Positions 1 through 64,000 of a stretch of 64,000 nucleotides of DNA are shown in pieces. Numbering within the stretch: the first letter of the stretch is position 1; every line of letters begins with the position of its first letter. Under the pieces are notes generated by a model. That model was not told the DNA's origin and did no database searches. It saw nothing but the letters and a program-made list of their open reading frames with translations. The DNA is from a virus. Location: positions 52,029-116,028 of the IMG/VR virus record IMGVR_UViG_3300022864_000001, one strand, 5' to 3'. Made by a program: the position numbers and the translations under genes.

Positions 1-2458
1 GCGCGTTGCTTTGGCCAGTGGTGTAGCGTCCTGCCCAGTAACCAACTGCCGTGTTGAGATGGCCCGCTACCACCCTAGAGAGGGCACTATCACCGACGCC
101 GATGTTGAAACCCCCCGTGGTAACTGCGCCCAGACTATTAGCCCCAATCCCGATATTGTAGGTTCCAGAGCTTACCGAGTCCAGGGCGTGAAAGCCCACT
201 GCAACGTTGTTATCTCCAGTCATGCCGCCTGCATCGCCGTACAATGCGGACACGCCCAGGGCGACGCAGGAGTCTGCTGTCGTTAGATAGTAGCCCGCCT
301 TGAACCCCATTAGGACATTCTGCAGGCCCGTTGTCAAGGAGTAACCAGCGTTGGTCCCCGCGGCTATGTTTTGATGGCCCGTTGTCACTGCGTAGAGGGC
401 CTGATAGCCCAGCCCTACGTTCCCATCGCCGGCCATCCCCCCCGCATCGCCATATATAGCTTGATAACCGACGCTGACATTGTAATCGCCAGTCGTAATG
501 TTATAACCCGCATCAGTCCCGAATAGCGTGTTATACGTCCCTGTGCTAAGATTGTCTCCGGCATCAGCTCCTATAAGAGCATTGCTGCTTGCCCCACCAA
601 CCTCCATAATTTTGGTGGCCCCGTCAAACATTTCGATGTTGGTAGCAGACAACTTTATGTATTTATCAGATTGGTCTCCAAGGTAAACGACACTGCCTAT
701 AAATTGGCCGCGCACGACATCGCCGCTGTCCAGGAAGCGTATGCCATTCGTGGAGTCAATGGTCATATAGTCATCTACGCTGTACTGTCCTAAACCTACA
801 CCAAACGTAGACCCTGTATAGCCGTAGTGCCCATTGAGGTCGCCCATCGCGGCCATCTCCAGGCCACCCTGGACTATGATAAGTTTACCTGCTGGTGGAG
901 TCTTGGTAGTATCCAGCCCCAGAATAACCCCCGTGGCGCTTCCATAGGACGGATTCCAGCTAAACCCGCTTGGCAAGTCTGCTGCTACTATGAGCGTGCC
1001 ACCATATATTGCACTGGCTTCCTCTACGCCCACATTTCCGCCAGGGGGTAGTCCTACGACGGCGTTGTCATGCCACCCTGCGCCGCCCGATATTCCCCCT
1101 GTTCCCGCATCGCCGCGGGTCATGTCTCGCAATAACTCACCGAGGCTTGGTTGGAACTCAGCAAACGTAACAGAATGTTCTACCCCCCGCCTGCTGGGGC
1201 GTGTAGTGACTGTCTGTGTTACATAAGTATCGCCGCCACATCCTCCATATCCACATCCGCCAACGCCAGCGCCCCTGTCTGCGTCTAGCCCTATAGCTGT
1301 GCATGTTATCCCCAACGCCTCGCCAGAACCCAGGCCGTAGCGTTCTACGTTGACCCTGCCAGTGCGCCTGCGTATGGAATGTTCAGATAGATACGCATCG
1401 CCGTAAGCCTCGGCTTCCTCTACCGTGCTAATATCGCGATTGACTACGACGCGTGTTATTACTCGCCCGTAGTATGTCTGGCTGTTAACAGCATTGCGTG
1501 TGACAGCAACGGGTTGCCGATAAGTGTACTTGACGACGATGTTATTGACACCAACGGCAGGAGGGTCAGCAGCATCCCACCGGACTCTACCGCGATGGTA
1601 GTTGACCAATACGTCTACATCAGTGAATGTGTAGATAACGAAGTCTGTAGCCCATGTCTGGTGTGCGCCACCTACAGTGATGTTTACGATACTGCCAACG
1701 CCCGGATTGCTCAGGAAGAACTCTGCCTCTGCACCGTCGCCGCTGAAGGTGTCTGTCTGTATAGCTGAATCACCTTGACCGCCACGGACGATGACGCGAT
1801 TAACCAAGCCCTCTCCATCGTCTTCGATGCTCAGCGTGTCTTCTTGTGGCAGATACGACGTAGCCCAGTCAGGAGCATCGGTGTCTATCTCATACGCTGC
1901 CGAATCAGGTGTCGTGCCCTGCCAGTAATGCAGGTCCTTTGAGTAGTCAACGCGCCACTGGCTCCGAGTGCGTTTTGCTATTTGCTGTACTGCATCGTAC
2001 AGCGTGATGTTGTCGAATACGAATGAGTGTACGCCTACGCTTGCCGTGACATTGACGGTTGTGATCTCGCCCAGATAGGTAGTGAATAAATCGTCTAGTA
2101 CGGCCTCGTCAGTCTGGTCGGTGTAGTCCGAGTCAACCACTACCGTCTTTAAGAGTACCCCATAGTCCTGGCAGTATAGTGTTGCTCGTTGCTGCGAGAT
2201 GCTTTTAGCGGCTTGGCGTTTCAGGCGCGTGCAGTATCCAGCAAACGCGCGTGTTGCGCCCTCGTCGACCACGACCACTTCCTGCCACAAGTCTACCCGT
2301 GGCATCGTGCCGTCAGCGTCCTCTAGGACGAAATCCGCGACGTCGATTTCATGTGTTAGGGCACTCGTCATCTTTAATGAGTCGTGGACGAGATATGAAG
2401 AAACGTCATTCCCGCCAACGCTGATTCCAAAAACGTGCGCACTGTCAAGCACGGTCAT
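1..2458 (-). CDS. Tail hub protein fused to fibre-like repeats (C-terminus outside window)
   Basis: The frame is open from an ATG at 2458 to the left edge (about 819 codons), so the C-terminus is missing. It follows the tape-measure stop by 21 nt, with AGGGG ahead of the start, the usual place for the distal tail/hub gene. The first ~400 residues are a beta-rich, non-repetitive domain resembling tail hub (gp27/Tal-like) proteins, with a segment of the type CQDYGVLLKTVV. A Gly/Cys-rich linker (GGCGYGGCGGD) follows. The last ~200 residues are repeats of the form G-x-N-x-x-V/I-G-x-x-A-G-Y-x-x-T-T-G, typical of trimeric beta-helical tail fibres and YadA-like stalks. The likely role is host contact at the tail tip. 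The repeat class is clear; the hub assignment rests on position and general appearance. Confidence 0.75.
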   Translation of the reverse strand, partial: MTVLDSAHVFGISVGGNDVSSYLVHDSLKMTSALTHEIDVADFVLEDADGTMPRVDLWQEVVVVDEGATRAFAGYCTRLKRQAAKSISQQRATLYCQDYGVLLKTVVVDSDYTDQTDEAVLDDLFTTYLGEITTVNVTASVGVHSFVFDNITLYDAVQQIAKRTRSQWRVDYSKDLHYWQGTTPDSAAYEIDTDAPDWATSYLPQEDTLSIEDDGEGLVNRVIVRGGQGDSAIQTDTFSGDGAEAEFFLSNPGVGSIVNITVGGAHQTWATDFVIYTFTDVDVLVNYHRGRVRWDAADPPAVGVNNIVVKYTYRQPVAVTRNAVNSQTYYGRVITRVVVNRDISTVEEAEAYGDAYLSEHSIRRRTGRVNVERYGLGSGEALGITCTAIGLDADRGAGVGGCGYGGCGGDTYVTQTVTTRPSRRGVEHSVTFAEFQPSLGELLRDMTRGDAGTGGISGGAGWHDNAVVGLPPGGNVGVEEASAIYGGTLIVAADLPSGFSWNPSYGSATGVILGLDTTKTPPAGKLIIVQGGLEMAAMGDLNGHYGYTGSTFGVGLGQYSVDDYMTIDSTNGIRFLDSGDVVRGQFIGSVVYLGDQSDKYIKLSATNIEMFDGATKIMEVGGASSNALIGADAGDNLSTGTYNTLFGTDAGYNITTGDYNVSVGYQAIYGDAGGMAGDGNVGLGYQALYAVTTGHQNIAAGTNAGYSLTTGLQNVLMGFKAGYYLTTADSCVALGVSALYGDAGGMTGDNNVAVGFHALDSVSSGTYNIGIGANSLGAVTTGGFNIGVGDSALSRVVAGHLNTAVGYWAGRYTTGQSNA

Positions 2459-2479
2459 TGACAAACCCCTGTTATCATG

Positions 2480-5400
2480 CTACGAAATACCTGTCGTCCG
2501 TCGTATTTCGCGCCACAGCTCCTGCGCGAGAAGCGAAACATCTCTGTCATCCCTGATGGTCGTCCCGTTGAGGTTGATGGTAACGTTGGGGACAGATGCC
2601 ATCCCCCCCAGCGCCTCACTCTCTCCAATGCCCAACGTGGGCGGCAGGCCAAAGCCGGGTAATCTGCCCAGCCCCGCTATGCCGTGGTTGAATGCTGCTG
2701 TAGTATTGGCCATGTAATCTTCAACCCACTTTTCGTCGGGCAGCTCAGAGAATGGCCCCCACTCGGCAGGCGATGAGGGGAACAGTCCTGCTAGGGCTGC
2801 AATCTGCGCCTCGACTAGCCCAAGCCCCGCTGCTAGTCCACTTGCCAGTTTGTCCATGTAGTTATAACCAGGGTCCCACCAGGTGCTAGTGGCAGGCAAG
2901 TTTGAGACGCTTACTGCTGGTATTACAAAGTTGCTCATCATAGCCGCAATGCCTTGGTAATAATCTACAGCGCCAAACTTCAATCCGCCAGCCATGGCAG
3001 AGGCCAGCGCAAAACCCCAAGTATACCACTCATTCCACGCCACCGTCTTTGATGGCTGCACCTCTGTTTTAGTATCGCTCACTGCTGTTGTAACGTTTCC
3101 GAGATATTGGCCTATGCCAAGGGCCAGATTATCAGTATATCGTGCCCCTCGGTATTTCCAATCGTAATGGTCTACCAGGACACCCCCACCTGTATGCGGC
3201 ACTGTTAATTTAGTGTTAACGACACCAACTGCTGTTGAGACAGTAGTCGCTGAGCCTGATAGCCCCCCCGCCAAAGCAATGCCGTAGCCGGCCCCAGCAT
3301 CTGTCCATCCCTTCGTAGCGGGAAGAGCAGTTAAACCTCCGCCAATAGCGATGCCCACATCCGTTACAGCAGTATCTATATCTGTGTCCGCATCTCCCAA
3401 CCCGTCTGCAAGCGCCTGGAACAATTGCAAGATGAGATCAAGATATTCGTCGAGCGTCTCGGTAGATGGCAAGTCGGCGTCTGTTAGTGCCGTCAAAAAA
3501 CCCAGCGCGGCGGTAAGCCCCGTTACCATGGTCCCGATCTTCTCAGTAAACCATGTCACTGTGTTTACAGTATCAGGGCCGAGGTCATCGACAATCCAGT
3601 TGTTCATTGTCGTGATAATGAAGCCAATGGCGTCTGTGAAGTGGCTGACCTTCTTCTCGAACCATATAGGGGGTGTGTCGCCCTCAAACTCTGGTAACGT
3701 GGCATCAGCCAGCTTGCCAATGACGGTCAGTCCTGCCGACAGTGCCGTGAATAGGTTGGTCATCACACCACTGAATGTATCGGTAATGGTGACTTCTTTT
3801 GCGTCAAGCCCTTGGGCAAACGTATGCATATCGCCAAATATGAGATTGACTTGGCGTATGAAGAACCTGATCTTCCCATCGGTTGGGCTAAACAGGCCGC
3901 CAATACCACTTACCAGCAAAAGGGCTTCGTTGAGGCCAGTCATCAGTGCCCCTAGCGTGGTGCCAAAAGACGTAGTGAGCAGTAATCCCTCTGCCGAGAA
4001 GTTGGCGCCCGCACCTACGTATTCGCCCGTGCCCGTGAGCCACTGGTAGAAATGGTTGAAGATGTCTTCTACGTCTTCTATGAAGTCGTCTACGAAGGTA
4101 TCAAGTGGGCTGGCGTAGTAGCCCAAGTTTTTGAATATGTCCATTGCCGCGGACAGCCCGCCAAAGATGGCGCTTAGCGCAGTGCCCCACGCTATTACAG
4201 AGTCAAACTGGCTGGCTTCTTCCTCGGTCTGCGGATAGGTTGTCGTAATGTGGGTATAGAGTTTGTCAAATACACCCGTGGCCCACGTTGTAAATTCGGT
4301 CCATGCCTTGTCGGGGTCTACAAAGGTAGCAACATCGGCGGCAAGCGAGAGCGCCCCGCTCAGGCCAGACATGATGCTGCCCAGGGCACTACCCCAGGCA
4401 TTGACGAGGTCTAGCCCATCCTTCGTATAGACGTGTTGCCCATCGTCTGTTACGTGTTCTTCTGTGACCCACAGGTAGACAATGTCGAATATGTCCGTAA
4501 CCCAGGTAAAGAATGAGGACCAGATGGTATCGCTGGGTGCCGCCCAATCTTCGGACAGCGCGAACTCGGCGGCGGCTTGTATGCCTTGCACAAGCGCGGA
4601 TAGTGCGTCACCAAACGCGCCGACCAGGGCCATCTCTTTATCTGTCCATTCAGTTCCCGCAAGCCAAAAATAAAATGAGTTGAAGACAAAAGTGACCCAA
4701 TTGAAGAACTCAGACCAGACTTCATCGCCAGGGGCTACCCAACCTGCGGCCAGTGTAAAGTCGGCAGCAGCCTGCAAGCCCTGTACGAGCGAAGACAGCG
4801 CATTGCCCCATGCTTCGACTAGGGCAAACTCTGTTGCATCCCAGCCCCTAATCTCTAACCAGCCCTTGATTTTGCCGAGAAGTAACCAGACCCACTTGTA
4901 GAACGGGTCCCATATATCGGCGGCGGGCGCTGTCCAATCTTCTGCCAGCGTGAAATCAGCAGCGGCCTGTAATCCCTGTATGAGCGAAGATAGCGCGTCA
5001 CCAAATGTGCCGACCAAATTGAGTTGTTCCTCTGTCCAGCCCTGGCCCGTTAAGTACCCCAGGACTTTGCCGAAGAGCAATATAACCCACTTGTAGAATG
5101 GATCCCACACATCAGCGGCGGGGGCTGCCCAGTCTTCTGATAGCACAAAGTCAGCAGCGGCCTGTAAGCCCTGCATGAGTGAAGACAATGCGCCTGCAAA
5201 TGCGCCGACTAAATCAATCTGGTCTTTCGTCCACTCACTCCCGTCTAGCCAGCCGTAAAAGTCTGCGAAGACCTCTTTGACCCACGCAACCAATTTGTCC
5301 CATGCGTCTTCTGGCGGCTTCGTCCAGTCGGCGCGTAATTCAAATTCCGCGACTGTAGTCAGTCCCTCCATTAGTCTAGACAATGCGCCTGCAAATGCGC

Positions 5401-8400
5401 CGACTAAATCAATCTGGTCTTTCGTCCACTCACTCCCGTCTAGCCAGCTGTAAAAGTCTGCGAAGACCTCTTTGACCCACGCAACCAATTTGTCCCATGC
5501 TTCTTCAGGTGGTGGCATCCAGTCGGCGCTTAAGTTGAATTCTGCAGCCACCGCCAAGCCCTTCATCAGGTTTACAAGTGCTTCAGCAAACGCGCCAACA
5601 AGTTCTACTTCCTCTAGCGTGTAATCTGTTTCAAGCCAATCGTAGAACTCTTCAAAGACCTCCTGTACCCACTCTACAAAGTCATCCCATATATCTCCCC
5701 CTGGCAATGTGGCACTCCAGTCCTGAAGCACATCAGCAGCCTCAGCCAAGCCGCTCATCAAGCTACCAAGCGCATTCCCAAACGCCTCTACAATCTCCAG
5801 AACCGCGTCTTCTAGGTTTGCCCCTTTGCCTTCCCACTCGCCACGCCCGGCTATCCAGTCGTACAGTTTCAGGAACATATCTTGTACAGCGGTCATAAAG
5901 GCGTCAAGCGCTGTATCAGCAGGGGCGCTAAAGTCTTCTAGGCCCGTCAACACCTTCATTGCTTTGTCCAGGGCTTCGGCAATGGCCTCTAGTGTCTGGG
6001 CAAACTTGCGCACCTCATCGTCCAGTAGATATTCCGTGTCTTTGCGCAAAGCATCGAACTCTTCAATGATTTGCTTCCATGCTTTGCGGAAGGCGACCAT
6101 TTGCTCTTGAACGTCGTAGACGAGCTTCCATGCTTTCATCTCAGTGAGCAGTTTCATGCCCTTGCTTACTACATCAATAAGGGTGTCTAGATTTTCGGCA
6201 AAAGCCACAGCGTCAGCAAGCAACGCTTTGTCTATTTGCCGCGCTGCCATACCCAATTCCCTGGCTACGGTTGTCAAGCGCATAGACATGGCGCGGGCTT
6301 GTTGCTGAATCAATGGGCCTGGTATCCACTTTCCAAGCGCCACGAGTCCCTCTATGCCTGACTTCAGGAGGCCAACAATGCTTTCCAATCTCTCCGCGAA
6401 CTCTTTAGCATTTTCAACAGCTTCTGCGGGGATGGTCTTGGCGGCGTTCTTCAATTCGCGCGCCACCGTGGTAAGACGCATAGCAAGTGCGTGGGCCTGT
6501 GGCGCAATGGCCCCCTCGCCACGGACACCAAGTTCCCATTCGCCCAATTTGATTACCAAATCCAGCGCAGGCTTGATGCTCTTAACTATAGCCCCCACTC
6601 TTGAGGCAAACTCTTGGGCGTTTTTGACCGCTTCTGTTGGAATCGTCGTGGCGGCATTCTTTAGTTCGCGGGCAACTGTAACAATGCGCATAGCAAGCGC
6701 GTGTACTTTGTCCTCTATGCGCTTGCCAACCGTCCACAGCCCAAGTGCCGACACGCCATCTACCGCTGATTTTATAAAACCGATTATTGTTCCTGCGCGT
6801 TTGGCGAACGCCTCGGCATTTTTGACTGCTTCTTCAGGAATGGTCTTAGCAGCAAAGTTTAACTCGCGAGCAACTGTAACAATGCGGTTGGCAAGCGAAG
6901 CTATCTTGTCAATGATTCTTTCGCCAACTTCCCATTCGCCAATGGAGACAAAGGCCTTAATCGCATTGCTGATAAGTGAGAATACTGTCCCCATAGCAGA
7001 GCCAAATTGCTTGATTGCGTCATATTTATCTTTGTCAAAGCCCAACTCGCCCAGCTTGGCAACCATACTGCCAACGCTTGTAACAATGAGTACAATTTGC
7101 TCTTTGAGACGACCCCATCCCTCAGCAACGTCGGGCATTGGCACGGCATATTCAGCCAGTTCCTCAAACGCCTTCGACGCCTTCTCTACCATTGAGGCTA
7201 GTTTGCTTACCGTGTCAGCAGCAGCTTTGATGGGATCGGCTAGTTTGGCAGTACTGGTAGCGCCCTCGCGTGCCGAGCGCCCCATGTCGTCAATGCCATC
7301 TGTGAGGTCGTCTGCAACTTCTTGGCCTGCACCGAACTCGTCCCAGACGCCGTTTATGGCCTCGCGCGCGCCGTCTGTTAGGTTGTCAATCTCGGACAGC
7401 GCTGCATCCGTTGCGCCCTCAATTGAAGCTATTATCTTCCTGATCTTTGCCTCTGCAAGGTTGTCTGGCATGCCACCAGCTATTAGCGCCCGCATCATGT
7501 CGTTCAAGAACGCGTTCAGATGGTCTTTGTATGCCGTCATGCTGATCTTCAGCGTTTCCATGACGAACTTATAGCGTTCTGTAGCCGATGCCCCCTCAAG
7601 CACCATGCGGGTATCCTGCTCAGCTATCCAGAGCGCCATCTTCTGTTTGGTCTGTTCTCTGAGCTGGTTGCGTTCTATGGTATAAAGACCCTGTGTATGC
7701 CCAATCTTAACGCCCCAGAAGTTCTTGAGTGCAACATCTTGGTCAGCGTAGTTCTTGTCCAATATAGCCAGGCGGTCTATTGCGCCTTGGCTCACTTCGC
7801 CCGTGGCTTGGTTCGTTCCCCAGGCGATTATCTTGCCGCGTTCTTCTTCGTAGGATTGTAGCGAGCTCGCCAAATCCTCTTGCAATCCTACTTGTAGTTC
7901 AGCAATGGCAATCGCTTCTTCATCCGCCAGCGTCTGGCGTTCGTCTCTAGCTCCCAGGAGAATATTGTTATATTCTTCTTGCGCCGCAGCTAGAACCTTA
8001 TTCATTTCTATATGGGCTTCTGCTATCTCTTGACTGGTCTCTTCCGTCGCGACAGCATACCCCCTGGTAGATAGGCCAAGTTCTTCCATGGTGTCCATTA
8101 CTTCTTGGCTTACTATTACCACGTCTTCTCTTAGTTTGTACCATGCCTTACTAGCTTTGACGCCTAGCTCGTGGTCAAGCGTAAAGCTGAGTTCAAATAC
8201 TTTATCTCTAAGCCACGGTACGCGCTCAATGAGCAGGTCTAGATTCTTTTGATACTCCTTCGCTGAATGCGTGGCGCGATCCAGCCCGCCTGTCATATCC
8301 TCCGTTATATCGTAGGCTTTTCTCGCCGCGGCATCGTATAGTTCCCATTTCGTCATAAGGCCAGCGACCAGCGGGGTTAACCTCCCCGTTGATACTGCCA

Positions 8401-10207
8401 ACGCGCGGAAGAGGGGGTCAGCCTCAGCCAACAATCGCATTCGCTCGTCAAGTTCTTGCGGGGTTTCGCCGAAGAGCACCCAGCCTTGCCATCCGCGCTT
8501 TAGAACCTCCTGTGCCTTTGCCCACGCGAGCAATGCGGCCTGCATCTCCTCGGCTTTTTCGATAGCCATCTCTTCAGCTCTGACGGCTTCATAGAGAGCT
8601 TCTTCGAGATGCCGCGTGGCAGGGACAGCCTCAGTTTCTAGTATTCGGGTATATGCCTCATAGGTTCTGCCAAGTTCAATAGCTTTCTCTTGGGCCGCGA
8701 CAATGGCGCGTTCTTTCTCCTGTATGACTGTTATCAAGCCGCCAATCGCTAGTGAGAGGATGGCAATTATCGCGATTGGCCACCCAATAGCTATCCCGAG
8801 GCCCCCTATTGCGGTAGTGAGCGCCGGTATGGCAATCTTGACTAACAGAAGAGCGCCAGCCAGCGCCGTCAGTGCCGTAGAAGCAGCGAGGGTAAACGCT
8901 ATCATCTTTTGCCATTTGGGTTCAAGCAGCGTATATCCCTCTAGCACCTTCCAGATGGTATTGACAACCGCTTCCATTATGGGGATGAAGTGTTGGCCCA
9001 GTGCGTTGTTGAATTCTTCTTGTAGCCGGGGCAACGAGGTAACGGTTTTGCCAACAAACCCCATAGCGCGTTCATATGCCCCCGCGAGTTTAGCCCCCTC
9101 GCGAAGCACGGCGTTCAGCGCAGCTTGGTGTCGGTCGTGGACGGTCAACTCACCAACGATCTTGCCCTCTTGTTCTGCATATCGCGCATACTCGTGGTTG
9201 AGGTTAATCATAATGCCACGATTACGCAGAAGTCGAGTATTGAGCGTGGTGATACCGTAGACGAGCTTGTCGAGGGTCTCAGAGGTGTTTTCGTCGGCAA
9301 TGACTGCCGCGTTCCGTGCGACATTTGCCAATTCAGTGGCCTTGGACAGGTCTAGCTCATACTGTATCATGCGTATGAGCGCTTGGTTTGCGACCTGTGT
9401 GGTAGTGCCGAGGTCTTTGACGCGGTCGCGCAGTTGGTCTACTTGTTTGGCAGACTTGCCCGCATTTTCAGCAATGAGTTGTAGGACTTCGTTGGTGACT
9501 TCGGTGCGCGCTGCATACTTCGTAGCTTCGGCCAGGCCCTTCGTTACGACACCGGCGTAAGCTACCATTGCGGTGGCAGCGGCGGCGACCAATACTGTAT
9601 TCTGTTCTATGTATTGATTGAAGGTCTTGGTTTGTTCAGAGGCTTCTGCGAGGGCTTTGCTGTGGGCGGCGACGACGAAGTTGCCCTGTTCCATGACAGC
9701 CCTGAACATCTCCTCCTGCTTGGCCGTGGTACTGGCGTCGTTCCCCAATTGTCCCGTTACGGCACTGACGTCGATGAGCATCCCGTACTGGTCTAGGCCC
9801 GCCGATGTCAGATTGAGGACACTGTTGGTTAGCGTCCCCATTGCCTGGTCAGCGGTTTGGCTCGATATGGCCGCGCCTGCCATCGCGACATCAGTGAGCT
9901 GTAGGGCCTTGCCAAGGTCCATCTCCGCCATAGCAAAGCGCCCGACAGTCTGGGCGGAAGCCTCGGCGGATATGCCCGCTGCCTGCATTAGCCCCTGCGT
10001 AGTCGTCAAATGCTCTGCTGTAAGGCCCGCCTGCGTGCCGACATGTACCATAATGTCGGAGAAGGCGGTCTGTGATGCTATGCCCTTAACTGTGGACGCG
10101 GCAAAAGCCTCCGCAGACGCGGAGGCACTGGCCAGCCCGGCGGCATAGCCTTTTACATCGGCAATGAGATGGAGCGCTATTGTACCTAAATTTATTGAGG
10201 CAGCCAT
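2480..10207 (-). CDS. Tape measure protein
   Basis: At 2575 residues this is the largest gene in the window and lies directly between the tail chaperones and the hub, as a tape measure should. The N-terminal third is alpha-helical and Ala-rich with hydrophobic stretches (ALTALAGALLLVKIAIPAL and a following segment near residue 480) and long Glu/Gln-rich coiled coil. The middle contains about four ~65-residue repeats with the signature ARELKNAAKTIP. Then come about ten ~65-77-residue repeats with Trp-rich signatures (WDKLVAWVKEVF, GAFAGALSSLMQGL). The C-terminus ends in a short globular segment (LAQELWREIRRTTGIS). At about 0.15 nm per residue the tail would be near 390 nm. One repeat pair is almost identical at DNA level (see repeat at 5184). 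Start ATG with GGCGGGG upstream. Confidence 0.93.
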   Translation of the reverse strand: MAASINLGTIALHLIADVKGYAAGLASASASAEAFAASTVKGIASQTAFSDIMVHVGTQAGLTAEHLTTTQGLMQAAGISAEASAQTVGRFAMAEMDLGKALQLTDVAMAGAAISSQTADQAMGTLTNSVLNLTSAGLDQYGMLIDVSAVTGQLGNDASTTAKQEEMFRAVMEQGNFVVAAHSKALAEASEQTKTFNQYIEQNTVLVAAAATAMVAYAGVVTKGLAEATKYAARTEVTNEVLQLIAENAGKSAKQVDQLRDRVKDLGTTTQVANQALIRMIQYELDLSKATELANVARNAAVIADENTSETLDKLVYGITTLNTRLLRNRGIMINLNHEYARYAEQEGKIVGELTVHDRHQAALNAVLREGAKLAGAYERAMGFVGKTVTSLPRLQEEFNNALGQHFIPIMEAVVNTIWKVLEGYTLLEPKWQKMIAFTLAASTALTALAGALLLVKIAIPALTTAIGGLGIAIGWPIAIIAILSLAIGGLITVIQEKERAIVAAQEKAIELGRTYEAYTRILETEAVPATRHLEEALYEAVRAEEMAIEKAEEMQAALLAWAKAQEVLKRGWQGWVLFGETPQELDERMRLLAEADPLFRALAVSTGRLTPLVAGLMTKWELYDAAARKAYDITEDMTGGLDRATHSAKEYQKNLDLLIERVPWLRDKVFELSFTLDHELGVKASKAWYKLREDVVIVSQEVMDTMEELGLSTRGYAVATEETSQEIAEAHIEMNKVLAAAQEEYNNILLGARDERQTLADEEAIAIAELQVGLQEDLASSLQSYEEERGKIIAWGTNQATGEVSQGAIDRLAILDKNYADQDVALKNFWGVKIGHTQGLYTIERNQLREQTKQKMALWIAEQDTRMVLEGASATERYKFVMETLKISMTAYKDHLNAFLNDMMRALIAGGMPDNLAEAKIRKIIASIEGATDAALSEIDNLTDGAREAINGVWDEFGAGQEVADDLTDGIDDMGRSAREGATSTAKLADPIKAAADTVSKLASMVEKASKAFEELAEYAVPMPDVAEGWGRLKEQIVLIVTSVGSMVAKLGELGFDKDKYDAIKQFGSAMGTVFSLISNAIKAFVSIGEWEVGERIIDKIASLANRIVTVARELNFAAKTIPEEAVKNAEAFAKRAGTIIGFIKSAVDGVSALGLWTVGKRIEDKVHALAMRIVTVARELKNAATTIPTEAVKNAQEFASRVGAIVKSIKPALDLVIKLGEWELGVRGEGAIAPQAHALAMRLTTVARELKNAAKTIPAEAVENAKEFAERLESIVGLLKSGIEGLVALGKWIPGPLIQQQARAMSMRLTTVARELGMAARQIDKALLADAVAFAENLDTLIDVVSKGMKLLTEMKAWKLVYDVQEQMVAFRKAWKQIIEEFDALRKDTEYLLDDEVRKFAQTLEAIAEALDKAMKVLTGLEDFSAPADTALDAFMTAVQDMFLKLYDWIAGRGEWEGKGANLEDAVLEIVEAFGNALGSLMSGLAEAADVLQDWSATLPGGDIWDDFVEWVQEVFEEFYDWLETDYTLEEVELVGAFAEALVNLMKGLAVAAEFNLSADWMPPPEEAWDKLVAWVKEVFADFYSWLDGSEWTKDQIDLVGAFAGALSRLMEGLTTVAEFELRADWTKPPEDAWDKLVAWVKEVFADFYGWLDGSEWTKDQIDLVGAFAGALSSLMQGLQAAADFVLSEDWAAPAADVWDPFYKWVILLFGKVLGYLTGQGWTEEQLNLVGTFGDALSSLIQGLQAAADFTLAEDWTAPAADIWDPFYKWVWLLLGKIKGWLEIRGWDATEFALVEAWGNALSSLVQGLQAAADFTLAAGWVAPGDEVWSEFFNWVTFVFNSFYFWLAGTEWTDKEMALVGAFGDALSALVQGIQAAAEFALSEDWAAPSDTIWSSFFTWVTDIFDIVYLWVTEEHVTDDGQHVYTKDGLDLVNAWGSALGSIMSGLSGALSLAADVATFVDPDKAWTEFTTWATGVFDKLYTHITTTYPQTEEEASQFDSVIAWGTALSAIFGGLSAAMDIFKNLGYYASPLDTFVDDFIEDVEDIFNHFYQWLTGTGEYVGAGANFSAEGLLLTTSFGTTLGALMTGLNEALLLVSGIGGLFSPTDGKIRFFIRQVNLIFGDMHTFAQGLDAKEVTITDTFSGVMTNLFTALSAGLTVIGKLADATLPEFEGDTPPIWFEKKVSHFTDAIGFIITTMNNWIVDDLGPDTVNTVTWFTEKIGTMVTGLTAALGFLTALTDADLPSTETLDEYLDLILQLFQALADGLGDADTDIDTAVTDVGIAIGGGLTALPATKGWTDAGAGYGIALAGGLSGSATTVSTAVGVVNTKLTVPHTGGGVLVDHYDWKYRGARYTDNLALGIGQYLGNVTTAVSDTKTEVQPSKTVAWNEWYTWGFALASAMAGGLKFGAVDYYQGIAAMMSNFVIPAVSVSNLPATSTWWDPGYNYMDKLASGLAAGLGLVEAQIAALAGLFPSSPAEWGPFSELPDEKWVEDYMANTTAAFNHGIAGLGRLPGFGLPPTLGIGESEALGGMASVPNVTINLNGTTIRDDRDVSLLAQELWREIRRTTGIS
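5184..5500. repeat. Near-identical tandem duplication inside the tape measure gene
   Basis: Bases 5184-5305 and 5379-5500 are 122-bp direct repeats with one visible mismatch (a C/T in the codon after GCCAG), offset by 195 bp or exactly 65 codons. Other repeats of the same protein family in this gene have diverged much further at DNA level, so this is a recent in-frame duplication or gene conversion that lengthened the tape measure. Confidence 0.9.
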
Positions 10208-10243
10208 TTAACCCCGCCTATTAGCGGGGCCATCTGCGTGGCT

Positions 10244-10555
10244 CTATTCGTCTTGCTTTTTGACAATTTGCACCAACCCTGGCATTCCGAGTGCTATGAG
10301 ACTAGCCGCCCCAGTAGGCAAGCCACCCGCTTTCCTCTTCGCGGGCGCGACACCACTGGCGAGGCGTTGTAGTCGCCGTAACGACCGCTTCTGCGCACGC
10401 TTCTCCTGGTGCGGAATCGCCGCAGCCTGTACAGCCGCCAACGTTTCCTCTGCACGCACAGCAGGTATCTGCTTGACGTAGGCCAGGAAACGCCTCATGG
10501 GCATTGCCATGATAACGGGGTCTGGATCGTTGTAGAAGCGCTTGTATCTAGCCAA
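10244..10555 (-). CDS. Tail assembly chaperone, T-type downstream frame
   Basis: 103 residues counted from a TTG codon, but it is more likely made as a -1 frameshift extension of the preceding gene. The frame is open upstream of the TTG across the end of that gene, reading in one-letter code SGLDVAHLLARYKRF. The segment DPDPVIMAMPMRRFLAYV is typical of the second reading frame of siphophage tail chaperones, just before the tape measure gene. The basic, proline-containing C-terminus fits. The role is to bind the tape measure and tail tube subunits during tail assembly. An independently initiated TTG product cannot be excluded. Confidence 0.8.
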   Translation of the reverse strand: MARYKRFYNDPDPVIMAMPMRRFLAYVKQIPAVRAEETLAAVQAAAIPHQEKRAQKRSLRRLQRLASGVAPAKRKAGGLPTGAASLIALGMPGLVQIVKKQDE

Positions 10556-10569
10556 GAGGTGGGCAACGT

Positions 10570-10926
10570 CTAGCCCACTTCCGCTTCCCCCGATTCCTCC
10601 CCTTCTTCCTCTTCGCCAGACAGACCCAGTTCACCACCGACAAACTCTGCCAGTTTCATTAGCATGGGCAACGTAAGCCCCTTTAGTTCTGGCTTGATGC
10701 TTGGGCAAGCCATGCTGATGATTTCCATGTTGAGTTCAAGCAGCCGCGCAGGGTTGTCTTCGGTAGCTTTTGTCGCCTCTTCCGCCAGTTGCTCGCGGCG
10801 CTGCAAAATCTGTAGTGCCACCTCGACAGACCGGGCAATGACGGGATATTCTTTGCCCCGAAGCATCACCGACGCTGGGGCGGGAAGTAGCTCATCGAGC
10901 GACAGGATTCTCTTGTTGTCAGTCAC
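10570..10926 (-). CDS. Tail assembly chaperone, G-type
   Basis: 118 residues with an N-terminal segment of the form LSLDELLPAP...VMLRGKEYPV, a helical middle and a Glu-rich tail (GEEEEGEESGEAEVG). This matches the upstream member of the G/GT chaperone pair of long-tailed phages in size, position and acidic tail. The termination codon lies 15 nt beyond the start of a run of five G on the coding strand, where ribosomes probably slip into the next frame. It lies between the homing cassette at 11-12.1 kb and the T-type frame, so the cassette separates it from the major tail protein gene. Confidence 0.8.
   Translation of the reverse strand: MTDNKRILSLDELLPAPASVMLRGKEYPVIARSVEVALQILQRREQLAEEATKATEDNPARLLELNMEIISMACPSIKPELKGLTLPMLMKLAEFVGGELGLSGEEEEGEESGEAEVG
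10585..10591 (-). promoter_or_regulatory. Putative -1 ribosomal frameshift site GGGGGAA
   Basis: On the coding strand the heptamer GGGGGAA is read tcG-GGG-GAA in the G frame. A -1 slip re-pairs the GGG codon and continues as GGA-AGC-GGA-AGT into the T frame, with no stop before the T protein. The frame arithmetic is exact: codons of the G frame begin at positions divisible by 3 and those of the T frame at positions one higher. Confidence 0.75.
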
Positions 10927-10954
10927 TTTTCCTCCGTTTTGTGCGTTGCTTTAT

Positions 10955-10983
10955 TTGACTCTTTCCTCGTTTTGTGGTAAAAT
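10955..10983 (+). promoter_or_regulatory. Promoter of the ribbon-helix-helix/LAGLIDADG cassette
   Basis: TTGACT, 17-bp spacer, TAAAAT. The expected start site is near 10990, giving a ~25-nt leader with GAGGAGG before the ATG at 11015. It fires rightward, against the surrounding tail genes, so the cassette carries its own promoter. Confidence 0.75.
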
Positions 10984-11014
10984 GCTACTACTACAATATC
11001 GAGGAGGATTAACT

Positions 11015-11191
11015 ATGAAAGACTACGTTGGTTTCTCACTACGGCTTCCGCCCGAATTGCATCGGCAGATAAAGGCGCTCGCCAAACGCGATGTGCGTTC
11101 TCTCAACGGCGAGATGGTATACGCGCTGTGGCTATTCACTGACAGGCGACGTGTGTATCCCGACGAAACCGGGAAAGATGATGGCCGTTGA
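11015..11191 (+). CDS. Arc-type ribbon-helix-helix DNA-binding protein
   Basis: 58 residues with the Arc/MetJ pattern: a beta strand (DYVGFSLRLP), helix A (ELHRQIKALAKRD) and helix B beginning at the SLNGEMVYAL segment. Such proteins bind operators as dimers of dimers. ATG start with a strong GAGGAGG site. Its 3' end overlaps the start of the LAGLIDADG gene in another frame (ATGATGGC lies inside its last codons), so the two are translationally coupled. It is probably the regulator of the endonuclease that follows, controlling the promoter at 10955. The fold call is good; the target is inference. Confidence 0.8.
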   Translation: MKDYVGFSLRLPPELHRQIKALAKRDVRSLNGEMVYALWLFTDRRRVYPDETGKDDGR

Positions 11192-12140
11192 ATTGATTTG
11201 TCAACAATGTGGCAAGAGATACCTTGTTAAGCCGTCTGTTGCCAGAAAGGGCCGCAGGCATTGTTCCAAGAAATGCCACAACGAATCTATGAGACGACGT
11301 GTCCAATTGGTATGTAAACACTGCGGTAAAAACTTCAGTGTTATTCCCTCAAGAAGCCACCAGCAATACTGCTCGCGTCGTTGCCGCGATATGGTTTGGA
11401 ATAAGAATCTTACGCCTGACCAGCGGCGGAAATACCCAGTCAATGATAATGCGCTAAATGAGTGGACACCATTTTCCAGTTATGTGCTGGGATTGTTGGC
11501 TGCTGACGGCTGCATACGTGATACTCGGGGCCGCCAAGGCAGTTACATTACTATTTCAAACATAGACAGGATTCTACCAGAGATTGTTCGGGAACTTCTC
11601 GCCCCGACCAAGCCTCTCTATGAGCACAAAACTGCAACAGGAACCCCGCTATACCGTTGCGATGTACATTCCAAACCCCTCGTCGCGCGGCTAATCCAAT
11701 TGGGGCTTGTCCCTCGCAAATCTTCCGTTTTGCGCTTTCCCCCTGTTCCCAATCACGTGCTTGGGCATTTCGCAAGGGGGTATCTCGATGGCGACGGGAC
11801 AGTATGTATTATCAAAGGGCAACGGGTAAAAGGAAAAGACTATCCGCGATACCGCGGTCTCCTTATGAACTTTGTAGGAACGCCCGAATTCTTAGGTGAA
11901 CTATCTTCAAGGCTGTCTGCCGCCACGGGAGTCCGGGCCAAAAATCTCAAGCACAGGCCCGAAGCCAAGAATTGCGCGGTGCTCCAATATCGTAGCAAAG
12001 AATCGTGTCGTCTATTTCACTATCTTTATGGGCCTACCTCCGAAGACCCGTCTGGTATCCCCCACCTCCCGCGTAAGTGGCAAAGATTTATGGATTTCAA
12101 AGATTATGCTCTGGCGAAGGGCTATTGGAGGATGGAATAG
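11178..12140 (+). CDS. LAGLIDADG homing endonuclease with two N-terminal zinc fingers
   Basis: 320 residues. Residues 8-33 and 46-69 are two four-Cys modules (C8/C11/C29/C33 and C46/C49/C65/C69). The two catalytic-type LAGLIDADG helices are YVLGLLAADG near residues 102-111 and FARGYLDGDG at 198-207; the acidic residue ending each helix is present. The protein should cut a long DNA site and promote spread of its own gene. Start at ATG 11178 or 11181, overlapping the end of the ribbon-helix-helix gene. It is oriented opposite to the tail genes, between the major tail protein and chaperone genes. No intron or intein sign was noticed, so it is a free-standing endonuclease. Confidence 0.9.
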   Translation: MMAVELICQQCGKRYLVKPSVARKGRRHCSKKCHNESMRRRVQLVCKHCGKNFSVIPSRSHQQYCSRRCRDMVWNKNLTPDQRRKYPVNDNALNEWTPFSSYVLGLLAADGCIRDTRGRQGSYITISNIDRILPEIVRELLAPTKPLYEHKTATGTPLYRCDVHSKPLVARLIQLGLVPRKSSVLRFPPVPNHVLGHFARGYLDGDGTVCIIKGQRVKGKDYPRYRGLLMNFVGTPEFLGELSSRLSAATGVRAKNLKHRPEAKNCAVLQYRSKESCRLFHYLYGPTSEDPSGIPHLPRKWQRFMDFKDYALAKGYWRME

Positions 12141-12181
12141 ACCACCCCCCAATAGCGTCCGGTAATTCTAAGCCTGTAATT

Positions 12182-12706
12182 CTAAATCTCTATTGTGATC
12201 CGCGAGGGCAAAACAGCAGGGTGCGCGGGGTCAAAACTTCCTGTGAATTCTACCTCGTACTCGCTTATTTCGCTATCGCTCAGTGTCACATTGACTGCCG
12301 AGCTCACATACGCGTAGGGCATAGTGATTACTACGCTCTTGTTCCCACACGTTGACATACCTGTGGCGATGATCTCCTGGTAATCGGTAGAGGCCAGTTG
12401 GCCCAGCGTTCCAGACCCATACCACCTACTGTTAGCATCCGAAGACGCGCCCAGGTGGTCCATCAGGACGGAAAGCTGGAAGTAACTTGTCTCCGCCATC
12501 GTGGTGGTTATGCGCGCCACAGCACCAATTACGAAGCCCGTACCGTTGATGTCTCCCCATGCTCCGTGCAAATCTGGGTGATAGCGCTCCACGTCAACCG
12601 TGAAGACAGTCTCGCCCGTCATTGCTCCAATATCCACGGTGGCAACCGTTACTGTTGCACCCGAGGCCAGCATCATATTGCCAGCCGTATTCGCTCCCAT
12701 TGTCAT
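12182..12706 (-). CDS. Major tail tube protein
   Basis: 174 residues, beta-rich, with features common in tail tube proteins (GETVFTVDVERYHPDLHG, QEIIATGMS, NVTLSDSEISEYEVEFTGSF). It lies upstream of the chaperone and tape-measure genes in the direction of transcription, separated from them by the homing cassette. Start ATG with GGAGG 6 nt upstream. The assignment rests on size, composition and synteny. Confidence 0.78.
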   Translation of the reverse strand: MTMGANTAGNMMLASGATVTVATVDIGAMTGETVFTVDVERYHPDLHGAWGDINGTGFVIGAVARITTTMAETSYFQLSVLMDHLGASSDANSRWYGSGTLGQLASTDYQEIIATGMSTCGNKSVVITMPYAYVSSAVNVTLSDSEISEYEVEFTGSFDPAHPAVLPSRITIEI

Positions 12707-12727
12707 TTTATACCTCCGTCGCGAGCC

Positions 12728-12793
12728 TTAATCTCGCATTCTTGATTCTGGGCTCTCGCGTAGCTCGTTCGCGCTCGGAGGCGCTGTAGTCAT
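12728..12793 (-). CDS. Possible 21-residue leader ORF
   Basis: A very short frame (begins MTTAPPSANE) with a good AGGAGAG site, in the 140-nt gap upstream of the major tail protein gene. It could be a leader peptide; no function is implied and it may be chance. Confidence 0.25.
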   Translation of the reverse strand: MTTAPPSANELRESPESRMRD

Positions 12794-12814
12794 CTCTCCT
12801 GTTTTGTGTTGAGC

Positions 12815-12835
12815 AAAGGTCGCATAACGACCTTT
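12815..12835. terminator. Short perfect hairpin between Com-like gene and tail tube gene
   Basis: AAAGGTCG, 5-nt loop, CGACCTTT. It follows the stop of the Com-like gene on the minus strand but has no U-run, so it may be a weak terminator, a processing site or an operator. Confidence 0.45.
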
Positions 12836-12845
12836 ACGTTACACG

Positions 12846-13118
12846 CTACGGAAAGTCATTCATATGCCCGCAACGCGGACACTTTACTTCTAGGCAAGCC
12901 TCTGATTCGGCACGGCATAGCAACTTACGGCACACGCCCCCCCTGTAGTCGGGGTTCTTGCATCTCCGCTCCTCAAGAATGGGCGGGAATGGTCCGCGCA
13001 AGGCCCGCGCTAACCCCGCGAGGACTGCGGCTAAGCTCCTCATCGCCCGGTTAGTACTGGTATACGCTGGTGCTCTTGTAAGTTCTTCTCCGTCTGCGGA
13101 TGCCGTTTGCTTGCTCAT
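12846..13118 (-). CDS. Com-like zinc-finger protein with N-terminal extension
   Basis: 90 residues. The last 40 carry a pattern close to the phage Mu Com zinc finger: RRCKN, a 7-residue insertion, CRKLLC, then LEVKCPRCGHMN. In Mu, Com is an RNA-binding activator of mom translation. Here it is preceded by an Ala/Leu-rich helical N-terminal half. GAGGAA lies 7 nt before the ATG. It sits just upstream of the tail tube gene in the transcription direction. The zinc-finger class is convincing; a translational-activator role is inference, and no mom-like gene is seen nearby. Confidence 0.65.
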   Translation of the reverse strand: MSKQTASADGEELTRAPAYTSTNRAMRSLAAVLAGLARALRGPFPPILEERRCKNPDYRGGVCRKLLCRAESEACLEVKCPRCGHMNDFP

Positions 13119-13172
13119 TCTTGTTCCTCAGAATAATTAGATGAGACCATTGTCAATATATTCCTACTATAA

Positions 13173-13442
13173 TCATGCAGTTCCCCTGCGCCGATTCTCA
13201 AACTTGTGGGCGGTAAACTGGGATATGGGCCACCGCAGACCAAGTTCCTTTAGCAACTCAGGCAGGTATATCAGCCAGTCGCATGTCCAAACCACGTGGC
13301 CCCGCCACACAGTCCCAAACTCCCAATGGACAAGACCGCCCGCCGGTGGGTGGTACATGAACCACAAAAGACCTACACGTAACGACCAACACCCATGTGG
13401 AAGACGATTATATGGCTTTCTCAAGTTTGTCCCCCCTGGCAA
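13173..13442 (-). CDS. Hypothetical Trp-rich small protein
   Basis: Up to 89 residues, read from a TTG codon that overlaps the end of the upstream gene by 35 nt. The start is uncertain because no good ribosome site is visible. The C-terminal half (CDWLIYLPELLKELGLRW) looks like a genuine amphipathic segment. No family recognised. Confidence 0.45.
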   Translation of the reverse strand: MPGGTNLRKPYNRLPHGCWSLRVGLLWFMYHPPAGGLVHWEFGTVWRGHVVWTCDWLIYLPELLKELGLRWPISQFTAHKFENRRRGTA

Positions 13443-13665
13443 GTCGCCAGATATGTTTTAATATAAGCGGCAATGCAACGGGCCATGCAGGCAATGAAAC
13501 TTTAAGGCGTCCCACAGCAATGGCAAGGCGCAAGGCCCTGCTTTGTCGCACAGCCTCTCTGAACCACAGGGATAGAAATGATGGATGCCGCGTATTTATG
13601 CGCACCAATACATTGCTGCCTGCTTGCTGAACTGTCATGTACTTAGGCAGGTGAATTTTAGCCAT
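13408..13665 (-). CDS. Hypothetical basic protein
   Basis: 85 residues, ATG with GGAGGG ahead. Begins MAKIHLPKYMTVQQAG; the second half is a hydrophobic/basic segment (RLKVSLPAWPVALPLILKH) that could associate with membrane. It follows the glycosyltransferase at 13.67 kb by a few bases and probably belongs to the same transcript. Function unknown. Confidence 0.55.
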   Translation of the reverse strand: MAKIHLPKYMTVQQAGSNVLVRINTRHPSFLSLWFREAVRQSRALRLAIAVGRLKVSLPAWPVALPLILKHIWRLARGDKLEKAI

Positions 13666-13668
13666 ATC

Positions 13669-14679
13669 CTAATCCCTCCACGTTCCTAACTTGCGCAGCA
13701 TCTTGGCTGCACGATGTGCAGCATGTTCCCACGTCCAGTTGTCGTAGACATACTCAGAAGCGCGTTGGCCTATGAGATAAGCCTCGTGCTGATTATCATA
13801 ACACCACTGCATCATATCTGTCATAACGTCTTTGTCCGGCGTATGGCCAAATTGGTCACACTCATAAGACGCGCTAGACGTAACGACGCGTTCTTGTCCT
13901 ACAATGGGTATCACCAAGTTATGTTCTTCTCGGACAAACTCAGCCATACCACTAGCTTTAGGGGCGATTACACACAAACCTGTTGCCATTGCCTCTAGGG
14001 GCATTAGCCCAAAGCCCTCACCGCGAGAAGGATATACCATCGTATCGCACATGGCCATGGCTTGGACCAGCTCGTACCAGGACAAGTTGCCCTGCAAGAA
14101 CTTGATCTTGTCATTCTTGGTCTTGTATGGCACGCCGTCCTGTGACATCTTTACGACCAATTCACAATCGGGCAGGTTCAGTTTGTCAAATGCCCGCATG
14201 ACGTCTACTGGCCCCTTGCGCGAGGGTAGGCCGTCAGTCCAGGCAAAGAACCTGTATGGTCTATCACCACGCCTGGCGGGTCGTTCAGGGTCTTCCCTGT
14301 CAATGAACGGGTATCGGTTGGGCTCGAAGCCGTATCCGCTTACCAAGATAGGCAAGTGTTTATCTGCTTCTAGCATTACGTCACGTACAAACTCGCTAGG
14401 AACCCAGATGTGACGGGCCAGTCTGTATAGCGGCAGAAGCGCTTTTGGCAACGGTCGGCACTCTACCATTGTGTGCCAGATTAAATCTGGGTTGTAGCGA
14501 GGCCCGGTGAGCCACGCATAAGGCACAGCTACGACCACACGCCAGTCGTGGTCCAGCGAAAACCTGTCACACAGCGAGATGTCGTCAACGTACTTTTCCA
14601 GAGAATGCGCGAGCATCATTCCCACGCGCCCGTAGCCACCTGCTTGGCTCGTCATTAGACTGCCCCAGGCGAGCTTCAT
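13669..14679 (-). CDS. GT4-type glycosyltransferase
   Basis: 336 residues with a GT-B organisation. The N-terminal domain has a glycine-rich GGYGRVG segment. The C-terminal nucleotide-sugar domain carries the GT4 signature: PSRGEGFGLMPLEAMATG, where the two Glu are the donor-binding/EX7E-type residues, preceded by KFLQGNLSWYELVQAMAMCD. It should transfer a sugar from a nucleotide donor onto a glycan or protein. The ATG at 14679 overlaps the upstream TGA as ATGA, which decides the start. Last gene of the glycan cassette. Confidence 0.87.
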   Translation of the reverse strand: MKLAWGSLMTSQAGGYGRVGMMLAHSLEKYVDDISLCDRFSLDHDWRVVVAVPYAWLTGPRYNPDLIWHTMVECRPLPKALLPLYRLARHIWVPSEFVRDVMLEADKHLPILVSGYGFEPNRYPFIDREDPERPARRGDRPYRFFAWTDGLPSRKGPVDVMRAFDKLNLPDCELVVKMSQDGVPYKTKNDKIKFLQGNLSWYELVQAMAMCDTMVYPSRGEGFGLMPLEAMATGLCVIAPKASGMAEFVREEHNLVIPIVGQERVVTSSASYECDQFGHTPDKDVMTDMMQWCYDNQHEAYLIGQRASEYVYDNWTWEHAAHRAAKMLRKLGTWRD

Positions 14680-14930
14680 TGGTTGCAGTCCATAACCCAA
14701 CAGCTGGAGTCGTCCAACAGGCCCATATGGTTGTCGCCTGGCGCTAAACGTTCTAGCGGCGCTAAGCGTTCTAGGGCCGTAGCAATGCGTTCCAACGCGC
14801 TAGCTATCCTGTCTTCTGGCGTTACTGCTGTTGTTACTTCACCAAGAGGCCACGCCTCCCACGCATTTGTCCCGTAGTACTGCCGACCACTGTCGCGAAA
14901 TTCGTCGTAACCCTGAACTGATACCGACAT
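14676..14930 (-). CDS. Hypothetical protein with short coiled coil
   Basis: 84 residues, ATG with GGAGG. It contains a heptad-like run RIASALERIATALERLAP, a common feature of small phage proteins, and ends in a Cys/Asp/Asn-rich tail. It overlaps the glycosyltransferase start by 4 nt (ATGA). Unknown function. Confidence 0.6.
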   Translation of the reverse strand: MSVSVQGYDEFRDSGRQYYGTNAWEAWPLGEVTTAVTPEDRIASALERIATALERLAPLERLAPGDNHMGLLDDSSCWVMDCNQ

Positions 14931-14970
14931 CTAACCCTCCTCAACGCTCACGGCGTTCTTTTCGTTAGTC

Positions 14971-15192
14971 TCAACAACTCAGCGCGGGGGCTTCTACCCC
15001 CGGTACAAACTTGCACGCAATGGGTTGCCCAACAGGCCGCCCCTGTCGCGCCAGCAATTCTGTCATGGCAGCATATGTCGCATGGGCGTCCCCGCACATC
15101 TCTGGGCCAAGAACGTTATACATCCAGCGCGCGCAACCAATGAAGAGACAAGCCCTCTCTAGCGTTAAGACATCAGCTCGCGACAGGGTCAT
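14971..15192 (-). CDS. Hypothetical small protein
   Basis: 73 residues, with four Cys and a helical middle (HATYAAMTELLARQG). Its ATG overlaps the preceding TGA as ATGA, so it is co-translated with the glycosyltransferase-like gene upstream. No family recognised. Confidence 0.55.
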   Translation of the reverse strand: MTLSRADVLTLERACLFIGCARWMYNVLGPEMCGDAHATYAAMTELLARQGRPVGQPIACKFVPGVEAPALSC

Positions 15193-15884
15193 AGCCGATA
15201 GCCGCGCCCCCTCATTTCCTCAACATCTTCTGTCAGCAACCCAGATACGTCTGCGATGCTATTATTGCCGCGCCTGTACACAACTGAGTGTCGAACAGGC
15301 CATTGCCGAGTGCCAAGGACTATATCGTCGGCATCTCTTGATAGGCGGCGAGTGCCTCTGATCTCAACGTCCCAAGGCGATTCGCCCGGAATGAGATGCT
15401 TCAATAGCAGTTCCTTTCTCCACAAGCCCGTTAGCAAGCTCATGTGGTACGGTGATGCTGGGTCTGACTTTACGAGATCCAGCCGATCAGTCCAGCCATG
15501 CTCTGACATATTCGGGGCATAGAGGCGGTCGGTGCATAGATCAATCTTTAGAACGCCCCTGTGTTGGTGCATGTAGTTATACAGGATTCTAATTGCCGCA
15601 TCATCTACCGGTCGTACTAGCCAGTAGTCTTCAAGCATGAAGACGAATACTTCTTCGGACACCATCCCCAGGAACTTGATGAATGCGTCCGACCACTTGT
15701 CAATCGGATAGTCAGCCATGTCGCCCAAGGATACGAAGCTAAAGTTCGGCGGCAGCATGAAGTCGGGGTGCTTGAAACCGCCAACTACGACCCGCTGCAC
15801 TGGACTCCAGTATCTATTAAACAAATACGCGAAGGGCTGCAAGGCGTGCAAATAGTGGTCACAGGTGAGTACAAGGACCCCCAC
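15189..15884 (-). CDS. Glycosyltransferase-like protein (GT-A type, LED motif)
   Basis: 231 residues from a GTG. It opens with a strand typical of GT-A sugar transferases (VLVLTCDHY) and has an acidic metal-site-like motif FMLEDYWLVRPVDD near residue 85, followed by strand/helix alternation. It overlaps the C-terminus of the upstream methyltransferase/GT-D gene by ~100 nt, an unusually long overlap, so either this start is too early or the upstream C-terminus is extended. Placement in the glycan cassette supports the call. Confidence 0.6.
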   Translation of the reverse strand: MGVLVLTCDHYLHALQPFAYLFNRYWSPVQRVVVGGFKHPDFMLPPNFSFVSLGDMADYPIDKWSDAFIKFLGMVSEEVFVFMLEDYWLVRPVDDAAIRILYNYMHQHRGVLKIDLCTDRLYAPNMSEHGWTDRLDLVKSDPASPYHMSLLTGLWRKELLLKHLIPGESPWDVEIRGTRRLSRDADDIVLGTRQWPVRHSVVYRRGNNSIADVSGLLTEDVEEMRGRGYRL

Positions 15885-17239
15885 AATTCATCCATATACG
15901 AACGGCTCCGCACGCCCGCCCAAACATCGAAAATGCTACCTATGTCAAACGCAACCCCGCCCCTCTCTTTTACCCGCGCTGCATACATCTTCCCCAGGGG
16001 CCCCGCGCCTATGAGGAAAAGATGCCCAGGATATGGCACTTTGATTTCGTCCATTAGCTCATGGTATCTTGTAGGCCAATGGTAGTTGGCCCGCCGCTCG
16101 CGCATTGTCTGTGCCTCTACCGGAACAGGATACCATCGCACAGAGCCAATACCATACTCTGCTTGCAGTTGGCGCCCTATACCGCGGCAACCGATGATAC
16201 TAATGCTCTCTCGGCCTTTCAGCAATGGTTGAAAGAGGCGTTGTTGATAAAACTCAATGTGCAAATCGCCATTGGCCAGCTTGCCCCCGGGCGCAACGAG
16301 ATTGTATGCCTTTAGGTAGAGTTCTACTTTGTCCCAGTCCCCAGGTCTGCGTCTGTGCTCCTCGTCTGGTACGCCAATGATATCGGCCTGCCTTGCTGCT
16401 TGGCGAAGGTTGTTTGCCATGTTGGTTAAGTCGCCCCAGCTAAACTGTTGCGGCCCAAACCAATAGTCCAATGACCGGAATAGCGGCGTCCGCCTTTCGG
16501 TAAACTCCGGCCAGGCCAGCAAGCGTGCTCCACCATCGTTTATCCTAATTACCGACAATGGTCGCCCGCTGTCTATACAATCACACAGCCTGTCTAACAC
16601 CTCTACGGCATTGACATAGACAGGCTTAGGCCCAGCAGGCAGCAGATAGCCCTCTCGCATTGGTGGCATATTGCGATAGACCGGGAAACGCCATGCGGCC
16701 CAGGCCGCATCAAAGAATGCTCGGCCCAGATTGACCTTCCAGTAGATGTCGTCTACGACAATGACGCCCTTTGTATGCGCCACATTCATAATGTCCGTGT
16801 AGCACACATCATAACGGTGCAGGCCATCTACGAATGCGAAGCACAGCGGGCGTGCTTTCAATGCCGCCACGGTATCTTTGTTCGTTGACGCAGTGCGGAA
16901 GATGTCTATAATGTCTGCGTACTCCGCCGTGTTCTCTAGGAACGCGTCGTACTCCCATCCCTCGCATTCTGGCGAACCAGGCCCCCAGGGGTCTACGACG
17001 ACAACGCGACGACCATACTTTTGCGCTACCTCAGCTAGTATGCAGGTTGTTACGCCGGTCTTCGCGCCAATTTCTACGAAGTCGCCAGGGAATTGCCCAG
17101 CGCATAACTCAGCGACCCAGCGCAATCTATCTGGCTGACAGTGCCCGCCGCGGCCCTTCTTGGCACATTCTGGCGCCATCGGTTCGTCGAATTCTGCTGT
17201 GATGGCTTTTACGTCGCCGTATAGGGATAATGTGTTCAT
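15785..17239 (-). CDS. Bifunctional SAM methyltransferase - GT-D glycosyltransferase fusion
   Basis: 484 residues. The N-terminal ~200 are a class I methyltransferase of the Methyltransf_24 type: SAM loop FVEIGAKTGVT near residue 54, VVVDPWG, FVDGLHRYD and GVIVVDDIYW. The C-terminal half has the hallmarks of GT-D (DUF1792-like) transferases: SVIRINDGGARLLAW (family form IRFGDGE), SIIGCRGIGRQL, and LFLIGAGPLGKMYAARVKERG followed by FDIGSIFDVW. One polypeptide could therefore add a sugar and methylate it. The ATG at 17239 overlaps the preceding TGA. The last ~40 residues overlap the next gene and do not look like a normal GT-D end. Confidence 0.82.
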   Translation of the reverse strand: MNTLSLYGDVKAITAEFDEPMAPECAKKGRGGHCQPDRLRWVAELCAGQFPGDFVEIGAKTGVTTCILAEVAQKYGRRVVVVDPWGPGSPECEGWEYDAFLENTAEYADIIDIFRTASTNKDTVAALKARPLCFAFVDGLHRYDVCYTDIMNVAHTKGVIVVDDIYWKVNLGRAFFDAAWAAWRFPVYRNMPPMREGYLLPAGPKPVYVNAVEVLDRLCDCIDSGRPLSVIRINDGGARLLAWPEFTERRTPLFRSLDYWFGPQQFSWGDLTNMANNLRQAARQADIIGVPDEEHRRRPGDWDKVELYLKAYNLVAPGGKLANGDLHIEFYQQRLFQPLLKGRESISIIGCRGIGRQLQAEYGIGSVRWYPVPVEAQTMRERRANYHWPTRYHELMDEIKVPYPGHLFLIGAGPLGKMYAARVKERGGVAFDIGSIFDVWAGVRSRSYMDELWGSLYSPVTTICTPCSPSRICLIDTGVQCSGS

Positions 17240-17439
17240 GTGACAATTCCCGACATCTCTTGCACCTCTTCTCTGGCGCACCAAGCCACAAAGCCCCGAA
17301 GCCTTCCCTCTGTAAGTTCGTAGCAACTTCCGCAAAGGTTTTCTTCGGAATCCTCTAGCATAACCAGGTAGCGATTGATTGCAAAGCGCAGCCTGTCAAC
17401 GAAGCCAAATGTTATTAGAACCATGTTGTCAGTGCCCAT
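17236..17439 (-). CDS. Hypothetical small Cys-containing protein
   Basis: 67 residues with a CGSC pair (NLCGSCYELTEGRLRGFVAW), ATG with GGAGGGG. It overlaps the methyltransferase fusion by 4 nt. Unknown function. Confidence 0.5.
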   Translation of the reverse strand: MGTDNMVLITFGFVDRLRFAINRYLVMLEDSEENLCGSCYELTEGRLRGFVAWCAREEVQEMSGIVT

Positions 17440-17515
17440 GTCCCCTCCAATACCATTGTTACGATACCTCAGAAGTTACAGACATCTTGCGATGAATTGT
17501 AACATCATTGAAACA

Positions 17516-17725
17516 TCACAGCCTAACAACGCGAGCGCCATCGGGCACACGGGGCAAATCCCTCCGTGGCGGGCCAAGGTTGCCATCCTCGTCCCTAGAG
17601 GCTACAAAGCAGCCCATCAGAGATTGCCATGTCCCGTGGGCAGCGATCCAGACAGCATACTCGCCACTCTCCGTTTGGCGTATTTCCCAATTTGTGAATT
17701 GCTCTGTCGCAACATATTCATTCAT
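17516..17725 (-). CDS. Small protein, paralogue of the following gene
   Basis: 69 residues starting MNEYVATEQF at an ATG overlapping the upstream TGA (ATGA). It shares the pattern NE-x-x-ATEQFT...E-x-RQ-x-x-SG...GxWQSL...LP-x-VP-x-G with its neighbour at 17.7-17.9 kb, so the two arose by tandem duplication. Similar WQSL-containing small domains accompany phage tail or glycan genes, but no function is assigned. Confidence 0.6.
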   Translation of the reverse strand: MNEYVATEQFTNWEIRQTESGEYAVWIAAHGTWQSLMGCFVASRDEDGNLGPPRRDLPRVPDGARVVRL

Positions 17726-17922
17726 GGGAGTATCACTGGCTGACAACGCGGGCCTTCAGGGACAAGCGGCAAATTGACGGGGCCGTCGCCCTCCTTCCAG
17801 GTGAGAGCAGCGCCAGCCAAGGATTGCCACCCGTCACCGTTCCAGACAAACAGTTGTCCGCTCTTCTTCTGCCGCACTTCTCCAACTGTAAATTGCTCTG
17901 TCGCAATATCTTCATTTAGCAC
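17722..17922 (-). CDS. Small protein, paralogue of the preceding gene
   Basis: 66 residues from a GTG 11 nt inside the end of the DUF616 gene, with GAGAGGAG just upstream. Begins (V)LNEDIATEQFT and keeps the GDGWQSLAG and LPLVPEGP segments of its paralogue. The GTG is chosen because an ATG six bases further on is in the wrong frame. Confidence 0.6.
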   Translation of the reverse strand: MLNEDIATEQFTVGEVRQKKSGQLFVWNGDGWQSLAGAALTWKEGDGPVNLPLVPEGPRCQPVILP

Positions 17923-18568
17923 GGAACATCTCCTCTCGGTGCTCAGACCGCCAGAACATATCAGGCGCAAGCCCGGGCCACAAGTTGGCAGGAATAATCC
18001 CACACTTCATGTCCATCTTCCATAAGCAGTAGGGAAAACTGAGTTGGTCTCTGAGCGTGTAGTGTAGCATCTCGGTCCACCACGCCTCGTTGAAAGTTGC
18101 TATAGTATCGGTGTTGCGGCGGACAAGTACTCCAGTAGCAAACATTGGCCCTGCGTACCCCTCTTTCAAATAGGCGGCAAGCTGTCCATAGACTGCATCG
18201 ATGCTGCCACGCCCCGCAGTCACTATTGCCTTAGCTTCCTCGCGAATATCTTTATGCCACGGATGTTTGAACGCTGCCATGTCATGTCCGTCCAAGAAGC
18301 ACGCTACCTCGTCGGGCAATACCTTTAGCCCTATGTCGCCGTCGTGCCAAATAGTTGTGTCGGTATTGGGGAACCATCTGTGGGGCAATGCCTTGTACAT
18401 GCGCGCCTCGCGTCGCGGGTCTTTATGCTTTCTCTCTACAATGCGTATGTCCCAACCACGGGAGTTTACGTTAGCATCAGTGAAACAGACGTGGTGAGCA
18501 TGGGCTGTTTTGTTGGGGATGAGAAAGTCGTAATTGCCGAATATGGCTGTATATACGACGGTCTTCAC
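17912..18568 (-). CDS. DUF616-type glycosyltransferase
   Basis: 218 residues. It starts MKTVVYTAIFGNYD and continues with CFTDANVNSRGWDIRIVE, RREARMYKALPHRWFP and TTIWHDGDIGLK, which is the DUF616/TOD1-MUCI70 consensus, with the WHDGD acidic motif as likely metal/donor site. These proteins are GT-A-like transferases. It is coupled to both neighbours by short overlaps (ATGA at its 5' end). Confidence 0.82.
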   Translation of the reverse strand: MKTVVYTAIFGNYDFLIPNKTAHAHHVCFTDANVNSRGWDIRIVERKHKDPRREARMYKALPHRWFPNTDTTIWHDGDIGLKVLPDEVACFLDGHDMAAFKHPWHKDIREEAKAIVTAGRGSIDAVYGQLAAYLKEGYAGPMFATGVLVRRNTDTIATFNEAWWTEMLHYTLRDQLSFPYCLWKMDMKCGIIPANLWPGLAPDMFWRSEHREEMFRAK

Positions 18569-19152
18569 AGCATCCCCTCTAGCACCTTGAACCTCAACGT
18601 CGCGCTATCTTGCAGCTTCCAATCGCTTATCGTTGCCCCCACCGCATGCTCGACAAATACGTGTTGCGCCAGAACGCTTCGCCATCCCTTCTTGTATGCC
18701 TGAAGAGTAAGCCAATTGTCTGAACCGTAATGGACAAAGTCGGGGTCAAGCAGCCCCACATCGGCGAAGACTTCGCTCTTTATGAGCGTACAGAAGAAAG
18801 ACAATAGAAATACGCGCCTGTGACCAAACGGCATCCCCGGCCAGCCAGAAGATTGTATCTCACCCCGACACCTGCCACTAGGCCCAGCGAAGCCGTATTC
18901 AGGCTTGCTATCTATGGCCTCCCTGAGCAGTACAAGCCAGTTGTCCGTTATTGGAACAGCGTCGTCGTTGAGCAAACACACATAATCGGTATCAAGCCGA
19001 CGCAGCCCCTTATTGACAGTCTTGGTAAATCCATCCCCGTCTACATCATGGACAATATCTAGCTTGGCCTCACACCCAGCATTGGCTAAGGCAGCCCGCC
19101 CAGTTGCTGCTGCAACATCAGGGCGCAACGTGGGGATGATGATGGTTATCAT
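18565..19152 (-). CDS. GT2-family glycosyltransferase
   Basis: 195 residues, MITIIIPTLRP at the N-terminus, then TVNKGLRRLDTDYVCLLNDDAVP (DXD-type NDDA) near residue 65 and a GLLDPDFVHYGSDNW acceptor-side motif, all typical of inverting GT-A family 2 transferases. No membrane segment, so it works in the cytoplasm. The ATG overlaps the upstream TGA. Confidence 0.88.
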   Translation of the reverse strand: MITIIIPTLRPDVAAATGRAALANAGCEAKLDIVHDVDGDGFTKTVNKGLRRLDTDYVCLLNDDAVPITDNWLVLLREAIDSKPEYGFAGPSGRCRGEIQSSGWPGMPFGHRRVFLLSFFCTLIKSEVFADVGLLDPDFVHYGSDNWLTLQAYKKGWRSVLAQHVFVEHAVGATISDWKLQDSATLRFKVLEGML

Positions 19153-19727
19153 TTCCTTACGTACCATACTGTATCAGGCAAAAACCATACGTCTTCAAGC
19201 AATTCGTCTACCGCCCGTATTACGCCAAGATACTGTGGCTCGTAGTCATGGCCCGCCAAGATGCCTCCCGTCCGTACAATGGGCAACCACGCCCTAATGT
19301 CGTCCTTTACTGACCGATACGAGTGATTGCCATCAATATACACCAAATCAAGCGATTCTGGCTCAAATAACTTCGCCGCCCATACTGACGGCAGCCGCCA
19401 TACGTGAACTATTTCGGGGTATTGTGCTCCAAACCGCAACGCGTGTTGAAAATCGCCCTCCCAATCAATAACATGCCCTATCTCACAACCAACGCGGTCC
19501 TCGCCCACAGCGCCCTCAACCGCATATGACCGCCATGGGTCAATAAGATGGTAAGCATCGAGTTGCTCCGCGCACGTAGACAATACCATTTCTGAACTAT
19601 AGCACTTGTGTACACCCACTTCGGCTACGGTTCGGCACTTACCGACTCGTATGAGGCCCACGAGTGACTGCGTATGCATTCCAGGTACGCGGTAGCGCTG
19701 GGCAGCTGCTTTCCGCCTATCGCTCAC
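19149..19727 (-). CDS. Class I SAM methyltransferase (Methyltransf_24-like)
   Basis: About 192 residues from GTG 19727 (GTGA overlap with the upstream TGA; GTG 19730 is an alternative). SAM loop region VAEVGVHKCYSSEMV, then YHLIDPWRSY, LVYIDGNHSYRSVKDDI and GGILAGHDYEP, matching cephalosporin-hydroxylase/macrocin-O-methyltransferase-like enzymes. Probably methylates a sugar made by neighbouring transferases. Confidence 0.82.
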   Translation of the reverse strand: MSDRRKAAAQRYRVPGMHTQSLVGLIRVGKCRTVAEVGVHKCYSSEMVLSTCAEQLDAYHLIDPWRSYAVEGAVGEDRVGCEIGHVIDWEGDFQHALRFGAQYPEIVHVWRLPSVWAAKLFEPESLDLVYIDGNHSYRSVKDDIRAWLPIVRTGGILAGHDYEPQYLGVIRAVDELLEDVWFLPDTVWYVRK

Positions 19728-19969
19728 CACTCAATATCCTCGCTTATCGTGCGTTCTTCTTCCCACCAAAACAGCGCCCGGTGGGCGTCTCGGACATGGC
19801 CCGCCGCGACATCTACCGCATCGAGGAATGGATTGTCTTCGTCGCGACCCTGATTATCCTGCCACGCCTCAATATCACCCAAGAGGGTGAAGAGTTCGTC
19901 TTGCCAACGACCAGCGCGGCGCTCTGCATTAAGGGGCACTCGCATCGTCCACAACCCCAATGAACTCAT
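19724..19969 (-). CDS. Hypothetical acidic protein
   Basis: 81 residues, or 73 if started at the internal ATG (MRVPLNAE). Helical, Trp/Asp/Glu-rich (RALFWWEEERTISEDIEW). Its ends overlap both neighbouring genes. Unknown function. Confidence 0.5.
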   Translation of the reverse strand: MSSLGLWTMRVPLNAERRAGRWQDELFTLLGDIEAWQDNQGRDEDNPFLDAVDVAAGHVRDAHRALFWWEEERTISEDIEW

Positions 19970-20237
19970 CTAAAAACCCGCGCATCTCCTGCGCCTTATC
20001 CTTGCTAATGAGAACACAGTCCCAATGTCCATATTTACAACGATAACCGAACACGTAACGTATGGCCGTCCATAAACGACGGAAGATATTCTCCCACGTT
20101 ATCAAATGCGGTTCCATGTACAACTCGTCTTCATCACCGCCATAACCGGGCCAATAGGTCAGGATAAACTGGTGTTCTGGCGAACCGCAACTGCAACTGA
20201 TTAGTTTTTCGCGCGGGCTTCCATCTCGTCGAGCCAT
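19929..20237 (-). CDS. Hypothetical protein with CxC motif
   Basis: 102 residues with SCSCGSPEHQFIL near the N-terminus and CKYGHWDCV later, suggesting a small metal site. The ATG lies inside the end of the upstream gene with AAAGGA at good spacing. The C-terminus (AQEMRGFLDEFIGVV) resembles small phage accessory proteins. Function unknown. Confidence 0.6.
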   Translation of the reverse strand: MARRDGSPREKLISCSCGSPEHQFILTYWPGYGGDEDELYMEPHLITWENIFRRLWTAIRYVFGYRCKYGHWDCVLISKDKAQEMRGFLDEFIGVVDDASAP

Positions 20238-20473
20238 TGGTAGAATCCTTTCGCAGACATGTCGCGCTTGCTTGGATCGTCATGCCCATCGCACGCTAGG
20301 AAGATTGCCCAAACTGCCCCATTCAATGTCCCTGAAAGGTCGTACAGGTCTTCGCTGAACTTGAAGGCGCCAACAATGTTCTCGGCATGCCTTTCGGCCC
20401 ACTTCTGGAACTCGGCGGCGAGCGGGGCCATTTCTTCTGAAGGGCTTTCTTTGCCCCCAATAGGGTTAGCCAT
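20201..20473 (-). CDS. Hypothetical helical protein
   Basis: 90 residues from MANPIGG, start fixed by a TGATG overlap with the glycosyltransferase upstream and GGAGAA 6 nt ahead. Helix-rich (EFQKWAERHAENIVGAFKF; FYQWLDEMEARAKN). No family recognised. Confidence 0.6.
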   Translation of the reverse strand: MANPIGGKESPSEEMAPLAAEFQKWAERHAENIVGAFKFSEDLYDLSGTLNGAVWAIFLACDGHDDPSKRDMSAKGFYQWLDEMEARAKN

Positions 20474-21258
20474 CACATATTCTCCTTTACAATTTCCCAA
20501 AATCGCCCTGCGCTGTTCTCCAGGGCAGCAGGGTCATTCTCTAAATACCATTGCGACCCGATTAAGCCATTCAAGATTAACTCACATCCTGCGGCATCGG
20601 CCTCCACCACGGTTCTTCCAAAGCCATCAAGTACACGTGGCAGATACAGGAACTTCTCATAACCCGCCATTAGCTTAGGAACATCATCGTACCCAACGGG
20701 CCCGCGATACCACACATACTGTTCTTGACTCGGTATCGCCGTACCAGCACCATAGAAGTGGACAATCTCTTTGTGCGCCCTGGCCCAATGTACAGCCTCT
20801 AGAGTGCCCTTGTGCCGGTGCATTGCCCCAATCCAGATAATCCCTTCTCGCCTAGTGCTCCGTCTAGCAGCTTCTCTGAACCGCCCCAAGTCTACTGGCG
20901 GCGGGACGACTTCTGTTGGCACGTTTACAGGATACATGAAGTAAGACCCGTGAACCGGACTGTTGAAAATAACAACTTTGCTGTTGCCAAGAAACCACTC
21001 GCGTAGTTCGTCGTCACCTTCTGGCCACTGATCCCTTACCGATTTCACGACAGGTCTTTGTACAAAGCATTCGATGGCCGACGCATCGTATTCAGTCACA
21101 TTCAGGGCAACGTAGGCGCCTACATCTGCCGCAATATCGTTTGGCGGGCAGGGAACAATTTCTGCCCAAGCAGGAGCCGCGGCAACAAGGGCGTCGCCAG
21201 AAAGCTCAGCGCCGCCGCGGAAACCAACTACCCCGTCCGCTACCCATCCTATGCGCAT
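20473..21258 (-). CDS. GT4-type glycosyltransferase, short form
   Basis: 261 residues with MRIGWVADGVVGFRGGAEL at the N-terminus (glycine-rich acceptor loop), a hinge-side VVPPPVDLGRF, IIWIGAMHRHKG and FLYLPRVLDGFGRTVVEADA, where the final Glu is the conserved donor-binding residue of GT4. Shorter than typical ~350-residue GT4 enzymes. It begins the glycan cassette in the direction of transcription. Confidence 0.83.
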   Translation of the reverse strand: MRIGWVADGVVGFRGGAELSGDALVAAAPAWAEIVPCPPNDIAADVGAYVALNVTEYDASAIECFVQRPVVKSVRDQWPEGDDELREWFLGNSKVVIFNSPVHGSYFMYPVNVPTEVVPPPVDLGRFREAARRSTRREGIIWIGAMHRHKGTLEAVHWARAHKEIVHFYGAGTAIPSQEQYVWYRGPVGYDDVPKLMAGYEKFLYLPRVLDGFGRTVVEADAAGCELILNGLIGSQWYLENDPAALENSAGRFWEIVKENM

Positions 21259-21605
21259 GTTTGCCCAAACCGAGCTTCTGGAATATCAAGTTTCAGCAAG
21301 TCTGTTGAACCATATCGGTCAATGTGTATCTGTACAATGTTGTCGCGCTCAGCACGAATCACAATGTGCGAATCCCGGTAAGTGGCGATGCCAAGACTCT
21401 CTAGCTGGTTAAATAGCTCCTCGCGACTAATGCCTATTATGGCCGTCGTGCCAATATGGTCAACGCGTATCCGCACAATTTCTTCGTTGATGCTAAGGGA
21501 AATCTCTACACACCGTGTCTCGTAGGGAACAATGCCCCTTCCCCACAACCAATAGATGAACTCCTGGCCCAATATGGGGTCTGCGCGCGTGTCTGTTTCA
21601 GCCAT
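21249..21605 (-). CDS. Hypothetical protein, possible tail-region accessory
   Basis: 118 residues, beta-rich with two similar halves (EEIVRIRVDHIGTTAI and RDNIVQIHIDRYGSTDL), suggesting an internal duplication. It lies between the tail terminator region and the glycan cassette and overlaps the first glycosyltransferase by 10 nt. Unknown function. Confidence 0.55.
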   Translation of the reverse strand: MAETDTRADPILGQEFIYWLWGRGIVPYETRCVEISLSINEEIVRIRVDHIGTTAIIGISREELFNQLESLGIATYRDSHIVIRAERDNIVQIHIDRYGSTDLLKLDIPEARFGQTCA

Positions 21606-21626
21606 CTAGTGACTCTCCCTACAATC

Positions 21627-21863
21627 TCAACTTCTCAACCTATGACTATTTGATTCATGAGACCTCGCCCACCTCGTTACAGCGGCAACACGGCCGTCAT
21701 TCTCTTGTTGTTCAGGATGCTCTTGAGCCTCGTACTCAGCATCGTCAACGGCATCATCAATAGCATCGCGTTCTGCGTCGCTAACTTCTAGTTCTTCGTC
21801 TGTGACTTTGGCCCATGCCTTGTTGCCCTGGCGGGGCCCAAACCCGTAAGTGCCTGGTGTCAT
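21627..21863 (-). CDS. Hypothetical acidic protein
   Basis: 78 residues, MTPGTYGFGP start fixed by ATGA overlap with the tail terminator gene. The middle is strongly acidic (DDAVDDAEYEAQEHPEQQE). Possibly a virion-associated linker; no family recognised. Confidence 0.55.
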   Translation of the reverse strand: MTPGTYGFGPRQGNKAWAKVTDEELEVSDAERDAIDDAVDDAEYEAQEHPEQQENDGRVAAVTRWARSHESNSHRLRS

Positions 21864-22282
21864 GTTATGACGCTCTCCGCCCAAATTACATTAAATGCCG
21901 CCCACGCGTACGGCCACCCAAATTCTTTCTCATACATTATCGCAGGCCCGCCCACCAGGAAGGCTTGCATAATTCTCCTCGTCGTGGATACTGATTGCAG
22001 CCCTGCCCTATGTAATGCGTTGAATAGTTTTCTATAAATTTGCCAAGCCGCGAGGGGCGTTGAGCCATATGCGTATATATCATTACGCTCCGTATATACC
22101 GGAACGCTAATCTCTGCAATCGCGCTGCTAGGGATGAGTAGTACGGCATCCCGCGGCATACTGGAAAACTCATCGTCAGGCAATTTTGCTGCCCAGATAC
22201 GATTTGACACAGCAGTCGCCAATGTAGAATCGCTTAGCAAAAATGTACGCAATAACGCAGGCGTGTTAATGAGATCGGTCAT
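21860..22282 (-). CDS. Tail terminator/completion protein (DUF3168-like)
   Basis: 140 residues with INTPALLRTFLLSDSTLATAVSNRIW at the N-terminus and a strand-rich second half including a TTRRIMQAFLVGGP segment, the usual look of tail terminator proteins next to HK97 gp10. Coupled to gp10 by ATGA. It should cap the tail tube and form the tail-side interface of the neck. Confidence 0.72.
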   Translation of the reverse strand: MTDLINTPALLRTFLLSDSTLATAVSNRIWAAKLPDDEFSSMPRDAVLLIPSSAIAEISVPVYTERNDIYAYGSTPLAAWQIYRKLFNALHRAGLQSVSTTRRIMQAFLVGGPAIMYEKEFGWPYAWAAFNVIWAESVIT

Positions 22283-22728
22283 TTGGCTAACTTGCCCGCG
22301 AGCACATGGTAAAGTCTCTTGGCAACATTACTGAACCCTTGCACGGCTGCTTGACTCGACGGATAGAGCCACGGGTAAATATATCGATTTCCTTTGTGGC
22401 TCTGCCACCCCAGTTCGAGATCGACGTCGTAGGTTTGTCCGCCAGGCAACTTACTGAATACAGCAGCCTCAGCCAGGTGCTCAGTATCACGTATTACAGC
22501 CATCCCGATAGCGTCCCGCAATTGGCCTGTGTCCACATTCGGGAGAAAGCCCGGCCAGGTTTTGTGCGGATGTGGGCCTGGGCCTACCCCCGGCGAGACA
22601 TTGTGCTTGGCTTGTGTTTGGACGGCTTTAGCAAGCTCTGTGACTACAGCTCGGGCGTACTTACGGCCCCCAAGCTTTAACTCCGCGGTATTTAATTGCA
22701 CCGTAACGCTGCCAGCGATTCTTGTCAT
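22279..22728 (-). CDS. HK97 gp10-like neck protein
   Basis: 149 residues. It has the typical features: an early helix (ARAVVTELAKAVQTQAKHNV), PHPHKTWPGFLPNVDTGQLRDAIG with the conserved DTGxLR motif, and HKGNRYIYPWLYPSSQAAV near the end. It joins head and tail. ATG with AAGGTAG. Its own promoter lies 26 nt upstream. Confidence 0.82.
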   Translation of the reverse strand: MTRIAGSVTVQLNTAELKLGGRKYARAVVTELAKAVQTQAKHNVSPGVGPGPHPHKTWPGFLPNVDTGQLRDAIGMAVIRDTEHLAEAAVFSKLPGGQTYDVDLELGWQSHKGNRYIYPWLYPSSQAAVQGFSNVAKRLYHVLAGKLAK

Positions 22729-22753
22729 GGATTATCTACCTTGCCCACGATAC

Positions 22754-22782
22754 ATTTTACCACAGAAGCGATAACTTGTCAA
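22754..22782 (-). promoter_or_regulatory. Leftward promoter for the neck genes
   Basis: On the minus strand: TTGACA, 17-bp spacer, TAAAAT. The spacer ends in cttctgtgg, shared with the promoter at 44146. It stands back to back with the rightward promoter at 22824, 42 bp apart. Confidence 0.72.
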
Positions 22783-22823
22783 GTGGGAGATACGAGATGT
22801 TTTGCACGCTTGTACTCTGCGAT

Positions 22824-22852
22824 TTGACAAAATATCGATTATGGTGTATACT
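22824..22852 (+). promoter_or_regulatory. Promoter of the HTH/GIY-YIG cassette
   Basis: TTGACA, 17-bp spacer, TATACT. A start site at the normal distance would be at about 22859-22860, only 2-3 nt before the ATG at 22862, and no ribosome site is visible, so the transcript is probably leaderless. Confidence 0.78.
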
Positions 22853-22861
22853 ACCAGCACT

Positions 22862-23071
22862 ATGAATAAACAAACAAACCTCGTTACGACTGCGCAAGCT
22901 GCTACCCAACTGGGCCTCACCTACTATCGCGTGATACAATTCATCCACGGTAGTCGTCTCCCCGCCGTGAAGCTGGGACGAGACTGGCTCATCCAACAGA
23001 AAGACCTCGATAAGTTTGCGGCTATCCCCCGTAAGACGGGAAGGCCGAGAAAGGCGAAAAATGATGGCTAA
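22862..23071 (+). CDS. Excisionase/MerR-type helix-turn-helix protein
   Basis: 69 residues: LVTTAQAATQLGLTYYRVIQ is the HTH of the HTH_17/excisionase family, followed by the wing (SRLPAVKLGRDWLIQQKDLD) and a basic AT-hook-like tail (RKTGRPRKAK). Probably represses or tunes its own promoter and hence the GIY-YIG gene with which it overlaps. Expected to be translated from a leaderless message. Confidence 0.85.
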   Translation: MNKQTNLVTTAQAATQLGLTYYRVIQFIHGSRLPAVKLGRDWLIQQKDLDKFAAIPRKTGRPRKAKNDG

Positions 23072-23993
23072 CAAGCGTCGCCGCCGCCCTATTGTCTGTG
23101 GTGTCTACGAGATAAGAAATCTAACCACACAAAAACGATATGTTGGAAGTTCAAAGAATATTTTCCGTCGTTGGCAAGACCACAAATCTAGATTGGTTCG
23201 TGGTTTCCATCACTCGAAATACTTGCAGCGCGCCTGGTACAAACATGGGGCAGCAGATTTTGTACTCTCCATTCTAGAACTGGTTGATAGCGAGACCCAC
23301 CTAATAGGGCGAGAACAATATTGGATGGACACCCTGCAATCCTTTGAGCGCGACAAGGGCTACAATGCTGACCCCATTGCTGGCAGCGAGCAGGGCATTA
23401 CTGCCAAGGCCATTGGTTCCAATCACGGCCTGACAACGTTGACTGAGGCACAGGTAGCGATTATTAAACAGCGCCTTGCCCTTGGTGACACCCTGAATAT
23501 GATTGCTAAGGATTATGGCGTTTGTTTTCAAACCATTAGCAATATCAAGCGCGGGCTTGTATGGCTACATGTGCCCAATCCCATACTAAGCGATGCCCAG
23601 AGACAAGAAGCAACAAGCCGCCACAAAAGACTGCGCAGTCTTCTAAGCCCCAAGACCAAGCTCGCCGAAGAAGACGTTATCGAAATTCGGCAACGCGCTG
23701 CCGCAGGCGAAACAGGCGTTTCCATCGCTAAAGACTACCCCGTTGGCTTTGGAGCAATTTGCGCCGCTATCAGCGGCAAGACTTGGAAGTCCACGCCAGG
23801 GCCCATCATACCTGATAGGAAGCGCGGCGAGGGTTCATCCTATGCCAAACTTACCGCTAAGGCTGTCTGCGAAATTAGATGCAGGCTAAAGAATGGCGAA
23901 TCCGCGGGGTCCATTGCCAAAGATTATCCGGTAACAAAGTCCGCTATCGGACGCATAAAACTAGGACAAACATGGAGACGCCTTATCTGTTAG
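23061..23993 (+). CDS. GIY-YIG homing endonuclease with three HTH-type repeats
   Basis: 310 residues. GIY-YIG core at residues 14-29 (GVYEIRN...KRYVGSS), with the catalytic-helix Arg in FRRWQDH and a Glu in LIGREQYWMD. The rest consists of three ~55-65-residue modules with the same signature: (T/A)xxxVxxIxxRxxxGxxxxxIAKDYxV...I...KxGxxW, each a helix-turn-helix unit for site recognition. Start ATGATGGC overlaps the end of the HTH gene with GAAAGG upstream. It ends 4 nt inside the convergent head-closure gene. Confidence 0.88.
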   Translation: MMANKRRRRPIVCGVYEIRNLTTQKRYVGSSKNIFRRWQDHKSRLVRGFHHSKYLQRAWYKHGAADFVLSILELVDSETHLIGREQYWMDTLQSFERDKGYNADPIAGSEQGITAKAIGSNHGLTTLTEAQVAIIKQRLALGDTLNMIAKDYGVCFQTISNIKRGLVWLHVPNPILSDAQRQEATSRHKRLRSLLSPKTKLAEEDVIEIRQRAAAGETGVSIAKDYPVGFGAICAAISGKTWKSTPGPIIPDRKRGEGSSYAKLTAKAVCEIRCRLKNGESAGSIAKDYPVTKSAIGRIKLGQTWRRLIC

Positions 23994-24388
23994 GGCACGG
24001 CCCTGTTGCAATAAACTTCAAGGTGCGAATCTGATCTCGCGCCAGTTCTTACAGCGACTAGCTCCGCGTTCAGGGTTAGCGCGCCATACGGTGAACTGCT
24101 AAATACAAGCCGGGCTTGTTCGCCGAACGTTGGCGCACCCGAGGAGTATGTGTCGCTATCCAGAGCTATGAACACCTGAAATTCTGCGGCCACCATCTCA
24201 CCCCTCGTGGGCGAAAAAACCTCCCACGGGCGGCCTGCTTCAAGGGTCCTAAGTCTACACTTTACGTCTGCCACCAGAGTGCCCCAAACTTTTACCGGCT
24301 GTCCAAAGTCGTCGTCAGCAACGGTCGTCCACGTCTCTATCGTACACTTGTGCGGCAGAATGGCCTTAAACCAACGACTTGTGCCCAT
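23990..24388 (-). CDS. Head closure / head-tail joining protein
   Basis: 132 residues, small beta-barrel type: HKCTIETWTTVADDDFGQPV, CRLRTLEAGRP, then ARLVFSSSPYGALTLNAELVAV. Size and position between the gp6-like adaptor and gp10 fit phage head-closure proteins (H-T join/DUF3599 class). Start codon shares its first base with the upstream stop. Confidence 0.72.
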   Translation of the reverse strand: MGTSRWFKAILPHKCTIETWTTVADDDFGQPVKVWGTLVADVKCRLRTLEAGRPWEVFSPTRGEMVAAEFQVFIALDSDTYSSGAPTFGEQARLVFSSSPYGALTLNAELVAVRTGARSDSHLEVYCNRAVP

Positions 24389-25239
24389 CAGAACCTATTC
24401 CAATAACTGCGGTATTTGTATTCCTCAATGATGAGGCCCACATCGTATGGGGCGGCCTCGCGTATGTCACGGCTGAGGAAAAATCCCATCGCTTGCTCAA
24501 AATCACCCTGCCTGACACGCGACACGCCTATTGTTTCCGCGTAATTGAGCAGAAAAACAACCCACCCGTTAGCCGCCCTCGTGATAGGCCCTTCCACGAG
24601 CCAGATACTAATCGCGTCGCCGTTGGCGTGAGCGGCAGCGGTCGTGCCGTTGATCCCCCGCGTGACAGTTAGCACTTCAGTAGTGGTATCTCGGTCCGTG
24701 ATGAGCATCTGCTCGTCGTTGACCTTGATTGTTTGGCGTGTAGCAAAGACGGCAGCATCGACTACGGTAACACTAGTCACGGCAGCGGTAATACCACCAA
24801 CGTCCTGTACCGTATCGCCGCTATCGGGCCAGGAGTTGCTATAGTCGGTGGAATAGCCCCATTTGCCTGCCAACGACAATGCCCTTTGCAGCGAACCTGA
24901 CCACTGGAACAGCGTGCCCGTATCGGTGCGGATATGCAGGCGTCGGTACGGAGGGCCGTTGAGTGGGTAAGTATAGAAATCCGTGCCATCGACAAGCACA
25001 TCGTCGTCCCCATTGGTGAACGTCGTGACAGCCAAGAGGTCGCGGTCTAGAATAAGTCTCCAATGGTCCTGAAAGTCGTAGTATCTGGTGCTAGACAGCT
25101 CATAGAAGAACCTATGCGTAAGAGCGTCTATCTCGCGGCTTACGACGGGTATGAGAGCCGAGATCGCCGAGTCGTCGTCTGTCCCAGATATGCCTGCGTA
25201 TAATTTTGCAGAGGCCAACGTGGTGTAGTCACTAAACAT
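24388..25239 (-). CDS. Head-tail adaptor (gp6-like) with inserted domain
   Basis: 283 residues. The N-terminal 110 residues have the connector features (YTTLASAKLYAGISGTDDDSA, IPVVSREIDALTHRFFY). The C-terminus has the closing helices (TRAANGWVVFLLNYAETIG, EEYKYRSYWNRF). Between them is a beta-rich stretch (TVVDAAVFATRQTIKVNDE, RGINGTTAAAHANGDAI) common in larger connectors. It lies next after the capsid-side decoration genes. Confidence 0.75.
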   Translation of the reverse strand: MFSDYTTLASAKLYAGISGTDDDSAISALIPVVSREIDALTHRFFYELSSTRYYDFQDHWRLILDRDLLAVTTFTNGDDDVLVDGTDFYTYPLNGPPYRRLHIRTDTGTLFQWSGSLQRALSLAGKWGYSTDYSNSWPDSGDTVQDVGGITAAVTSVTVVDAAVFATRQTIKVNDEQMLITDRDTTTEVLTVTRGINGTTAAAHANGDAISIWLVEGPITRAANGWVVFLLNYAETIGVSRVRQGDFEQAMGFFLSRDIREAAPYDVGLIIEEYKYRSYWNRF

Positions 25240-25248
25240 AGTCTATCC

Positions 25249-25728
25249 TCAGTCGTCGGGTTTGCCATCCAGAGACGCCAGCGCCGTGTCTTCCAGGGCC
25301 TCTTGGGCCGCTTCGTCAGCAATCTCTTGTAATGCCACTACGAACCGATTGTCCACAGCCGCTTGCACGTCAGCTTTAGTAATACGTTCGTTGCGTCCCG
25401 TGCCCGTAACTTGACGCAAATCTATCGAGAATTCTCCTGCGAGCTTTCTTGCCGCCGCGGTGGCTTCTGGTTCGTCGGGTTCAGGAATGACAGGGACTTC
25501 TGTATCCAACGTTACAAAGCCCTTCTCGACCAAGCCGCGAGCATACCGGCCACCAGCTACAATAACAATTTCGTCAGGCTCGACCCAACCTATAGCTTTG
25601 TGGTCAGGCCCGGCCAGGACACTCCTGACGAGTACCCTCACTCTTACGCCGCGTGTTTCTTGCTTCTTCGGTTTCGCTAGGGCGTTGATTCCGTCTACCC
25701 ACTGCTGGGGTGTCATTCTCTTGGGCAT
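25249..25728 (-). CDS. Small head protein with E3-binding-like domain
   Basis: 159 residues. The N-terminal half has a strand-rich module ending in GGRYARGLVEKGFVTLD, common in small phage head proteins. Residues ~98-130 read ARKLAGEFSIDLRQVTGTG then RITKADVQAAV, a near-textbook peripheral-subunit-binding (E3-binding, PF02817-like) motif with conserved GTG and RITKxDV. In dehydrogenase complexes that fold binds E3; in phages similar modules occur in virion proteins. Role here unknown, possibly protein docking on the head. Confidence 0.7.
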   Translation of the reverse strand: MPKRMTPQQWVDGINALAKPKKQETRGVRVRVLVRSVLAGPDHKAIGWVEPDEIVIVAGGRYARGLVEKGFVTLDTEVPVIPEPDEPEATAAARKLAGEFSIDLRQVTGTGRNERITKADVQAAVDNRFVVALQEIADEAAQEALEDTALASLDGKPDD

Positions 25729-25805
25729 CTAGTGTCTCCTCTTGGCCATTGTGCGTTTTGTTATCAAAAGCGTCACATTCAGTGTCTCACGTAAGGGGTT
25801 GATTG

Positions 25806-25846
25806 TGTGTGCAATATGTTGCCGAAAACGGCACGCCTTGCACACA
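25806..25846. terminator. Two-tier hairpin in the 178-nt gap after the decoration gene
   Basis: Outer arms TGTGTGCAA and TTGCACACA (9 of 9 paired) enclose an inner TGCCG-AAAA-CGGCA hairpin. It lies between two leftward genes with no promoter motif I trust. No U-run follows on either strand, so terminator is only one option; a processing or regulatory stem is another. Confidence 0.5.
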
Positions 25847-25906
25847 TTGTCAACAAATCAATCCTGGTTGTTTGCAGATGCTTACCCAACAGGCAACATC
25901 CTGCAC

Positions 25907-26731
25907 TCATGAGTCGCGACGATACCAAAAGTTAAAACGCAATACCTCGTCATCGCCGGCCGCATCATTGAGGTCTTGGGCATCGGTCAAGAACCATACG
26001 AAGTACAACGTACTCAGGGGGTGGAAATGTACGGGTTGGTTGTAGACGAATACGCTGCCGCCATTGGCGTCAAACCGCCAATCCCCCGCGGCTACGGTTA
26101 TTTCCCCAATTATCGTAACCCTATCAGCAGCGGTCATTAGCGTGTCCCCTACGGCTATTGTTGGATTAGCATCAAAGATGTATAGAATCCCCGCGCTGTC
26201 TTGAACTGCCCCGGCGCCGTCCTCGGTGGCGTAGAAACCAAAGTTCACGATTTCGCCACTGTGTGTCCCGGCCAAGGCTACGCCAACCGAACCCCCATAA
26301 TCATCAGTGTTGACCTCTTCATCAATCCCGACCAATTCTGTCAGTCCCCCCTCTAGCAAAGCCGAAAATGGCTGAGTGTTCGCCACAGACATGCCCGCGG
26401 AATTTAGCACACCCTTGCCAGTAATCGTGATTGTGCCTGCGCTATAGATACTGACGCGGCAGCGGAATTGACTTTCCCCTGCTATGGGGAGATAGAACAG
26501 GCCATCAGCAGTCGCGGTGGTTGATCTCACTCCTGTAGTGCGATTTATGGCCTCAACAGAATACCAGGTAGTCCCATCGATAGTAGCCTCAAAGGTTATC
26601 GTGTCCCCGCTTATGCCCTCTATCTGAAAGCCCACGCCCGCGATGCCGCCCGCGTCTATGGCGGTGCCATTCCCAACGCCCGTCGCAGCAGCCTGGAATG
26701 TGCAATTAAATGTTGTTACTTGATCTGCCAT
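25907..26731 (-). CDS. Virion decoration/structural protein
   Basis: 274 residues, Gly/Thr/Ala-rich and beta-dominated. The first ~110 residues look like an Ig-like or jelly-roll module (VGFQIEGISGDTITFEATIDG, TTWYSVEAINRTTG). The second part includes LYIFDANPTIAVGDTLMTAADR and a C-terminal HPLSTLYFVWFLTDAQDLNDA strand set. Located among head genes, so probably on the capsid surface or neck. No specific family. Confidence 0.6.
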   Translation of the reverse strand: MADQVTTFNCTFQAAATGVGNGTAIDAGGIAGVGFQIEGISGDTITFEATIDGTTWYSVEAINRTTGVRSTTATADGLFYLPIAGESQFRCRVSIYSAGTITITGKGVLNSAGMSVANTQPFSALLEGGLTELVGIDEEVNTDDYGGSVGVALAGTHSGEIVNFGFYATEDGAGAVQDSAGILYIFDANPTIAVGDTLMTAADRVTIIGEITVAAGDWRFDANGGSVFVYNQPVHFHPLSTLYFVWFLTDAQDLNDAAGDDEVLRFNFWYRRDS

Positions 26732-26748
26732 CAGTTATCTCCCTACTA

Positions 26749-27444
26749 TCATTCATGCCACTGCCGAATCTCTGGAAGTTCCCAGTTGCCTGCCCAAGCC
26801 CAGCCATTTCTGTGTTTTTGCCTACCAACATTCTTCACCCGTGGCACAGCGGGATAAATCTCATACAGCCCATTGTCCTGCACGTGCCTCAGTATATGCT
26901 TGTCCCAACTTACGCCCGGTAGTGCCCATCCGACTTTCTGCCACCTGTCTTTCCACGTTGCCCATCCCCACGGATGGAAAAAACATCTTCGCCTTGCGTC
27001 CGCCCAATGCCTCTCGCTATGAGCAGCAAGTTGATCAGGCGTCATTGGTTTTGTGCCGGGCCGATGATAGGCTGTGACAGAGAAGACGGTTGCGTCCCGT
27101 TCGTATTCGTCTAGTGCCCACTCAAAATATCTTAGACTATCTGGCCCTGGTATACAATCATCCTCAAGAACAATTACTCGGTCTCTTTGCGCAAAGACTT
27201 TCGTTAGCGCCTGCTGCATGTTCAGGCGAATGCCCATACGCTGTTCGTTGAAGAACCAGTGGTGTGCCCTAAAGAAGCCTGCGTCGCGTGCCCATTCAAG
27301 ATGTTCGATAACCTCTGGCGGCCCAGGCTCAACAAATGCCCAATAGGTATACTCGCCTACGCCGTCGCATCTGGATAGTGCCTCAAGCAACTGGCGCGTG
27401 AAGCCGGGCCGATTATACAATGTAGACACAATGACGTTATCCAT
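26749..27444 (-). CDS. Glycosyltransferase, GT-A type
   Basis: 231 residues with MDNVIVSTLYNRPGFTRQLL, then RVIVLEDDCIPGPDSLRYFE near residue 90 (the LEDD metal-binding motif) and FFHPWGWATWKDRW further on, as in GT2/GT13-like transferases. It stands outside the main glycan cassette, between two virion genes. The palindrome TCTTTGCGCAAAGA lies inside its coding sequence at 27185. Confidence 0.82.
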   Translation of the reverse strand: MDNVIVSTLYNRPGFTRQLLEALSRCDGVGEYTYWAFVEPGPPEVIEHLEWARDAGFFRAHHWFFNEQRMGIRLNMQQALTKVFAQRDRVIVLEDDCIPGPDSLRYFEWALDEYERDATVFSVTAYHRPGTKPMTPDQLAAHSERHWADARRRCFFHPWGWATWKDRWQKVGWALPGVSWDKHILRHVQDNGLYEIYPAVPRVKNVGRQKHRNGWAWAGNWELPEIRQWHE

Positions 27445-27577
27445 ATATGAGATGCCACAGCAACAACGCCAACAGGACAGTCAACGGAAGCGTGCCTATA
27501 GCCACAGCAAACACCTGCCGCCAAAACGGCGAGATTAGTTGCTTGCGCGATCTGTTTCTAGCCACTTCTATCCTCAT
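27437..27577 (-). CDS. 46-residue single-span membrane protein
   Basis: A basic N-terminus (MRIEVARNRSRKQ) is followed by one hydrophobic segment (FAVAIGTLPLTVLLALLLW). Starts inside the end of the virion gene upstream and ends inside the start of the glycosyltransferase, so it is packed between them and probably co-translated. It could anchor a partner at the membrane or act in lysis; no evidence decides. Confidence 0.5.
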   Translation of the reverse strand: MRIEVARNRSRKQLISPFWRQVFAVAIGTLPLTVLLALLLWHLIYG

Positions 27578-28316
27578 AATGTCCCGTGACACAGGCCCTC
27601 AGAATCAGAAGCCCAGACAAATCATCTTGTACAACAAAGCGCATCTTGTCTTCATCCTCTGCCCTCAATACAGTATCCCGCCCAAATTGCAACGATATGG
27701 TCAGGAACGTATTCGTTCCATCGTGAATGGCATTGGTTAACTCGGCACGTGGAAACCATAGCCAATCTGCAAGCTGCTTGAACGTATTTGAGAACGTTAC
27801 CCCGCCAGCGTTGATGCGCTGATAGACTAACCCGCTTGCCAAACTCACGCCCAATAAATCGTCATACGCAATTCCCGGCAGTGTGCCACCTGCCTCGTCG
27901 GTATCGTACGCAGCGGCGACCGAGATTTGCATGTTAGTTAGCCACAACCAAGTGCCCTTGTCAGCTTCTAGGCAAAACTCAATCGGCGTTCCTGTCTGCT
28001 CGAACTGAATATCATCCAGATAAAACTTGGGCGACTTGCCTTCTTTGGCAACGATGCGTATTCTCAGAGCGTCTATCGTCCCCGATATGAGACCCATATC
28101 TGTCAGGGGGATAGCCAACTTTATCCACGTGTCAAAGTTGCTCCAGTCAAAATAGTCTTCTAAGTTGACTGCTGTCCCGATAACCGCGCTTGTTCCTGTA
28201 TCCCACCCATATACTTCAATGCTGTCGCCATTCTTCCAGTCTTTGTCTACGTAAATCCACGCACTGAGCGCAACATAGCCCGAAACTGTTAGGTTGCTGC
28301 CCTTGTCAAATTGCAT
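27558..28316 (-). CDS. Virion-type beta-sandwich protein, probably 5'-truncated
   Basis: 252 residues from the first ATG. The first ~110 resemble a carbohydrate-binding-module-like jelly roll (YVALSAWIYVDKDWKNGDS, LRIRIVAKEGKSPKFYLDD, IQFEQTGTPIEF); the rest is beta-rich. No ribosome site precedes the ATG, and the same frame continues upstream as WKIAAVNDVMQFDKG, which reads like genuine domain sequence, before running into the IscB remnant. The true N-terminus was probably lost when the IscB element inserted or was deleted. It may still be expressed by coupling to the remnant. Confidence 0.6.
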   Translation of the reverse strand: MQFDKGSNLTVSGYVALSAWIYVDKDWKNGDSIEVYGWDTGTSAVIGTAVNLEDYFDWSNFDTWIKLAIPLTDMGLISGTIDALRIRIVAKEGKSPKFYLDDIQFEQTGTPIEFCLEADKGTWLWLTNMQISVAAAYDTDEAGGTLPGIAYDDLLGVSLASGLVYQRINAGGVTFSNTFKQLADWLWFPRAELTNAIHDGTNTFLTISLQFGRDTVLRAEDEDKMRFVVQDDLSGLLILRACVTGHYEDRSG

Positions 28317-28702
28317 AACATCGTTGACGGCGGCAATCTTCCACTGCGCTTGCTAGAAGCACGATTGTTGAACCTCGGCGGACGATACCACTTTCTGCTG
28401 CGTCGCGCACGCCTGTTGGCCCGTCTGGCATCCATCTTTTTCTTGATGTCCAGGCGATGTCTCAATATGCCTGACATCAAGACTTGCCCATTCCCTACGC
28501 AACAAAACCCGGTGTGGTGACTGCCTTTGTCAACCCCCAATGTTACATCTTGCACATTCTCTTCGCAATCCCAGGTTAGTTGGATTGTGAATGGCTCGCG
28601 GTTGACTACGCGGGCTTTACCAGCTTCTAGTAAGTGACGCGCTTTAGCTGGCTTGCAGGGCATTAATTTGTTGCCATTCTTGTTGATTACGTATACTAAC
28701 AT
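28289..28702 (-). pseudogene. Truncated IscB: PLMP, RuvC-I and bridge helix only
   Basis: 137 residues. MLVYVINKNGNKLMPCKPAKAR is the PLMP-type N-terminal domain (the RRXRR family of IscB). VTLGVDKGSHHTGF holds the RuvC-I aspartate (D58; the usual GIDPGS reads GVDKGS). IKKKMDARRANRRARRSRKW is the Arg-rich bridge helix, and YRPPRFNNR...GRLPPS follows the family. Immediately after LPPS the sequence runs into the virion gene; the HNH domain and RuvC-II/III are absent. The ATG has GGAGG and AAGGAC upstream. It cannot be an active nuclease alone but could still bind its RNA. Confidence 0.85.
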
Positions 28703-28920
28703 TCTGTCCTTACGACCTCCGTTAGTTAGAGTGAGTTGCTCCTCGCGGCTGTTAAGTAGGTTTGTCGCGCCTAGCACACATTCGCCTTTCGACTACCCTT
28801 AATGCTAGGCCACAGAGCTGAAAGCTGGAACAACACTCGCAGGTGTGATAGCCTACCTAACTTCTGCTACAAAGTAGCCCGCTGTTGGCCCCATACCCAT
28901 GTCTGTCTATAGGTTTAGGG
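28703..28920 (-). ncRNA. Omega-RNA (HEARO)-like leader of the IscB remnant
   Basis: About 218 nt directly 5' of the IscB start on its strand, where IscB guide RNAs are encoded. Visible pairing: CCTAGCA (28809-28803) with TGCTAGG (28776-28770) closing a stem; GCTAC-TTT-GTAGC near 28885; and a GAG-GAGCAA-CTC hairpin near 28740, followed by ACTCACT...ACGGAGG leading into the ORF. This arrangement looks like HEARO elements. The 5' (guide) end is not determinable; the upstream boundary given is a guess. Expression is unproven. Confidence 0.5.
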
Positions 28921-28969
28921 GCCATTACTCTTTCTACACATGGTAGATGAGCTATTCTTCGTTAGAAAC

Positions 28970-29025
28970 GTCACCGCCCCCCGTTGGCGGGCGTCGGGCT
29001 GGAGATGCTATCTCCAGGGGGGTTC
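28970..29025. repeat. Hairpins at the IscB-side boundary of the next gene
   Basis: CTGGAGAT-GCT-ATCTCCAG (29000-29018) is a perfect 8-bp stem, preceded by CCGCCCCCCGTTGGCGGGCG. They lie just beyond the stop of the gene ending at 29008 on the minus strand and overlap it partly. They may be a terminator of that gene. Confidence 0.4.
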
Positions 29026-29625
29026 AGCAAGCGCCGCTGTCTCACAGACGGGGGCTGCGGTTGCCGGATGGGGGTTGGCACAGCAACCCACCAGTTCTGC
29101 TTTTGCCTGCTCCCAGGGCACGGTCTCGCCAGCTCTATAGGCTTGCACGGCCTCACGTGCGGCCTGGGCGTCTTCCAGGTCTTCAAGTACCTCAACGAGA
29201 GCGTGGGCTAGTTTTCTATGTAGGCTAACCCGATATGGCGCCCTTGCCTTTTTTAGCGCCTGGTGAGCAGCGTCAAGCTGCATGAAACAAGCCTCACACC
29301 TCGCAATCATACCCTTGCTATCCGTGATGTCATAGATTGAAGAGGCCGCAGCAATATACACATCATAGTCGCGGTAAGCCTCTTCAATGCCGCTAAGGGC
29401 ACGGTCATACTCTTCATAAGCAGGCTCAGTAGCTAGGCGATAGCGAGCCCTGTCTGGGCCGTGCAATAGATGCGAAGCAATCCATCCTACATTCAGCCCC
29501 AGTTCAGCAGCCCGCAACATATTGTCCAACGTTACTTCTGCGCCATCAGGCCACTCAGATTCAAACGTGAGAGCCTCGTCTTCCCAGGTATTGTGCTCCC
29601 GTAGAAACCCCGATGTGATTTTCAT
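29008..29625 (-). CDS. Hypothetical protein
   Basis: 205 residues, mostly alpha-helical. Begins MKITSGFLREHNTWEDEAL; the middle (RYRLATEPAYEEYDRALSG) and C-terminal helices (HRKLAHALVEVLEDLEDAQ) suggest a small helical-bundle protein. The C-terminus is Ala/Pro/Cys-rich and overlaps a hairpin region, so the last ~20 codons are less certain. Transcribed just after three tRNA genes. Confidence 0.55.
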   Translation of the reverse strand: MKITSGFLREHNTWEDEALTFESEWPDGAEVTLDNMLRAAELGLNVGWIASHLLHGPDRARYRLATEPAYEEYDRALSGIEEAYRDYDVYIAAASSIYDITDSKGMIARCEACFMQLDAAHQALKKARAPYRVSLHRKLAHALVEVLEDLEDAQAAREAVQAYRAGETVPWEQAKAELVGCCANPHPATAAPVCETAALAEPPWR

Positions 29626-29646
29626 ATTCCCCTCAACGTTGTCTAA

Positions 29647-29718
29647 TAGGGCAGGGCGGACTTGAACCGCCGACCGCGCCCTTATCAGAGGCGTGCTCTA
29701 CCGCTGAGCTACTACCCT
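29647..29718 (-). tRNA. tRNA-Ile (GAT)
   Basis: Full cloverleaf: acceptor AGGGTAG/CTGCCCT (one T-G), D-stem GCTC/GAGC, anticodon stem CGCCT/GGGCG with loop CTGATAA (anticodon GAT), T-arm GGCGG-TTCAAGT-CCGCC. CCA is not encoded. Confidence 0.93.
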
Positions 29719-29725
29719 CGGTAAA

Positions 29726-29797
29726 CAGGCCAGACAGGATTCGAACCTGCATCCCGCGGTTTTGGAGACCGCTGCTCCGCCGTTGAGCTACTGGCCT
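29726..29797 (-). tRNA. tRNA-Trp (CCA)
   Basis: Acceptor AGGCCAG/CTGGCCT perfect, D-stem GCTC/GAGC, anticodon stem GCGGT/ACCGC with loop CTCCAAA (anticodon CCA), T-arm GCAGG-TTCGAAT-CCTGT. G discriminator, as bacterial tRNA-Trp. CCA not encoded. Confidence 0.93.
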
Positions 29798-29814
29798 AGC
29801 GCCATTGATGGCAA

Positions 29815-29889
29815 AGCCGAGAGCGAGATTTGAACTCGCGGCCTGCAGGCTACAAAGCTGCTGCTCTTGCCAAACTGAGCTATCTCGGC
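29815..29889 (-). tRNA. tRNA-Thr (TGT)
   Basis: Acceptor GCCGAGA/TCTCGGC perfect, D-stem GCTC/GAGC, T-arm GCGAG-TTCAAAT-CTCGC. The anticodon loop reads TTTGTAG (anticodon TGT) on a stem with a C-C mismatch at the loop-closing position 31-39. CCA not encoded. The mismatch lowers confidence in the exact identity, not in its being a tRNA. Confidence 0.85.
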
Positions 29890-29923
29890 ACGATTATACC
29901 TAAGAAAGTGATATATGTCAAAT

Positions 29924-30784
29924 CTACCAGTCCTCGAAATCGAGTCGCTTGAGCCAGTTGTCGGGGTCGGTCTCTTGGAAAAGCCTCACATGCTCTGGCG
30001 TAAAGACATCCCGCCACCCACCTACCAGCCCCTTACGAAATGTCGGGGACTTCTTCGTGTCCTGCCCAGAAGCAACCATCGCCGTTACGACACGATCCAT
30101 CGTCTTGTCATCAATCTTGGGCGGTGCGACTTCCATACAGCCCGCCAGGCGCTTCATGCCGTATTCTACGATGCGTTGTGCTGTCTCTGCCGGATGTAAC
30201 CGAGCGTCTTTGTACCGAACTGAGCAAACCCAGTCTTGGTCTAACCACGGCGCGTACAGTTCCCAACGCTCCATCACGCCAGGATAATATACAGGGCCAT
30301 ACTTGCTATCATCCACCTGAAGTCCAGTGATAACTGCTGACAACGCTTCGTTGAAGCCGCCAAGTCTTCGGTACGCCGCTTTGTCTAGGTGTCTGTCCTG
30401 CTCGCGTTTGCTGAGAATATGGTGCGTCTGCGACACGGCCACGTCTCTGAGGTCGCGGTAGATGAATGTCATGGCCAAACCAGCATAGTCCAATATGGCA
30501 CTTATTTCCGTGTTGTACCCACAGTGCCCGAAGTGGTAGTATCCAGGTCTCGTTTGGCATAGCGCATAGGTCACGTATCTTACGTTGTGCCAGTCGTTCG
30601 TCCAGGCGTGATAGGCGAATGAGCTGATCATCGTGCCCAACTTGGCGTACCGGCGAGCTGGCATCATGCGCGCGAAGGGCTGCAACATGGATTTGACCAA
30701 GTGAAGTCCGGCTTTGGGAAAACCGTTGCAGTACCAGCTCGGAGCTAAAATTGTCTCCGGTGGTGTGTCGGCCATGCCGCGCAT
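29924..30784 (-). CDS. PAPS-dependent sulfotransferase
   Basis: 286 residues. The N-terminal PAPS 5'-phosphate loop reads NGFPKAGLHLVKSML (family form S-x-PKxGTTxL). FIYRDLRDVAVSQTHHI holds the 3'-phosphate-binding Arg/Ser. RKGLVGGWRDVFTPEHVRLF is the C-terminal RKGxxGxWKxxFT loop. It should sulfate a sugar or protein hydroxyl in the cytoplasm, fitting with the glycosyltransferases nearby. Start at ATG 30784 (MRGMAD) or 30775, just after the upstream stop. Sulfotransferases are uncommon in phages. Confidence 0.87.
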   Translation of the reverse strand: MRGMADTPPETILAPSWYCNGFPKAGLHLVKSMLQPFARMMPARRYAKLGTMISSFAYHAWTNDWHNVRYVTYALCQTRPGYYHFGHCGYNTEISAILDYAGLAMTFIYRDLRDVAVSQTHHILSKREQDRHLDKAAYRRLGGFNEALSAVITGLQVDDSKYGPVYYPGVMERWELYAPWLDQDWVCSVRYKDARLHPAETAQRIVEYGMKRLAGCMEVAPPKIDDKTMDRVVTAMVASGQDTKKSPTFRKGLVGGWRDVFTPEHVRLFQETDPDNWLKRLDFEDW

Positions 30785-30795
30785 TTCGACGGATT

Positions 30796-31140
30796 TCAAA
30801 GGGCTGCCTCTAACCGCTGCCATAGCTCCATTGCGCTTGCGATGATACTCCGGATCGCCGTCACAGTTTCCAACCACCCCTCAAATTCGGGTTCAGCAGG
30901 CATGGTGTCCATATAGTATTCGATCGCGGCAACAGGGTCTGGCGGCGGAATGCTATGATGCTTCTCTTCGTAGGCATCTAATAGAATGGTAAGCACCTCA
31001 AGTCTGTCGGCATCAGGCGCGTCGGCCTTCGTCTCCCACAGCTCGTCGATCTGAGCCATGGCCCAGTCATAGTCCTCTTTAGTCTTGATTGGCCTAACGT
31101 CCACAGCCACCCCTAAGCAGTTATTTGATTTGTTTCCCAT
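30796..31140 (-). CDS. Orphan HigA-like N-terminal domain without HTH
   Basis: 114 residues. VRPIKTKEDYDWAMAQIDEL, then DADRLEVLTILLDAYEEKHH and SIPPPDPVAAIEYYM, closely follow the N-terminal region of HigA-type antitoxins. Where HigA continues into its Xre-type HTH, this protein instead has a short helical tail (TAIRSIIASAMELWQRLEAAL). No toxin gene is adjacent. It may neutralise or mimic a host toxin-antitoxin partner, or be a remnant. It has its own promoter. Confidence 0.7.
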   Translation of the reverse strand: MGNKSNNCLGVAVDVRPIKTKEDYDWAMAQIDELWETKADAPDADRLEVLTILLDAYEEKHHSIPPPDPVAAIEYYMDTMPAEPEFEGWLETVTAIRSIIASAMELWQRLEAAL

Positions 31141-31178
31141 GTCTCACCTCTTGTTTGAAACTATCTCTTGGTTTGGAA

Positions 31179-31233
31179 GGGGCGGGCAGCGAGCCAAGAG
31201 GTTCTCGCGTTTAGCCGTCGCCTAGCCCGCCCC
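31179..31233. promoter_or_regulatory. Leader hairpin GGGGCGGGC / GCCCGCCCC
   Basis: Nine-bp perfect arms around a 37-nt loop, inside the ~100-nt leader of the HigA-like gene and just beyond the stop of the large fibre gene. It may terminate the upstream message or attenuate the downstream one. Confidence 0.5.
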
Positions 31234-31247
31234 GTATTTTCTAACTC

Positions 31248-31275
31248 ATTATACTTATGTTCGTAATTCTGTCAA
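31248..31275 (-). promoter_or_regulatory. Leftward promoter of the HigA-like/sulfotransferase genes
   Basis: Minus strand TTGACA, 16-bp spacer, TATAAT. Probable start near 31241. Confidence 0.78.
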
Positions 31276-31291
31276 ATCGAGCAAGCTAGAC

Positions 31292-33820
31292 TCACCCACG
31301 CAGTACGCCCGCGTAGACGAAATCCACGTCTGCAGATTTTGACGTAGTAGTCGTTGAGTTGACCACTACTGTAGCGAAGAGATTCACGTCAGGCGAAACG
31401 CCCACGTCTCCCGTCAGCGTGCCCTCAAGCACTCCGTCTATGAAGAATTTTATTTCTGAGCCGTCTGCAGAAACCTCGATCCTCAAGAGATTAAACACGT
31501 CAGCCACTGGCGCGGTACCCGTAGTCGCGTTGCCTGCGTCTTGCACTGTACTATCAACTGCGCACATAAAAAATTGATCGACGGTCGAATCCGTGTCATA
31601 TGTGAAGCAAGCTGCGTCATTGGCGACAGCGGTTACGGTTCCCGCGGCGATTGTGAACGGCTCTTCCAGTGCGGTAGAGTCGGTAAACCCTGCATTCACA
31701 GAGATGTCCGTGATGGCGGTGTCGATATTCAGCCTAGTTTCAAAGACCAGTCCGCCGTTATCGGCCTGCATCGGGATATGGCATACTATTTGCGAAGCAT
31801 CAGCAGCCGTTACGCCAGAAGCATCACCAGTTGTTAGCCGGATAACGCCGTTCTCCTGTGTAGCGAGAATCGCGGCGTCAATAGCCTCGGTATCCGTACC
31901 AGCATTGAGTATCCACGGCGTGTCGTTTTCGGTAATCGCTTGATACAGGAAGTCGTCGAATATCTCGAAGTACGTCTCGTGCTTCTGCCCTAGTTCCATA
32001 TCCACCGGCACACCGAACTCAACTTCCTCAAAGTCATTTAGTGTATTGACGGTGATATAGTCGTTGGTCGCTTCCTGGATGTCCAGGGCCGTTGCTACGT
32101 TGTCAGATAGTGCGACGATCAACGACTGTCCTGCTACTGCGTCGATAGTGCCGTCGCCGGTACCAGGTTGGTCAGAGAAAGTCGTAGTGCCATTGAGCGT
32201 GATGCTCCCTACTGTGCCAGCACCTACGCCGGTAGCGCCTGCGGTTATGACGATTTCACCAGCAGCGCCCGCGGTTGCTCCAGCGGTTCCGCCTGTGATA
32301 GTAACGCCGCCGCCAGCAGCAGTGCCCGAAGCAGGCGTGCCGCCGTCAATTGTAACAGCGCCACCAGCCCCAGCTGCTCCGCCAGCTCCACCGTCGATGT
32401 CGATTGCGCCACCGGCGTTCGCTCCGTCGCCAGCGCCGCCTGTGACTGCTACCGCGCCGCCAACGTCTGCCGCGCCTGCTCCGCCATCGATGTCGATAGC
32501 CCCGCCTGCGCCTGCTGTAGCGGATGCTCCGCCTACGATGGTAACGTCTCCGCCGATGCCAGCCGTTGCTCCGGCTGCGCCGCCTGCGACACTGACGTCT
32601 CCGCCAGCGGCAGTGGCAGTCCCGACACCGCCAACGATGTCTACGGCCCCACCTGCGCCATCAGCCCCGCCGATCCCGCCATTTATCGCTACTGGGCCGC
32701 CAGCTCCGGCTGCCCCGCCAGTTCCACCGTCGACGTCGATTGTGCCACCAGCGAAGGCGCCGTTTCCTGCGCCGCCCATGATTTCTACGTTACCACCGAG
32801 GGCTCCGGTTCCTGCCCCGCCGTCGATGTCTACAGCCCCACCAGCGCCTGCTGTAGCTGACGCTCCGCCGACGACGTTTACGTCGCCGCCGACGCCCGCT
32901 GTCCCAGCCGCGCCGCCCGCGATATCGACAGCGCCGCCATTAGCGGCAGTATTGCCTATACCGCCGGTGACTGTAACTGGGCCACCAGCCCCATTTACTC
33001 CGCCAAGGCCGCCGTCGATGTCTATCGTACCACCGGCAAAAGCGGCATTTCCTGCGCCGCCTGTGAGCTCAACATTTCCGCCAACGGCAGCTGCTCCAGC
33101 GCCAGCATTAATGTCCACGTCCCCACCGGCGCCTGCGGTATCCCCTGCACCGCCAATGATGTTTACGTCACCACCATCGCCGGCGGTTGTAGCATCAGTG
33201 CTTTGTAGCCCAAGGTCTTCTCCCTCTACTGTGACGATAGAGCCTGCACCCGTTCCCGCTGCGTCTGAAAGCGTCAGGCCCGCGTTTGCCGTGATGCCAC
33301 CACTAGCATGGAGTATCATCGTTGGCAAAGTAGCATGGCTTGCAAGGGTAATCATATCCTCGTAAGTTGTTACGCCAACGTCGTAAGCCTGCAAGTTCAG
33401 AGCATCGCCAGCCACAAGGCCGCAGCGGATGTCGATGTCGTTGCTGCTTCCTACTAGGGCGATGTCGTCACCAGAACTTCCCAACGTCATATAGTTATCC
33501 GCGTTGGCATCATAGATGATGATTTGCGGATACGTGGCGGCTGCCAACGCTTTGTCGGCAGTCATGTCAGCCTTTTCCAGGACGATTAGCGTATTACTGG
33601 CCCCAAGGCCCAAAAGCAAGGCGTCCTGTGTTTGGTTAGTATCCCATTCAAGCGCGCAATCAGTGCCTGTACCGATGATAAGCTGGGTGTCGTCTATGAA
33701 AGTCACGCTACCCTGAAAATCTACAGTACCACCCGATTGCACCTCAATTTCTCCGCCGGAGGCTATAACTAACTTGTCGCCTCCCGTTTCCAAATATACA
33801 GTCGTATTATATTGACTCAT
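31292..33820 (-). CDS. Large virion fibre with Gly-rich beta-solenoid repeats
   Basis: 842 residues. The N-terminal ~200 begin MSQYNTTVYLETGGDKLVIA and look like a head-attachment domain. Residues ~205-540 are about 20 repeats of ~15 residues with the pattern G-G-x-V/I-x-I/V-x-G-G-x-G/A-x-x-x-A/G-G, compatible with a beta-solenoid or collagen-like rod. The last ~220 residues form a concanavalin/laminin-G-like jelly roll (YFEIFDDFLYQAI, GLVFETRLNIDTAITDISV, EIKFFIDGVLEGTL). By position next to the capsid genes it is a head fibre or decoration that may bind glycans. Confidence 0.75.
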   Translation of the reverse strand: MSQYNTTVYLETGGDKLVIASGGEIEVQSGGTVDFQGSVTFIDDTQLIIGTGTDCALEWDTNQTQDALLLGLGASNTLIVLEKADMTADKALAAATYPQIIIYDANADNYMTLGSSGDDIALVGSSNDIDIRCGLVAGDALNLQAYDVGVTTYEDMITLASHATLPTMILHASGGITANAGLTLSDAAGTGAGSIVTVEGEDLGLQSTDATTAGDGGDVNIIGGAGDTAGAGGDVDINAGAGAAAVGGNVELTGGAGNAAFAGGTIDIDGGLGGVNGAGGPVTVTGGIGNTAANGGAVDIAGGAAGTAGVGGDVNVVGGASATAGAGGAVDIDGGAGTGALGGNVEIMGGAGNGAFAGGTIDVDGGTGGAAGAGGPVAINGGIGGADGAGGAVDIVGGVGTATAAGGDVSVAGGAAGATAGIGGDVTIVGGASATAGAGGAIDIDGGAGAADVGGAVAVTGGAGDGANAGGAIDIDGGAGGAAGAGGAVTIDGGTPASGTAAGGGVTITGGTAGATAGAAGEIVITAGATGVGAGTVGSITLNGTTTFSDQPGTGDGTIDAVAGQSLIVALSDNVATALDIQEATNDYITVNTLNDFEEVEFGVPVDMELGQKHETYFEIFDDFLYQAITENDTPWILNAGTDTEAIDAAILATQENGVIRLTTGDASGVTAADASQIVCHIPMQADNGGLVFETRLNIDTAITDISVNAGFTDSTALEEPFTIAAGTVTAVANDAACFTYDTDSTVDQFFMCAVDSTVQDAGNATTGTAPVADVFNLLRIEVSADGSEIKFFIDGVLEGTLTGDVGVSPDVNLFATVVVNSTTTTSKSADVDFVYAGVLRG
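32200..33205 (-). repeat. ~45-bp tandem coding repeats of the fibre gene
   Basis: About twenty imperfect repeats of ~45 bp, GC-rich, encoding GG-x-V-x-I-x-GG units. Protein repeats are kept while third positions vary, so they are maintained as protein, not as DNA elements. Confidence 0.85.
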
Positions 33821-33877
33821 ATTTCACCCCTAAGTCTAAGGGGCATCTTCATACCCCCCATTATTCTGTTGTAAGCC

Positions 33878-33901
33878 GGGGGCGAACAGAAGCCCGCCCC
33901 C
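33878..33901. terminator. GC-rich hairpin between head genes
   Basis: GGGGGCG and CGCCCCC, 10-nt loop, in the gap between the genes ending at 33912 and beginning at 33820. No U-run on the minus strand. Confidence 0.45.
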
Positions 33902-33911
33902 AGCCCAAGGT

Positions 33912-34358
33912 CTATCCCACGAGTAGCACTGAGTTTCCAGATGGGAACGTGCCCGGTTGCGTTACGGGCAGGGTCTTGGCGTTCCATCCATAGAACACCA
34001 CACACCCATAGTCGTTAGCACCAGCAACGCCAGTGACATCCAGAGTCACATAGTCAAAGCCGTCACTGAGCCGCTCTGTAGCGAACTCAAGGACGAACAC
34101 CTGATCGTCGTCGTCGGCCGCGATGACATCTGTCGCCCCAGTCAAGTCTTTGATGCTCGCTGTTTCGGTAGCATCAGTATCCTGCTCAACCTGTAGTGTC
34201 AACGCGCTATCCAATGCTCCCAAGTAAACAACAAAGGCGCAGTGGGTATAGTTACCCACATAGATATACGACGCGCTAAGCGGATAGTGCTGGTTGACCA
34301 GCGTATCCTCAGTATTAAGCAGGAGCGTGTACATGTGTCTGTACCAGTTTTGTCGCAT
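33912..34358 (-). CDS. Small head protein (decoration/stabilisation)
   Basis: 148 residues, beta-rich: MYTLLLNTEDTLVNQHYPL, AFVVYLGALDSALTLQVEQ, DGFDYVTLDVTGVAGANDY. Genes of this size and character next to the major capsid gene usually encode capsid decoration proteins. Inference by position. Confidence 0.6.
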   Translation of the reverse strand: MRQNWYRHMYTLLLNTEDTLVNQHYPLSASYIYVGNYTHCAFVVYLGALDSALTLQVEQDTDATETASIKDLTGATDVIAADDDDQVFVLEFATERLSDGFDYVTLDVTGVAGANDYGCVVFYGWNAKTLPVTQPGTFPSGNSVLLVG

Positions 34359-34397
34359 TTTCTTATCTCCTCAACAGACATTCCTGTCTGTTATATT

Positions 34398-35825
34398 CTA
34401 GGCACTAACTTTTTGGACTGCCAGTTTGTACGTCTCAACCAACTGCCCACCAAGCCTGCGCCGCATTACGAACTTGACCGTGTTCAACTCAGCCTCTGTA
34501 CCACCCAGGAAGCGCTCGACAGTCATGCCCACGCGGTCGGCGATGTAGTACGCACTGAAATCGCCAAACAGGATGGGATATGCATCAGCAGCGATGCTCG
34601 GCATACCTTCTTGCATGTACACGGGATAGCCAAGCAGCATAAGCGGTTGTCCTGCTTGCTGGTCGGGTTCCCAGAGGTAGTTGCCCGCGCCATCCTTCAT
34701 CGTGCGGATCTCCTCAACAGTCGCCCGTTCCATAAGCCATCTGGCCCTGGGCAGATACTGCGACGCGATAGCATAAACCATTCCGATCAGGCCGTGCTTG
34801 GTAACCGCAGCGCCTGCGCCGTCCCACGTTAGGGCGTTGGCATTGCCAGTATCCTCTTCAGTCAGCCCCCCGACGTTAGCACTGCCAGGCAGGATGCCCA
34901 AGGGGCTCGCGCCACCAGCGCTCGTCAAGAATCTGTTGTCCTCATCAATCCCCGCCGCCTCTGCATACTTCGTCGCCAAGAAGTCCTCAACGTCGAAGAA
35001 GGCATCCTCAAGCATGTTCCGAGAGATTGGCGTAGTTGCCATAACCGTATGAATGGCAATGTTTTCCATGCCAAACGTCAGGTTCGTTTCTGATTGGCCC
35101 GCCGTGGGCGTCTCGTCAACCCATGTTACTCGGACAGCGGACGTATACTGGTCATCACCCCCAGTACCTACAGGGATGCTAACCATGTCGCGGCTGGTCG
35201 TCAGCTTGAATGCCCACGGGCGGATCATCGTAAATCCTGGCATACGCTCGATGACGCGGGAGTTGAAGTCTATTGGGACGGCGTAGCCGCCTAGCACATC
35301 ACTCCCCTCGACCATCGTAGCTTTTAGGACCTTGACGTCATAGATGCCCTGGGCCAACGCGTCCTTGATAGCCGCGGGCGTATAGACGATGTTGCGCATT
35401 GCTTTGCGCTCAATCGAGTCCATATCGTCCAGCCCAACACGCAAGTACTTGTTGAACGCTGCTTTCTGGGCCCAGTATTTCCCTACATAATCGTGGCCGT
35501 GAAGATTGGTCAGGAGGGACTTGACCATATTGTCGGTATCCCCGAATTTGGTTACATAAGCAGCCTTATGCACCATCTGTGCTGGTGTCTCAGTCGGCTC
35601 TACTGGATCGGGTGTCGGCAGATTGCCCCCACCCATCATCGGCAGTGGCGGGCGTACGGGTTCAGGTGTAGCCGCCTTGATATTGTCTACTTTCTGCATT
35701 TCCTCAATGGCCTCGGCAGTGCCCTCAGCTTCCTCGCGGAGCCTGCGACCGTTTTCCAAGTCGCCGTCCTCCAGGGCCTTGTGCGCTTCAATCTTGAGAG
35801 ATGCAAGTTTCTCTTGCAGATTCAT
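34398..35825 (-). CDS. HK97-fold major capsid protein with N-terminal delta domain
   Basis: 475 residues from MNLQEKLASLKIEA (GGAGGA ahead). Residues 1-110 are a helical, charged scaffolding (delta) domain that the protease should remove. The rest has HK97 features: GSDVLGGYAVPIDFNSRVIERMP, ISRNMLEDAFFDVEDFLATK near the spine helix, GASPLGILPG and YPILFGDFSAYYIADRVGM near the end. Directly downstream of the protease. Confidence 0.92.
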   Translation of the reverse strand: MNLQEKLASLKIEAHKALEDGDLENGRRLREEAEGTAEAIEEMQKVDNIKAATPEPVRPPLPMMGGGNLPTPDPVEPTETPAQMVHKAAYVTKFGDTDNMVKSLLTNLHGHDYVGKYWAQKAAFNKYLRVGLDDMDSIERKAMRNIVYTPAAIKDALAQGIYDVKVLKATMVEGSDVLGGYAVPIDFNSRVIERMPGFTMIRPWAFKLTTSRDMVSIPVGTGGDDQYTSAVRVTWVDETPTAGQSETNLTFGMENIAIHTVMATTPISRNMLEDAFFDVEDFLATKYAEAAGIDEDNRFLTSAGGASPLGILPGSANVGGLTEEDTGNANALTWDGAGAAVTKHGLIGMVYAIASQYLPRARWLMERATVEEIRTMKDGAGNYLWEPDQQAGQPLMLLGYPVYMQEGMPSIAADAYPILFGDFSAYYIADRVGMTVERFLGGTEAELNTVKFVMRRRLGGQLVETYKLAVQKVSA

Positions 35826-35827
35826 AA

Positions 35828-36856
35828 CTATCCTCCTACTTCTAGGTCTAACAAGGCCAGCCGTTCGCGTTCCACAGCGATTTCCCATTGGCGCGCTTCT
35901 TCATCAGCGCCTTCGCCATCGTCAATCTCTGGGAACTCCAATCCGGCAGCCTTGTAAACTGCTTTCAATTCTGATACTGGGCGCTCCAGCATCCGATATT
36001 CCATGGGGGTTTGCGTCATAGAAACATCTACGATGCACCACTGTTCTAGCCACCCATCTTTCGCAACCTTTCGATGCCCAGAAAGACATCCCGTACTCGT
36101 GTGCAGGCTGCCTTCCGCAATCATGGCCGCGATGGCCGCGCGGTACTCATTGCCTTTCTTCATCTCGGCTTCGTACCACAAGCCCACGTCGTCAACTAGC
36201 ATGATGTCTACTAGGCCCACGACGCTGGCCTTCATTGTCTCATCCGCCCCGTGGTGGTAAAACAGTGGCAACTTGCCCACGGCATCGTATACATTCAGCA
36301 TCTCGCCAGTTTTGTCCGTGAAGTATTCCTTAACCAAATCCCTGCGGTCTGGCCCACCCCAAAGAGCAGCGTAAGCACCGAGGCGGTGTTGGCCTAATGC
36401 CTTGATCGCCAATCCAACAGGGGCGCCGCAGTTGCCCTTGGGGATTACGGTCTTGGTTTGAGCCTTCACTACATCAGCGCTGCTACTCGGCGCGCCCTTT
36501 GCCGCAACAGTTGGTTCAATCGCTTCACCGCCTATATGCTCACCAACGCTAGGCGCGTCGGGAATAGCCTTCGTTACTTCTACCCATTCGCGTTCGACTT
36601 CTGGGCGTTCCACTTCAACCCACTCGTCTTCATCAGCGAATGTCATTCCCCCACCAGCCTGGGTAAAGGGGACCTTGAAGTTCTTCGTTCTTTCCACGAT
36701 TACGTGCTCGTCCCACACTTCTCTTACCCATACACCTTCTGCCCCAGACCAATACGCTTCCTCCTCGCCGCTCACTGTGTAGAACTGCTGCCGGATCCGC
36801 GAGGTCAGCTCGTCCAGGTTTTCAGCCTTGTTCAAATCAATTATTTCTTCACTCAT
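35828..36856 (-). CDS. Prohead serine protease with N-terminal extension
   Basis: 342 residues from MSEEIIDLNKAE with GGAAGG ahead. The first ~120 residues are a separate domain (RIRQQFYTVSGEEEAYWSG, EHVIVERTKNFKVPFT) seen in many phage proteins. The protease part has YHHGADETMKASVVG (His) and AEGSLHTSTGCLSG (Ser), followed by the assembly-protease-like EWCIVDVS-type strand (EQWCIVDVSMTQTPME). It matures the capsid by removing the delta domain. Confidence 0.85.
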   Translation of the reverse strand: MSEEIIDLNKAENLDELTSRIRQQFYTVSGEEEAYWSGAEGVWVREVWDEHVIVERTKNFKVPFTQAGGGMTFADEDEWVEVERPEVEREWVEVTKAIPDAPSVGEHIGGEAIEPTVAAKGAPSSSADVVKAQTKTVIPKGNCGAPVGLAIKALGQHRLGAYAALWGGPDRRDLVKEYFTDKTGEMLNVYDAVGKLPLFYHHGADETMKASVVGLVDIMLVDDVGLWYEAEMKKGNEYRAAIAAMIAEGSLHTSTGCLSGHRKVAKDGWLEQWCIVDVSMTQTPMEYRMLERPVSELKAVYKAAGLEFPEIDDGEGADEEARQWEIAVERERLALLDLEVGG

Positions 36857-36889
36857 ATCTTTACCTTCCTTATTGTCCAGCCAGAAAAG

Positions 36890-36903
36890 TCTTTGTACAA
36901 AGA
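36890..36903. repeat. Palindrome family B, TCTTTGTACAAAGA
   Basis: Perfect 14-bp palindrome 34 nt upstream of the prohead protease start, in its leader. The same element marks other leftward gene boundaries. Confidence 0.8.
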
Positions 36904-36907
36904 GAAA

Positions 36908-36950
36908 GCGCCCATGCATCGTGGACACGTTGGTCCAAACACATGGGCGC
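36908..36950. promoter_or_regulatory. Large hairpin upstream of the prohead protease
   Basis: Arms GCGCCCATG (36908-36916) and CATGGGCGC (36942-36950), with inner TGGAC/GTCCA, adjacent to the family B palindrome. It lies in the 152-nt gap that contains no gene. Terminator of the upstream message or 5' leader structure of protease/capsid mRNA. Confidence 0.55.
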
Positions 36951-37008
36951 AAGGGGCGCAGCTTATTCGTATTATGTGACCATTTCGCGAATAGTCGGTT
37001 TCTTATTC

Positions 37009-37239
37009 TTATAGATGCATGTTACACAACGCCGCCAACCGTGACAACGCACGTTCGTCCATTAACCCAAAGTCTATAGCTAGGCGCACCAGATGAGCCA
37101 AGCCCAAGATATTCGTATGCTTTTGGCCGTGATGCCTTGACGTGATGCTGATGCGTCCCCCAGGCAGCAAATAACCGCAGGGAAGAACACACCCTGAAGC
37201 GTGCGCACACGTCAACGGGATTCTTTCTTCGTTAGCCAT
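37009..37239 (-). CDS. Hypothetical protein
   Basis: 76 residues from MANEERIPL. Contains a short Cys segment (CAHASGCVLPCGYLLPGG) and a helical C-terminus (LARLVRLAIDFGL-like, ending AALCNMHL). It begins inside the end of a 29-residue membrane ORF. Unknown. Confidence 0.5.
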   Translation of the reverse strand: MANEERIPLTCAHASGCVLPCGYLLPGGRISITSRHHGQKHTNILGLAHLVRLAIDFGLMDERALSRLAALCNMHL

Positions 37240-37321
37240 GATAGCGTGGCGGGCGCCGCGGGCGTAGCGAGAGTAAAATGGCAATAATTATCGCTATGAC
37301 CAACAGCGCCCGCTCCCACAT
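37232..37321 (-). CDS. 29-residue single-span membrane peptide
   Basis: MWERALLVIAIIIAILLSL followed by an Arg/Pro-rich tail. The ATG comes one base after the stop of the membrane protein upstream and the stop overlaps the next start. Compact hydrophobic ORFs like this beside a candidate holin suggest a lysis accessory, but that is inference. Confidence 0.45.
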   Translation of the reverse strand: MWERALLVIAIIIAILLSLRPRRPPRYHG

Positions 37322-37322
37322 G

Positions 37323-37703
37323 CTAAAGCGTGAAAGCCCGGCTACCCATGACCGCCCGTTGGGCAACGGCCATATCGACCGCGTCTAGCGTTTCGACGAA
37401 GCGTCCCCATTGCTCCCAACAAAGGGCCAGGTACTTATCCTTGTTGATGAAGAAGCGCAGGAATCTAATTTCAGACAAGTAGTTATCCCAAAACGGCCCG
37501 GCAATGGCCCACACGTCCTCTTGGCTAACTTCCTGTAGGGCATCTTCAGCAAACTCCATGACGAGTTCTCGCACCCACACCCAGACGTCCGCGAGTAGGC
37601 CATCTTTGTGCTTCTTCGCGAGATATATGGCCAGCCCGGCTAGGACGACTACTACCTGCCAAATCTCACCGAGGTTCTCAATGATCCAATTCCACCATGC
37701 CAT
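37323..37703 (-). CDS. Membrane protein, candidate holin-like
   Basis: 126 residues: one N-terminal hydrophobic span (IWQVVVVLAGLAIYLA), then basic KKHKDG and an amphipathic acidic remainder. The layout, one span plus a long helical cytoplasmic part, resembles LLH-type phage holins. No endolysin is adjacent, so it could also be a membrane anchor for another process. Confidence 0.45.
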   Translation of the reverse strand: MAWWNWIIENLGEIWQVVVVLAGLAIYLAKKHKDGLLADVWVWVRELVMEFAEDALQEVSQEDVWAIAGPFWDNYLSEIRFLRFFINKDKYLALCWEQWGRFVETLDAVDMAVAQRAVMGSRAFTL

Positions 37704-37735
37704 GCTCTTTCTCCTTTACTTTAGCAAATTCTATG

Positions 37736-38599
37736 CTATTCTGTTCCGCCTTGTGTCTGTACTGCGTCAAGCAGTATCCACCCCTTATGGTGGGGCAGCT
37801 TGCCGTTCTTTACGCTGCCCATGTGGCCGTTGTGAAGCCCGCGCCCTTGACACATGCGCTTGAGGTTCACGCCAGCGGGGATAATCTCGCCGGTATCCCT
37901 GTGGATGAACGCGGGGTATGGCTTAGCCATAGCCGCGCCTATTTTGAGCCTTGTCCCCTTCGTGAGATGTTTCCCCCAGTTGTGGTTAAGCTCGCCTGTC
38001 AGGGATGCGCCTATCTTCTGTTTGTGGCCTTCAGTAAGGATATGGCCTAGACAGTTTTGGTTGCCCATCTTACGCTCGCTCTGCTGGCGCTTAAATTCGC
38101 CAGTGTGCTTGTACCCCTTGCCGTTTTGATTGCCTAGGCCATATTGATTGCCCAGTAGAGATATGCTTATCTTTTGTTTGCTTTCCTCTGTGTGATTACG
38201 CCCTAACCAGTGTTGGTTGCCCATCTGTGAAGCACTCATTTTGAGCCTTGACTTTTCTGTATGCTTACGCCCCGCCATTGACGATTTGGCATTTTGTGCA
38301 GTATTGTAGCTTTTTCCCTCAGCAATGCGCCTGTCAATCCACTTTTGTTCTACTGCAACAAGCAAAGCAGGGTCTTCTACTACTTCCAGAATATGGAACT
38401 CAAATATATCCTCGCCGTCCTTGTCCCAGGCCGCTTGGAAGTCTACGCAATGGTGTCTCCCATTACGGAGCGTATAAAGATGCTGCTTCTGCCGTTGCTC
38501 AATGTTCCCCGAGCTTCCAGTATATGCATACCCGTCCAGCCCGTTCTCAAACTCGTAAACACCCTGTATCATGCCACAATATACGTTACGAAAACGCAT
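37736..38599 (-). CDS. GIY-YIG homing endonuclease with NUMOD3 repeats
   Basis: 287 residues. Nuclease domain GVYEFENG...YAYTGSS near residues 14-30 with HH and Glu (LLVAVEQKW). At least five NUMOD3-type DNA-binding repeats of the form G-x-K/N-H-T/L-x-E-x-K-x-K-I-S/G follow. A C-terminal segment (FIHRDTGEIIPAGVN) resembles NUMOD1-like motifs. Inserted between the portal region and the holin-like gene; it overlaps the portal C-terminal segment by 14 nt. Confidence 0.88.
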   Translation of the reverse strand: MRFRNVYCGMIQGVYEFENGLDGYAYTGSSGNIEQRQKQHLYTLRNGRHHCVDFQAAWDKDGEDIFEFHILEVVEDPALLVAVEQKWIDRRIAEGKSYNTAQNAKSSMAGRKHTEKSRLKMSASQMGNQHWLGRNHTEESKQKISISLLGNQYGLGNQNGKGYKHTGEFKRQQSERKMGNQNCLGHILTEGHKQKIGASLTGELNHNWGKHLTKGTRLKIGAAMAKPYPAFIHRDTGEIIPAGVNLKRMCQGRGLHNGHMGSVKNGKLPHHKGWILLDAVQTQGGTE

Positions 38600-38807
38600 T
38601 GTGTGCCTCGGAAAATATAGCTTTTACGCTATTGGTATCTTTGGCCCCTTGCAGTTTTGCGAGTATGTCTACAACTACCATCTCTGGTATCAGTGCCGCC
38701 ACGAATTCTCTCTCATTAGGCAGCTTACCCCTCTCCATTTCCCCGAGGGCTACTTTGCGCCACCTCTTCAACTCGCCCCGTACAGCTACACGAAGTGCTT
38801 TGTCTTC
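38586..38807 (-). other. Portal C-terminal domain in frame behind an amber codon
   Basis: 74 codons following the portal TAG, in the same frame and without another stop: EDKALRVAVRGELKRWRKVAL... PNEREFVAALIP... VKAIFSEAH. This matches the usual C-terminal segment of HK97-type portals (a Trp/Lys-rich helix, a REF motif and a closing helix). It is either read through, restarted at TTG 38771 (GGGGCGAG ahead), or the relic of a recent nonsense mutation. Confidence 0.7.
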
Positions 38808-40202
38808 CTATAAGACATCACCCTGATCCTCCGGTTCTTCGGGCACATCATCGCCCCCTCCCCCAGCAAGACGATTCGTCAGCCTCTCCGGCGCTTCAGA
38901 ACCCGTCAGCGTGCCAACTCTTTGTCTCAATACCTCAACGCCACCAGGGGCAGCCAAGTGCTTCAGCAAGCGGACGGGTATTTTGCAGACCTCGTAGCCT
39001 ATGGGTTTTAAATCCAATACCGCGCGGTTCTCGTCTATCGTCCTGTCCTGGGAATATTGCGCGTATTCTTGCACGCTTATTGCCCTATCAGTGGGAATGA
39101 CGTTCGGCGACTTGGCCAGGAAATCATCACCGTAGAATTGCCGCATTACCAGCGTCCACTGGGCAGCAAAGCTGTCTAGTATGGGTTGCGTAGTGTTCTG
39201 GGCAAAACTTGCCAATACAGCATACAGATTCTCGCTGGCTACTTCGCCCGTTACTAAGCCGTTTGGTATGCCAAAAATCTGGTAAATCTGTCCACGGTTG
39301 AATTCGCGACTGAGCCGCAGTTGCATCTCCTCCATTGACTGTTGGATAATTTCAACAGAGAGGTCTCCACCACGAACGATGGCCGATGCGCGACCTTGCC
39401 CAAATTGCTCGTGGATTGCCTCTTTAGCCTCAACAAAATCAGTATCAGAGATTTCAGGTGGCAACGACAAAATAGCGGTCGGTACAGCGTTGTCTTCGCC
39501 ATAGAACTGCTGTTCCCAATCTGCCTGGGCCAAGTCTGTTCTAATAGGCGAAAGCGCTGCTGTCAGGCTGCTGAGTCCCTCCCAATAGCTCCAGAAATTC
39601 GGGAAGCGCAGACAGAATACGTTCTCGCCAGGCAACTGGTGCTTCTGCCCGTCAATGGTAATGACGTAATCAATGATAATGCGCCCTGTTATCCGCGACC
39701 TGTGCAACGTTTTGGGCAATGGAGACACTTTGTTCGATGGCAGGGGCCAAAGTTCCACCGGCTCGCCACGGCCTATCTTGGGCGTTGAGATAAAAATGTG
39801 TGCGTTCCCACGTAGAAGATACCAGCCCAAAGTATATCGCGCGATATAGTCGTAGCTGAACATATCGTTCGGCATACGAAGCAGTTTGTCGAACGCGTGG
39901 TTTGGCGTCGCAACAACTTCCCCGTCTGCCTCCTGTTTGGCCGCAAATGGCCGCGAGTCCTGGCGAGCTACCGCACTTCCAATGACACGTAACGCAGTCC
40001 AAACCGCGTATGATGTAATCGCAATAAGTTCAGCGTCAGACGAATCCACGGTTTGCCCGGCCCGCGACTCGGCCAGCTTCCCCATCAGGTTCATAATTAC
40101 GCGCTGAGAACTGGTATTGCCGTGCAACGGCGCCCGCGCGTATGCCCACGCGGAAGACCAATAGTGTAACCACCGCCCTAATGTGTTGGGAGGCCCTGTC
40201 AT
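38808..40202 (-). CDS. Portal protein (HK97/lambda-like class)
   Basis: 464 residues ending at TAG. Features: ITSYAVWTALRVIGSAVARQ, PNHAFDKLLRMPNDMFSYDY, WYLLRGNAHIFI, VFCLRFPNFWSYWEGLSSL, QRLSREFNRGQIYQIFGIP-like LSREFNRGQIYQIFGIPNGL, LDSFAAQWTLVMRQF. It forms the dodecameric DNA gateway of the capsid. The expected C-terminal ~70 residues lie in frame just beyond the stop (see 38586). Upstream are a zinc-ribbon protein and a homing gene. Confidence 0.9.
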   Translation of the reverse strand: MTGPPNTLGRWLHYWSSAWAYARAPLHGNTSSQRVIMNLMGKLAESRAGQTVDSSDAELIAITSYAVWTALRVIGSAVARQDSRPFAAKQEADGEVVATPNHAFDKLLRMPNDMFSYDYIARYTLGWYLLRGNAHIFISTPKIGRGEPVELWPLPSNKVSPLPKTLHRSRITGRIIIDYVITIDGQKHQLPGENVFCLRFPNFWSYWEGLSSLTAALSPIRTDLAQADWEQQFYGEDNAVPTAILSLPPEISDTDFVEAKEAIHEQFGQGRASAIVRGGDLSVEIIQQSMEEMQLRLSREFNRGQIYQIFGIPNGLVTGEVASENLYAVLASFAQNTTQPILDSFAAQWTLVMRQFYGDDFLAKSPNVIPTDRAISVQEYAQYSQDRTIDENRAVLDLKPIGYEVCKIPVRLLKHLAAPGGVEVLRQRVGTLTGSEAPERLTNRLAGGGGDDVPEEPEDQGDVL

Positions 40203-40252
40203 GTTTTTCTCATAGTCTCAATGCTCTTCTTCTGACTCTAAGTAATCAGACT

Positions 40253-40972
40253 TTAGCATTTCCTATATTGTTCGTTGAAGTTCAATGTCGCGTTGCACTT
40301 CTCGCAGATATAATTCCCAACAGTTGTTGCCCCGCAATGCCAACATTCCCGTGTAAGATTCTGCAACTCTTTCTCTGGCAAACGGTTGCCACCACAGAAC
40401 TTGCAGGTGTGGCTATTCCAATCGCATAGAGCGCCGCACCAAGGACACAAACGCGCCTTGGGCTGGCTTACAAAGCCCACGTCGCCCAACATTGCACCCC
40501 AATCAGGCACGCGTTCCTCATTCGTGGTGAAGCAGAAACCTGGCCCTAGCAGCAACGTAACCTTTATTGCAGGCCATGTCTCGCTGTTAAGGGTGCGGTC
40601 AATGCCCACTAACCATCCAGTCCACTTAGCGCGCTCTACAGCCTTGTCCAACAAATCTGTTCCACCGCCACATTGCGGGCAAGTCAAAACGCCTGTTGTA
40701 TAGGTCGTGCCACAATAACGACAAACATGCCCCCATCCAATGTCGCGGTAGCCAATATGCGAACCGCATTCTAGGTGGTTCATCGTTGCCGCGCTGTAGC
40801 CAAGTTCCAGTTCCATGTGCGCGGTTACGCCCGTAGAAACTAGGGCAAACGAGCCGTCAAATGTTGGCATTCTTACCGTATCGTTTTCAACGCTTAGGTT
40901 GGCCGCATATATGTGGCTCCCCAAGAACTTGCCACCAACGGGCAAAAAGTGGCGCATCTGTGTTGTCGCCAT
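40253..40972 (-). CDS. Multi-zinc-ribbon protein
   Basis: 239 residues with three Cys4 ribbons: CRYCG...CPQCGG near residue 85, CPWCG...CKFCGG near 175 and CWHCG...CEKCNA near 212. The N-terminal ~80 residues are a beta-rich domain (FDGSFALVSTGVTAHMELELG). Zinc-ribbon proteins can bind nucleic acid or protein. It sits between terminase and portal, where it might help packaging, but this is inference. Confidence 0.7.
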   Translation of the reverse strand: MATTQMRHFLPVGGKFLGSHIYAANLSVENDTVRMPTFDGSFALVSTGVTAHMELELGYSAATMNHLECGSHIGYRDIGWGHVCRYCGTTYTTGVLTCPQCGGGTDLLDKAVERAKWTGWLVGIDRTLNSETWPAIKVTLLLGPGFCFTTNEERVPDWGAMLGDVGFVSQPKARLCPWCGALCDWNSHTCKFCGGNRLPEKELQNLTRECWHCGATTVGNYICEKCNATLNFNEQYRKC

Positions 40973-40989
40973 GAAAAACTCCTGTTAAT

Positions 40990-41829
40990 CTATATCTCTG
41001 GCATGCAGTAACGCATTTCGGGCTTGGTGGGAATCGCGGCGGCTAAACCAGCGTAATATTGCAATAGGGCGCCGCGCCTTGCAAGCTTAATTATGCTTAT
41101 CTTCTGCTTGGTTGCGTCACTGTGCTTATGGCCCAGGTGGTATTGGTTTCCCCTTTTGGCATCGCTCATCTTTTGCTTGGCCGCGAGGGTGTGGTGTTTC
41201 CCCCACATGGGATGAAGAGGGCCCTTAACGGCATCGCCTATTTTGCGTTTGTGGTCTTCGGTGAGCTTCTTGCCTAAGTGGGCCTCGCGGTTTTTGCGGT
41301 TGGCTTCTTCAGTGTGGTGTTTCCCCCACATGGGGTTGCCCTCACCCGTATTGTTATCGCTCATCTTCTGCCTAGACTCTGGGGTATGCTTATAGCCCCG
41401 GGTGTTCTGGTTGCCCATCATGCGTTCGCTTTGCTTGCGGCAAAACTCCTCAGTATGCTTGTAGCCCAGGCAATATTGATTGCCTGTCGAGGCCTCGCCT
41501 ATTTTTCTCTTGTGGTCTTCTGTAAGGGTGCGCCCCCGCATCGGCGCGCCGGCGAAAGGTGCAACGTTATAGCAATTTCCCCAAAATGCATCCAAATACT
41601 CCTGCTCTATCTCTGTGAGCAGGCTGGTGTCTTCAATTACTTCCAGGACACAGAACTCAAACGCGCCTTCACCATACTTGTTCCAGGCGCGCTGGAGATG
41701 AATGCAGTGATGCTTCCCATGGCCAAGTGCGCGGCGGTGCTCCCCCCAACGCTTCTCAATATTTATTGAACCTCCTCTATACGCTTTCCCGCTCTGGCGA
41801 TGCGTAATCTTGTAAATGCCCTGAGTCAT
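40990..41829 (-). CDS. GIY-YIG homing endonuclease with NUMOD3 repeats
   Basis: 279 residues. GIYKITHRQSGKAYRGGS (YRG instead of YIG), conserved Arg in EKRWGEHRRA and Glu in LTEIEQEYLD. Followed by about seven NUMOD3 repeats (LTEDHKRKIG, HTPESRQKMS and similar). It lies between the large terminase and zinc-ribbon genes, in the same orientation, and is related to the copy at 37.7 kb but clearly diverged. Confidence 0.9.
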   Translation of the reverse strand: MTQGIYKITHRQSGKAYRGGSINIEKRWGEHRRALGHGKHHCIHLQRAWNKYGEGAFEFCVLEVIEDTSLLTEIEQEYLDAFWGNCYNVAPFAGAPMRGRTLTEDHKRKIGEASTGNQYCLGYKHTEEFCRKQSERMMGNQNTRGYKHTPESRQKMSDNNTGEGNPMWGKHHTEEANRKNREAHLGKKLTEDHKRKIGDAVKGPLHPMWGKHHTLAAKQKMSDAKRGNQYHLGHKHSDATKQKISIIKLARRGALLQYYAGLAAAIPTKPEMRYCMPEI

Positions 41830-41850
41830 ATTTTCTCCAAAAGCGGACAG

Positions 41851-43518
41851 CTAGAAAAAGTCAATGAGGACTTTGCGTGCCGGTGCGAAGGTCAGCATCA
41901 GTGCCTCAAACCGATCAGGCGAGCGCTTGAGCTTCTCCCGCAACACCCGCTTTTTTGTTACCTGGAGTCCGAAATCTGTGTTGTCATACCGCGGTGCCAA
42001 AAGTTCCTCCAACAAGAGCTCGTCGGGCGGCAGCATCGCGCCCTTGTCCGTAGCGAGCCACTCTGCCACCTCGAAATAAAGCTGATCCCGTAATCGCCGG
42101 AACTTGAGCCGCGCCTCGTTTTGCGTCGGGGTTTTCGTCGGCTTCTCGCTGACCTTCACGCCCTGAGCGCGCGCTCCTTCTTTCCGCATAGCAGGTGCGA
42201 CGCCTGCACCAATCCCAATCGCGTCTACGTAGGCTACTTGTGCCCCGACGTCCTTGTAAATCTGGGTAGCCCTTAGAGCGCTCTCTCCTGTATCGACGCC
42301 CCTCCACGACAAGAGTCGCGCCACCCATCCGCCATAACGCTTGCACAAGACTGTAGCGTCGGGGCCTTGCTCCCCAATGTCTAGCCCAATTATAGGACTC
42401 GTCCCCTCTGGTGGCTTCTCACCGTGTACTGCAACGTAAGCATCCCAGCGCGCTCTCGCAGCATCAACATCGGCCTGTGGAATAAGCTGCTGCTCTTCCT
42501 GGGACGGATACCTCGCCAATACCATATACGCGAGCTCAGGTATTTTGACCGCCCGCCATCCAGCAGCCAACGGTGCATACGTACCGCCATCGTCTCTCTT
42601 GGCAGTTGTACCCACCAAGCAATCGGGCACTTGGAAGCAATTGCTGTCCGGCTCTTCACCTTCTACCAACGGTCGAGACCACTCGTTGATGCGCCTTACG
42701 GTCGTTTCGCGAGATACTGCGCCTGGAATGATGTCTCGTCCAGTTACGACGTTGATGTGGTCCAAAGCTGAAATCTTTACGACGTTGGCCTTGCCGTCTC
42801 GTATCATTCGATATACCGCGCCCATCTTGGCACGGGGATTGAACATGACGAGCAATCTATCGTGCGACCCGCTCATGCAGCTCTCAATCCCCCGGTAGAC
42901 CTCGTCAGGGACTGCGTCGCCCTCGTCCACCACAAAGAGCAAGTGGGGACTATGCCGCCCTGAAAACTTGGCCTCTCGTTGTGCCGCTGTGCCGCTCTGG
43001 GGTATGGTCACACCTGTGAGAAAAGACGGTTCGGGTTGCGCCGATGTTGCTGTTCGCTCAATGTGCAGGTTCAATATCTTGCTGCCAGAAAAGAGCCAGG
43101 GCGACCGGTTGTTCACAGCCCCGATTTCGCCCCAAAGCAGTTGTTTCAAGTTGCGCTCTGGCGGGGCCGCAGTGCTGTAGACTTTGGAATCAGGGAACAT
43201 GGTAAAGAACCACGCGCAGATGTGTGCTGCCGCAAAGGTCTTTCCTGTCGAATTGCCGCTCATGGCAATGGTTATGCGGTTATCCCTGACAGATTCCATC
43301 AGGCGCTTAATATCGTCGGTCAGCACTCCTACACCTAGCGCTTGTAAGCAAAACCCGACAGGATCGTCCACGTATTTGCTGCGCAGGGCGTCTAGGGTTT
43401 TCGCCCTGGCAGCCGCGGCGCCGCTTGGTAGAGCCACGCCCTTTTCTTTCGCTATCGCCTCGATCAGCGCGAGGTCGCGCAGCAGGCGGAGTCGATCAGT
43501 ATCGTCATTCGGCATCAT
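41851..43518 (-). CDS. terL: Terminase large subunit
   Basis: About 555 residues. ATPase: Walker A-like AMSGNSTGKT near residue 90, Walker B LLFVVDEGD near 200 and a motif III-like RLLVMFNP. Nuclease: GLDIGEQGPDATV, YVDAIGIGAG and DRFEALMLTF near the end, giving the acidic metal sites. It cuts and pumps DNA into proheads. Start ATG 43518 (or 43515) overlaps the small subunit. The Walker A with Ser-Thr in GNSTGKT is a phage-typical variant. Confidence 0.92.
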   Translation of the reverse strand: MMPNDDTDRLRLLRDLALIEAIAKEKGVALPSGAAAARAKTLDALRSKYVDDPVGFCLQALGVGVLTDDIKRLMESVRDNRITIAMSGNSTGKTFAAAHICAWFFTMFPDSKVYSTAAPPERNLKQLLWGEIGAVNNRSPWLFSGSKILNLHIERTATSAQPEPSFLTGVTIPQSGTAAQREAKFSGRHSPHLLFVVDEGDAVPDEVYRGIESCMSGSHDRLLVMFNPRAKMGAVYRMIRDGKANVVKISALDHINVVTGRDIIPGAVSRETTVRRINEWSRPLVEGEEPDSNCFQVPDCLVGTTAKRDDGGTYAPLAAGWRAVKIPELAYMVLARYPSQEEQQLIPQADVDAARARWDAYVAVHGEKPPEGTSPIIGLDIGEQGPDATVLCKRYGGWVARLLSWRGVDTGESALRATQIYKDVGAQVAYVDAIGIGAGVAPAMRKEGARAQGVKVSEKPTKTPTQNEARLKFRRLRDQLYFEVAEWLATDKGAMLPPDELLLEELLAPRYDNTDFGLQVTKKRVLREKLKRSPDRFEALMLTFAPARKVLIDFF

Positions 43519-44101
43519 CAACAACAGTAAAGGACATAGACAACTTTGCGATAGTAACCTGGTATTCGGCCTTCAGTTGTTCACTCGTCATGGTCAATAA
43601 ATGTGCCACATCAGGCAGCCCCGCCGAGTCTCTCTCCATCTGCATGCTGATGTGGACAGCCCGCAACGCAGCGGCCGATGTCTCGAAGCCCTCGAGGCGG
43701 ATGTGTGCCATCCCCTTTTTTTGAAGTTCAATGAGAGAAGACTTGTGCCTGGTGAGCATCTCTTCCAGATAATCGGCCTCTGCACCCATGAGAGCGCGTC
43801 GGACGTGGTCGTCAAAAGCGCGCGAGCGAGCGGGCCAATCAAACGCGGTTTCCCAAAACGCCCAGTCGCGTGGAACCGCGGCACGTCCTTTGTACGCGGC
43901 GAGTCGCTCAGGGTTGCGCACCATGAGCATTTGCCTGTACGCCTTTTCACGGCTGCGCTTGCCGGGGAGTAGACTGCGCCAGAAGAAAAATGCCTCAAAT
44001 GCATCATCTGGCTCGTCAGGCAACTGGTGCCAGGGCGCGGTTTCATCGCCCACGAGCAATTCTAACTTCTCTGGTGTTAGGGCAAGGGGGCTATCGGTCA
44101 C
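43505..44101 (-). CDS. terS: Terminase small subunit
   Basis: 198 residues: an early segment (APWHQLPDEPDDAFEAFFFW) is followed by a helix-turn-helix-type region (SREKAYRQMLMVRNPERLAAY, AVPRDWAFWETAFDWPARSR) typical of one class of DNA-recognition subunits, then long helices (EEMLTRHKSSLIELQKKGMAH) for oligomerisation. Overlaps terL, with its own consensus promoter 45 nt upstream. Confidence 0.82.
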   Translation of the reverse strand: MTDSPLALTPEKLELLVGDETAPWHQLPDEPDDAFEAFFFWRSLLPGKRSREKAYRQMLMVRNPERLAAYKGRAAVPRDWAFWETAFDWPARSRAFDDHVRRALMGAEADYLEEMLTRHKSSLIELQKKGMAHIRLEGFETSAAALRAVHISMQMERDSAGLPDVAHLLTMTSEQLKAEYQVTIAKLSMSFTVVDDAE

Positions 44102-44145
44102 AAATTCTCCAAAGCGGACGCGAAGATAGACTTATAGATTTTCGC

Positions 44146-44174
44146 ATTATACCACAGAAACGCGATTTTGTCAA
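44146..44174 (-). promoter_or_regulatory. Leftward promoter of the packaging/head operon
   Basis: Minus strand: perfect TTGACA, 17-bp spacer, perfect TATAAT. This is the strongest-looking promoter of the left arm and stands directly ahead of the terminase genes. Confidence 0.88.
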
Positions 44175-44214
44175 ATTGGAGAGGTCAAGTGTGCAGATAT
44201 GTCAAGTAGGGGAA

Positions 44215-44745
44215 TTACAGCGACTCGACGTAGAACGGGCCACAGACACCGTTGCTGAAATATGCCGCTACTTCTAGGGCGCGGAATATCCTGGCCTCTG
44301 CTTCCAAACGGCCCGTAGATCGCAAAGCACCAAGTGCATACTGTGCGCCACACCCCACGGCATCGTAACCGTCACGCCGCCGGAGAACCGCAAAGTCGCC
44401 GTTTACCTCATACAATTTCCCACCATACCCCATGAGGAACTGCCCACCTACCTCTACGTTGTTCTCAATGGTCGTAAACCCACCCTGCGCTAGCAACTCG
44501 CGAACCGCAGGCACGAAGCTGGCAACCAGAAACTCCATGCCGTCCTCGCATTCTTGCTTCGGCATAGTTAGCCCGTACTGCAACAGTTGCCCCATGCGAA
44601 AGCTGGTAGTGTACCCCATCAAAACATCGCCTACTACGAAGACTTTCCGGCCTATGCCCTGGCGGATATTCCAGCCATCAGCGGCAGCAGAATCGCCGCC
44701 CATCCAGACTTTCCCCTCTTGTTCGATGCCAATAATGCATGTCAT
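44215..44745 (-). CDS. HslV/proteasome-beta-like N-terminal nucleophile peptidase
   Basis: 176 residues. After removal of Met the protein starts with Thr1 and has Asp17 (in GGDSA) and Lys33 (in RKVF), the exact catalytic set of proteasome beta/HslV subunits. GYTTSFRMGQLL and YGGKLYEVNGDF are shared by phage members of this family. No ATPase partner (HslU) is seen in the window. It may assemble alone or with host unfoldases to process phage or host proteins. Confidence 0.82.
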   Translation of the reverse strand: MTCIIGIEQEGKVWMGGDSAAADGWNIRQGIGRKVFVVGDVLMGYTTSFRMGQLLQYGLTMPKQECEDGMEFLVASFVPAVRELLAQGGFTTIENNVEVGGQFLMGYGGKLYEVNGDFAVLRRRDGYDAVGCGAQYALGALRSTGRLEAEARIFRALEVAAYFSNGVCGPFYVESL

Positions 44746-44769
44746 GCTTCTGCTCCAATCATCCTGATT

Positions 44770-44810
44770 TGTGCTACGATAATGCTCTTTTCACGCATTT
44801 ACGTAGCACA
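44770..44810. promoter_or_regulatory. Two-tier inverted repeat between methyltransferase and peptidase genes
   Basis: TGTGCTACG (44770-44778) pairs with CGTAGCACA (44802-44810); inside, AATGC (44781-44785) pairs with GCATT (44795-44799). It fills the 67-nt gap and is the only signal there: a terminator-like or leader stem-loop. Confidence 0.6.
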
Positions 44811-44812
44811 GA

Positions 44813-45580
44813 TTATTCCAACAATCTCAGTTGTGTGCCGGTGACTTTCGCCAGTCTCTTCTCGGACATCGCCGCGTATTCCGGATTCAGTTCGATCCCG
44901 ATGTAACTACGCCCTAATTCCTTGGCAACGACGGCTGTGGTTCCGCTTCCAAGAAACGGGTCTAGGACAACATCTCCTTTGTAACTGTAGAGTTTTATCA
45001 ACCTCTCTGCAATGGTTTCAGGGAAAGCGGCGGGGTGTTTCGTCGCGTTGGGTGACACAGCAGGAACACGCCAGACGCTCTTTGTCCACTGCAAGAACTC
45101 GTCTCGTTCTATGTCGCTCTCGCCCTTGGTTTCTTTCCCGTCCATCTCGTTAGAGGCCACGATGATGAGTTCGTGGACATCCCGTAGGCACGGATTAGAT
45201 GCTGACATCCACGAGCCCCAGCTGGTAGCCCCAGACCCTCGCCCAGACGAGTCTTTAGCCCAGATGATATGGCCTCTAAGGTGAAACAACTCAGCCAACT
45301 GCATTGTAATGGCTGATCCCAGTGGAAGATACGGGTGACGACCATAGCCCTGGCATACTATTACGGCAATCCTGCCATCCGGTTTCATCACCCGCTTAGC
45401 AGCCACCCAGGTTTTCATCATGTCTGCTAAGTATTTGGTGTCGTTTTCCCAATGCGAGTATTCTCTGGCGTTCAGGTACGGCGGGCTCGTTACTACTAGG
45501 TCTATACATCGCTCTGGCATTTCTTGCATTGCCGTAACGCAATCGCCGCAGATTATGGTGTCTACAACCTTGTCAGCCAT
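44813..45580 (-). CDS. Beta-class DNA methyltransferase (N4-cytosine/N6-adenine)
   Basis: 255 residues. The catalytic motif IV LVVTSPPYLNAREYSHW is near residue 30 and the SAM motif I VVLDPFLGSGTTAVVAKELG lies near 205, the beta-class order. SPPY leaves N4-mC or N6-mA open. No restriction partner is adjacent, so it is probably an orphan enzyme protecting phage DNA or regulating genes. A family B palindrome sits in its leader at 45593. Confidence 0.88.
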   Translation of the reverse strand: MADKVVDTIICGDCVTAMQEMPERCIDLVVTSPPYLNAREYSHWENDTKYLADMMKTWVAAKRVMKPDGRIAVIVCQGYGRHPYLPLGSAITMQLAELFHLRGHIIWAKDSSGRGSGATSWGSWMSASNPCLRDVHELIIVASNEMDGKETKGESDIERDEFLQWTKSVWRVPAVSPNATKHPAAFPETIAERLIKLYSYKGDVVLDPFLGSGTTAVVAKELGRSYIGIELNPEYAAMSEKRLAKVTGTQLRLLE

Positions 45581-45592
45581 TGTCTCCCCAGG

Positions 45593-45606
45593 TCTTTGTA
45601 CAAAGA
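45593..45606. repeat. Palindrome family B, TCTTTGTACAAAGA
   Basis: Perfect 14-bp palindrome between the stop of the gene at 45608 and the methyltransferase ATG, 13 nt ahead of the latter. Confidence 0.85.
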
Positions 45607-45607
45607 G

Positions 45608-46495
45608 TTATTCAATCTCCCACCCTACAACATATTGTGGGCAAGTCGAGCTGTACTTGGCATCTAGCGCAGCTATCTCGCCACGGACGACCAGGAAACA
45701 GCCCTGCCACTCGCCAGTGTCAGAGTACCAGAGTCTCGTCTTGGCGCACTGAAGCGGCTGTATCGCTTCCAATAACCCCTCTTTGTCGTGTTGGGTAACG
45801 TGGGTCTCCCCGTTAGAGATGCGACGGATGAGGAAGTAGGTCTCGTCCTGTACAGGGCCAGGCGCGTGCTGTGCCGCAAGCGCCCTGTCCAGCACGTTGC
45901 CCAGCCGGTTGGGGTCATCCATGCGCCACCCCTTGCACCCAGCCTCCCCACAATCACAGGGATACGCGTATTGGCCTAATTCATGCAGTTGTTCTACCGT
46001 CAGGCCTGAGCGTTTAGCATAGCCTTCAATGAATGCTCGTTTCGCAAGAATTTTCTCGGCGTCACCTGATACTGTGTCAACCCAGTCCGCTATGCCAAGA
46101 AGCGCATTCTGCAAGCTGGCATTTATCTCTACCCAATCGCTACATAGCAAATATTCTGTTAGATGCTTGGCCAAGGCCCCAGGGGAAAGGGTTAAACACT
46201 CCAGTGGTTTATCCTCGCGAACCTGCACCCCCTCCCTGTCCGCCAGCGCCTCATCAACCAACGTTGCCAGTTGAAGAATGCAGGCGCCTGTATTATAGCC
46301 AGGCCATGTGCCTTGGGTAAATAGATATTCCCTCATTCTGTCGGTTATTGTCATCTTCTTACCCCCTGTCATTATTGCATGGTCCAACTTCCGCGATGCT
46401 TGAGCCATGAACGCGTCCTCCCAACCGGCAAACCAGGGCTCCATCATCTCTTGGTCGCGAATCACCTGTTTAAGTTCCCTTGATATATTTATCAT
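45608..46495 (-). CDS. Hypothetical protein with CDC...C motif
   Basis: 295 residues, mixed alpha/beta. YAYPCDCGEAGCKGWRMDDP in the middle looks like a small metal-binding knuckle. The C-terminal third (THVTQHDKEGLLEAIQPLQ, GCFLVVRGEIAALDAKYS) is strand-rich. No family recognised. Preceded by a family B palindrome. Confidence 0.6.
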   Translation of the reverse strand: MINISRELKQVIRDQEMMEPWFAGWEDAFMAQASRKLDHAIMTGGKKMTITDRMREYLFTQGTWPGYNTGACILQLATLVDEALADREGVQVREDKPLECLTLSPGALAKHLTEYLLCSDWVEINASLQNALLGIADWVDTVSGDAEKILAKRAFIEGYAKRSGLTVEQLHELGQYAYPCDCGEAGCKGWRMDDPNRLGNVLDRALAAQHAPGPVQDETYFLIRRISNGETHVTQHDKEGLLEAIQPLQCAKTRLWYSDTGEWQGCFLVVRGEIAALDAKYSSTCPQYVVGWEIE

Positions 46496-46509
46496 GTTGC
46501 CCCATTATT

Positions 46510-46527
46510 AGTCTTTGCGCAAAGACT
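46510..46527. repeat. Palindrome family B, 18-bp form
   Basis: AGTCTTTGCGCAAAGACT, perfect over 18 bp, 14 nt ahead of the ATG at 46495. Confidence 0.9.
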
Positions 46528-46794
46528 TTACTCTACCCATTCCAAGCTAATCTGATTCAGAACTGCCCGCATACGCCGTTCATCCCCTCTCCATACTGCC
46601 GACCACCTCTTCCTCCACGAACCCTGGCAATGTCTAATATAGCGTTGCAACAAATCGCCAAGGGGGGCACTGTATACTGGGCGCGGGAAAGTCCCTGTAA
46701 ACGCCTTCGCACCACTGCCATCTACAAATGTCATTGCAATGTCTTGCGTCTCGCCAGTATCAAACTGCTTCTTCCAATCAACAAATATTCCCAT
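46528..46794 (-). CDS. Hypothetical protein
   Basis: 88 residues: MGIFVDWKKQFDTGETQDIA, TFPRPVYSAPLGDLL, SWRKRWSAVWRGDERR. Basic in the second half. Bounded on both sides by identical 18-bp family B palindromes. Unknown function. Confidence 0.55.
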   Translation of the reverse strand: MGIFVDWKKQFDTGETQDIAMTFVDGSGAKAFTGTFPRPVYSAPLGDLLQRYIRHCQGSWRKRWSAVWRGDERRMRAVLNQISLEWVE

Positions 46795-46809
46795 TGCCTT
46801 GCCTCCGTT

Positions 46810-46827
46810 AGTCTTTGCGCAAAGACT
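46810..46827. repeat. Palindrome family B, 18-bp form
   Basis: Second copy of AGTCTTTGCGCAAAGACT, 15 nt ahead of the ATG at 46794; it touches the stop of the FtsK-like gene. Confidence 0.9.
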
Positions 46828-48113
46828 TATGCCAGCCGTCGCTCAGCCAACGCCAACGCCTCTTTCACACGCCTGCCGGCCATATCCTTGCCATACATCC
46901 TCTTGTGCAACTTGCGGACTGCACGCGTAGACGGCATCGTATCCCCACGTCCTCGTTCACGTAGAATGCATGCAATCAATGCATCTGGCACAGGTTTGCG
47001 CCTACGCCCACCACCGTTGACAGGGGGGTGATAATCGGGCAAATGCGCCGCCATCTGTTCCCGCCAGGCAGTAGCGTCTATGGTCTGCCCATTACCTCCA
47101 TTGGTGGGATATTTCTTGCATATGGACTCCACGGACTTTCGTGGATCGCTCACCAGTGGTGCTTGGAACCGCGTCTTTTGCCCACACGTGATGAGTATGC
47201 CGTCGCCTAACCCCAGCAGTTTGTGTGCATCCGTACCACTACATCCAGCGGCTACCAGGGCGTCGTCACCAGACATGACGCGGAACAGGACGCGGGTCGG
47301 AAAGTTCGCTTTTGCAATACTGCCGACGTCGCTCGCCATGGGTTTTTGTGTAGCTGCAACGAGGTGTATGCCGTGTTTGAGCCCCTGCGTTACTATGTGC
47401 TCAAGACAGCGAATCATGTCTGCGCCACCGAATCGGAGCATGTCTACCAGCTCATCAACGAATAGGACGATGCGGCTATCTATGCGATCCTGTGACCTAC
47501 GAACTTCCATTTCTTGGGCAACGTGGGCAAGAAGAGCGCCAGCAGCGTTTGGCTCTGTGGCAATGGGCCTCCACAAATGCGGCAGTCCATCTAACGTACC
47601 AAGGCCCTTTTCACCGATGTCTACAATGGCTATACGTAACGCATCAGGTGATGTGTTCTGGGCCATGCTTAATGCTACTGAACGGAGAAAGTTGCTCTTG
47701 CCTGAGCCAGTCGTGCCAGCGATGAGAGCATGGGCAACCGCGGGAGAGTCGAATCGCAACACCAGTGCTGTCGCGTCCGCGTCCATGCCTATGAGGGCCG
47801 TGTACGGTTGCAGTTCCCCAACGTATTCCATGAGCGCAGGAAAAGATACAGCTTGCGGGTCTCGTCGTGGTATGTCAATACGTATTGTCGCTCCTTGGCG
47901 CGATATATCTACGTCAGTCACACCCAGCGCCATCGCAATGGGTTCAGAGAGCCTCTTCACTGCATTAGGGTCGGTCTTAGGCCCAACCGTTAGCACAAAC
48001 TGCAACAAGCGGGGCGCGAGCGTACCGCGCCATACGACAGCGTTGATACCCCTCTGCGCCAGCAGGGTTTGGATTTGGGTTGCTTGCATCTGAAAGAGGT
48101 TGTTGGATGTCAT
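46827..48113 (-). CDS. FtsK/SpoIIIE-type DNA translocase
   Basis: 428 residues. Central motor with Walker A IAGTTGSGKSNFLRSVALSM near residue 130, Walker B RIVLFVDELVDMLRF near 215 and HLVAATQKP (sensor-like). N-terminal ~110 residues are an FtsK alpha/beta-like domain. The C-terminus (DALIACILRERGRGD, STRAVRKLHKRMYG) is a winged-helix-like, gamma-type DNA-binding end. No membrane spans. FtsK-like motors in phages are linked to plasmid-like maintenance or DNA handling; role here open. Confidence 0.87.
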   Translation of the reverse strand: MTSNNLFQMQATQIQTLLAQRGINAVVWRGTLAPRLLQFVLTVGPKTDPNAVKRLSEPIAMALGVTDVDISRQGATIRIDIPRRDPQAVSFPALMEYVGELQPYTALIGMDADATALVLRFDSPAVAHALIAGTTGSGKSNFLRSVALSMAQNTSPDALRIAIVDIGEKGLGTLDGLPHLWRPIATEPNAAGALLAHVAQEMEVRRSQDRIDSRIVLFVDELVDMLRFGGADMIRCLEHIVTQGLKHGIHLVAATQKPMASDVGSIAKANFPTRVLFRVMSGDDALVAAGCSGTDAHKLLGLGDGILITCGQKTRFQAPLVSDPRKSVESICKKYPTNGGNGQTIDATAWREQMAAHLPDYHPPVNGGGRRRKPVPDALIACILRERGRGDTMPSTRAVRKLHKRMYGKDMAGRRVKEALALAERRLA

Positions 48114-48133
48114 TGTTCATCCCTCAATAGACC

Positions 48134-48394
48134 CTAATTCGCCGTATTCAACGCCAAGCACCGAGCGACCCGCTCCTCTAAAGAACGGACAGGGTGGTCC
48201 GTCGGAATGTAATCAATCGCGAATGTCTCAGCCAGCGCCATGAGCGCGTCTCTAAAACCCCTGCGATACAGTTGCATCTCGCGCAAGTCAATGGCAGACG
48301 CTATGGCACAGTTTGCCTGATCAATGCCCCGAAGGGCTCCTCGCAGGTCTTCGCGTGACCAAACACGAAAGCCTGAACGATTCAGTTTTCTCAT
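48134..48394 (-). CDS. Hypothetical small protein
   Basis: 86 residues, helical and Arg-rich (MQLYRRGFRDALMALAETF; SLEERVARCLALN). AGGAG ahead of the ATG. Just upstream of the FtsK-like gene in the same transcript. Confidence 0.55.
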   Translation of the reverse strand: MRKLNRSGFRVWSREDLRGALRGIDQANCAIASAIDLREMQLYRRGFRDALMALAETFAIDYIPTDHPVRSLEERVARCLALNTAN

Positions 48395-48402
48395 AGTTAC
48401 TC

Positions 48403-48804
48403 CTAAGAGGGCTTATCACCCATATCACTAAACAGTACATCCGGCAGCATTTTCAGCACCGGCCCCTGTTCCGGCGGCGGCGGTGCGGGCCAGTCACCAT
48501 ATTGCTGTACAGGCGGAGCATAGCCCCGATACGGCGTGGGCGAGGGGAAGATGCGGGACCGTAGAGCAGCTTGGCTTCCTTCGCGGTACCGGGCCTCTCC
48601 GTTTGCCTTGTTCCACAGCACAGATATTGCCAGCACAGCAGAAATGAACAAGACGAGCAAGAATATGCTCAACCATTTTACTAACAGTTTGTTTAATTCC
48701 GGTTCGGGCAGAGCGCTCAGGTAGAATCCCAACACTGCCAGCAAGCATAGCGCCGCTAACAAAAGCGCCCATTTGATGCCACCGAAGTTCTTGTCTTTCC
48801 TCAT
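48403..48804 (-). CDS. Two-span membrane protein with Pro-rich tail
   Basis: 133 residues from MRKDKNFGG, start chosen by GGGGTGG upstream. Two hydrophobic spans (ALLLAALCLLAVLGFYLSAL and WLSIFLLVLFISAVLAISVL) and a Pro/Tyr-rich cytoplasmic tail (APPVQQYGDWPAPPPPEQGP). The tail suggests a protein-interaction platform at the membrane. Confidence 0.6.
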   Translation of the reverse strand: MRKDKNFGGIKWALLLAALCLLAVLGFYLSALPEPELNKLLVKWLSIFLLVLFISAVLAISVLWNKANGEARYREGSQAALRSRIFPSPTPYRGYAPPVQQYGDWPAPPPPEQGPVLKMLPDVLFSDMGDKPS

Positions 48805-48812
48805 CGCCACCC

Positions 48813-49466
48813 CTATGCATCCAGCCCCAACGCCCCCAATAAGTGTTGCGTTTGCCACTGGTACTCTTCGTCCCAATCAGGCGCCACCCCTCTAGCGTCT
48901 TGTGCTACGCGCCGAACCATAGGCCCGATGGTCTTCCAGCTTGATGTATCACCCAATACCAACCACCAGAACGCGTCCCAAACGACAAGTTCTGCCGGTG
49001 TCCGGTTGCTAATTTCGCCCGCAGCCCATACCGCATCTACTTCTTTGCGTGTAGCCTCACCGTTGGCGAGCCGCCTGGCCATGGCCATCACAGGGCGCAG
49101 GTTGTCATGTTCTAAAGCAGCCCGTTCAGCGTAGTCACAGATGAGGTTGCGCATTGCCTGTTCGTTCCACGTTGTTAGCCGCTTGACTAAACGGCAACTT
49201 GCTGTTGTAACACACCCGCAAGGGCATTCAATAATCGCCCCGCCAGGTTCAACCTCGAACTCGTATAGTTCAGCATCCAACCACGCAACTACATCCTCTG
49301 CTCGTGGACGAATGAAGCAGTAACAATCCCCGGTTATTTGCATTTCGTCACCTTCGCCCTCAATCGGGTAGCCCTCATACGGCAGCATCCATTCGCCTAC
49401 GTACCACTGCCAGTCAGTGAATGTTTCTATGCACCCAGTTTGCATAAACTTGTAGTAAGTCATCAT
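48813..49466 (-). CDS. Hypothetical protein
   Basis: 217 residues with CPCGC and Trp-rich segments (FTDWQWYVGEWMLPYEGYP; VVWDAFWWLVLGDTSSWK). The helical second half with RLVKRLTTWNEQAMRNLICD is typical of uncharacterised phage/plasmid proteins. ATGA overlap with its upstream neighbour. No family recognised. Confidence 0.55.
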   Translation of the reverse strand: MMTYYKFMQTGCIETFTDWQWYVGEWMLPYEGYPIEGEGDEMQITGDCYCFIRPRAEDVVAWLDAELYEFEVEPGGAIIECPCGCVTTASCRLVKRLTTWNEQAMRNLICDYAERAALEHDNLRPVMAMARRLANGEATRKEVDAVWAAGEISNRTPAELVVWDAFWWLVLGDTSSWKTIGPMVRRVAQDARGVAPDWDEEYQWQTQHLLGALGLDA

Positions 49467-49819
49467 TCATCCTCCTTGCATCGTTCTGCAACCATAAGCG
49501 CGGCGCGGCAAATAGCCAACGGGACTGTATCTGCCCAAGCGCACACATTGGGGATGTCAATCGCGACAATGGCAACGTAGCAATTCGCAGTAGGGAAGAC
49601 ATTGTCATATATATCAATTCTTATATTAGTTGTGTCATGCCCCTTCCAACCGCGCCTAAAGAATTCTACTATCGGCCACGCCGATGCAATGTTGGTAGAA
49701 TAATCAGGTATCCAATCAATCTCAGTCGGTGCCTTGGTGAACCCAAACACTTCCTGCGCTACCCACAAATCCATCTTGCGGCCTGCCGGTGTATCCTCAA
49801 TGACTGGCGTCATAAACAT
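49463..49819 (-). CDS. Phage ABA-sandwich (BC1872/DUF2591-like) protein
   Basis: 118 residues. DTPAGRKMDLWVAQEVFGF, then PDYSTNIASAWPIVEFF and a closing ADTVPLAICRAALMVAERC are the conserved points of this alpha/beta/alpha phage domain. Paralogue of the next gene, coupled by TGATG. Function of the family is unknown. Confidence 0.8.
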   Translation of the reverse strand: MFMTPVIEDTPAGRKMDLWVAQEVFGFTKAPTEIDWIPDYSTNIASAWPIVEFFRRGWKGHDTTNIRIDIYDNVFPTANCYVAIVAIDIPNVCAWADTVPLAICRAALMVAERCKEDE

Positions 49820-50277
49820 CAGTTATCCTCCCTACATTGTTCTACAACCATAAGCGCTGCCCGACAGATCGCCAGCGGGACTGTGTCTGCCTGAACGCGA
49901 ACCGTGGCTGTAAAGGTATCTTTGTTAGCCAAGTACAGAAACGCGTCTCTGGGCGGATAGCTCGCAGGACAGCCATTAAACATCATGCAGGCAGACAGGT
50001 TGCCGCTAAACCCCCCTATCACCACTACTTCGACTCCGTCGCTCAGCATCTTTCCCACTATCTCCCATGCTGCCGCAATGTCGGTAGAGTAGTGGTGGGG
50101 CCAAGTAGAGGGAAGCCATACGCCATAGGTCTTCCATGTACCGTCCTGGCATCGCTGCCAATTATAAATCCGTTCTGGTTCAATCAGGCCAAACACTTCC
50201 CGCGCTATCCGCAAATCTAGTTCGCGGCCTGCTGGTGTGTCGCTAATGTTTGTGTGCATAATATTGTCTTCTATCAT
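49819..50277 (-). CDS. Phage ABA-sandwich (BC1872/DUF2591-like) protein, longer paralogue
   Basis: 152 residues with the same landmarks: DTPAGRELDLRIAREVFGL, HYSTDIAAAWEIVGKML, QADTVPLAICRAALMVVEQC. It has an extra ~30-residue insert (NWQRCQDGTWKTYGVWLP). GAGGG 5 nt before the ATG. Tandem duplication with 49463. Confidence 0.8.
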   Translation of the reverse strand: MIEDNIMHTNISDTPAGRELDLRIAREVFGLIEPERIYNWQRCQDGTWKTYGVWLPSTWPHHYSTDIAAAWEIVGKMLSDGVEVVVIGGFSGNLSACMMFNGCPASYPPRDAFLYLANKDTFTATVRVQADTVPLAICRAALMVVEQCREDN

Positions 50278-50318
50278 TGCACCCTCTTTATTGCATGGTT
50301 TAGGGCAATTGGGGGGGG

Positions 50319-50708
50319 CTATGGATAATGGCCATGTTTTGCCTTGTATTTCTCGGTTTCTATATCAATGGGTGTAAGTAATTGGCCCCCGTGCTTAATG
50401 AGCGGCGACATGCTGATATAAACATGCCCCTTATTCTGCTCCATCGCTCCAGTGGCTGTGGTCCTTGTGATGTCCCACCAATTTACCCGGAAGGCAATTC
50501 TACACATAGGGCAAACGTGTTTTATAGACCCAGAGCTATGGGCCTCAACAGCGCCAGTTTCTGGATCGCGCCAATCGAAACTGCTGCAGCGATTGGGGGG
50601 AAAGATGTCCTCTAATGTATCTCCCCCGCACTGGGGGCATACATATTTTGACGGCGGGAATCGCGTGCCCGCTTCGTCTGCGTTTGCCCAATCTCTTAGT
50701 TTTAGCAT
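50319..50708 (-). CDS. Zinc-ribbon protein
   Basis: 129 residues; CPQCGG near residue 24 and CPMC near residue 66 form one Cys4 site. Begins MLKLRDWANADEAGTRFPPS. Probably a small nucleic-acid or protein-binding protein. Confidence 0.6.
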   Translation of the reverse strand: MLKLRDWANADEAGTRFPPSKYVCPQCGGDTLEDIFPPNRCSSFDWRDPETGAVEAHSSGSIKHVCPMCRIAFRVNWWDITRTTATGAMEQNKGHVYISMSPLIKHGGQLLTPIDIETEKYKAKHGHYP

Positions 50709-50723
50709 TTCTGGCCCAGTGCC

Positions 50724-50903
50724 TTAAAAAGCATCTCCGCACAAAACACAAAGAATAGCAAGCCCCATCAATACAGCTATTGATAGCCCGCACGTAACAA
50801 GAACGCGGTCTGTAACATGGCTGATTACGTCAGTAAAGGCGATGGCAAGTATCCCCAAAATACAGGCCGCCAAGGCAATGCCAGACAGAATTAATGCAAG
50901 CAT
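50724..50903 (-). CDS. 59-residue two-span membrane protein
   Basis: Two hydrophobic segments (LALILSGIALAACILGILAI and VLVTCGLSIAVLMGLAILCV) separated by a short charged loop (TDVISHVTDR). Overlaps the next membrane protein upstream by 13 nt. Small two-span proteins like this are holin candidates. Confidence 0.6.
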   Translation of the reverse strand: MLALILSGIALAACILGILAIAFTDVISHVTDRVLVTCGLSIAVLMGLAILCVLCGDAF

Positions 50904-51106
50904 TGGCCCGCCACATTGCTACACTCAAGAAGAGCACAAACCAACATAGCTGCTACTGTCAGCCCCCACACAAGCAGCAGTGCCGCGCCAATCGCATTCG
51001 CTATCTCGCGCAAGACGCGCCCGCCCCTGACGGCAAAGAGAATCTCGCTGCCAATAACAGCAAACACCAAAATGGCAAAAATCCTGAGAATAGCACAAAA
51101 CATCAT
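50891..51106 (-). CDS. Two-span membrane protein
   Basis: 71 residues from MMFCAILRIFA (ATGA overlap; an ATG 12 nt earlier is possible). Spans AILRIFAILVFAVIGSEILF and IGAALLLVWGLTVAAMLVCA with a basic loop between (RGGRVLREIAN). Paired with the 59-residue membrane protein downstream; the two may act together. Confidence 0.6.
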   Translation of the reverse strand: MMFCAILRIFAILVFAVIGSEILFAVRGGRVLREIANAIGAALLLVWGLTVAAMLVCALLECSNVAGQCLH

Positions 51107-51510
51107 TCGGCTACACATTTCTCCTCCCCCTGTCCATACGTTGCCATTCTCCATCCTTCTGACGCGAAGCGCACAGTATGCTTGTTGCCTCGCAAGAGAC
51201 TGCTGGCAATATACTCCCCAAGCAACCCCTGTATCTTATCCAGGGCATAAGCTGCCAACGCGGGCACAGTTGCTTCTGGTATCAGGCCCGCCGCAAAGAG
51301 TTGTTCAGCGCACCACTCGTAACGTTCGCATTGTTCGAGTGTCAGCGCAAGAAGGCGGTGTTTGTCAGCCGCATAGACCAATTCCCACTTCGACACGCCG
51401 GTATCAAACACAATCTCGGTGCCAATCGTGGCTTCTAGCTTATGGAGCTCGTCTAGCAAAGCGTTTATCTGGTCATACAACTTGGCCCTGGCATCATAAC
51501 TATTCATCAT
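51103..51510 (-). CDS. Paralogue family member: EQ-x-x-RY / PALV domain protein 1
   Basis: 135 residues from MNSYDARAKLYDQ. The segment LEQCERYEWCAEQLFAAGLI, then PEATVPALAAYAL, is shared in pattern with the next two genes. N-terminal heptad region suggests a coiled coil. Function unknown. Confidence 0.55.
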   Translation of the reverse strand: MMNSYDARAKLYDQINALLDELHKLEATIGTEIVFDTGVSKWELVYAADKHRLLALTLEQCERYEWCAEQLFAAGLIPEATVPALAAYALDKIQGLLGEYIASSLLRGNKHTVRFASEGWRMATYGQGEEKCVAE

Positions 51511-51730
51511 CTTCTTCCTTGGCACAGAGATTCTCAACAATCTCTTCTATGTGTTCTGTCACAGCCTCACTGACCCCAACCAAAAGAAACTCAACAAGGG
51601 CAGGCAACGTATCGTCTGCTATCAGTCCCTTAGCAAATACCAACGTTGCTACAGCCTGATAGCGTTCGTGCTGTTCAGGTGACATACGCACTTCGCATGA
51701 TACGTCGTCCAAGCCAGTGCCGTCACTCAT
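51500..51730 (-). CDS. Paralogue family member 2
   Basis: 76 residues from MSDGTGLDDVSCEVRMSPEQ. Carries CEVRMSPEQHERYQAVATL and DDTLPALVEFLL, nearly matching the next gene. Acidic C-terminus (CAKEEDDE). The pattern (strand, helix, then a P-A-L-V helix) resembles small DNA-binding or RHH-type phage proteins but is not diagnostic. Confidence 0.55.
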   Translation of the reverse strand: MSDGTGLDDVSCEVRMSPEQHERYQAVATLVFAKGLIADDTLPALVEFLLVGVSEAVTEHIEEIVENLCAKEEDDE

Positions 51731-52049
51731 CCTCTTCCCCCAGGAGGCTTTCTGCAAACGCGTAGAAATCCTCGACAACTTCGCACACATATGTTGTAAC
51801 GGCTTTCCCCCACTCGGCCAGGAGAAAATCCACTAGCGCAGGCAGCGTGGCCTCTGGGATCACGACCCTAGAATGCATCAATGTTGCCAAGGCCCGATAG
51901 CCTTCGTATTGTTCAAGCGACATGCGCACTTCGCACGGTATATCAGACAAGCCCAGATCAATGACTGGTGTATCGCTGCTCTTCTCCCGATCCTCAATGT
52001 CCGCATCTGGCGGCGCTACAAAGCCTCCTTTGTTGTTATCGTTACTCAT
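51723..52049 (-). CDS. Paralogue family member 3
   Basis: 108 residues from MSNDNNKGGF. CEVRMSLEQYEGYRALATLM and PEATLPALVDFLLAEWGKAV align with members 1 and 2. Longer N-terminus and an acidic end (SLLGEEDE). All three members are adjacent and overlap, so they arose by tandem duplication. Confidence 0.55.
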   Translation of the reverse strand: MSNDNNKGGFVAPPDADIEDREKSSDTPVIDLGLSDIPCEVRMSLEQYEGYRALATLMHSRVVIPEATLPALVDFLLAEWGKAVTTYVCEVVEDFYAFAESLLGEEDE

Positions 52050-52215
52050 CTTCTGCCTCCGCTGGCGCTGTCCGCCACTCATCTTCGCCCAGCGGCTCAA
52101 TAGAATACCCCAGAGGATACTGCCCTGTAGGGTATCCCCTGGCGGGGGGTTCCTTTTCGTCCATTATTACTACCCAACGAATGCCGTTGTCCTCAAGTGG
52201 AAAGCGATTACTCAT
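52042..52215 (-). CDS. 57-residue hypothetical protein
   Basis: MSNRFPLEDNGIRWVVIMDE at the N-terminus and an acidic C-terminus (APAEAEDE). Starts inside the end of the upstream gene and ends inside the start of the downstream gene. Pro/Gly/Tyr-rich middle. Unknown. Confidence 0.5.
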   Translation of the reverse strand: MSNRFPLEDNGIRWVVIMDEKEPPARGYPTGQYPLGYSIEPLGEDEWRTAPAEAEDE

Positions 52216-52468
52216 CTTCTTCCTCCAGCAACCCCTCCAAGAAATCCGCTATGCCAGCAGGCAAACTGTCTTCCTCGTCCCATGCCTGCATAGCCGCAGC
52301 ATAGTCTTTAGCGACTGTTGCCAGTTCAGTAAACGGCAAACTCAACACATCAACCACTGCCAAGTCGTCGAGCAGGCGGGTCAATGCAGGCATATCCCCT
52401 TTTACAGCAGCAACGATTATATCCATCTGTTGCCCAATAGTGGGCTTGCGAAACAAGTATCTGCTCAT
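52208..52468 (-). CDS. Hypothetical helical protein
   Basis: 86 residues: KPTIGQQMDIIVAAVKGDM, then RLLDDLAVVDVLSLPFTEL and an acidic tail (EGLLEEEDE). The layout resembles small phage regulators or chaperone-like proteins. No family recognised. Confidence 0.5.
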   Translation of the reverse strand: MSRYLFRKPTIGQQMDIIVAAVKGDMPALTRLLDDLAVVDVLSLPFTELATVAKDYAAAMQAWDEEDSLPAGIADFLEGLLEEEDE

Positions 52469-52686
52469 GGTTCTCCCCCCACGTCTTGAGGCCAGTCAGT
52501 AACCGCAATCGCGCCAGGCTTTGTCACAAAGACATCCCTCTCTATCCATACAGAATTAAGATACACCCTCAACGCCTCCCTCACCAACGCCGAGATGCTA
52601 GGCTTCGGCAACTGCCCCCGTAAGAAGAGGGTCGCAGATACGCGCTTGCAGAAATCACTCTCCCCGGCCGTAACGCGAACGTTCAC
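52465..52686 (-). CDS. Ribbon-helix-helix-like protein, paralogue of 53430
   Basis: 73 residues. FCKRVSATLFLRGQLPKPSI, then SALVREALRVYLNSVWIERD, parallels the gene at 53.4 kb. The S-x-SALVREAL..YL pattern is typical of helix B of RHH proteins. Possibly an autoregulator of the leftward transcript. Confidence 0.55.
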   Translation of the reverse strand: MNVRVTAGESDFCKRVSATLFLRGQLPKPSISALVREALRVYLNSVWIERDVFVTKPGAIAVTDWPQDVGGEP

Positions 52687-52904
52687 GTCGCCCCCTCCAT
52701 CCAGACGGAATTAATCAATCCGCCCACAACACGGTTTCTGCTTGCCAACTCAAGCGACTGGCTCCCCATGATGAGTATATGGTCTTCATCGCCCACAGCA
52801 CCCTGCGCACCCGCCATCGTTTTGAAGGCCCCAGTAAGCTCCCACTTGCCACCATCAGGCCAATCACCCTCGCCCACAAATAGCAGATACATCGGCTTTT
52901 TCAT
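52683..52904 (-). CDS. Small protein, paralogue of 52901
   Basis: 73 residues from MKKPMYLLFVGEGD (ATGA overlap fixes the start). MYLLFVGEGDWPDGGKWELTG parallels MIYLLFAGEDYRSYGGIWDL of the gene upstream, and both continue with an EDHILIMG/WAHIVTVG strand. Tandem duplicates of unknown function. Confidence 0.6.
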   Translation of the reverse strand: MKKPMYLLFVGEGDWPDGGKWELTGAFKTMAGAQGAVGDEDHILIMGSQSLELASRNRVVGGLINSVWMEGAT

Positions 52905-53149
52905 GCCGCCTCCAAGTTGCAGGATATGCCGACCGCAGGCTCGGTCCAGCCCAGCTTGCCATAGTTTACAAGTGCTAGTTTTAACACACCGTCCCCCACA
53001 GTGACAATGTGTGCCCAATAACCACCCCACTCACTAAGCTCTTGAGAACCAGCCGCGCGGGCCTCCTCCATTGTCCCGAAAAATGCTTTGAGGTCCCATA
53101 TGCCCCCATAGGAACGATAGTCCTCTCCGGCGAATAGAAGATATATCAT
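52901..53149 (-). CDS. Small protein, paralogue of 52683
   Basis: 82 residues. IYLLFAGEDYRSYGGIWDLK at the N-terminus, GYWAHIVTVGDGVLKLALV later. Mixed alpha/beta mini-domain shared with its downstream neighbour; identity is moderate, so the duplication is old. Confidence 0.6.
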   Translation of the reverse strand: MIYLLFAGEDYRSYGGIWDLKAFFGTMEEARAAGSQELSEWGGYWAHIVTVGDGVLKLALVNYGKLGWTEPAVGISCNLEAA

Positions 53150-53157
53150 GTCGCTAC

Positions 53158-53355
53158 CTAGTCAAAACCGGCCTGTGCCCAAGCAATGTATGCAAAGATG
53201 ATAAAGCTGATAAACACCATAAGAAAAATCGTTAGGGCCGTTCCGGCAGACGCACCCTCACCCAACAGCGACGCAGTGCGCCCCGCTACACCAAGCAGCC
53301 AACTGACTGTTCCGTAAACCAACAGTGCACCTATGATCCATACCTGGTTCTTCAT
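53158..53355 (-). CDS. 65-residue two-span membrane protein
   Basis: MKNQVWIIGALLVYGTVSWL then a second span (ALTIFLMVFISFIIFAYIAW), separated by a short Gly/Ser-rich loop. GGGGGC ahead of the ATG. Another holin-sized protein in the early leftward transcript; more likely a membrane-acting host-takeover or exclusion protein than a lysis holin, because it is far from structural genes. Confidence 0.6.
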   Translation of the reverse strand: MKNQVWIIGALLVYGTVSWLLGVAGRTASLLGEGASAGTALTIFLMVFISFIIFAYIAWAQAGFD

Positions 53356-53429
53356 GTTGCCCCCAATAGTGGTCTCGTAACCCGCGACGGCATCTTGTTC
53401 ACCATGTCTATGTATTCCTGTGATGTGTC

Positions 53430-53657
53430 CTAGTCCCGTGGTGGCATCGCGAAATAGGTTGGCCAGCTGCTCACGGGGCAGTCGCGAGCCCCTGATTTGA
53501 ATACGTCCCGCCCTACCCCCAGTACATCCAAGTACCGCGCCAACGCTTCTTTTATGAGTGCCGACGCCGTTGGCTCCCCCAGTTGCCCACGTACAAACAA
53601 CTCTTTTGCTACGCCCCTGCAAACTCGCCCCTCTTCATACGTCATGTCAATGTCCAT
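53430..53657 (-). CDS. Ribbon-helix-helix-like protein, first gene of the leftward arm
   Basis: 75 residues from ATG 53657 with GGAGGT 7 nt ahead. MDIDMTYEEGRVCRGVAKEL, then FVRGQLGEPTASALIKEALA and RYLDVL, paralogous to 52465. As the promoter-proximal gene of the leftward transcript it is a good candidate for a regulator of that transcript. Confidence 0.6.
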   Translation of the reverse strand: MDIDMTYEEGRVCRGVAKELFVRGQLGEPTASALIKEALARYLDVLGVGRDVFKSGARDCPVSSWPTYFAMPPRD

Positions 53658-53690
53658 CAAACTACCTCCTATATGTGATATTGTACCACC

Positions 53691-53719
53691 ATTTTACCAC
53701 ACGTCGCAGAAACGCGCAA
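53691..53719 (-). promoter_or_regulatory. Leftward early promoter
   Basis: Minus strand TTGCGC, 17-bp spacer, TAAAAT. The spacer shares gcgtttct with the terminase promoter at 44146. A second, weaker -10 (TACAAT, 53680-53685) follows. Confidence 0.55.
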
Positions 53720-54181
53720 ATGGCAGAACGCACAAAAGCGGAACGGAACGGATACCGCGACAAGAAACCCGAATCAACGCCAAAAGAGAGCAAATAATGC
53801 CAGAAAACTGAAATTTCAACTAGCAAAATATCGCATTTGCACCAAATCCCGCAAAATGGAACGGAACAAAAGTGCAACTACCAACACCAAAACAGGCCAC
53901 AGTGTCAGGCACAGGCGTTCCGCTCCACGCTCCCAGGGGCAACGCAACGAGCCGACAGCACAGAGCGACAGGCAATAAGGACAAAGAAGGCCCAAAACGG
54001 GAATCTGGTCTGGGAACAGGTAGAACAGCGACTTATGTAAACTGGACATAATGTTGGGGTGGGGGGTGTTATGTCTACCCGCGCGCGCCCCTGCACGCTG
54101 GCCCGGCGTGTGCTATATGCATTGCGATGCACATTCAGACTATATATGATATGTAAGCTGAACATGTGTTCTACACTACGT

Positions 54182-54197
54182 GTACAATCGATTGTAC
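54182..54197. repeat. Palindrome family A, 16-bp form
   Basis: GTACAATCGATTGTAC, extended form of the CAATCGATTG core (54185-54194), 62 bp upstream of the -35 of the first rightward promoter. Confidence 0.9.
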
Positions 54198-54258
54198 TCA
54201 CGCCATAGTTATGCGCGATACTCTCAGCTTGTTATGTCTTGTGTTAGCGAATTGCCTA

Positions 54259-54287
54259 TTGACAACGTGGTCCAGATGCATCATAAT
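54259..54287 (+). promoter_or_regulatory. Rightward promoter PR1
   Basis: TTGACA, 17 bp, CATAAT. Start expected near 54294, exactly at the left edge of the operator palindrome. Confidence 0.85.
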
Positions 54288-54293
54288 GGTTAC

Positions 54294-54313
54294 AGTGTAT
54301 CATATGGTACACT
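54294..54313. promoter_or_regulatory. Operator-like 20-bp inverted repeat at the PR1 start site
   Basis: AGTGTA-T-CATATG-G-TACACT; arms are perfect and the centre is itself the palindrome CATATG. It covers the expected +1 to +20 of PR1, and a second -10 (TATAAT, 54313-54318) abuts it, so a bound protein would block both. Confidence 0.75.
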
Positions 54314-54349
54314 ATAATGTACGACTAGATATATCCTGGGAGGGATACA

Positions 54350-55240
54350 ATGTCCAGCAAGAATCAAGACACGACTGCTAATAGCACGGCAGACGTGACG
54401 GAAATCGGTGAGAATGAGAAGACCGCGAAGACGCAAGAGGAAATACTCGCTGGGTACGCGGTGGAAGTGAACGGCAAGACCCTGGCCGAATACGAAAGCT
54501 TGATCCATGAAACGTGGAACGTATCCACGTTAGCACGTCTGAAAGTCGGTATGCTATTGTCCATAGTTGTGGACAACAAGATGCTTGACGGAATAGACGT
54601 CAAGTTTTCCGAATGGGTCCAGGATCAGTTTTCAATTAAACCGTCATACGCGTATTTGCTCATGCGTGTGTGGGCAGACAAAGAAATCCGTCTGCTAGTC
54701 CAGGATCATGCCATGCCGCTTGAAGCGGCTGGAAACGCGTTGTCGCTGGGGACGAAATACGGTACCGGCGCAAGAAAAGAACTGACGGACTACGCACTCG
54801 TTGCTGATGGCACGGTTTGCAAATCCGCTAACGTGCTACGACGTAAAGCTGTAGAAATCAGAACGAAGGAGAACGCTCCAGCAGAAGCTCCAGCGCCGGC
54901 GTCTCCATCAGACGAGCTACGCGCCGCATTGTCTGTACAACGTGTGCTAGCGCAGGAGCGCACACGCTTGATGAGTAGCGTCAAGGCAATTGACGTCCGC
55001 GCCAGTGCTAACAATGACGAAATCGCCCGATTGACAATCCTGGTCAAAAGCCTGGCCGGCGATGTGGAAACCGAACCGGAAACCGAAGCTGAACCGGATC
55101 AACCGAATGCCACGCGCGCGGCTATGATTATGGCCACGAAGCATAACGTGGATTTGGACGATGTGACCGGTAGCCTGGCCGGCGGACGTGTGAACGTCCA
55201 GGACGTCAGGGACGCCATCAAGGCTGGACAAACCGCATAG
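54350..55240 (+). CDS. DUF3102-like DNA-binding protein with E3-binding-like C-terminus
   Basis: 296 residues, ATG with GGGAGGGA. Residues ~35-125 (YESLIHETWNVSTLARLKVG, FSEWVQDQFSIKPSYAYLLM) resemble DUF3102/ParB-like DNA-binding modules. A Pro/Ala linker and coiled coil (SVQRVLAQERTRLMSSVKAI) follow. The last 35 residues (ATKHNVDLDDVTGSLAGGRV, NVQDVRDAI) match the peripheral-subunit-binding fold pattern. As the first rightward gene beside operators and iteron-like repeats, it may be a replication, partition or transcription regulator. Confidence 0.65.
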   Translation: MSSKNQDTTANSTADVTEIGENEKTAKTQEEILAGYAVEVNGKTLAEYESLIHETWNVSTLARLKVGMLLSIVVDNKMLDGIDVKFSEWVQDQFSIKPSYAYLLMRVWADKEIRLLVQDHAMPLEAAGNALSLGTKYGTGARKELTDYALVADGTVCKSANVLRRKAVEIRTKENAPAEAPAPASPSDELRAALSVQRVLAQERTRLMSSVKAIDVRASANNDEIARLTILVKSLAGDVETEPETEAEPDQPNATRAAMIMATKHNVDLDDVTGSLAGGRVNVQDVRDAIKAGQTA

Positions 55241-55259
55241 TCTAGCACGAACACAGAAA

Positions 55260-55286
55260 CCCTACCACAGATTCAACGTGGTAGGG
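55260..55286 (+). terminator. Hairpin terminator after the DNA-binding protein gene
   Basis: CCCTACCAC, 9-nt loop, GTGGTAGGG, then cttcttc. Twenty bases after the stop codon; best terminator candidate of the right arm. Confidence 0.7.
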
Positions 55287-55301
55287 CTTCTTCGCGTCTA
55301 C

Positions 55302-55440
55302 AATCTACACCTAAGCCTAAGCCTACACCTAAGCCCACGTGTATACTGAAACGTCGCATACCACACGTCCACGACCTCGCAGACCACCTGGCCACGACCT
55401 CGCAGGAGCATATGCTCACGACCTCGCACACACACACGAC
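55302..55440. repeat. Iteron-like direct repeats
   Basis: CACGACCTCGCA occurs at 55370, 55393 and 55417 (spacing 23 and 24 bp), with partial copies (CACGACCACAC) after. Upstream, 55302-55336 carries CCTAAGCC-type short repeats. A perfect 12-bp palindrome GAGCATATGCTC (55406-55417) lies between copies 2 and 3. Spacing of about two helical turns is typical of iterons bound by a replication or partition protein. No gene lies in this ~340-bp stretch. Confidence 0.6.
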
Positions 55441-55482
55441 CACGACCACACGTATCCTGTAACGTCACAGAATCCCCCACCC

Positions 55483-55511
55483 TTGACAATGACGTCAAGA
55501 TGTGCTATAAT
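55483..55511 (+). promoter_or_regulatory. Rightward promoter PR2
   Basis: Consensus TTGACA, 17 bp, TATAAT, followed by ATACAGA. Confidence 0.9.
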
Positions 55512-55553
55512 GTATACAGATGAAGCAGCAACCGCAGCAGCAACCGACAAGTC

Positions 55554-55563
55554 CAATCGATTG
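55554..55563. repeat. Palindrome family A, CAATCGATTG
   Basis: In the PR2 leader, 15 nt before the ATG at 55579. Confidence 0.9.
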
Positions 55564-55578
55564 CACAAGGGGGAAACG

Positions 55579-55923
55579 ATGTACACCACGCTCTACACGT
55601 CCACAGAGCACTTTGACCACGAGAAGATGATGCAACTGCTTCTCAACCGCAACATTCTCTGCAATGTGTTCCCAATGCAGAGTGTCGCGCAGCGCCGGGA
55701 AACCGGCGAATGCTTTATCGAGACCGGCGCCAAAGTTGACATCTTCGACATCGCGCCGGACGCATTGATCCAGCTATGGACATCTATGCGGGATCACCTG
55801 GGCATTCACTGTCTGTACATTGAGTGCGACGGCTATTCCAATTGTATCTGCAACTGGGCACCGTATCGCCAGCAGTGCGCTTCCAACGGCATGGTGCCAC
55901 TGGAGTGCAGCGAGTACGACTAG
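55579..55923 (+). CDS. Hypothetical Cys-rich protein
   Basis: 114 residues from MYTTLYTSTEHFDHEKMMQL, ATG with GGGGGAAAC ahead. It has several Cys in the second half (CLYIECDGYSNCICNW; RQQCASNG) and a possible metal site. Frames upstream are closed by the palindrome/ribosome-site arrangement, which decides this start. Unknown function. Confidence 0.65.
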   Translation: MYTTLYTSTEHFDHEKMMQLLLNRNILCNVFPMQSVAQRRETGECFIETGAKVDIFDIAPDALIQLWTSMRDHLGIHCLYIECDGYSNCICNWAPYRQQCASNGMVPLECSEYD

Positions 55924-55925
55924 TC

Positions 55926-55935
55926 CAATCGATTG
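55926..55935. repeat. Palindrome family A, CAATCGATTG
   Basis: Three bases after the previous stop, followed by a hairpin and then the next gene. Confidence 0.9.
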
Positions 55936-55937
55936 AA

Positions 55938-55962
55938 GCCCCGCGGTAGTGAACCGCGGGGC
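55938..55962 (+). promoter_or_regulatory. Strong leader hairpin
   Basis: GCCCCGCGGT, loop AGTGA, ACCGCGGGGC: 10 perfect pairs ending just before the AAAGGAG site of the next gene. It could insulate or terminate; there is no U-run. Confidence 0.7.
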
Positions 55963-55977
55963 GAAAGGAGTACGGCA

Positions 55978-56304
55978 ATGAAACGAAAGTCTGTCATTCT
56001 GGCAATCCTGTTGTTGGTAGTTGTGTTCGCGAGCGGGTGGTGCCCCATTGAGATTTGGGATCAAGTAGTGGGGCCACAACTTACCCAGGGCGAGTTAATC
56101 GCTTTGCTGGGTCCGCCCGATTTCGTTGGCACGTTTGCTAACGAGTATTATGACGGGCCACTATGGCAATACTACGATTTGACAGTAGATTGCGCCGGTG
56201 ACGGCACGGTCTACAATCAAAACTTCCTGTTTGAAAACGGAAGGGTTTTCTACGACTGGGTTGAATCCACACGGCGAGTCAATCTTTTCCTGCCGCTCAT
56301 CTAG
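55978..56304 (+). CDS. Secreted or membrane-anchored small protein
   Basis: 108 residues. MKRKSVILAILLLVVVFASG followed by WC is a signal peptide or N-terminal anchor; the Cys just after it hints at, but does not fully match, a lipobox. The mature part (TQGELIALLGPPDFVGTFAN) resembles small extracytoplasmic beta domains. Phage lipoproteins of this kind often act in superinfection exclusion; that role is inference. Confidence 0.65.
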   Translation: MKRKSVILAILLLVVVFASGWCPIEIWDQVVGPQLTQGELIALLGPPDFVGTFANEYYDGPLWQYYDLTVDCAGDGTVYNQNFLFENGRVFYDWVESTRRVNLFLPLI

Positions 56305-56306
56305 TC

Positions 56307-56316
56307 CAATCGATTG
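56307..56316. repeat. Palindrome family A, CAATCGATTG
   Basis: Overlaps the ribosome site of the next gene (CGATTGGAGG), 9 nt before its GTG. Confidence 0.9.
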
Positions 56317-56325
56317 GAGGATAAC

Positions 56326-56583
56326 GTGAAACCATACAACGAGCAAGTGCTAGGACGTCCAGCAACTCTGTTTACAAAACCTGGCCAAACCATCAAGTGG
56401 TCTTGGACTGATTCGCAGAACTCCGGATCCGTCCCAAACCAGTCTGTTGACGTGTTCGCAGACGACAGCGACAGCAACATATTCGAAGACTCTGAGAAGT
56501 GCGCCGCCGGTTATTGGAAGGACAAGCTTGTTGTCACGTGGCATACGCAGTGTGACACGTGGTGGGTTTACAGCAGCCTGTAG
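56326..56583 (+). CDS. Hypothetical Trp-rich protein
   Basis: 85 residues from GTG (MKPYNEQVLGRPATLF). Asp/Ser-rich middle (DVFADDSDSNIFEDSEKC) and a Trp-rich end (WHTQCDTWWVYSSL). GGAGG is provided by the tail of the palindrome. Unknown. Confidence 0.6.
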   Translation: MKPYNEQVLGRPATLFTKPGQTIKWSWTDSQNSGSVPNQSVDVFADDSDSNIFEDSEKCAAGYWKDKLVVTWHTQCDTWWVYSSL

Positions 56584-56587
56584 CATC

Positions 56588-56597
56588 CAATCGATTG
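56588..56597. repeat. Palindrome family A, CAATCGATTG
   Basis: Just after a stop codon and 10 bp upstream of the -35 of PR3, so here it is placed as an upstream site of a promoter. Confidence 0.9.
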
Positions 56598-56607
56598 AAC
56601 GCCGACA

Positions 56608-56636
56608 TTGACAACATCAGCCCCGTCTGCTATGGT
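56608..56636 (+). promoter_or_regulatory. Rightward promoter PR3
   Basis: TTGACA, 17 bp, TATGGT; the weakest -10 of the series. Confidence 0.7.
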
Positions 56637-56655
56637 GGGGCCAAGGAGAATTGAT

Positions 56656-56871
56656 ATGAAACCGTATCTCAAGATCAAGAAGGGCGCCTCGCGCCGAATG
56701 AGAGCGGACGCCAACCCGACTTTCGAAGAATGGATGGCTGCCCTAGACCGCATCCTGTGGAAGTACCGCGGACTGAGTATCTACGACCTGCCCGATTGCC
56801 AGTATCGTAACTGGTTCGACAGCCGCCTCAAGCCGGCATTCGCAATCAACCGCGCACTACGAAACGCATAG
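56656..56871 (+). CDS. Small protein, DUF5419-like pattern
   Basis: 71 residues from MKPYLKIKKGASRRM (AAGGAG ahead). FEEWMAALDRILWKYRGLSI, then YDLPDCQYRNWFDSRLKPAF, follows a motif often seen in tiny phage proteins (W-x-x-x-L-D..., DLPD..YR.WF). Unknown biochemical role. Confidence 0.65.
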   Translation: MKPYLKIKKGASRRMRADANPTFEEWMAALDRILWKYRGLSIYDLPDCQYRNWFDSRLKPAFAINRALRNA

Positions 56872-57149
56872 CAGAAACAGGCCACAGGAACAGGCCCAAA
56901 TCCGTCAGGGGAACAGGCCCCATCGGTCATCATGTAGTCAGGCCCTCTCGCGACGCCGGGGCTACGGCTCGCGGCGCAAGGGGAGGCCCTTGACAACACA
57001 GGCCCCATACGTCATAATGGGGTCAGGCCCCTCCTGCCGCGGCCTGCTGCGGCACGCTTGTGGGGTGGTTAGCTAAATTGCACCACCAACGGCGGGAGGG
57101 GTCAAATACGCTTGTCGCAGAGACAGGCCAATCGATTGGAGAGGATACG
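56872..57149 (+). promoter_or_regulatory. Gene-free leader region with promoter PR4 and two hairpins
   Basis: PR4 is TTGACA (56990-56995), 17 bp, CATAAT (57013-57018). Upstream, 56906-56945 is a decayed copy of the same promoter unit (shared CAGGCCCCAT...GTCAT...GTCAGGCCC) lacking the -35. The ~125-nt leader holds hairpins TGCCGC/GCGGCA (57035-57054) and GGTGGT/ACCACC (57064-57087). Confidence 0.7.
57129..57138. repeat. Palindrome family A, CAATCGATTG
   Basis: Fused to GGAGAGGA, 11 nt before the ATG at 57150, at the end of the PR4 leader. Confidence 0.9.
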
Positions 57150-57350
57150 ATGACCTACAACGAGTTTGCCAAGTTTTACCTTGAACACTACGAGGAGGCG
57201 CCCGCCGGAGAGGCAGGGTTCTGGATCGAGGTGCTAGACGGAGACCTGTTCCACTTACAGCAGGTCATTGGGCAATCAGGCACGTACTTGGTTGCGACGG
57301 ACGTCCTGACAGGTGAGGTCATTCGAGACGAGAGTCTGTGGCAGGAGTAG
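57150..57350 (+). CDS. Hypothetical acidic small protein
   Basis: 66 residues: MTYNEFAKFYLEHYEEAPAG, FWIEVLDGDLFHLQQVIG, TDVLTGEVIRDESLW. A compact beta domain is likely. Start chosen by the palindrome-linked ribosome site. Confidence 0.6.
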   Translation: MTYNEFAKFYLEHYEEAPAGEAGFWIEVLDGDLFHLQQVIGQSGTYLVATDVLTGEVIRDESLWQE

Positions 57351-57410
57351 CGTCTGATCAGCCTCTTGCCCATCGGGAGGTGGGCAGTGGGCTGCGCAGA
57401 TGGCGCGGCA

Positions 57411-57420
57411 CAATCGATTG
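57411..57420. repeat. Palindrome family A, CAATCGATTG
   Basis: 17 nt before the ATG at 57438; a separate AAGGAG follows it. Confidence 0.9.
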
Positions 57421-57437
57421 AACAAGGAGAAGATACG

Positions 57438-57629
57438 ATGAAGATCAGCCGTTACGACAACGCGCAGGTGAGTGTTCAGGGAACCACGATGACTATCACC
57501 GTGAACCTGGACGAGGAACAGGTGGACGTCCGCCCATCAGCATCGGGCAAGACAATGGTTGTTGCCACGACAGGCGGCGCCAAGAAGATCAACGGGGTCT
57601 CTGTAAATCTAACAGTCTATCGTAAGTGA
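57438..57629 (+). CDS. Hypothetical small beta protein
   Basis: 63 residues: MKISRYDNAQVSVQGTTMTI, VDVRPSASGKTMVVATTGG, GVSVNLTVYRK. Strand-only composition, possibly a small OB or Ig-like fold. Last gene before the structured non-coding region. Confidence 0.6.
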   Translation: MKISRYDNAQVSVQGTTMTITVNLDEEQVDVRPSASGKTMVVATTGGAKKINGVSVNLTVYRK

Positions 57630-57638
57630 TCCCCTCAG

Positions 57639-57835
57639 CCTTCTGTCACTGGTGGAGGCCAGTGGCAGAGGGCAAGCTGCACACCTTGGCGCGCCTCACT
57701 GGCCTTGTGCCGTGAGCGGGCTAGGTCCGTTGGAAGACGGGCGACTAACATCATGGGGTGGCAGCCATGGTGGGTGGGACGTGGCAAGGTGTGCAGCTTC
57801 GCGGAATATGTTGCAGCCGATGAAAAATATTCCGT
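57639..57835 (+). ncRNA. Candidate structured RNA with nested inverted repeats
   Basis: Four pairing units follow each other. (1) Hairpin 57639-57672 with 14 pairs. (2) A 15-bp perfect closing stem, AAGCTGCACACCTTG (57674-57688) with CAAGGTGTGCAGCTT (57785-57799). (3) Inside it, three hairpins: CTCAC-t-GGC/GCC-GTGAG (57695-57716), CCGT/ACGG (57727-57740) and CATGG/CCATG (57752-57769), giving a multi-branched fold. (4) Hairpin CGGAATAT/ATATTCCG (57802-57834). No credible gene lies here. The strand is assumed from neighbouring genes; inverted repeats alone do not fix it. Confidence 0.6.
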
Positions 57836-57978
57836 TGCGTAGACACATTGTAGATACCCGACAAACACAGTAGACTTAACAGAACATAAACGTACCCGTC
57901 CGGTATGCTTCTTTGTCACAAGGCATACTCTACTGGGATGGTAGACAATGTGGCCGTTTCGGTCATAGGGGCAGGCTA
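57836..57978. other. Gene-free stretch after the structured region
   Basis: About 140 nt with no gene and no consensus promoter. A TTGTCA occurs at 57914 but without a -10 at the right distance. Confidence 0.4.
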
Positions 57979-57988
57979 CAATCGATTG
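57979..57988. repeat. Palindrome family A, CAATCGATTG
   Basis: Fused to GGAGG, 11 nt before the GTG at 58000. Confidence 0.9.
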
Positions 57989-57999
57989 GAGGCATTGAC

Positions 58000-58209
58000 G
58001 TGAACATTGCGAATTACAGGGTGCTCGTCTGGAAGAACGATGGCAGCTATGGCTGTCGGGCGTGGGCACACGCTGGGAGCAGGCGGACGATAAAGCAGTG
58101 CTTCGACAATGCCGTCGCGATTGCTGGCAAGCGCAACTGGCGGAGGGTGGTTGCCATTGCAGGCGACTATCTAACTGGCGAGACTGTGGCAGAGTGGAGG
58201 GCATCGTGA
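58000..58209 (+). CDS. Hypothetical basic small protein
   Basis: 69 residues from GTG: MNIANYRVLVWKNDGSYGCR, then RTIKQCFDNAVAIAGKRNWR. Alpha/beta with Arg/Lys-rich middle. Overlaps the next gene by 4 nt (GTGA). Confidence 0.6.
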   Translation: MNIANYRVLVWKNDGSYGCRAWAHAGSRRTIKQCFDNAVAIAGKRNWRRVVAIAGDYLTGETVAEWRAS

Positions 58210-58430
58210 AACAGGGAGATGTTTGTTGGGTAGTAGACTATACAGGGGCGATTGAAAAGAAAGTCGTCAAAACGCGGGTTGCGCGAGTTATCGATGCGCA
58301 TCCGGGCCGGTCTGGCGTGGTTATCAAGACAGAGGAAGGAAACCACGTTATGTCGGTAGCAGTATTCGACCACGCGCCGAAACTGGTGACGCTGTTGGAC
58401 GAATACGGCAGTTTCACAAAGTGGGTTTGA
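58206..58430 (+). CDS. Hypothetical small beta protein
   Basis: 74 residues from GTG: VKQGDVCWVVDYTGAIEKKV, GRSGVVIKTEEGNHVMSVAV. The pattern suggests a small SH3-like/KOW-type barrel. Coupled to the preceding gene. Confidence 0.6.
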   Translation: MKQGDVCWVVDYTGAIEKKVVKTRVARVIDAHPGRSGVVIKTEEGNHVMSVAVFDHAPKLVTLLDEYGSFTKWV

Positions 58431-58433
58431 GTA

Positions 58434-58443
58434 CAATCGATTG
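58434..58443. repeat. Palindrome family A, CAATCGATTG
   Basis: Fused to GGAGGG, 11 nt before the ATG at 58455. Confidence 0.9.
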
Positions 58444-58454
58444 GAGGGATTGAG

Positions 58455-58784
58455 ATGGCGTGGACAACATGCGAGAGAGACGGAAAACTAGCAATCACGT
58501 TAGGCTGGGGCAAGGACTACCACACGCCCTCTGAGACCTGCGAGACCAGCATCAGCACCATTGACGCCGACCGATGGACGGGGTTGATGGGTAGGGCGGT
58601 GGAGTTTACTGGCAACATCGCTGTGATCTGGATTGATAACAGACCCTGGCGGATGGATACCAGCGAGTGGAAGCGGGTTACAGAAACCCGGCCCGTCAAG
58701 AAACCACGCAAGGGCAAGCGGCAGGGTATGCCCTATGACTGGGTTTGGGATACAGGGAGCTGGCGCAGGGCTTGGGTAGACTAA
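58455..58784 (+). CDS. Hypothetical protein with basic tail
   Basis: 109 residues: MAWTTCERDGKLAITLGWGK, DADRWTGLMGRAVEFTGNIA and a lysine/arginine-rich tail (RPVKKPRKGKRQG) ending in a Trp-rich segment. The tail may bind nucleic acid. No family recognised. Confidence 0.6.
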   Translation: MAWTTCERDGKLAITLGWGKDYHTPSETCETSISTIDADRWTGLMGRAVEFTGNIAVIWIDNRPWRMDTSEWKRVTETRPVKKPRKGKRQGMPYDWVWDTGSWRRAWVD

Positions 58785-58799
58785 CACGCGAAAACAGTT

Positions 58800-58809
58800 C
58801 AATCGATTG
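58800..58809. repeat. Palindrome family A, CAATCGATTG
   Basis: Fused to GGAGG, 10 nt before the GTG at 58820. Confidence 0.9.
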
Positions 58810-58819
58810 GAGGCCCAAC

Positions 58820-59194
58820 GTGAACGACAAGATGTATTACGCCGCGTTGCATGAAGCAGGCCACGCAGTGATGGCCAGGAAAGTATGCGGTTATGAGGGG
58901 CCAATTGAGGTGTCTCTGTCCCGTTGCCGCTTCCCTGATGGGTTTGCCCGCTGGGAGGATTTCTTGTTAGTCAAGTTGGCAGGGTTCGCAGCATGGGCAG
59001 TGCACGAGGAGGCCAAGGTCAACGCGCTTCCAGGCTACGTGCGGCTGGGCGCTTTGTTTACTGATGTCGCCGACCTGCTTGACTTTGGCGTAGCCATGGA
59101 AGACCTGTTCATCCCATTTGACGTTGCGGTTGCTAACCTAGAACTGCACTGGGGCGAGGTGCAGAAGTTGGCAGCCCGACTGTTGGACGATTAG
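58820..59194 (+). CDS. FtsH/M41-like zinc metallopeptidase, HEAGH
   Basis: 124 residues from GTG. YYAALHEAGHAVMARKVCG at residues 6-24 is the M41-type zinc motif (H11, E12, H15) of FtsH peptidases. The rest is helical (KLAGFAAWAVHEEAKVNALP, ADLLDFGVAMEDLF) with an Asp/Glu-rich end that could supply the third ligand. It lacks the AAA domain and membrane span of FtsH, so it is a stand-alone peptidase domain. It lies immediately upstream of a protein with a second HExxH motif. Confidence 0.75.
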   Translation: MNDKMYYAALHEAGHAVMARKVCGYEGPIEVSLSRCRFPDGFARWEDFLLVKLAGFAAWAVHEEAKVNALPGYVRLGALFTDVADLLDFGVAMEDLFIPFDVAVANLELHWGEVQKLAARLLDD

Positions 59195-59212
59195 GGGCTT
59201 TGTTGCAAAGCC

Positions 59213-59241
59213 TTGACAAGCAGGGCTGAACGTGTCATAAT
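59213..59241 (+). promoter_or_regulatory. Rightward promoter PR5
   Basis: TTGACA, 17 bp, CATAAT, then GATACAGA. Confidence 0.9.
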
Positions 59242-59292
59242 AGATACAGACGTTTGGGACACTTTGGGATAACGCACAAGGAGGAGGCTACA

Positions 59293-60666
59293 ATGAATGA
59301 GCGGCTTGTCCTGCCGCAGGACCACTTTAAAAGACGGGTAAAAAATCAGTACGGCGATGTGCTATTTGCAATCGCCCGCGAGGTGGTCCAGAACAGTGCA
59401 GACGCGGGAGCAACCCGCGTTGACTTCACAGTTCTGGGCAATGGGTATCGCGCCCAAGACAACGGATGCGGTATGACGTTGGAAGAGGCAAGAAAGAGAT
59501 TCCTGCACCTGGGAGGCACATCTAAGGCAGACGGTGGGTTTACGGGCGTATTTGGGGCAGCAAAAGAGGTGCTGGCCCTGGCACATGATGAGTGGGCTAT
59601 ACGCGGGCAAGGCTTCACTACCACTGGCCACGGCGCGGGCAACATCGTCAGTAAGCCAGGCGGGATTACACGCGGGTTCTCCATTGAGGCAAGGTCGCCT
59701 GAACGCAAATGGGGATGGATGCGGGGCAAAATCGAGGGGCTCAGCCTGTTATCCAACGTTAGCATCTCTATCTACCAGGGCGGAGAGAAGATGCCCAAGG
59801 GCCGCAAGTTGCGCGATAGCCAGCTTGTCAAGGAGTACGAGTTTGGCAAGCTGTATGTGGTGAAAAATAGGCTGCGCCCCAACGAGGAGCGAGGCCAGAT
59901 GTATGTCCGCAGCAATGGACTCTTTACCTGCACATCGTGGATCGGTGGGGAGTGCCCATTCGTCTTCTACTTGGAGTTGGAGGGCAGTTCGACCGAGACA
60001 CTGACCGAAAACAGGAATTACCTGGCCAACGATGTACGACGAATGGTCATGGCAGATGTCCAATCGATTGCAAAACAGCCAGAGAGGCTGGAGCGTCGGT
60101 CTAAGCCAAAGACAGTCAGGCTGTACGGGAATGTTGCTACGTTTACCATGCCAGCGGCAGGTGCTGGCCCGACGTGTGCAATAGTACCAACAACAGGGGG
60201 CAACAGCACAACCCATGCCGAGATGGGCAGCCTAGACGTGGTGGACGAGGTAGGCCCGGCCCTGTGGCGCAGGTCGTTCCTGATGGTAGATGCTAAGAAT
60301 ACCAAGATGACCACGCCGAAAGGCAACTTCAGGCCGATGCTGAAGTCTACGCTGGAAGCGTGGCAGCACACCATCGGGCTAATTTGCAATGTGACCAAGA
60401 TAAGCAGGCCGTTGGTAGGATTGGTCTGTGACGATGCGGTAGCGGGCTGCCATACCACGTGGAGAGGCCAGCACGCAGTATGCATCAACCCCAGTCAGAG
60501 AAGGCTATCACCGTTTGCATTCATGTCGTTGGCAGTACACGAGCTGGCCCATATGTCGGTCGCCTCGCACTGCCAAGACTACGAGAATGCGCGGATGGCC
60601 ATCGACTTGGCAATTGGCGACTCGGCAGAAATGGTCATCCATTGTGTGAGGGGTTATCTGTCTTGA
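59293..60666 (+). CDS. GHKL ATPase with C-terminal HELAH zincin-like motif
   Basis: 457 residues, ATG with AAGGAGGAGG. N-box REVVQNSADAG (E30, N34, D37), G1 box QDNGCGM (D56, G58, G60) and GTSKADGGFTGVFGAAKE (lid/G2) define an Hsp90/MORC/MutL-type ATP-binding domain in the first ~120 residues. A middle domain follows. Near the C-terminus FMSLAVHELAHMSVASH contains HELAH (416-420) plus a further His, a zinc-peptidase-like site. The combination suggests ATP-dependent clamping with peptidase activity, or a degenerate zincin used structurally. A family A palindrome lies inside the gene at 60061. Confidence 0.78.
   Translation: MNERLVLPQDHFKRRVKNQYGDVLFAIAREVVQNSADAGATRVDFTVLGNGYRAQDNGCGMTLEEARKRFLHLGGTSKADGGFTGVFGAAKEVLALAHDEWAIRGQGFTTTGHGAGNIVSKPGGITRGFSIEARSPERKWGWMRGKIEGLSLLSNVSISIYQGGEKMPKGRKLRDSQLVKEYEFGKLYVVKNRLRPNEERGQMYVRSNGLFTCTSWIGGECPFVFYLELEGSSTETLTENRNYLANDVRRMVMADVQSIAKQPERLERRSKPKTVRLYGNVATFTMPAAGAGPTCAIVPTTGGNSTTHAEMGSLDVVDEVGPALWRRSFLMVDAKNTKMTTPKGNFRPMLKSTLEAWQHTIGLICNVTKISRPLVGLVCDDAVAGCHTTWRGQHAVCINPSQRRLSPFAFMSLAVHELAHMSVASHCQDYENARMAIDLAIGDSAEMVIHCVRGYLS
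60061..60070. repeat. Palindrome family A inside coding sequence
   Basis: CAATCGATTG, encoding part of QSIAK in the GHKL gene; the only family A copy not near a gene start. Confidence 0.85.
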
Positions 60667-60691
60667 CAAACAGGCCGCGATGTGTCATAAT
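60663..60691 (+). promoter_or_regulatory. Rightward promoter PR6
   Basis: TTGACA, 17 bp, CATAAT, then GATACAGA; nearly identical to PR5 including CAGG-C in the spacer. Its -35 overlaps the stop of the GHKL gene. Confidence 0.9.
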
Positions 60692-60718
60692 GGATACAGA
60701 GACTACAAGGAGGCTACA

Positions 60719-61183
60719 ATGAACGCGAGTAAACTGCTGAATGAGGTAGGGCTTGGTGGGCTGGGGGCAATCTTCGGCGATATGTCCATCGCTGAGGGAG
60801 AGATTAAGAAGGCCCAGACCAGGCATCCAGAACAGGCTGACGCCATCTGGAACACCTTTCGGTCACTGCAACGGCCAGTGGTGTTGACGGGCAAGGCCGT
60901 GACCCTGTATCAGGCCCATTGCGCCGAGTTGCTGGACAGGGTTGCCAGTGGCGGGGACGTTGACTTTGCCACAAAAGCAGAGGTTGTCGCGGTGTTGTCC
61001 GACGCGACGTTGAGAACACGCCTGCGCGCCCCTGCTGAGCATCTGTACCAGAGGCTCTTTTCGGAGCTGGGCTTTTCTTTTGGGGAACTTGAACCGTACC
61101 AATACGGTTCTGCGTGGGATACCGAGGAGCAAAACAGGGTGTTCTCGCAGATCGCAAGGCGACTAGATACTAAGCGGCGGTAA
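60719..61183 (+). CDS. Hypothetical helical protein
   Basis: 154 residues from ATG with AAGGAGG. LLNEVGLGGLGAIFGDMSIA, LYQAHCAELLDRVASGGDVD, EHLYQRLFSELGFSFGELEP. Fully helical in appearance; may partner with the GHKL protein, being the next gene, but it has its own promoter. Confidence 0.6.
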   Translation: MNASKLLNEVGLGGLGAIFGDMSIAEGEIKKAQTRHPEQADAIWNTFRSLQRPVVLTGKAVTLYQAHCAELLDRVASGGDVDFATKAEVVAVLSDATLRTRLRAPAEHLYQRLFSELGFSFGELEPYQYGSAWDTEEQNRVFSQIARRLDTKRR

Positions 61184-61184
61184 C

Positions 61185-61204
61185 GAGTCTTTGCGCAAAG
61201 ACTC
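61185..61204. repeat. Palindrome family B, 20-bp form
   Basis: GAGTCTTTGCGCAAAGACTC, the longest member of family B and the only intergenic one in the right arm; it abuts a family A site. Confidence 0.92.
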
Positions 61205-61214
61205 CAATCGATTG
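61205..61214. repeat. Palindrome family A, CAATCGATTG
   Basis: Directly adjoining the family B palindrome; 16 nt before the ATG at 61231. Confidence 0.92.
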
Positions 61215-61230
61215 TAACCAGAGGGCTGCT

Positions 61231-61410
61231 ATGATATGCGACCAGTGCGGAGAGAAGTACGAAGAAGAAGAGATGCAGCTCACGCGGTGTGGTCTTAACC
61301 TGTGTGGCCTGTGCTACGAAGACCACCGCAGAGAGGGCTGCACCGCCTGCGCCGAGGATGAGGCATTTGAGGCAGGGGACTATCTGTGTGATATAGGGAG
61401 AGGGACATGA
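61231..61410 (+). CDS. 59-residue zinc-finger protein
   Basis: MICDQCGEKYEEEEMQLTRC, then CGLCYEDHRREGCTACAED: seven or more Cys in CxxC pairs, a treble-clef or double-knuckle zinc protein. Short acidic tail. Its TGA overlaps the next ATG (ATGA). Confidence 0.7.
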   Translation: MICDQCGEKYEEEEMQLTRCGLNLCGLCYEDHRREGCTACAEDEAFEAGDYLCDIGRGT

Positions 61411-61634
61411 CCGACATCACAAAGATTCCGCTAGACGAACTGCGCGCAGACAAAAGAGCAAGCGAGGAAGATGCGCTTTTATGCTTAAATGCCATAGCGC
61501 TAGGGATTGGCACATACAGTGGAGAAAATACACAGAAGCGACTGGATGTCAACGTGGCAATTGTTGTCAAGATTGACGAGGAACTGAAACGCCGAAAGGA
61601 GGAGAGGCATGGAAAGGATTCCCTGGACAGTTGA
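61407..61634 (+). CDS. Hypothetical helical small protein
   Basis: 75 residues: MTDITKIPLDELRADKRASE, VAIVVKIDEELKRRKEERHG. Organisation matches the next gene (L/VDDL start, helix, V-x-x-I-D-x-E-L-x-R-R end), possibly an old duplication. Confidence 0.6.
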   Translation: MTDITKIPLDELRADKRASEEDALLCLNAIALGIGTYSGENTQKRLDVNVAIVVKIDEELKRRKEERHGKDSLDS

Positions 61635-61836
61635 TGACCTAGCCGAGAAAACCACTAAGAGACTACGCGCGATGAAGCATTGGAGAGAAGTAGGCTTGGG
61701 GCATCATCAAGCCAATCTCGCAGCGGGAGAGGTAATATATCCTAGCGGATATGCTGTTCAAACGGTGATTGAGATTGAGCAGACATCCCTCGCCGCGATT
61801 GATGCAGAACTAGCACGCAGGGTTGACAATCCGTAA
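61609..61836 (+). CDS. Hypothetical helical small protein
   Basis: 75 residues: MERIPWTVDDLAEKTTKRLR, LAAIDAELARRVDNP. Begins inside the previous gene with GGAGAGG ahead. Probable distant paralogue of it. Confidence 0.6.
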   Translation: MERIPWTVDDLAEKTTKRLRAMKHWREVGLGHHQANLAAGEVIYPSGYAVQTVIEIEQTSLAAIDAELARRVDNP

Positions 61837-61851
61837 CGGGTATGTCATAAT
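61823..61851 (+). promoter_or_regulatory. Rightward promoter PR7
   Basis: TTGACA, 17 bp, CATAAT; the -35 lies inside the end of the preceding gene. Confidence 0.88.
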
Positions 61852-61866
61852 AGAAAGGAGGCTGCA

Positions 61867-62067
61867 ATGTTGAAAATCAGTAACCAAGCGAATGGCTACA
61901 AGATCAAACTTAGCAATCCGGGGTCAGGCAAGCGCGGGAAGAGCATATTCGCGCAGAACGTAGCTGAGTTACACGAGGCCATAGACCATTATTACATGGC
62001 TACTTTAGGGCATTGGGGCGAGAATGAGAACTGCCCGCTTTGCCGCGACATGCAGCAGCGTAGTTAG
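61867..62067 (+). CDS. Hypothetical small protein
   Basis: 66 residues: MLKISNQANGYKIKLSNPGS, FAQNVAELHEAIDHYYMATL, ending with CPLCRDM. GGAGG ahead of the ATG; PR7 gives it a very short leader. Confidence 0.6.
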   Translation: MLKISNQANGYKIKLSNPGSGKRGKSIFAQNVAELHEAIDHYYMATLGHWGENENCPLCRDMQQRS

Positions 62068-62069
62068 TA

Positions 62070-62079
62070 CAATCGATTG
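62070..62079. repeat. Palindrome family A, CAATCGATTG
   Basis: Just after a stop codon; 76 nt before the next start, the largest such distance, with GGAGACC fused to it but no gene there. Confidence 0.9.
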
Positions 62080-62155
62080 GAGACCATCGTTACCGGGGGG
62101 CTGACAACCCCAACGTCCGAGACACAAGAGTACAATACACCAAGGAGGAGACAAG

Positions 62156-62350
62156 ATGAAGAGGCCAACATGTATTGAGATAGCCAACAATTTTGACCTG
62201 TGGGGGGAGTACTTTGATCCCCACGCAACCACGACGCAAGAGGGGTTCGATGGCGGTTCGGCAGAGGAACGCCTTGCTCTGCTGCATGAGTACTACCCTA
62301 TCGATGATTGCAACTGCGGATGGGCAGAGCACAACGGGGGTGTAAAGTGA
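62156..62350 (+). CDS. Hypothetical small acidic protein
   Basis: 64 residues: MKRPTCIEIANNFDLWGEYF, AEERLALLHEYYPIDDCNCG. AAGGAGGAG ahead of the ATG. Overlaps the clamp gene by 4 nt (GTGA), so it is translated together with it. Confidence 0.6.
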   Translation: MKRPTCIEIANNFDLWGEYFDPHATTTQEGFDGGSAEERLALLHEYYPIDDCNCGWAEHNGGVK

Positions 62351-63447
62351 ACACGAAAGACTTAAAACGCGCATTGGGCCAGTCCAAACCATTCATCTCA
62401 CGGTATTCTACGTTGCCCATTCTGAATAACGTAGCCCTCTATACTGGCGACGGGCGCCTCTGGATAGAGGCAAGCAACCTTGAAATCTTCTGCCGCATTC
62501 CCGTAGCCCACGCAGGCGAATTTGCGGGCATCACGGTAGAGCACAAGGTGCTGGCCAAAATCGCGGGCGCATTGGACTGCCCAACGTTAGACTTCGCCAG
62601 TGACAATGACCATCTTGTCATCACTGGCACAGGGACCACAGCCAGACTGCCGGGGATTGACAGAGACGAGTTCCCCATTACCCCGCGCAAAGCGGACAAG
62701 ATTATGGCCGTGATGGGAGCAGGTGTCTTGAAGCGCGTTGCAACGTTGGTCGCACCGTCCGCACTAACAGACGAATCTCGGCCTGTGCTGATGCAGGTAT
62801 GTGTAGAGTTGACAAAAGAGGGTGCGCTATTCATTGCTTCCGACGGCTATATGCTATCGAAGCTAGGCGTCCAGGCAAACGGCGACTACGCGGCTATCGA
62901 CGATGAAGCTACGCTGCTAGTCCCCGCCAAAGCATGGAAGGCTATCGCGGGATTGGCCTCGTCAGCGAACGAGGACGTGACGCTGGGCATAGTGTTGGAC
63001 AAAGAGGGCGAGCCCCGGCAGGCCATGTTCAGTTTCGCATCAGGGGCGCAGGCCGTAGCTATGCTGTACAATATGTCCCCATTTCCCAAATGGCAGGATA
63101 TTTGGCCTGCGGCGTTTACGGGCAGCGCAGTTGTTACCAATCTGGGCAAAGCAATCAAGCCATTGCTGTCCCTGGCGGGCCGCGATTACCTCAAGTCCGC
63201 CTGGATATTTAGCGACGCGGGCCTACACATCAGCGCCAAGGGTGAGGACGGAGCCAGTATGGCACGCTCTGTTGAAGCGGTAGTTACGGGCGAACCGCTC
63301 ACCATTCACTTTGACATAACGCGGGTCAATGATTTACTCAAACGCAAGAAGGGAAACTGGACTCTGCGATATGGCACTGATTTTAGCCCTATGGTATTCG
63401 AGATGGGGGCCTGGGCCACCGCCGTGATGCCTATGCTAGACAAGTAA
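62347..63447 (+). CDS. dnaN: DNA polymerase III beta-type sliding clamp
   Basis: 366 residues from GTG, the normal bacterial clamp length, with three similar beta domains. Landmarks: LKRALGQSKPFISRYSTLPI (domain 1), LPGIDRDEFPITP, and a C-terminal FSPMVFEMGAWATAVMPML corresponding to the family end that forms the partner-binding pocket (usual MPMR-L; here MPMLDK). It tethers a polymerase to DNA. A phage-coded clamp suggests the replication genes continue to the right. Confidence 0.87.
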   Translation: MNTKDLKRALGQSKPFISRYSTLPILNNVALYTGDGRLWIEASNLEIFCRIPVAHAGEFAGITVEHKVLAKIAGALDCPTLDFASDNDHLVITGTGTTARLPGIDRDEFPITPRKADKIMAVMGAGVLKRVATLVAPSALTDESRPVLMQVCVELTKEGALFIASDGYMLSKLGVQANGDYAAIDDEATLLVPAKAWKAIAGLASSANEDVTLGIVLDKEGEPRQAMFSFASGAQAVAMLYNMSPFPKWQDIWPAAFTGSAVVTNLGKAIKPLLSLAGRDYLKSAWIFSDAGLHISAKGEDGASMARSVEAVVTGEPLTIHFDITRVNDLLKRKKGNWTLRYGTDFSPMVFEMGAWATAVMPMLDK

Positions 63448-63457
63448 AGGAGCAGAA

Positions 63458-63916
63458 ATGACAGACAAACTAAAGGAACTAGAGAATCGCCGTACCGCGG
63501 CCTGCGCCAACTTCTGCGCAGGTGTCACAACAGAACACCTTGAGGCTGGTTGGAATCTGCCCGCAATACTTATGGTAGTGGCAGAAATAGGCAATCACAG
63601 CCACGACAGTGTTGTCAGGAACCTGGCACGGAGCATAACGAGATGTATGGGGGCAGTTGTGATCATACAGCGGGTTGACGACATTACAATTTCCCTTGTA
63701 GAGCAAGGGGATATGGTTGCAGTAGTATCGTCTAGCAACGCCTTTCGCTGGGCGCTGCTGTTTGCTGGCGCAGAGGGTACGTTGGCAGCACTCAAAGCAT
63801 TGCTGGAAGAGGCGGAGACAGTAGTAAGCCTCGACGGCTTCCGCCCCAGAGACTTTCATACCATTCGAGCGGCGCAAGATGCTGTCGCCGCCGCCGAGGG
63901 AGGGGGTGAAGACTAA
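63458..63916 (+). CDS. Hypothetical protein
   Basis: 152 residues: LKELENRRTAACANFCAGVT, SVVRNLARSITRCMGAVVII, SNAFRWALLFAGAEGTLAAL. Alpha/beta, AAGGAG ahead of the ATG, follows the clamp gene closely. Unknown function. Confidence 0.6.
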   Translation: MTDKLKELENRRTAACANFCAGVTTEHLEAGWNLPAILMVVAEIGNHSHDSVVRNLARSITRCMGAVVIIQRVDDITISLVEQGDMVAVVSSSNAFRWALLFAGAEGTLAALKALLEEAETVVSLDGFRPRDFHTIRAAQDAVAAAEGGGED

Positions 63917-63917
63917 C

Positions 63918-63992
63918 ATGGAACTGGCAATCGTTGCGTTGTTGCTTATGGGCGTTTGGCTGCTGCTACACGCGCTGGTCGGGGGGCGCTAG
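63918..63992 (+). CDS. 24-residue membrane peptide
   Basis: MELAIVALLLMGVWLLLHAL plus VGGR: one hydrophobic span. Begins 1 nt after the previous stop, with GGGGGTG ahead. Confidence 0.45.
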   Translation: MELAIVALLLMGVWLLLHALVGGR

Positions 63993-63994
63993 TA

Positions 63995-64000: not shown

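Follow-up and report, generated by a model that had tools for sequence, protein, structure and literature searches.

The stretch of DNA analysed here, referred to as the window, comprises 64,000 nucleotides, which are bases 52029-116028 of a virus contig of 116,028 bases; the contig is linear and perhaps incomplete. The minus strand of the window carries a portal gene interrupted by an in-frame amber codon, and the features of this locus are as follows.

38808-40202, minus strand: portal ORF up to the TAG, 464 aa, holding the whole recognisable portal core.
38808-38810, minus strand: in-frame amber TAG at codon 465, within the linker that leads to the terminal domain; also present in three other contigs, and aligned with CAA in the nearest relative.
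38586-38807, minus strand: in-frame continuation of 73 sense codons plus TAA, encoding a terminal three-helix portal domain according to homology and predicted structure.
38801-38817, minus strand: 6-bp hairpin TGTCTT-ATAGG-AAGACA whose loop holds the TAG; no function is claimed.
38769-38771, minus strand: TTG, the first in-frame start after the TAG, in weak context; possible re-initiation site.
37736-38599, minus strand: ORF of a GIY-YIG/NUMOD3 homing endonuclease, inserted behind the portal gene and absent at the same place in the nearest relative.

The portal ORF matches the Pfam family Phage_portal (PF04860, 1.1e-33) and the PHROG portal families phrog_2662 and phrog_12, and a profile comparison aligned its residues 68-364 with the solved portal of RcGTA (Rcc01684, PDB 6tba; 2.3e-5). 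By Pfam, PHROGs and the PDB profile search it has the same core as the HK97/GTA-type portals, and, judged from sequence, the assignment of this core to an HK97/GTA-type portal protein is certain. The part aligning with the 396-aa RcGTA portal lies wholly upstream of the TAG, and the 464-aa product keeps all of it.

The first-pass annotation described the portal gene as split by one in-frame amber codon beyond which the same frame goes on. The amber at 38808-38810 is real, and the frame is open as far as the TAA at 38586-38588, but it contains 73 sense codons and not the 74 counted at first. Searching with the 73-residue segment alone yielded two further loci, to which a profile of three portals added two. 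The comparison was thus made with four relatives, two of them near-identical, whose portals share 70% (L013, IMGVR 3300032738_000259), 54% (L023 and L024) and 40% (L014) identity with that of the window; no relatives were found in bacterial genomes. The continuation is not a product of chance, since 40 of its 73 residues are identical to the unbroken L013 portal and it also matches L023/L024 and L014. In the alignment with relatives, which had been proposed as a check, the portal frame runs unbroken through the same domain in four of four cases, and the nearest relative, L013, has the glutamine codon CAA aligned with the TAG (...NVLQEEEKALRV... as against ...DVL*EDKALRV... in the window). This excludes a natural portal end followed by an unrelated downstream ORF. 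None of the four relatives has a portal ending at the place of the TAG, so the stop appears to be the derived state, and a single C-to-T change would be enough to produce it if the ancestor had CAG. The TAG sits in an acidic linker whose length varies between the relatives.

Predicted alone, with five sequences, the distal segment forms a compact three-helix domain (mean pLDDT 90.4, pTM 0.78). The whole portal, likewise modelled with five sequences, came out poorly (mean pLDDT 40.7) apart from the distal domain, and linker residues 417-467 in this model are of low predicted confidence. Among predicted viral structures, the distal domain comes closest to the portal A0A6J5L4D0 of an uncultured Caudovirales phage (Foldseek E 0.038 with probability 1.00; TM-score 0.85 and rmsd 1.5 over 70 columns, at 17% identity), and the L013 portal matches PHROG 12 (portal) over residues 32-535, the distal region included. 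The segment can be assigned to the portal because of these two matches, and together with the unbroken portals of the relatives they bear out the original suggestion that it represents the C-terminal portal domain. By sequence, the distal segment gave no match in Pfam, PHROGs or the phage collection; the best candidates in the PDB (Foldseek E 0.79; VIA-align Z 6.2, a FliS complex) were rejected as not meaningful for a small helical bundle. The full-length relatives of the window portal differ from the 396-aa RcGTA portal by the addition of this three-helix domain, and such a tail is also missing from a 482-aa ORF adjoining the terminase of Salinibacter phage 5_4, unannotated and taken as the portal. 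Its absence from these two indicates that the domain is not universal among portals. At the same time, its retention in all four relatives suggests that it is useful.

The reality of the TAG was assessed by comparison with other assemblies. Identical portal DNA, including the TAG, recurs in three virus contigs that belong to other IMG datasets (IMGVR 3300022868_000023, 3300023233_000160 and 3300005916_000234, the last covering only the 3' part of the portal). Two of the three differ from the window elsewhere by private single-base changes (44509 and 48903 in one, 37549 in the other), which shows that the contigs were assembled separately, from genomes that are not quite the same. When the viral collection was scanned for the flanks of the TAG with any codon between them, only these three contigs came up, all with TAG. 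Judged from the assemblies, a sequencing or assembly error is very unlikely as the origin of the codon: four contigs, assembled separately and showing distinct private differences, agree on the TAG, and the flank scan gave TAG alone. This option of the first-pass annotation is close to excluded.

The distal 73 codons contain no further stop, no frameshift and no sign of decay. Compared with L013, the body of the gene (463 codons) differs at 110, 70 and 242 first, second and third codon positions, and the tail (73 codons) at 29, 12 and 42, which means that the tail keeps a coding pattern, with synonymous sites near saturation. With L023 as the outgroup, 37 changes in the body fall on the window branch and 36 on the L013 branch, and the corresponding numbers for the tail are nine and three; with L014 as the outgroup, the tail shows three changes on the window branch and seven on that of L013. 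Acceleration of the tail on the window branch is therefore not consistent across the two outgroups. In a neutral simulation, the chance that the tail stays free of stops is 0.58 after 0.1 substitutions per site, when its amino acid identity has fallen to 80%, and 0.34 after 0.2, when it has fallen to 65%. The segment downstream of the TAG is constrained, and no diverged relative has the same stop. The absence of decay indicates that either the stop is young or the tail is still translated.

The tail could still be translated if the TAG is read through at some rate, giving virions with mostly 464-aa and a few 538-aa portal subunits, by near-cognate misreading or by a host tRNA, either a suppressor or one that otherwise reads TAG. 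The intact and conserved distal domain is consistent with this, as is the fact that several genomes of the population keep the TAG while none with a sense codon was seen; furthermore, the residue inserted in the linker, at a position aligned with a glutamine codon, should harm little. Against readthrough stands the wide use of TAG as a genuine stop. Of 186 mechanically chosen ORFs of 60 aa or more, 70 end in TAG, the terminase included, and of 132 ORFs of 100 aa or more, 53 do, or about 40% of the ORFs of the contig. Genome-wide reassignment of TAG was rejected for the same reason, TAG being an ordinary and frequent stop throughout the 116-kb contig. In the set of 132, the frame does not stay open significantly longer after TAG than after other stops (p 0.12). 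The long open frames that follow some other TAGs (1000 codons after a 2575-aa ORF, 286 after the terminase) proved to be the next gene in the same frame and not interruptions, and the portal gene is the only interrupted one among the structural-module genes comparable with L013.

A phage-encoded suppressor is likewise not in evidence. ARAGORN and Rfam found tRNA genes for Ile-GAT, Trp-CCA and Thr-TGT and no CUA tRNA in the 116-kb contig, which, being linear, may be incomplete; this result and the ordinary use of TAG speak against the amber suppression by the phage that had been put forward. Outside the window, at contig positions 39256-39364, lies a 109-nt tRNA scored at 62 bits by Rfam and missed by ARAGORN, whose anticodon loop carries some 38 additional nucleotides and of which a second contig (L040) has an identical copy. 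It is flanked by a hairpin with GGGCAAAAGRGGTTCCTTA, in two copies, and a similar stretch occurs inside the tRNA insert. As a suppressor this tRNA was rejected, CTA being absent from the anticodon loop; one conceivable excision would give TTA, but with C33 instead of U33, and is not claimed.

No structure beyond chance stands out in the RNA around the stop. The mRNA fold is no better than that of shuffled sequence (z -0.61), the stop region matches no Rfam family, and a hairpin of the kind that holds the TAG in its loop occurs at 0.6-0.7% of positions. Programmed readthrough, another proposal of the first-pass annotation, is so far without positive evidence, and the papers found that combine portals, readthrough and stop codons mentioned no portal readthrough in their titles and abstracts or, in one case, in the text; no paper naming the source datasets turned up. 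Phages recoded at TAG (code 15; PMC9523058 and PMC10607447) likewise have an in-frame TAG where a relative has glutamine. The window phage differs from them in having a single interrupted gene, a TAG that is a frequent true stop and no CUA tRNA; neither of the two defining features of code 15, namely many in-frame TAGs together with avoidance of TAG as a stop, and a CUA tRNA, was found. Taken with the points in its favour, readthrough of the portal amber is the main rival reading, possible but rather unlikely.

The distal domain could also be made separately, by re-initiation at the TTG at 38771, as a 61-aa polypeptide joining the portal in trans. This codon lies in frame 36 nt past the TAG, within the reach of a terminating ribosome. 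However, no AGGAG precedes it, in agreement with the earlier remark that no restart site is strong; the same TTG is an ordinary leucine codon in L014 and L023, both without the stop, and a start there would drop the first half of helix 1 of the predicted structure. Re-initiation deserves very little credence.

The GIY-YIG gene had been reported to begin inside the distal segment. The called ORF does start 11 nt short of the end of the portal frame, at 38599, but the homologues match only from its residue 10 onwards (ATG 38572), so the true start may lie just outside the segment and the overlap may be only apparent. In L013 a 126-aa ORF comes directly after the portal, while upstream of the terminase there is a GIY-YIG gene related to that of the window (47% identical). 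The gene beside the window portal is an ordinary insertion. A homing endonuclease was rejected as the cause of the stop: the distal domain is complete, and the ORF is found behind it, away from the TAG. The GIY-YIG/NUMOD3 genes of these related phages sit in different gaps of the terminase-portal module (40990-41829 and 37736-38599 in the window, 469-1173 in L013), and the portal-side copy is closer to the copy upstream of the L013 terminase (47%) than to its neighbour in the window (40%). In L023, positions 1139-3937 encode a 932-aa terminase ORF with an apparent intein, recognised by eye (C...VEHN/S junctions inside REAKF^SG), which the window terminase does not have.

Elsewhere in the window, the perfect palindrome CAATCGATTG is present in 13 copies at 54185-62079 (18 in the 116-kb contig), with 0.11 expected in the window and none of 100 shuffles coming near 13. 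Most copies lie a few bases ahead of the ribosome-binding site of small plus-strand genes, and the palindrome looks like a putative operator or leader element common to a set of early genes.

In-frame stops in conserved bacterial genes with a constrained downstream frame have been described as mostly short-lived, often standing against CAG in relatives, and genes of mobile elements are over-represented among them (Belinky et al. 2021, PMC7918605). The portal amber can be considered an instance of this known phenomenon, having likewise a single in-frame TAG and a constrained downstream frame; it differs from those cases in affecting a structural gene of a phage from an uncultivated population and in that no relative has the same stop. 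A recent nonsense mutation, one of the options listed initially, fits best with a TAG found in four assemblies and a frame that is unbroken in the relatives. We lean slightly towards a recent, tolerated mutation fixed in one phage population, with a short portal that probably works, its core being complete. Such a mutation would have arisen in the variable linker that joins the portal core to the C-terminal three-helix domain, and would be recent on the scale of divergence between these phages. Most or all portal subunits would then be the 464-aa form lacking the last domain, and this form presumably assembles and works. The phage may tolerate a short portal because the part that aligns with other portals is wholly upstream of the TAG. 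Three observations count against a lost domain: the distal frame is intact, without a consistent excess of changes on the window branch; all copies seen have TAG, as continuing readthrough would also give; and the domain is retained in all four relatives.

The locus is a well-documented example of a natural amber allele, in a core structural gene of an uncultivated phage whose known relatives have the gene unbroken. Should the 464-aa protein be the form that works, the portal can do without its terminal domain. With readthrough, a single gene would supply a portal of two forms; it is improbable, though conceivable, that the amber is read at a set low rate to give a portal ring with a minority of domain-bearing subunits, which might serve as a built-in asymmetry or a host-dependent switch.
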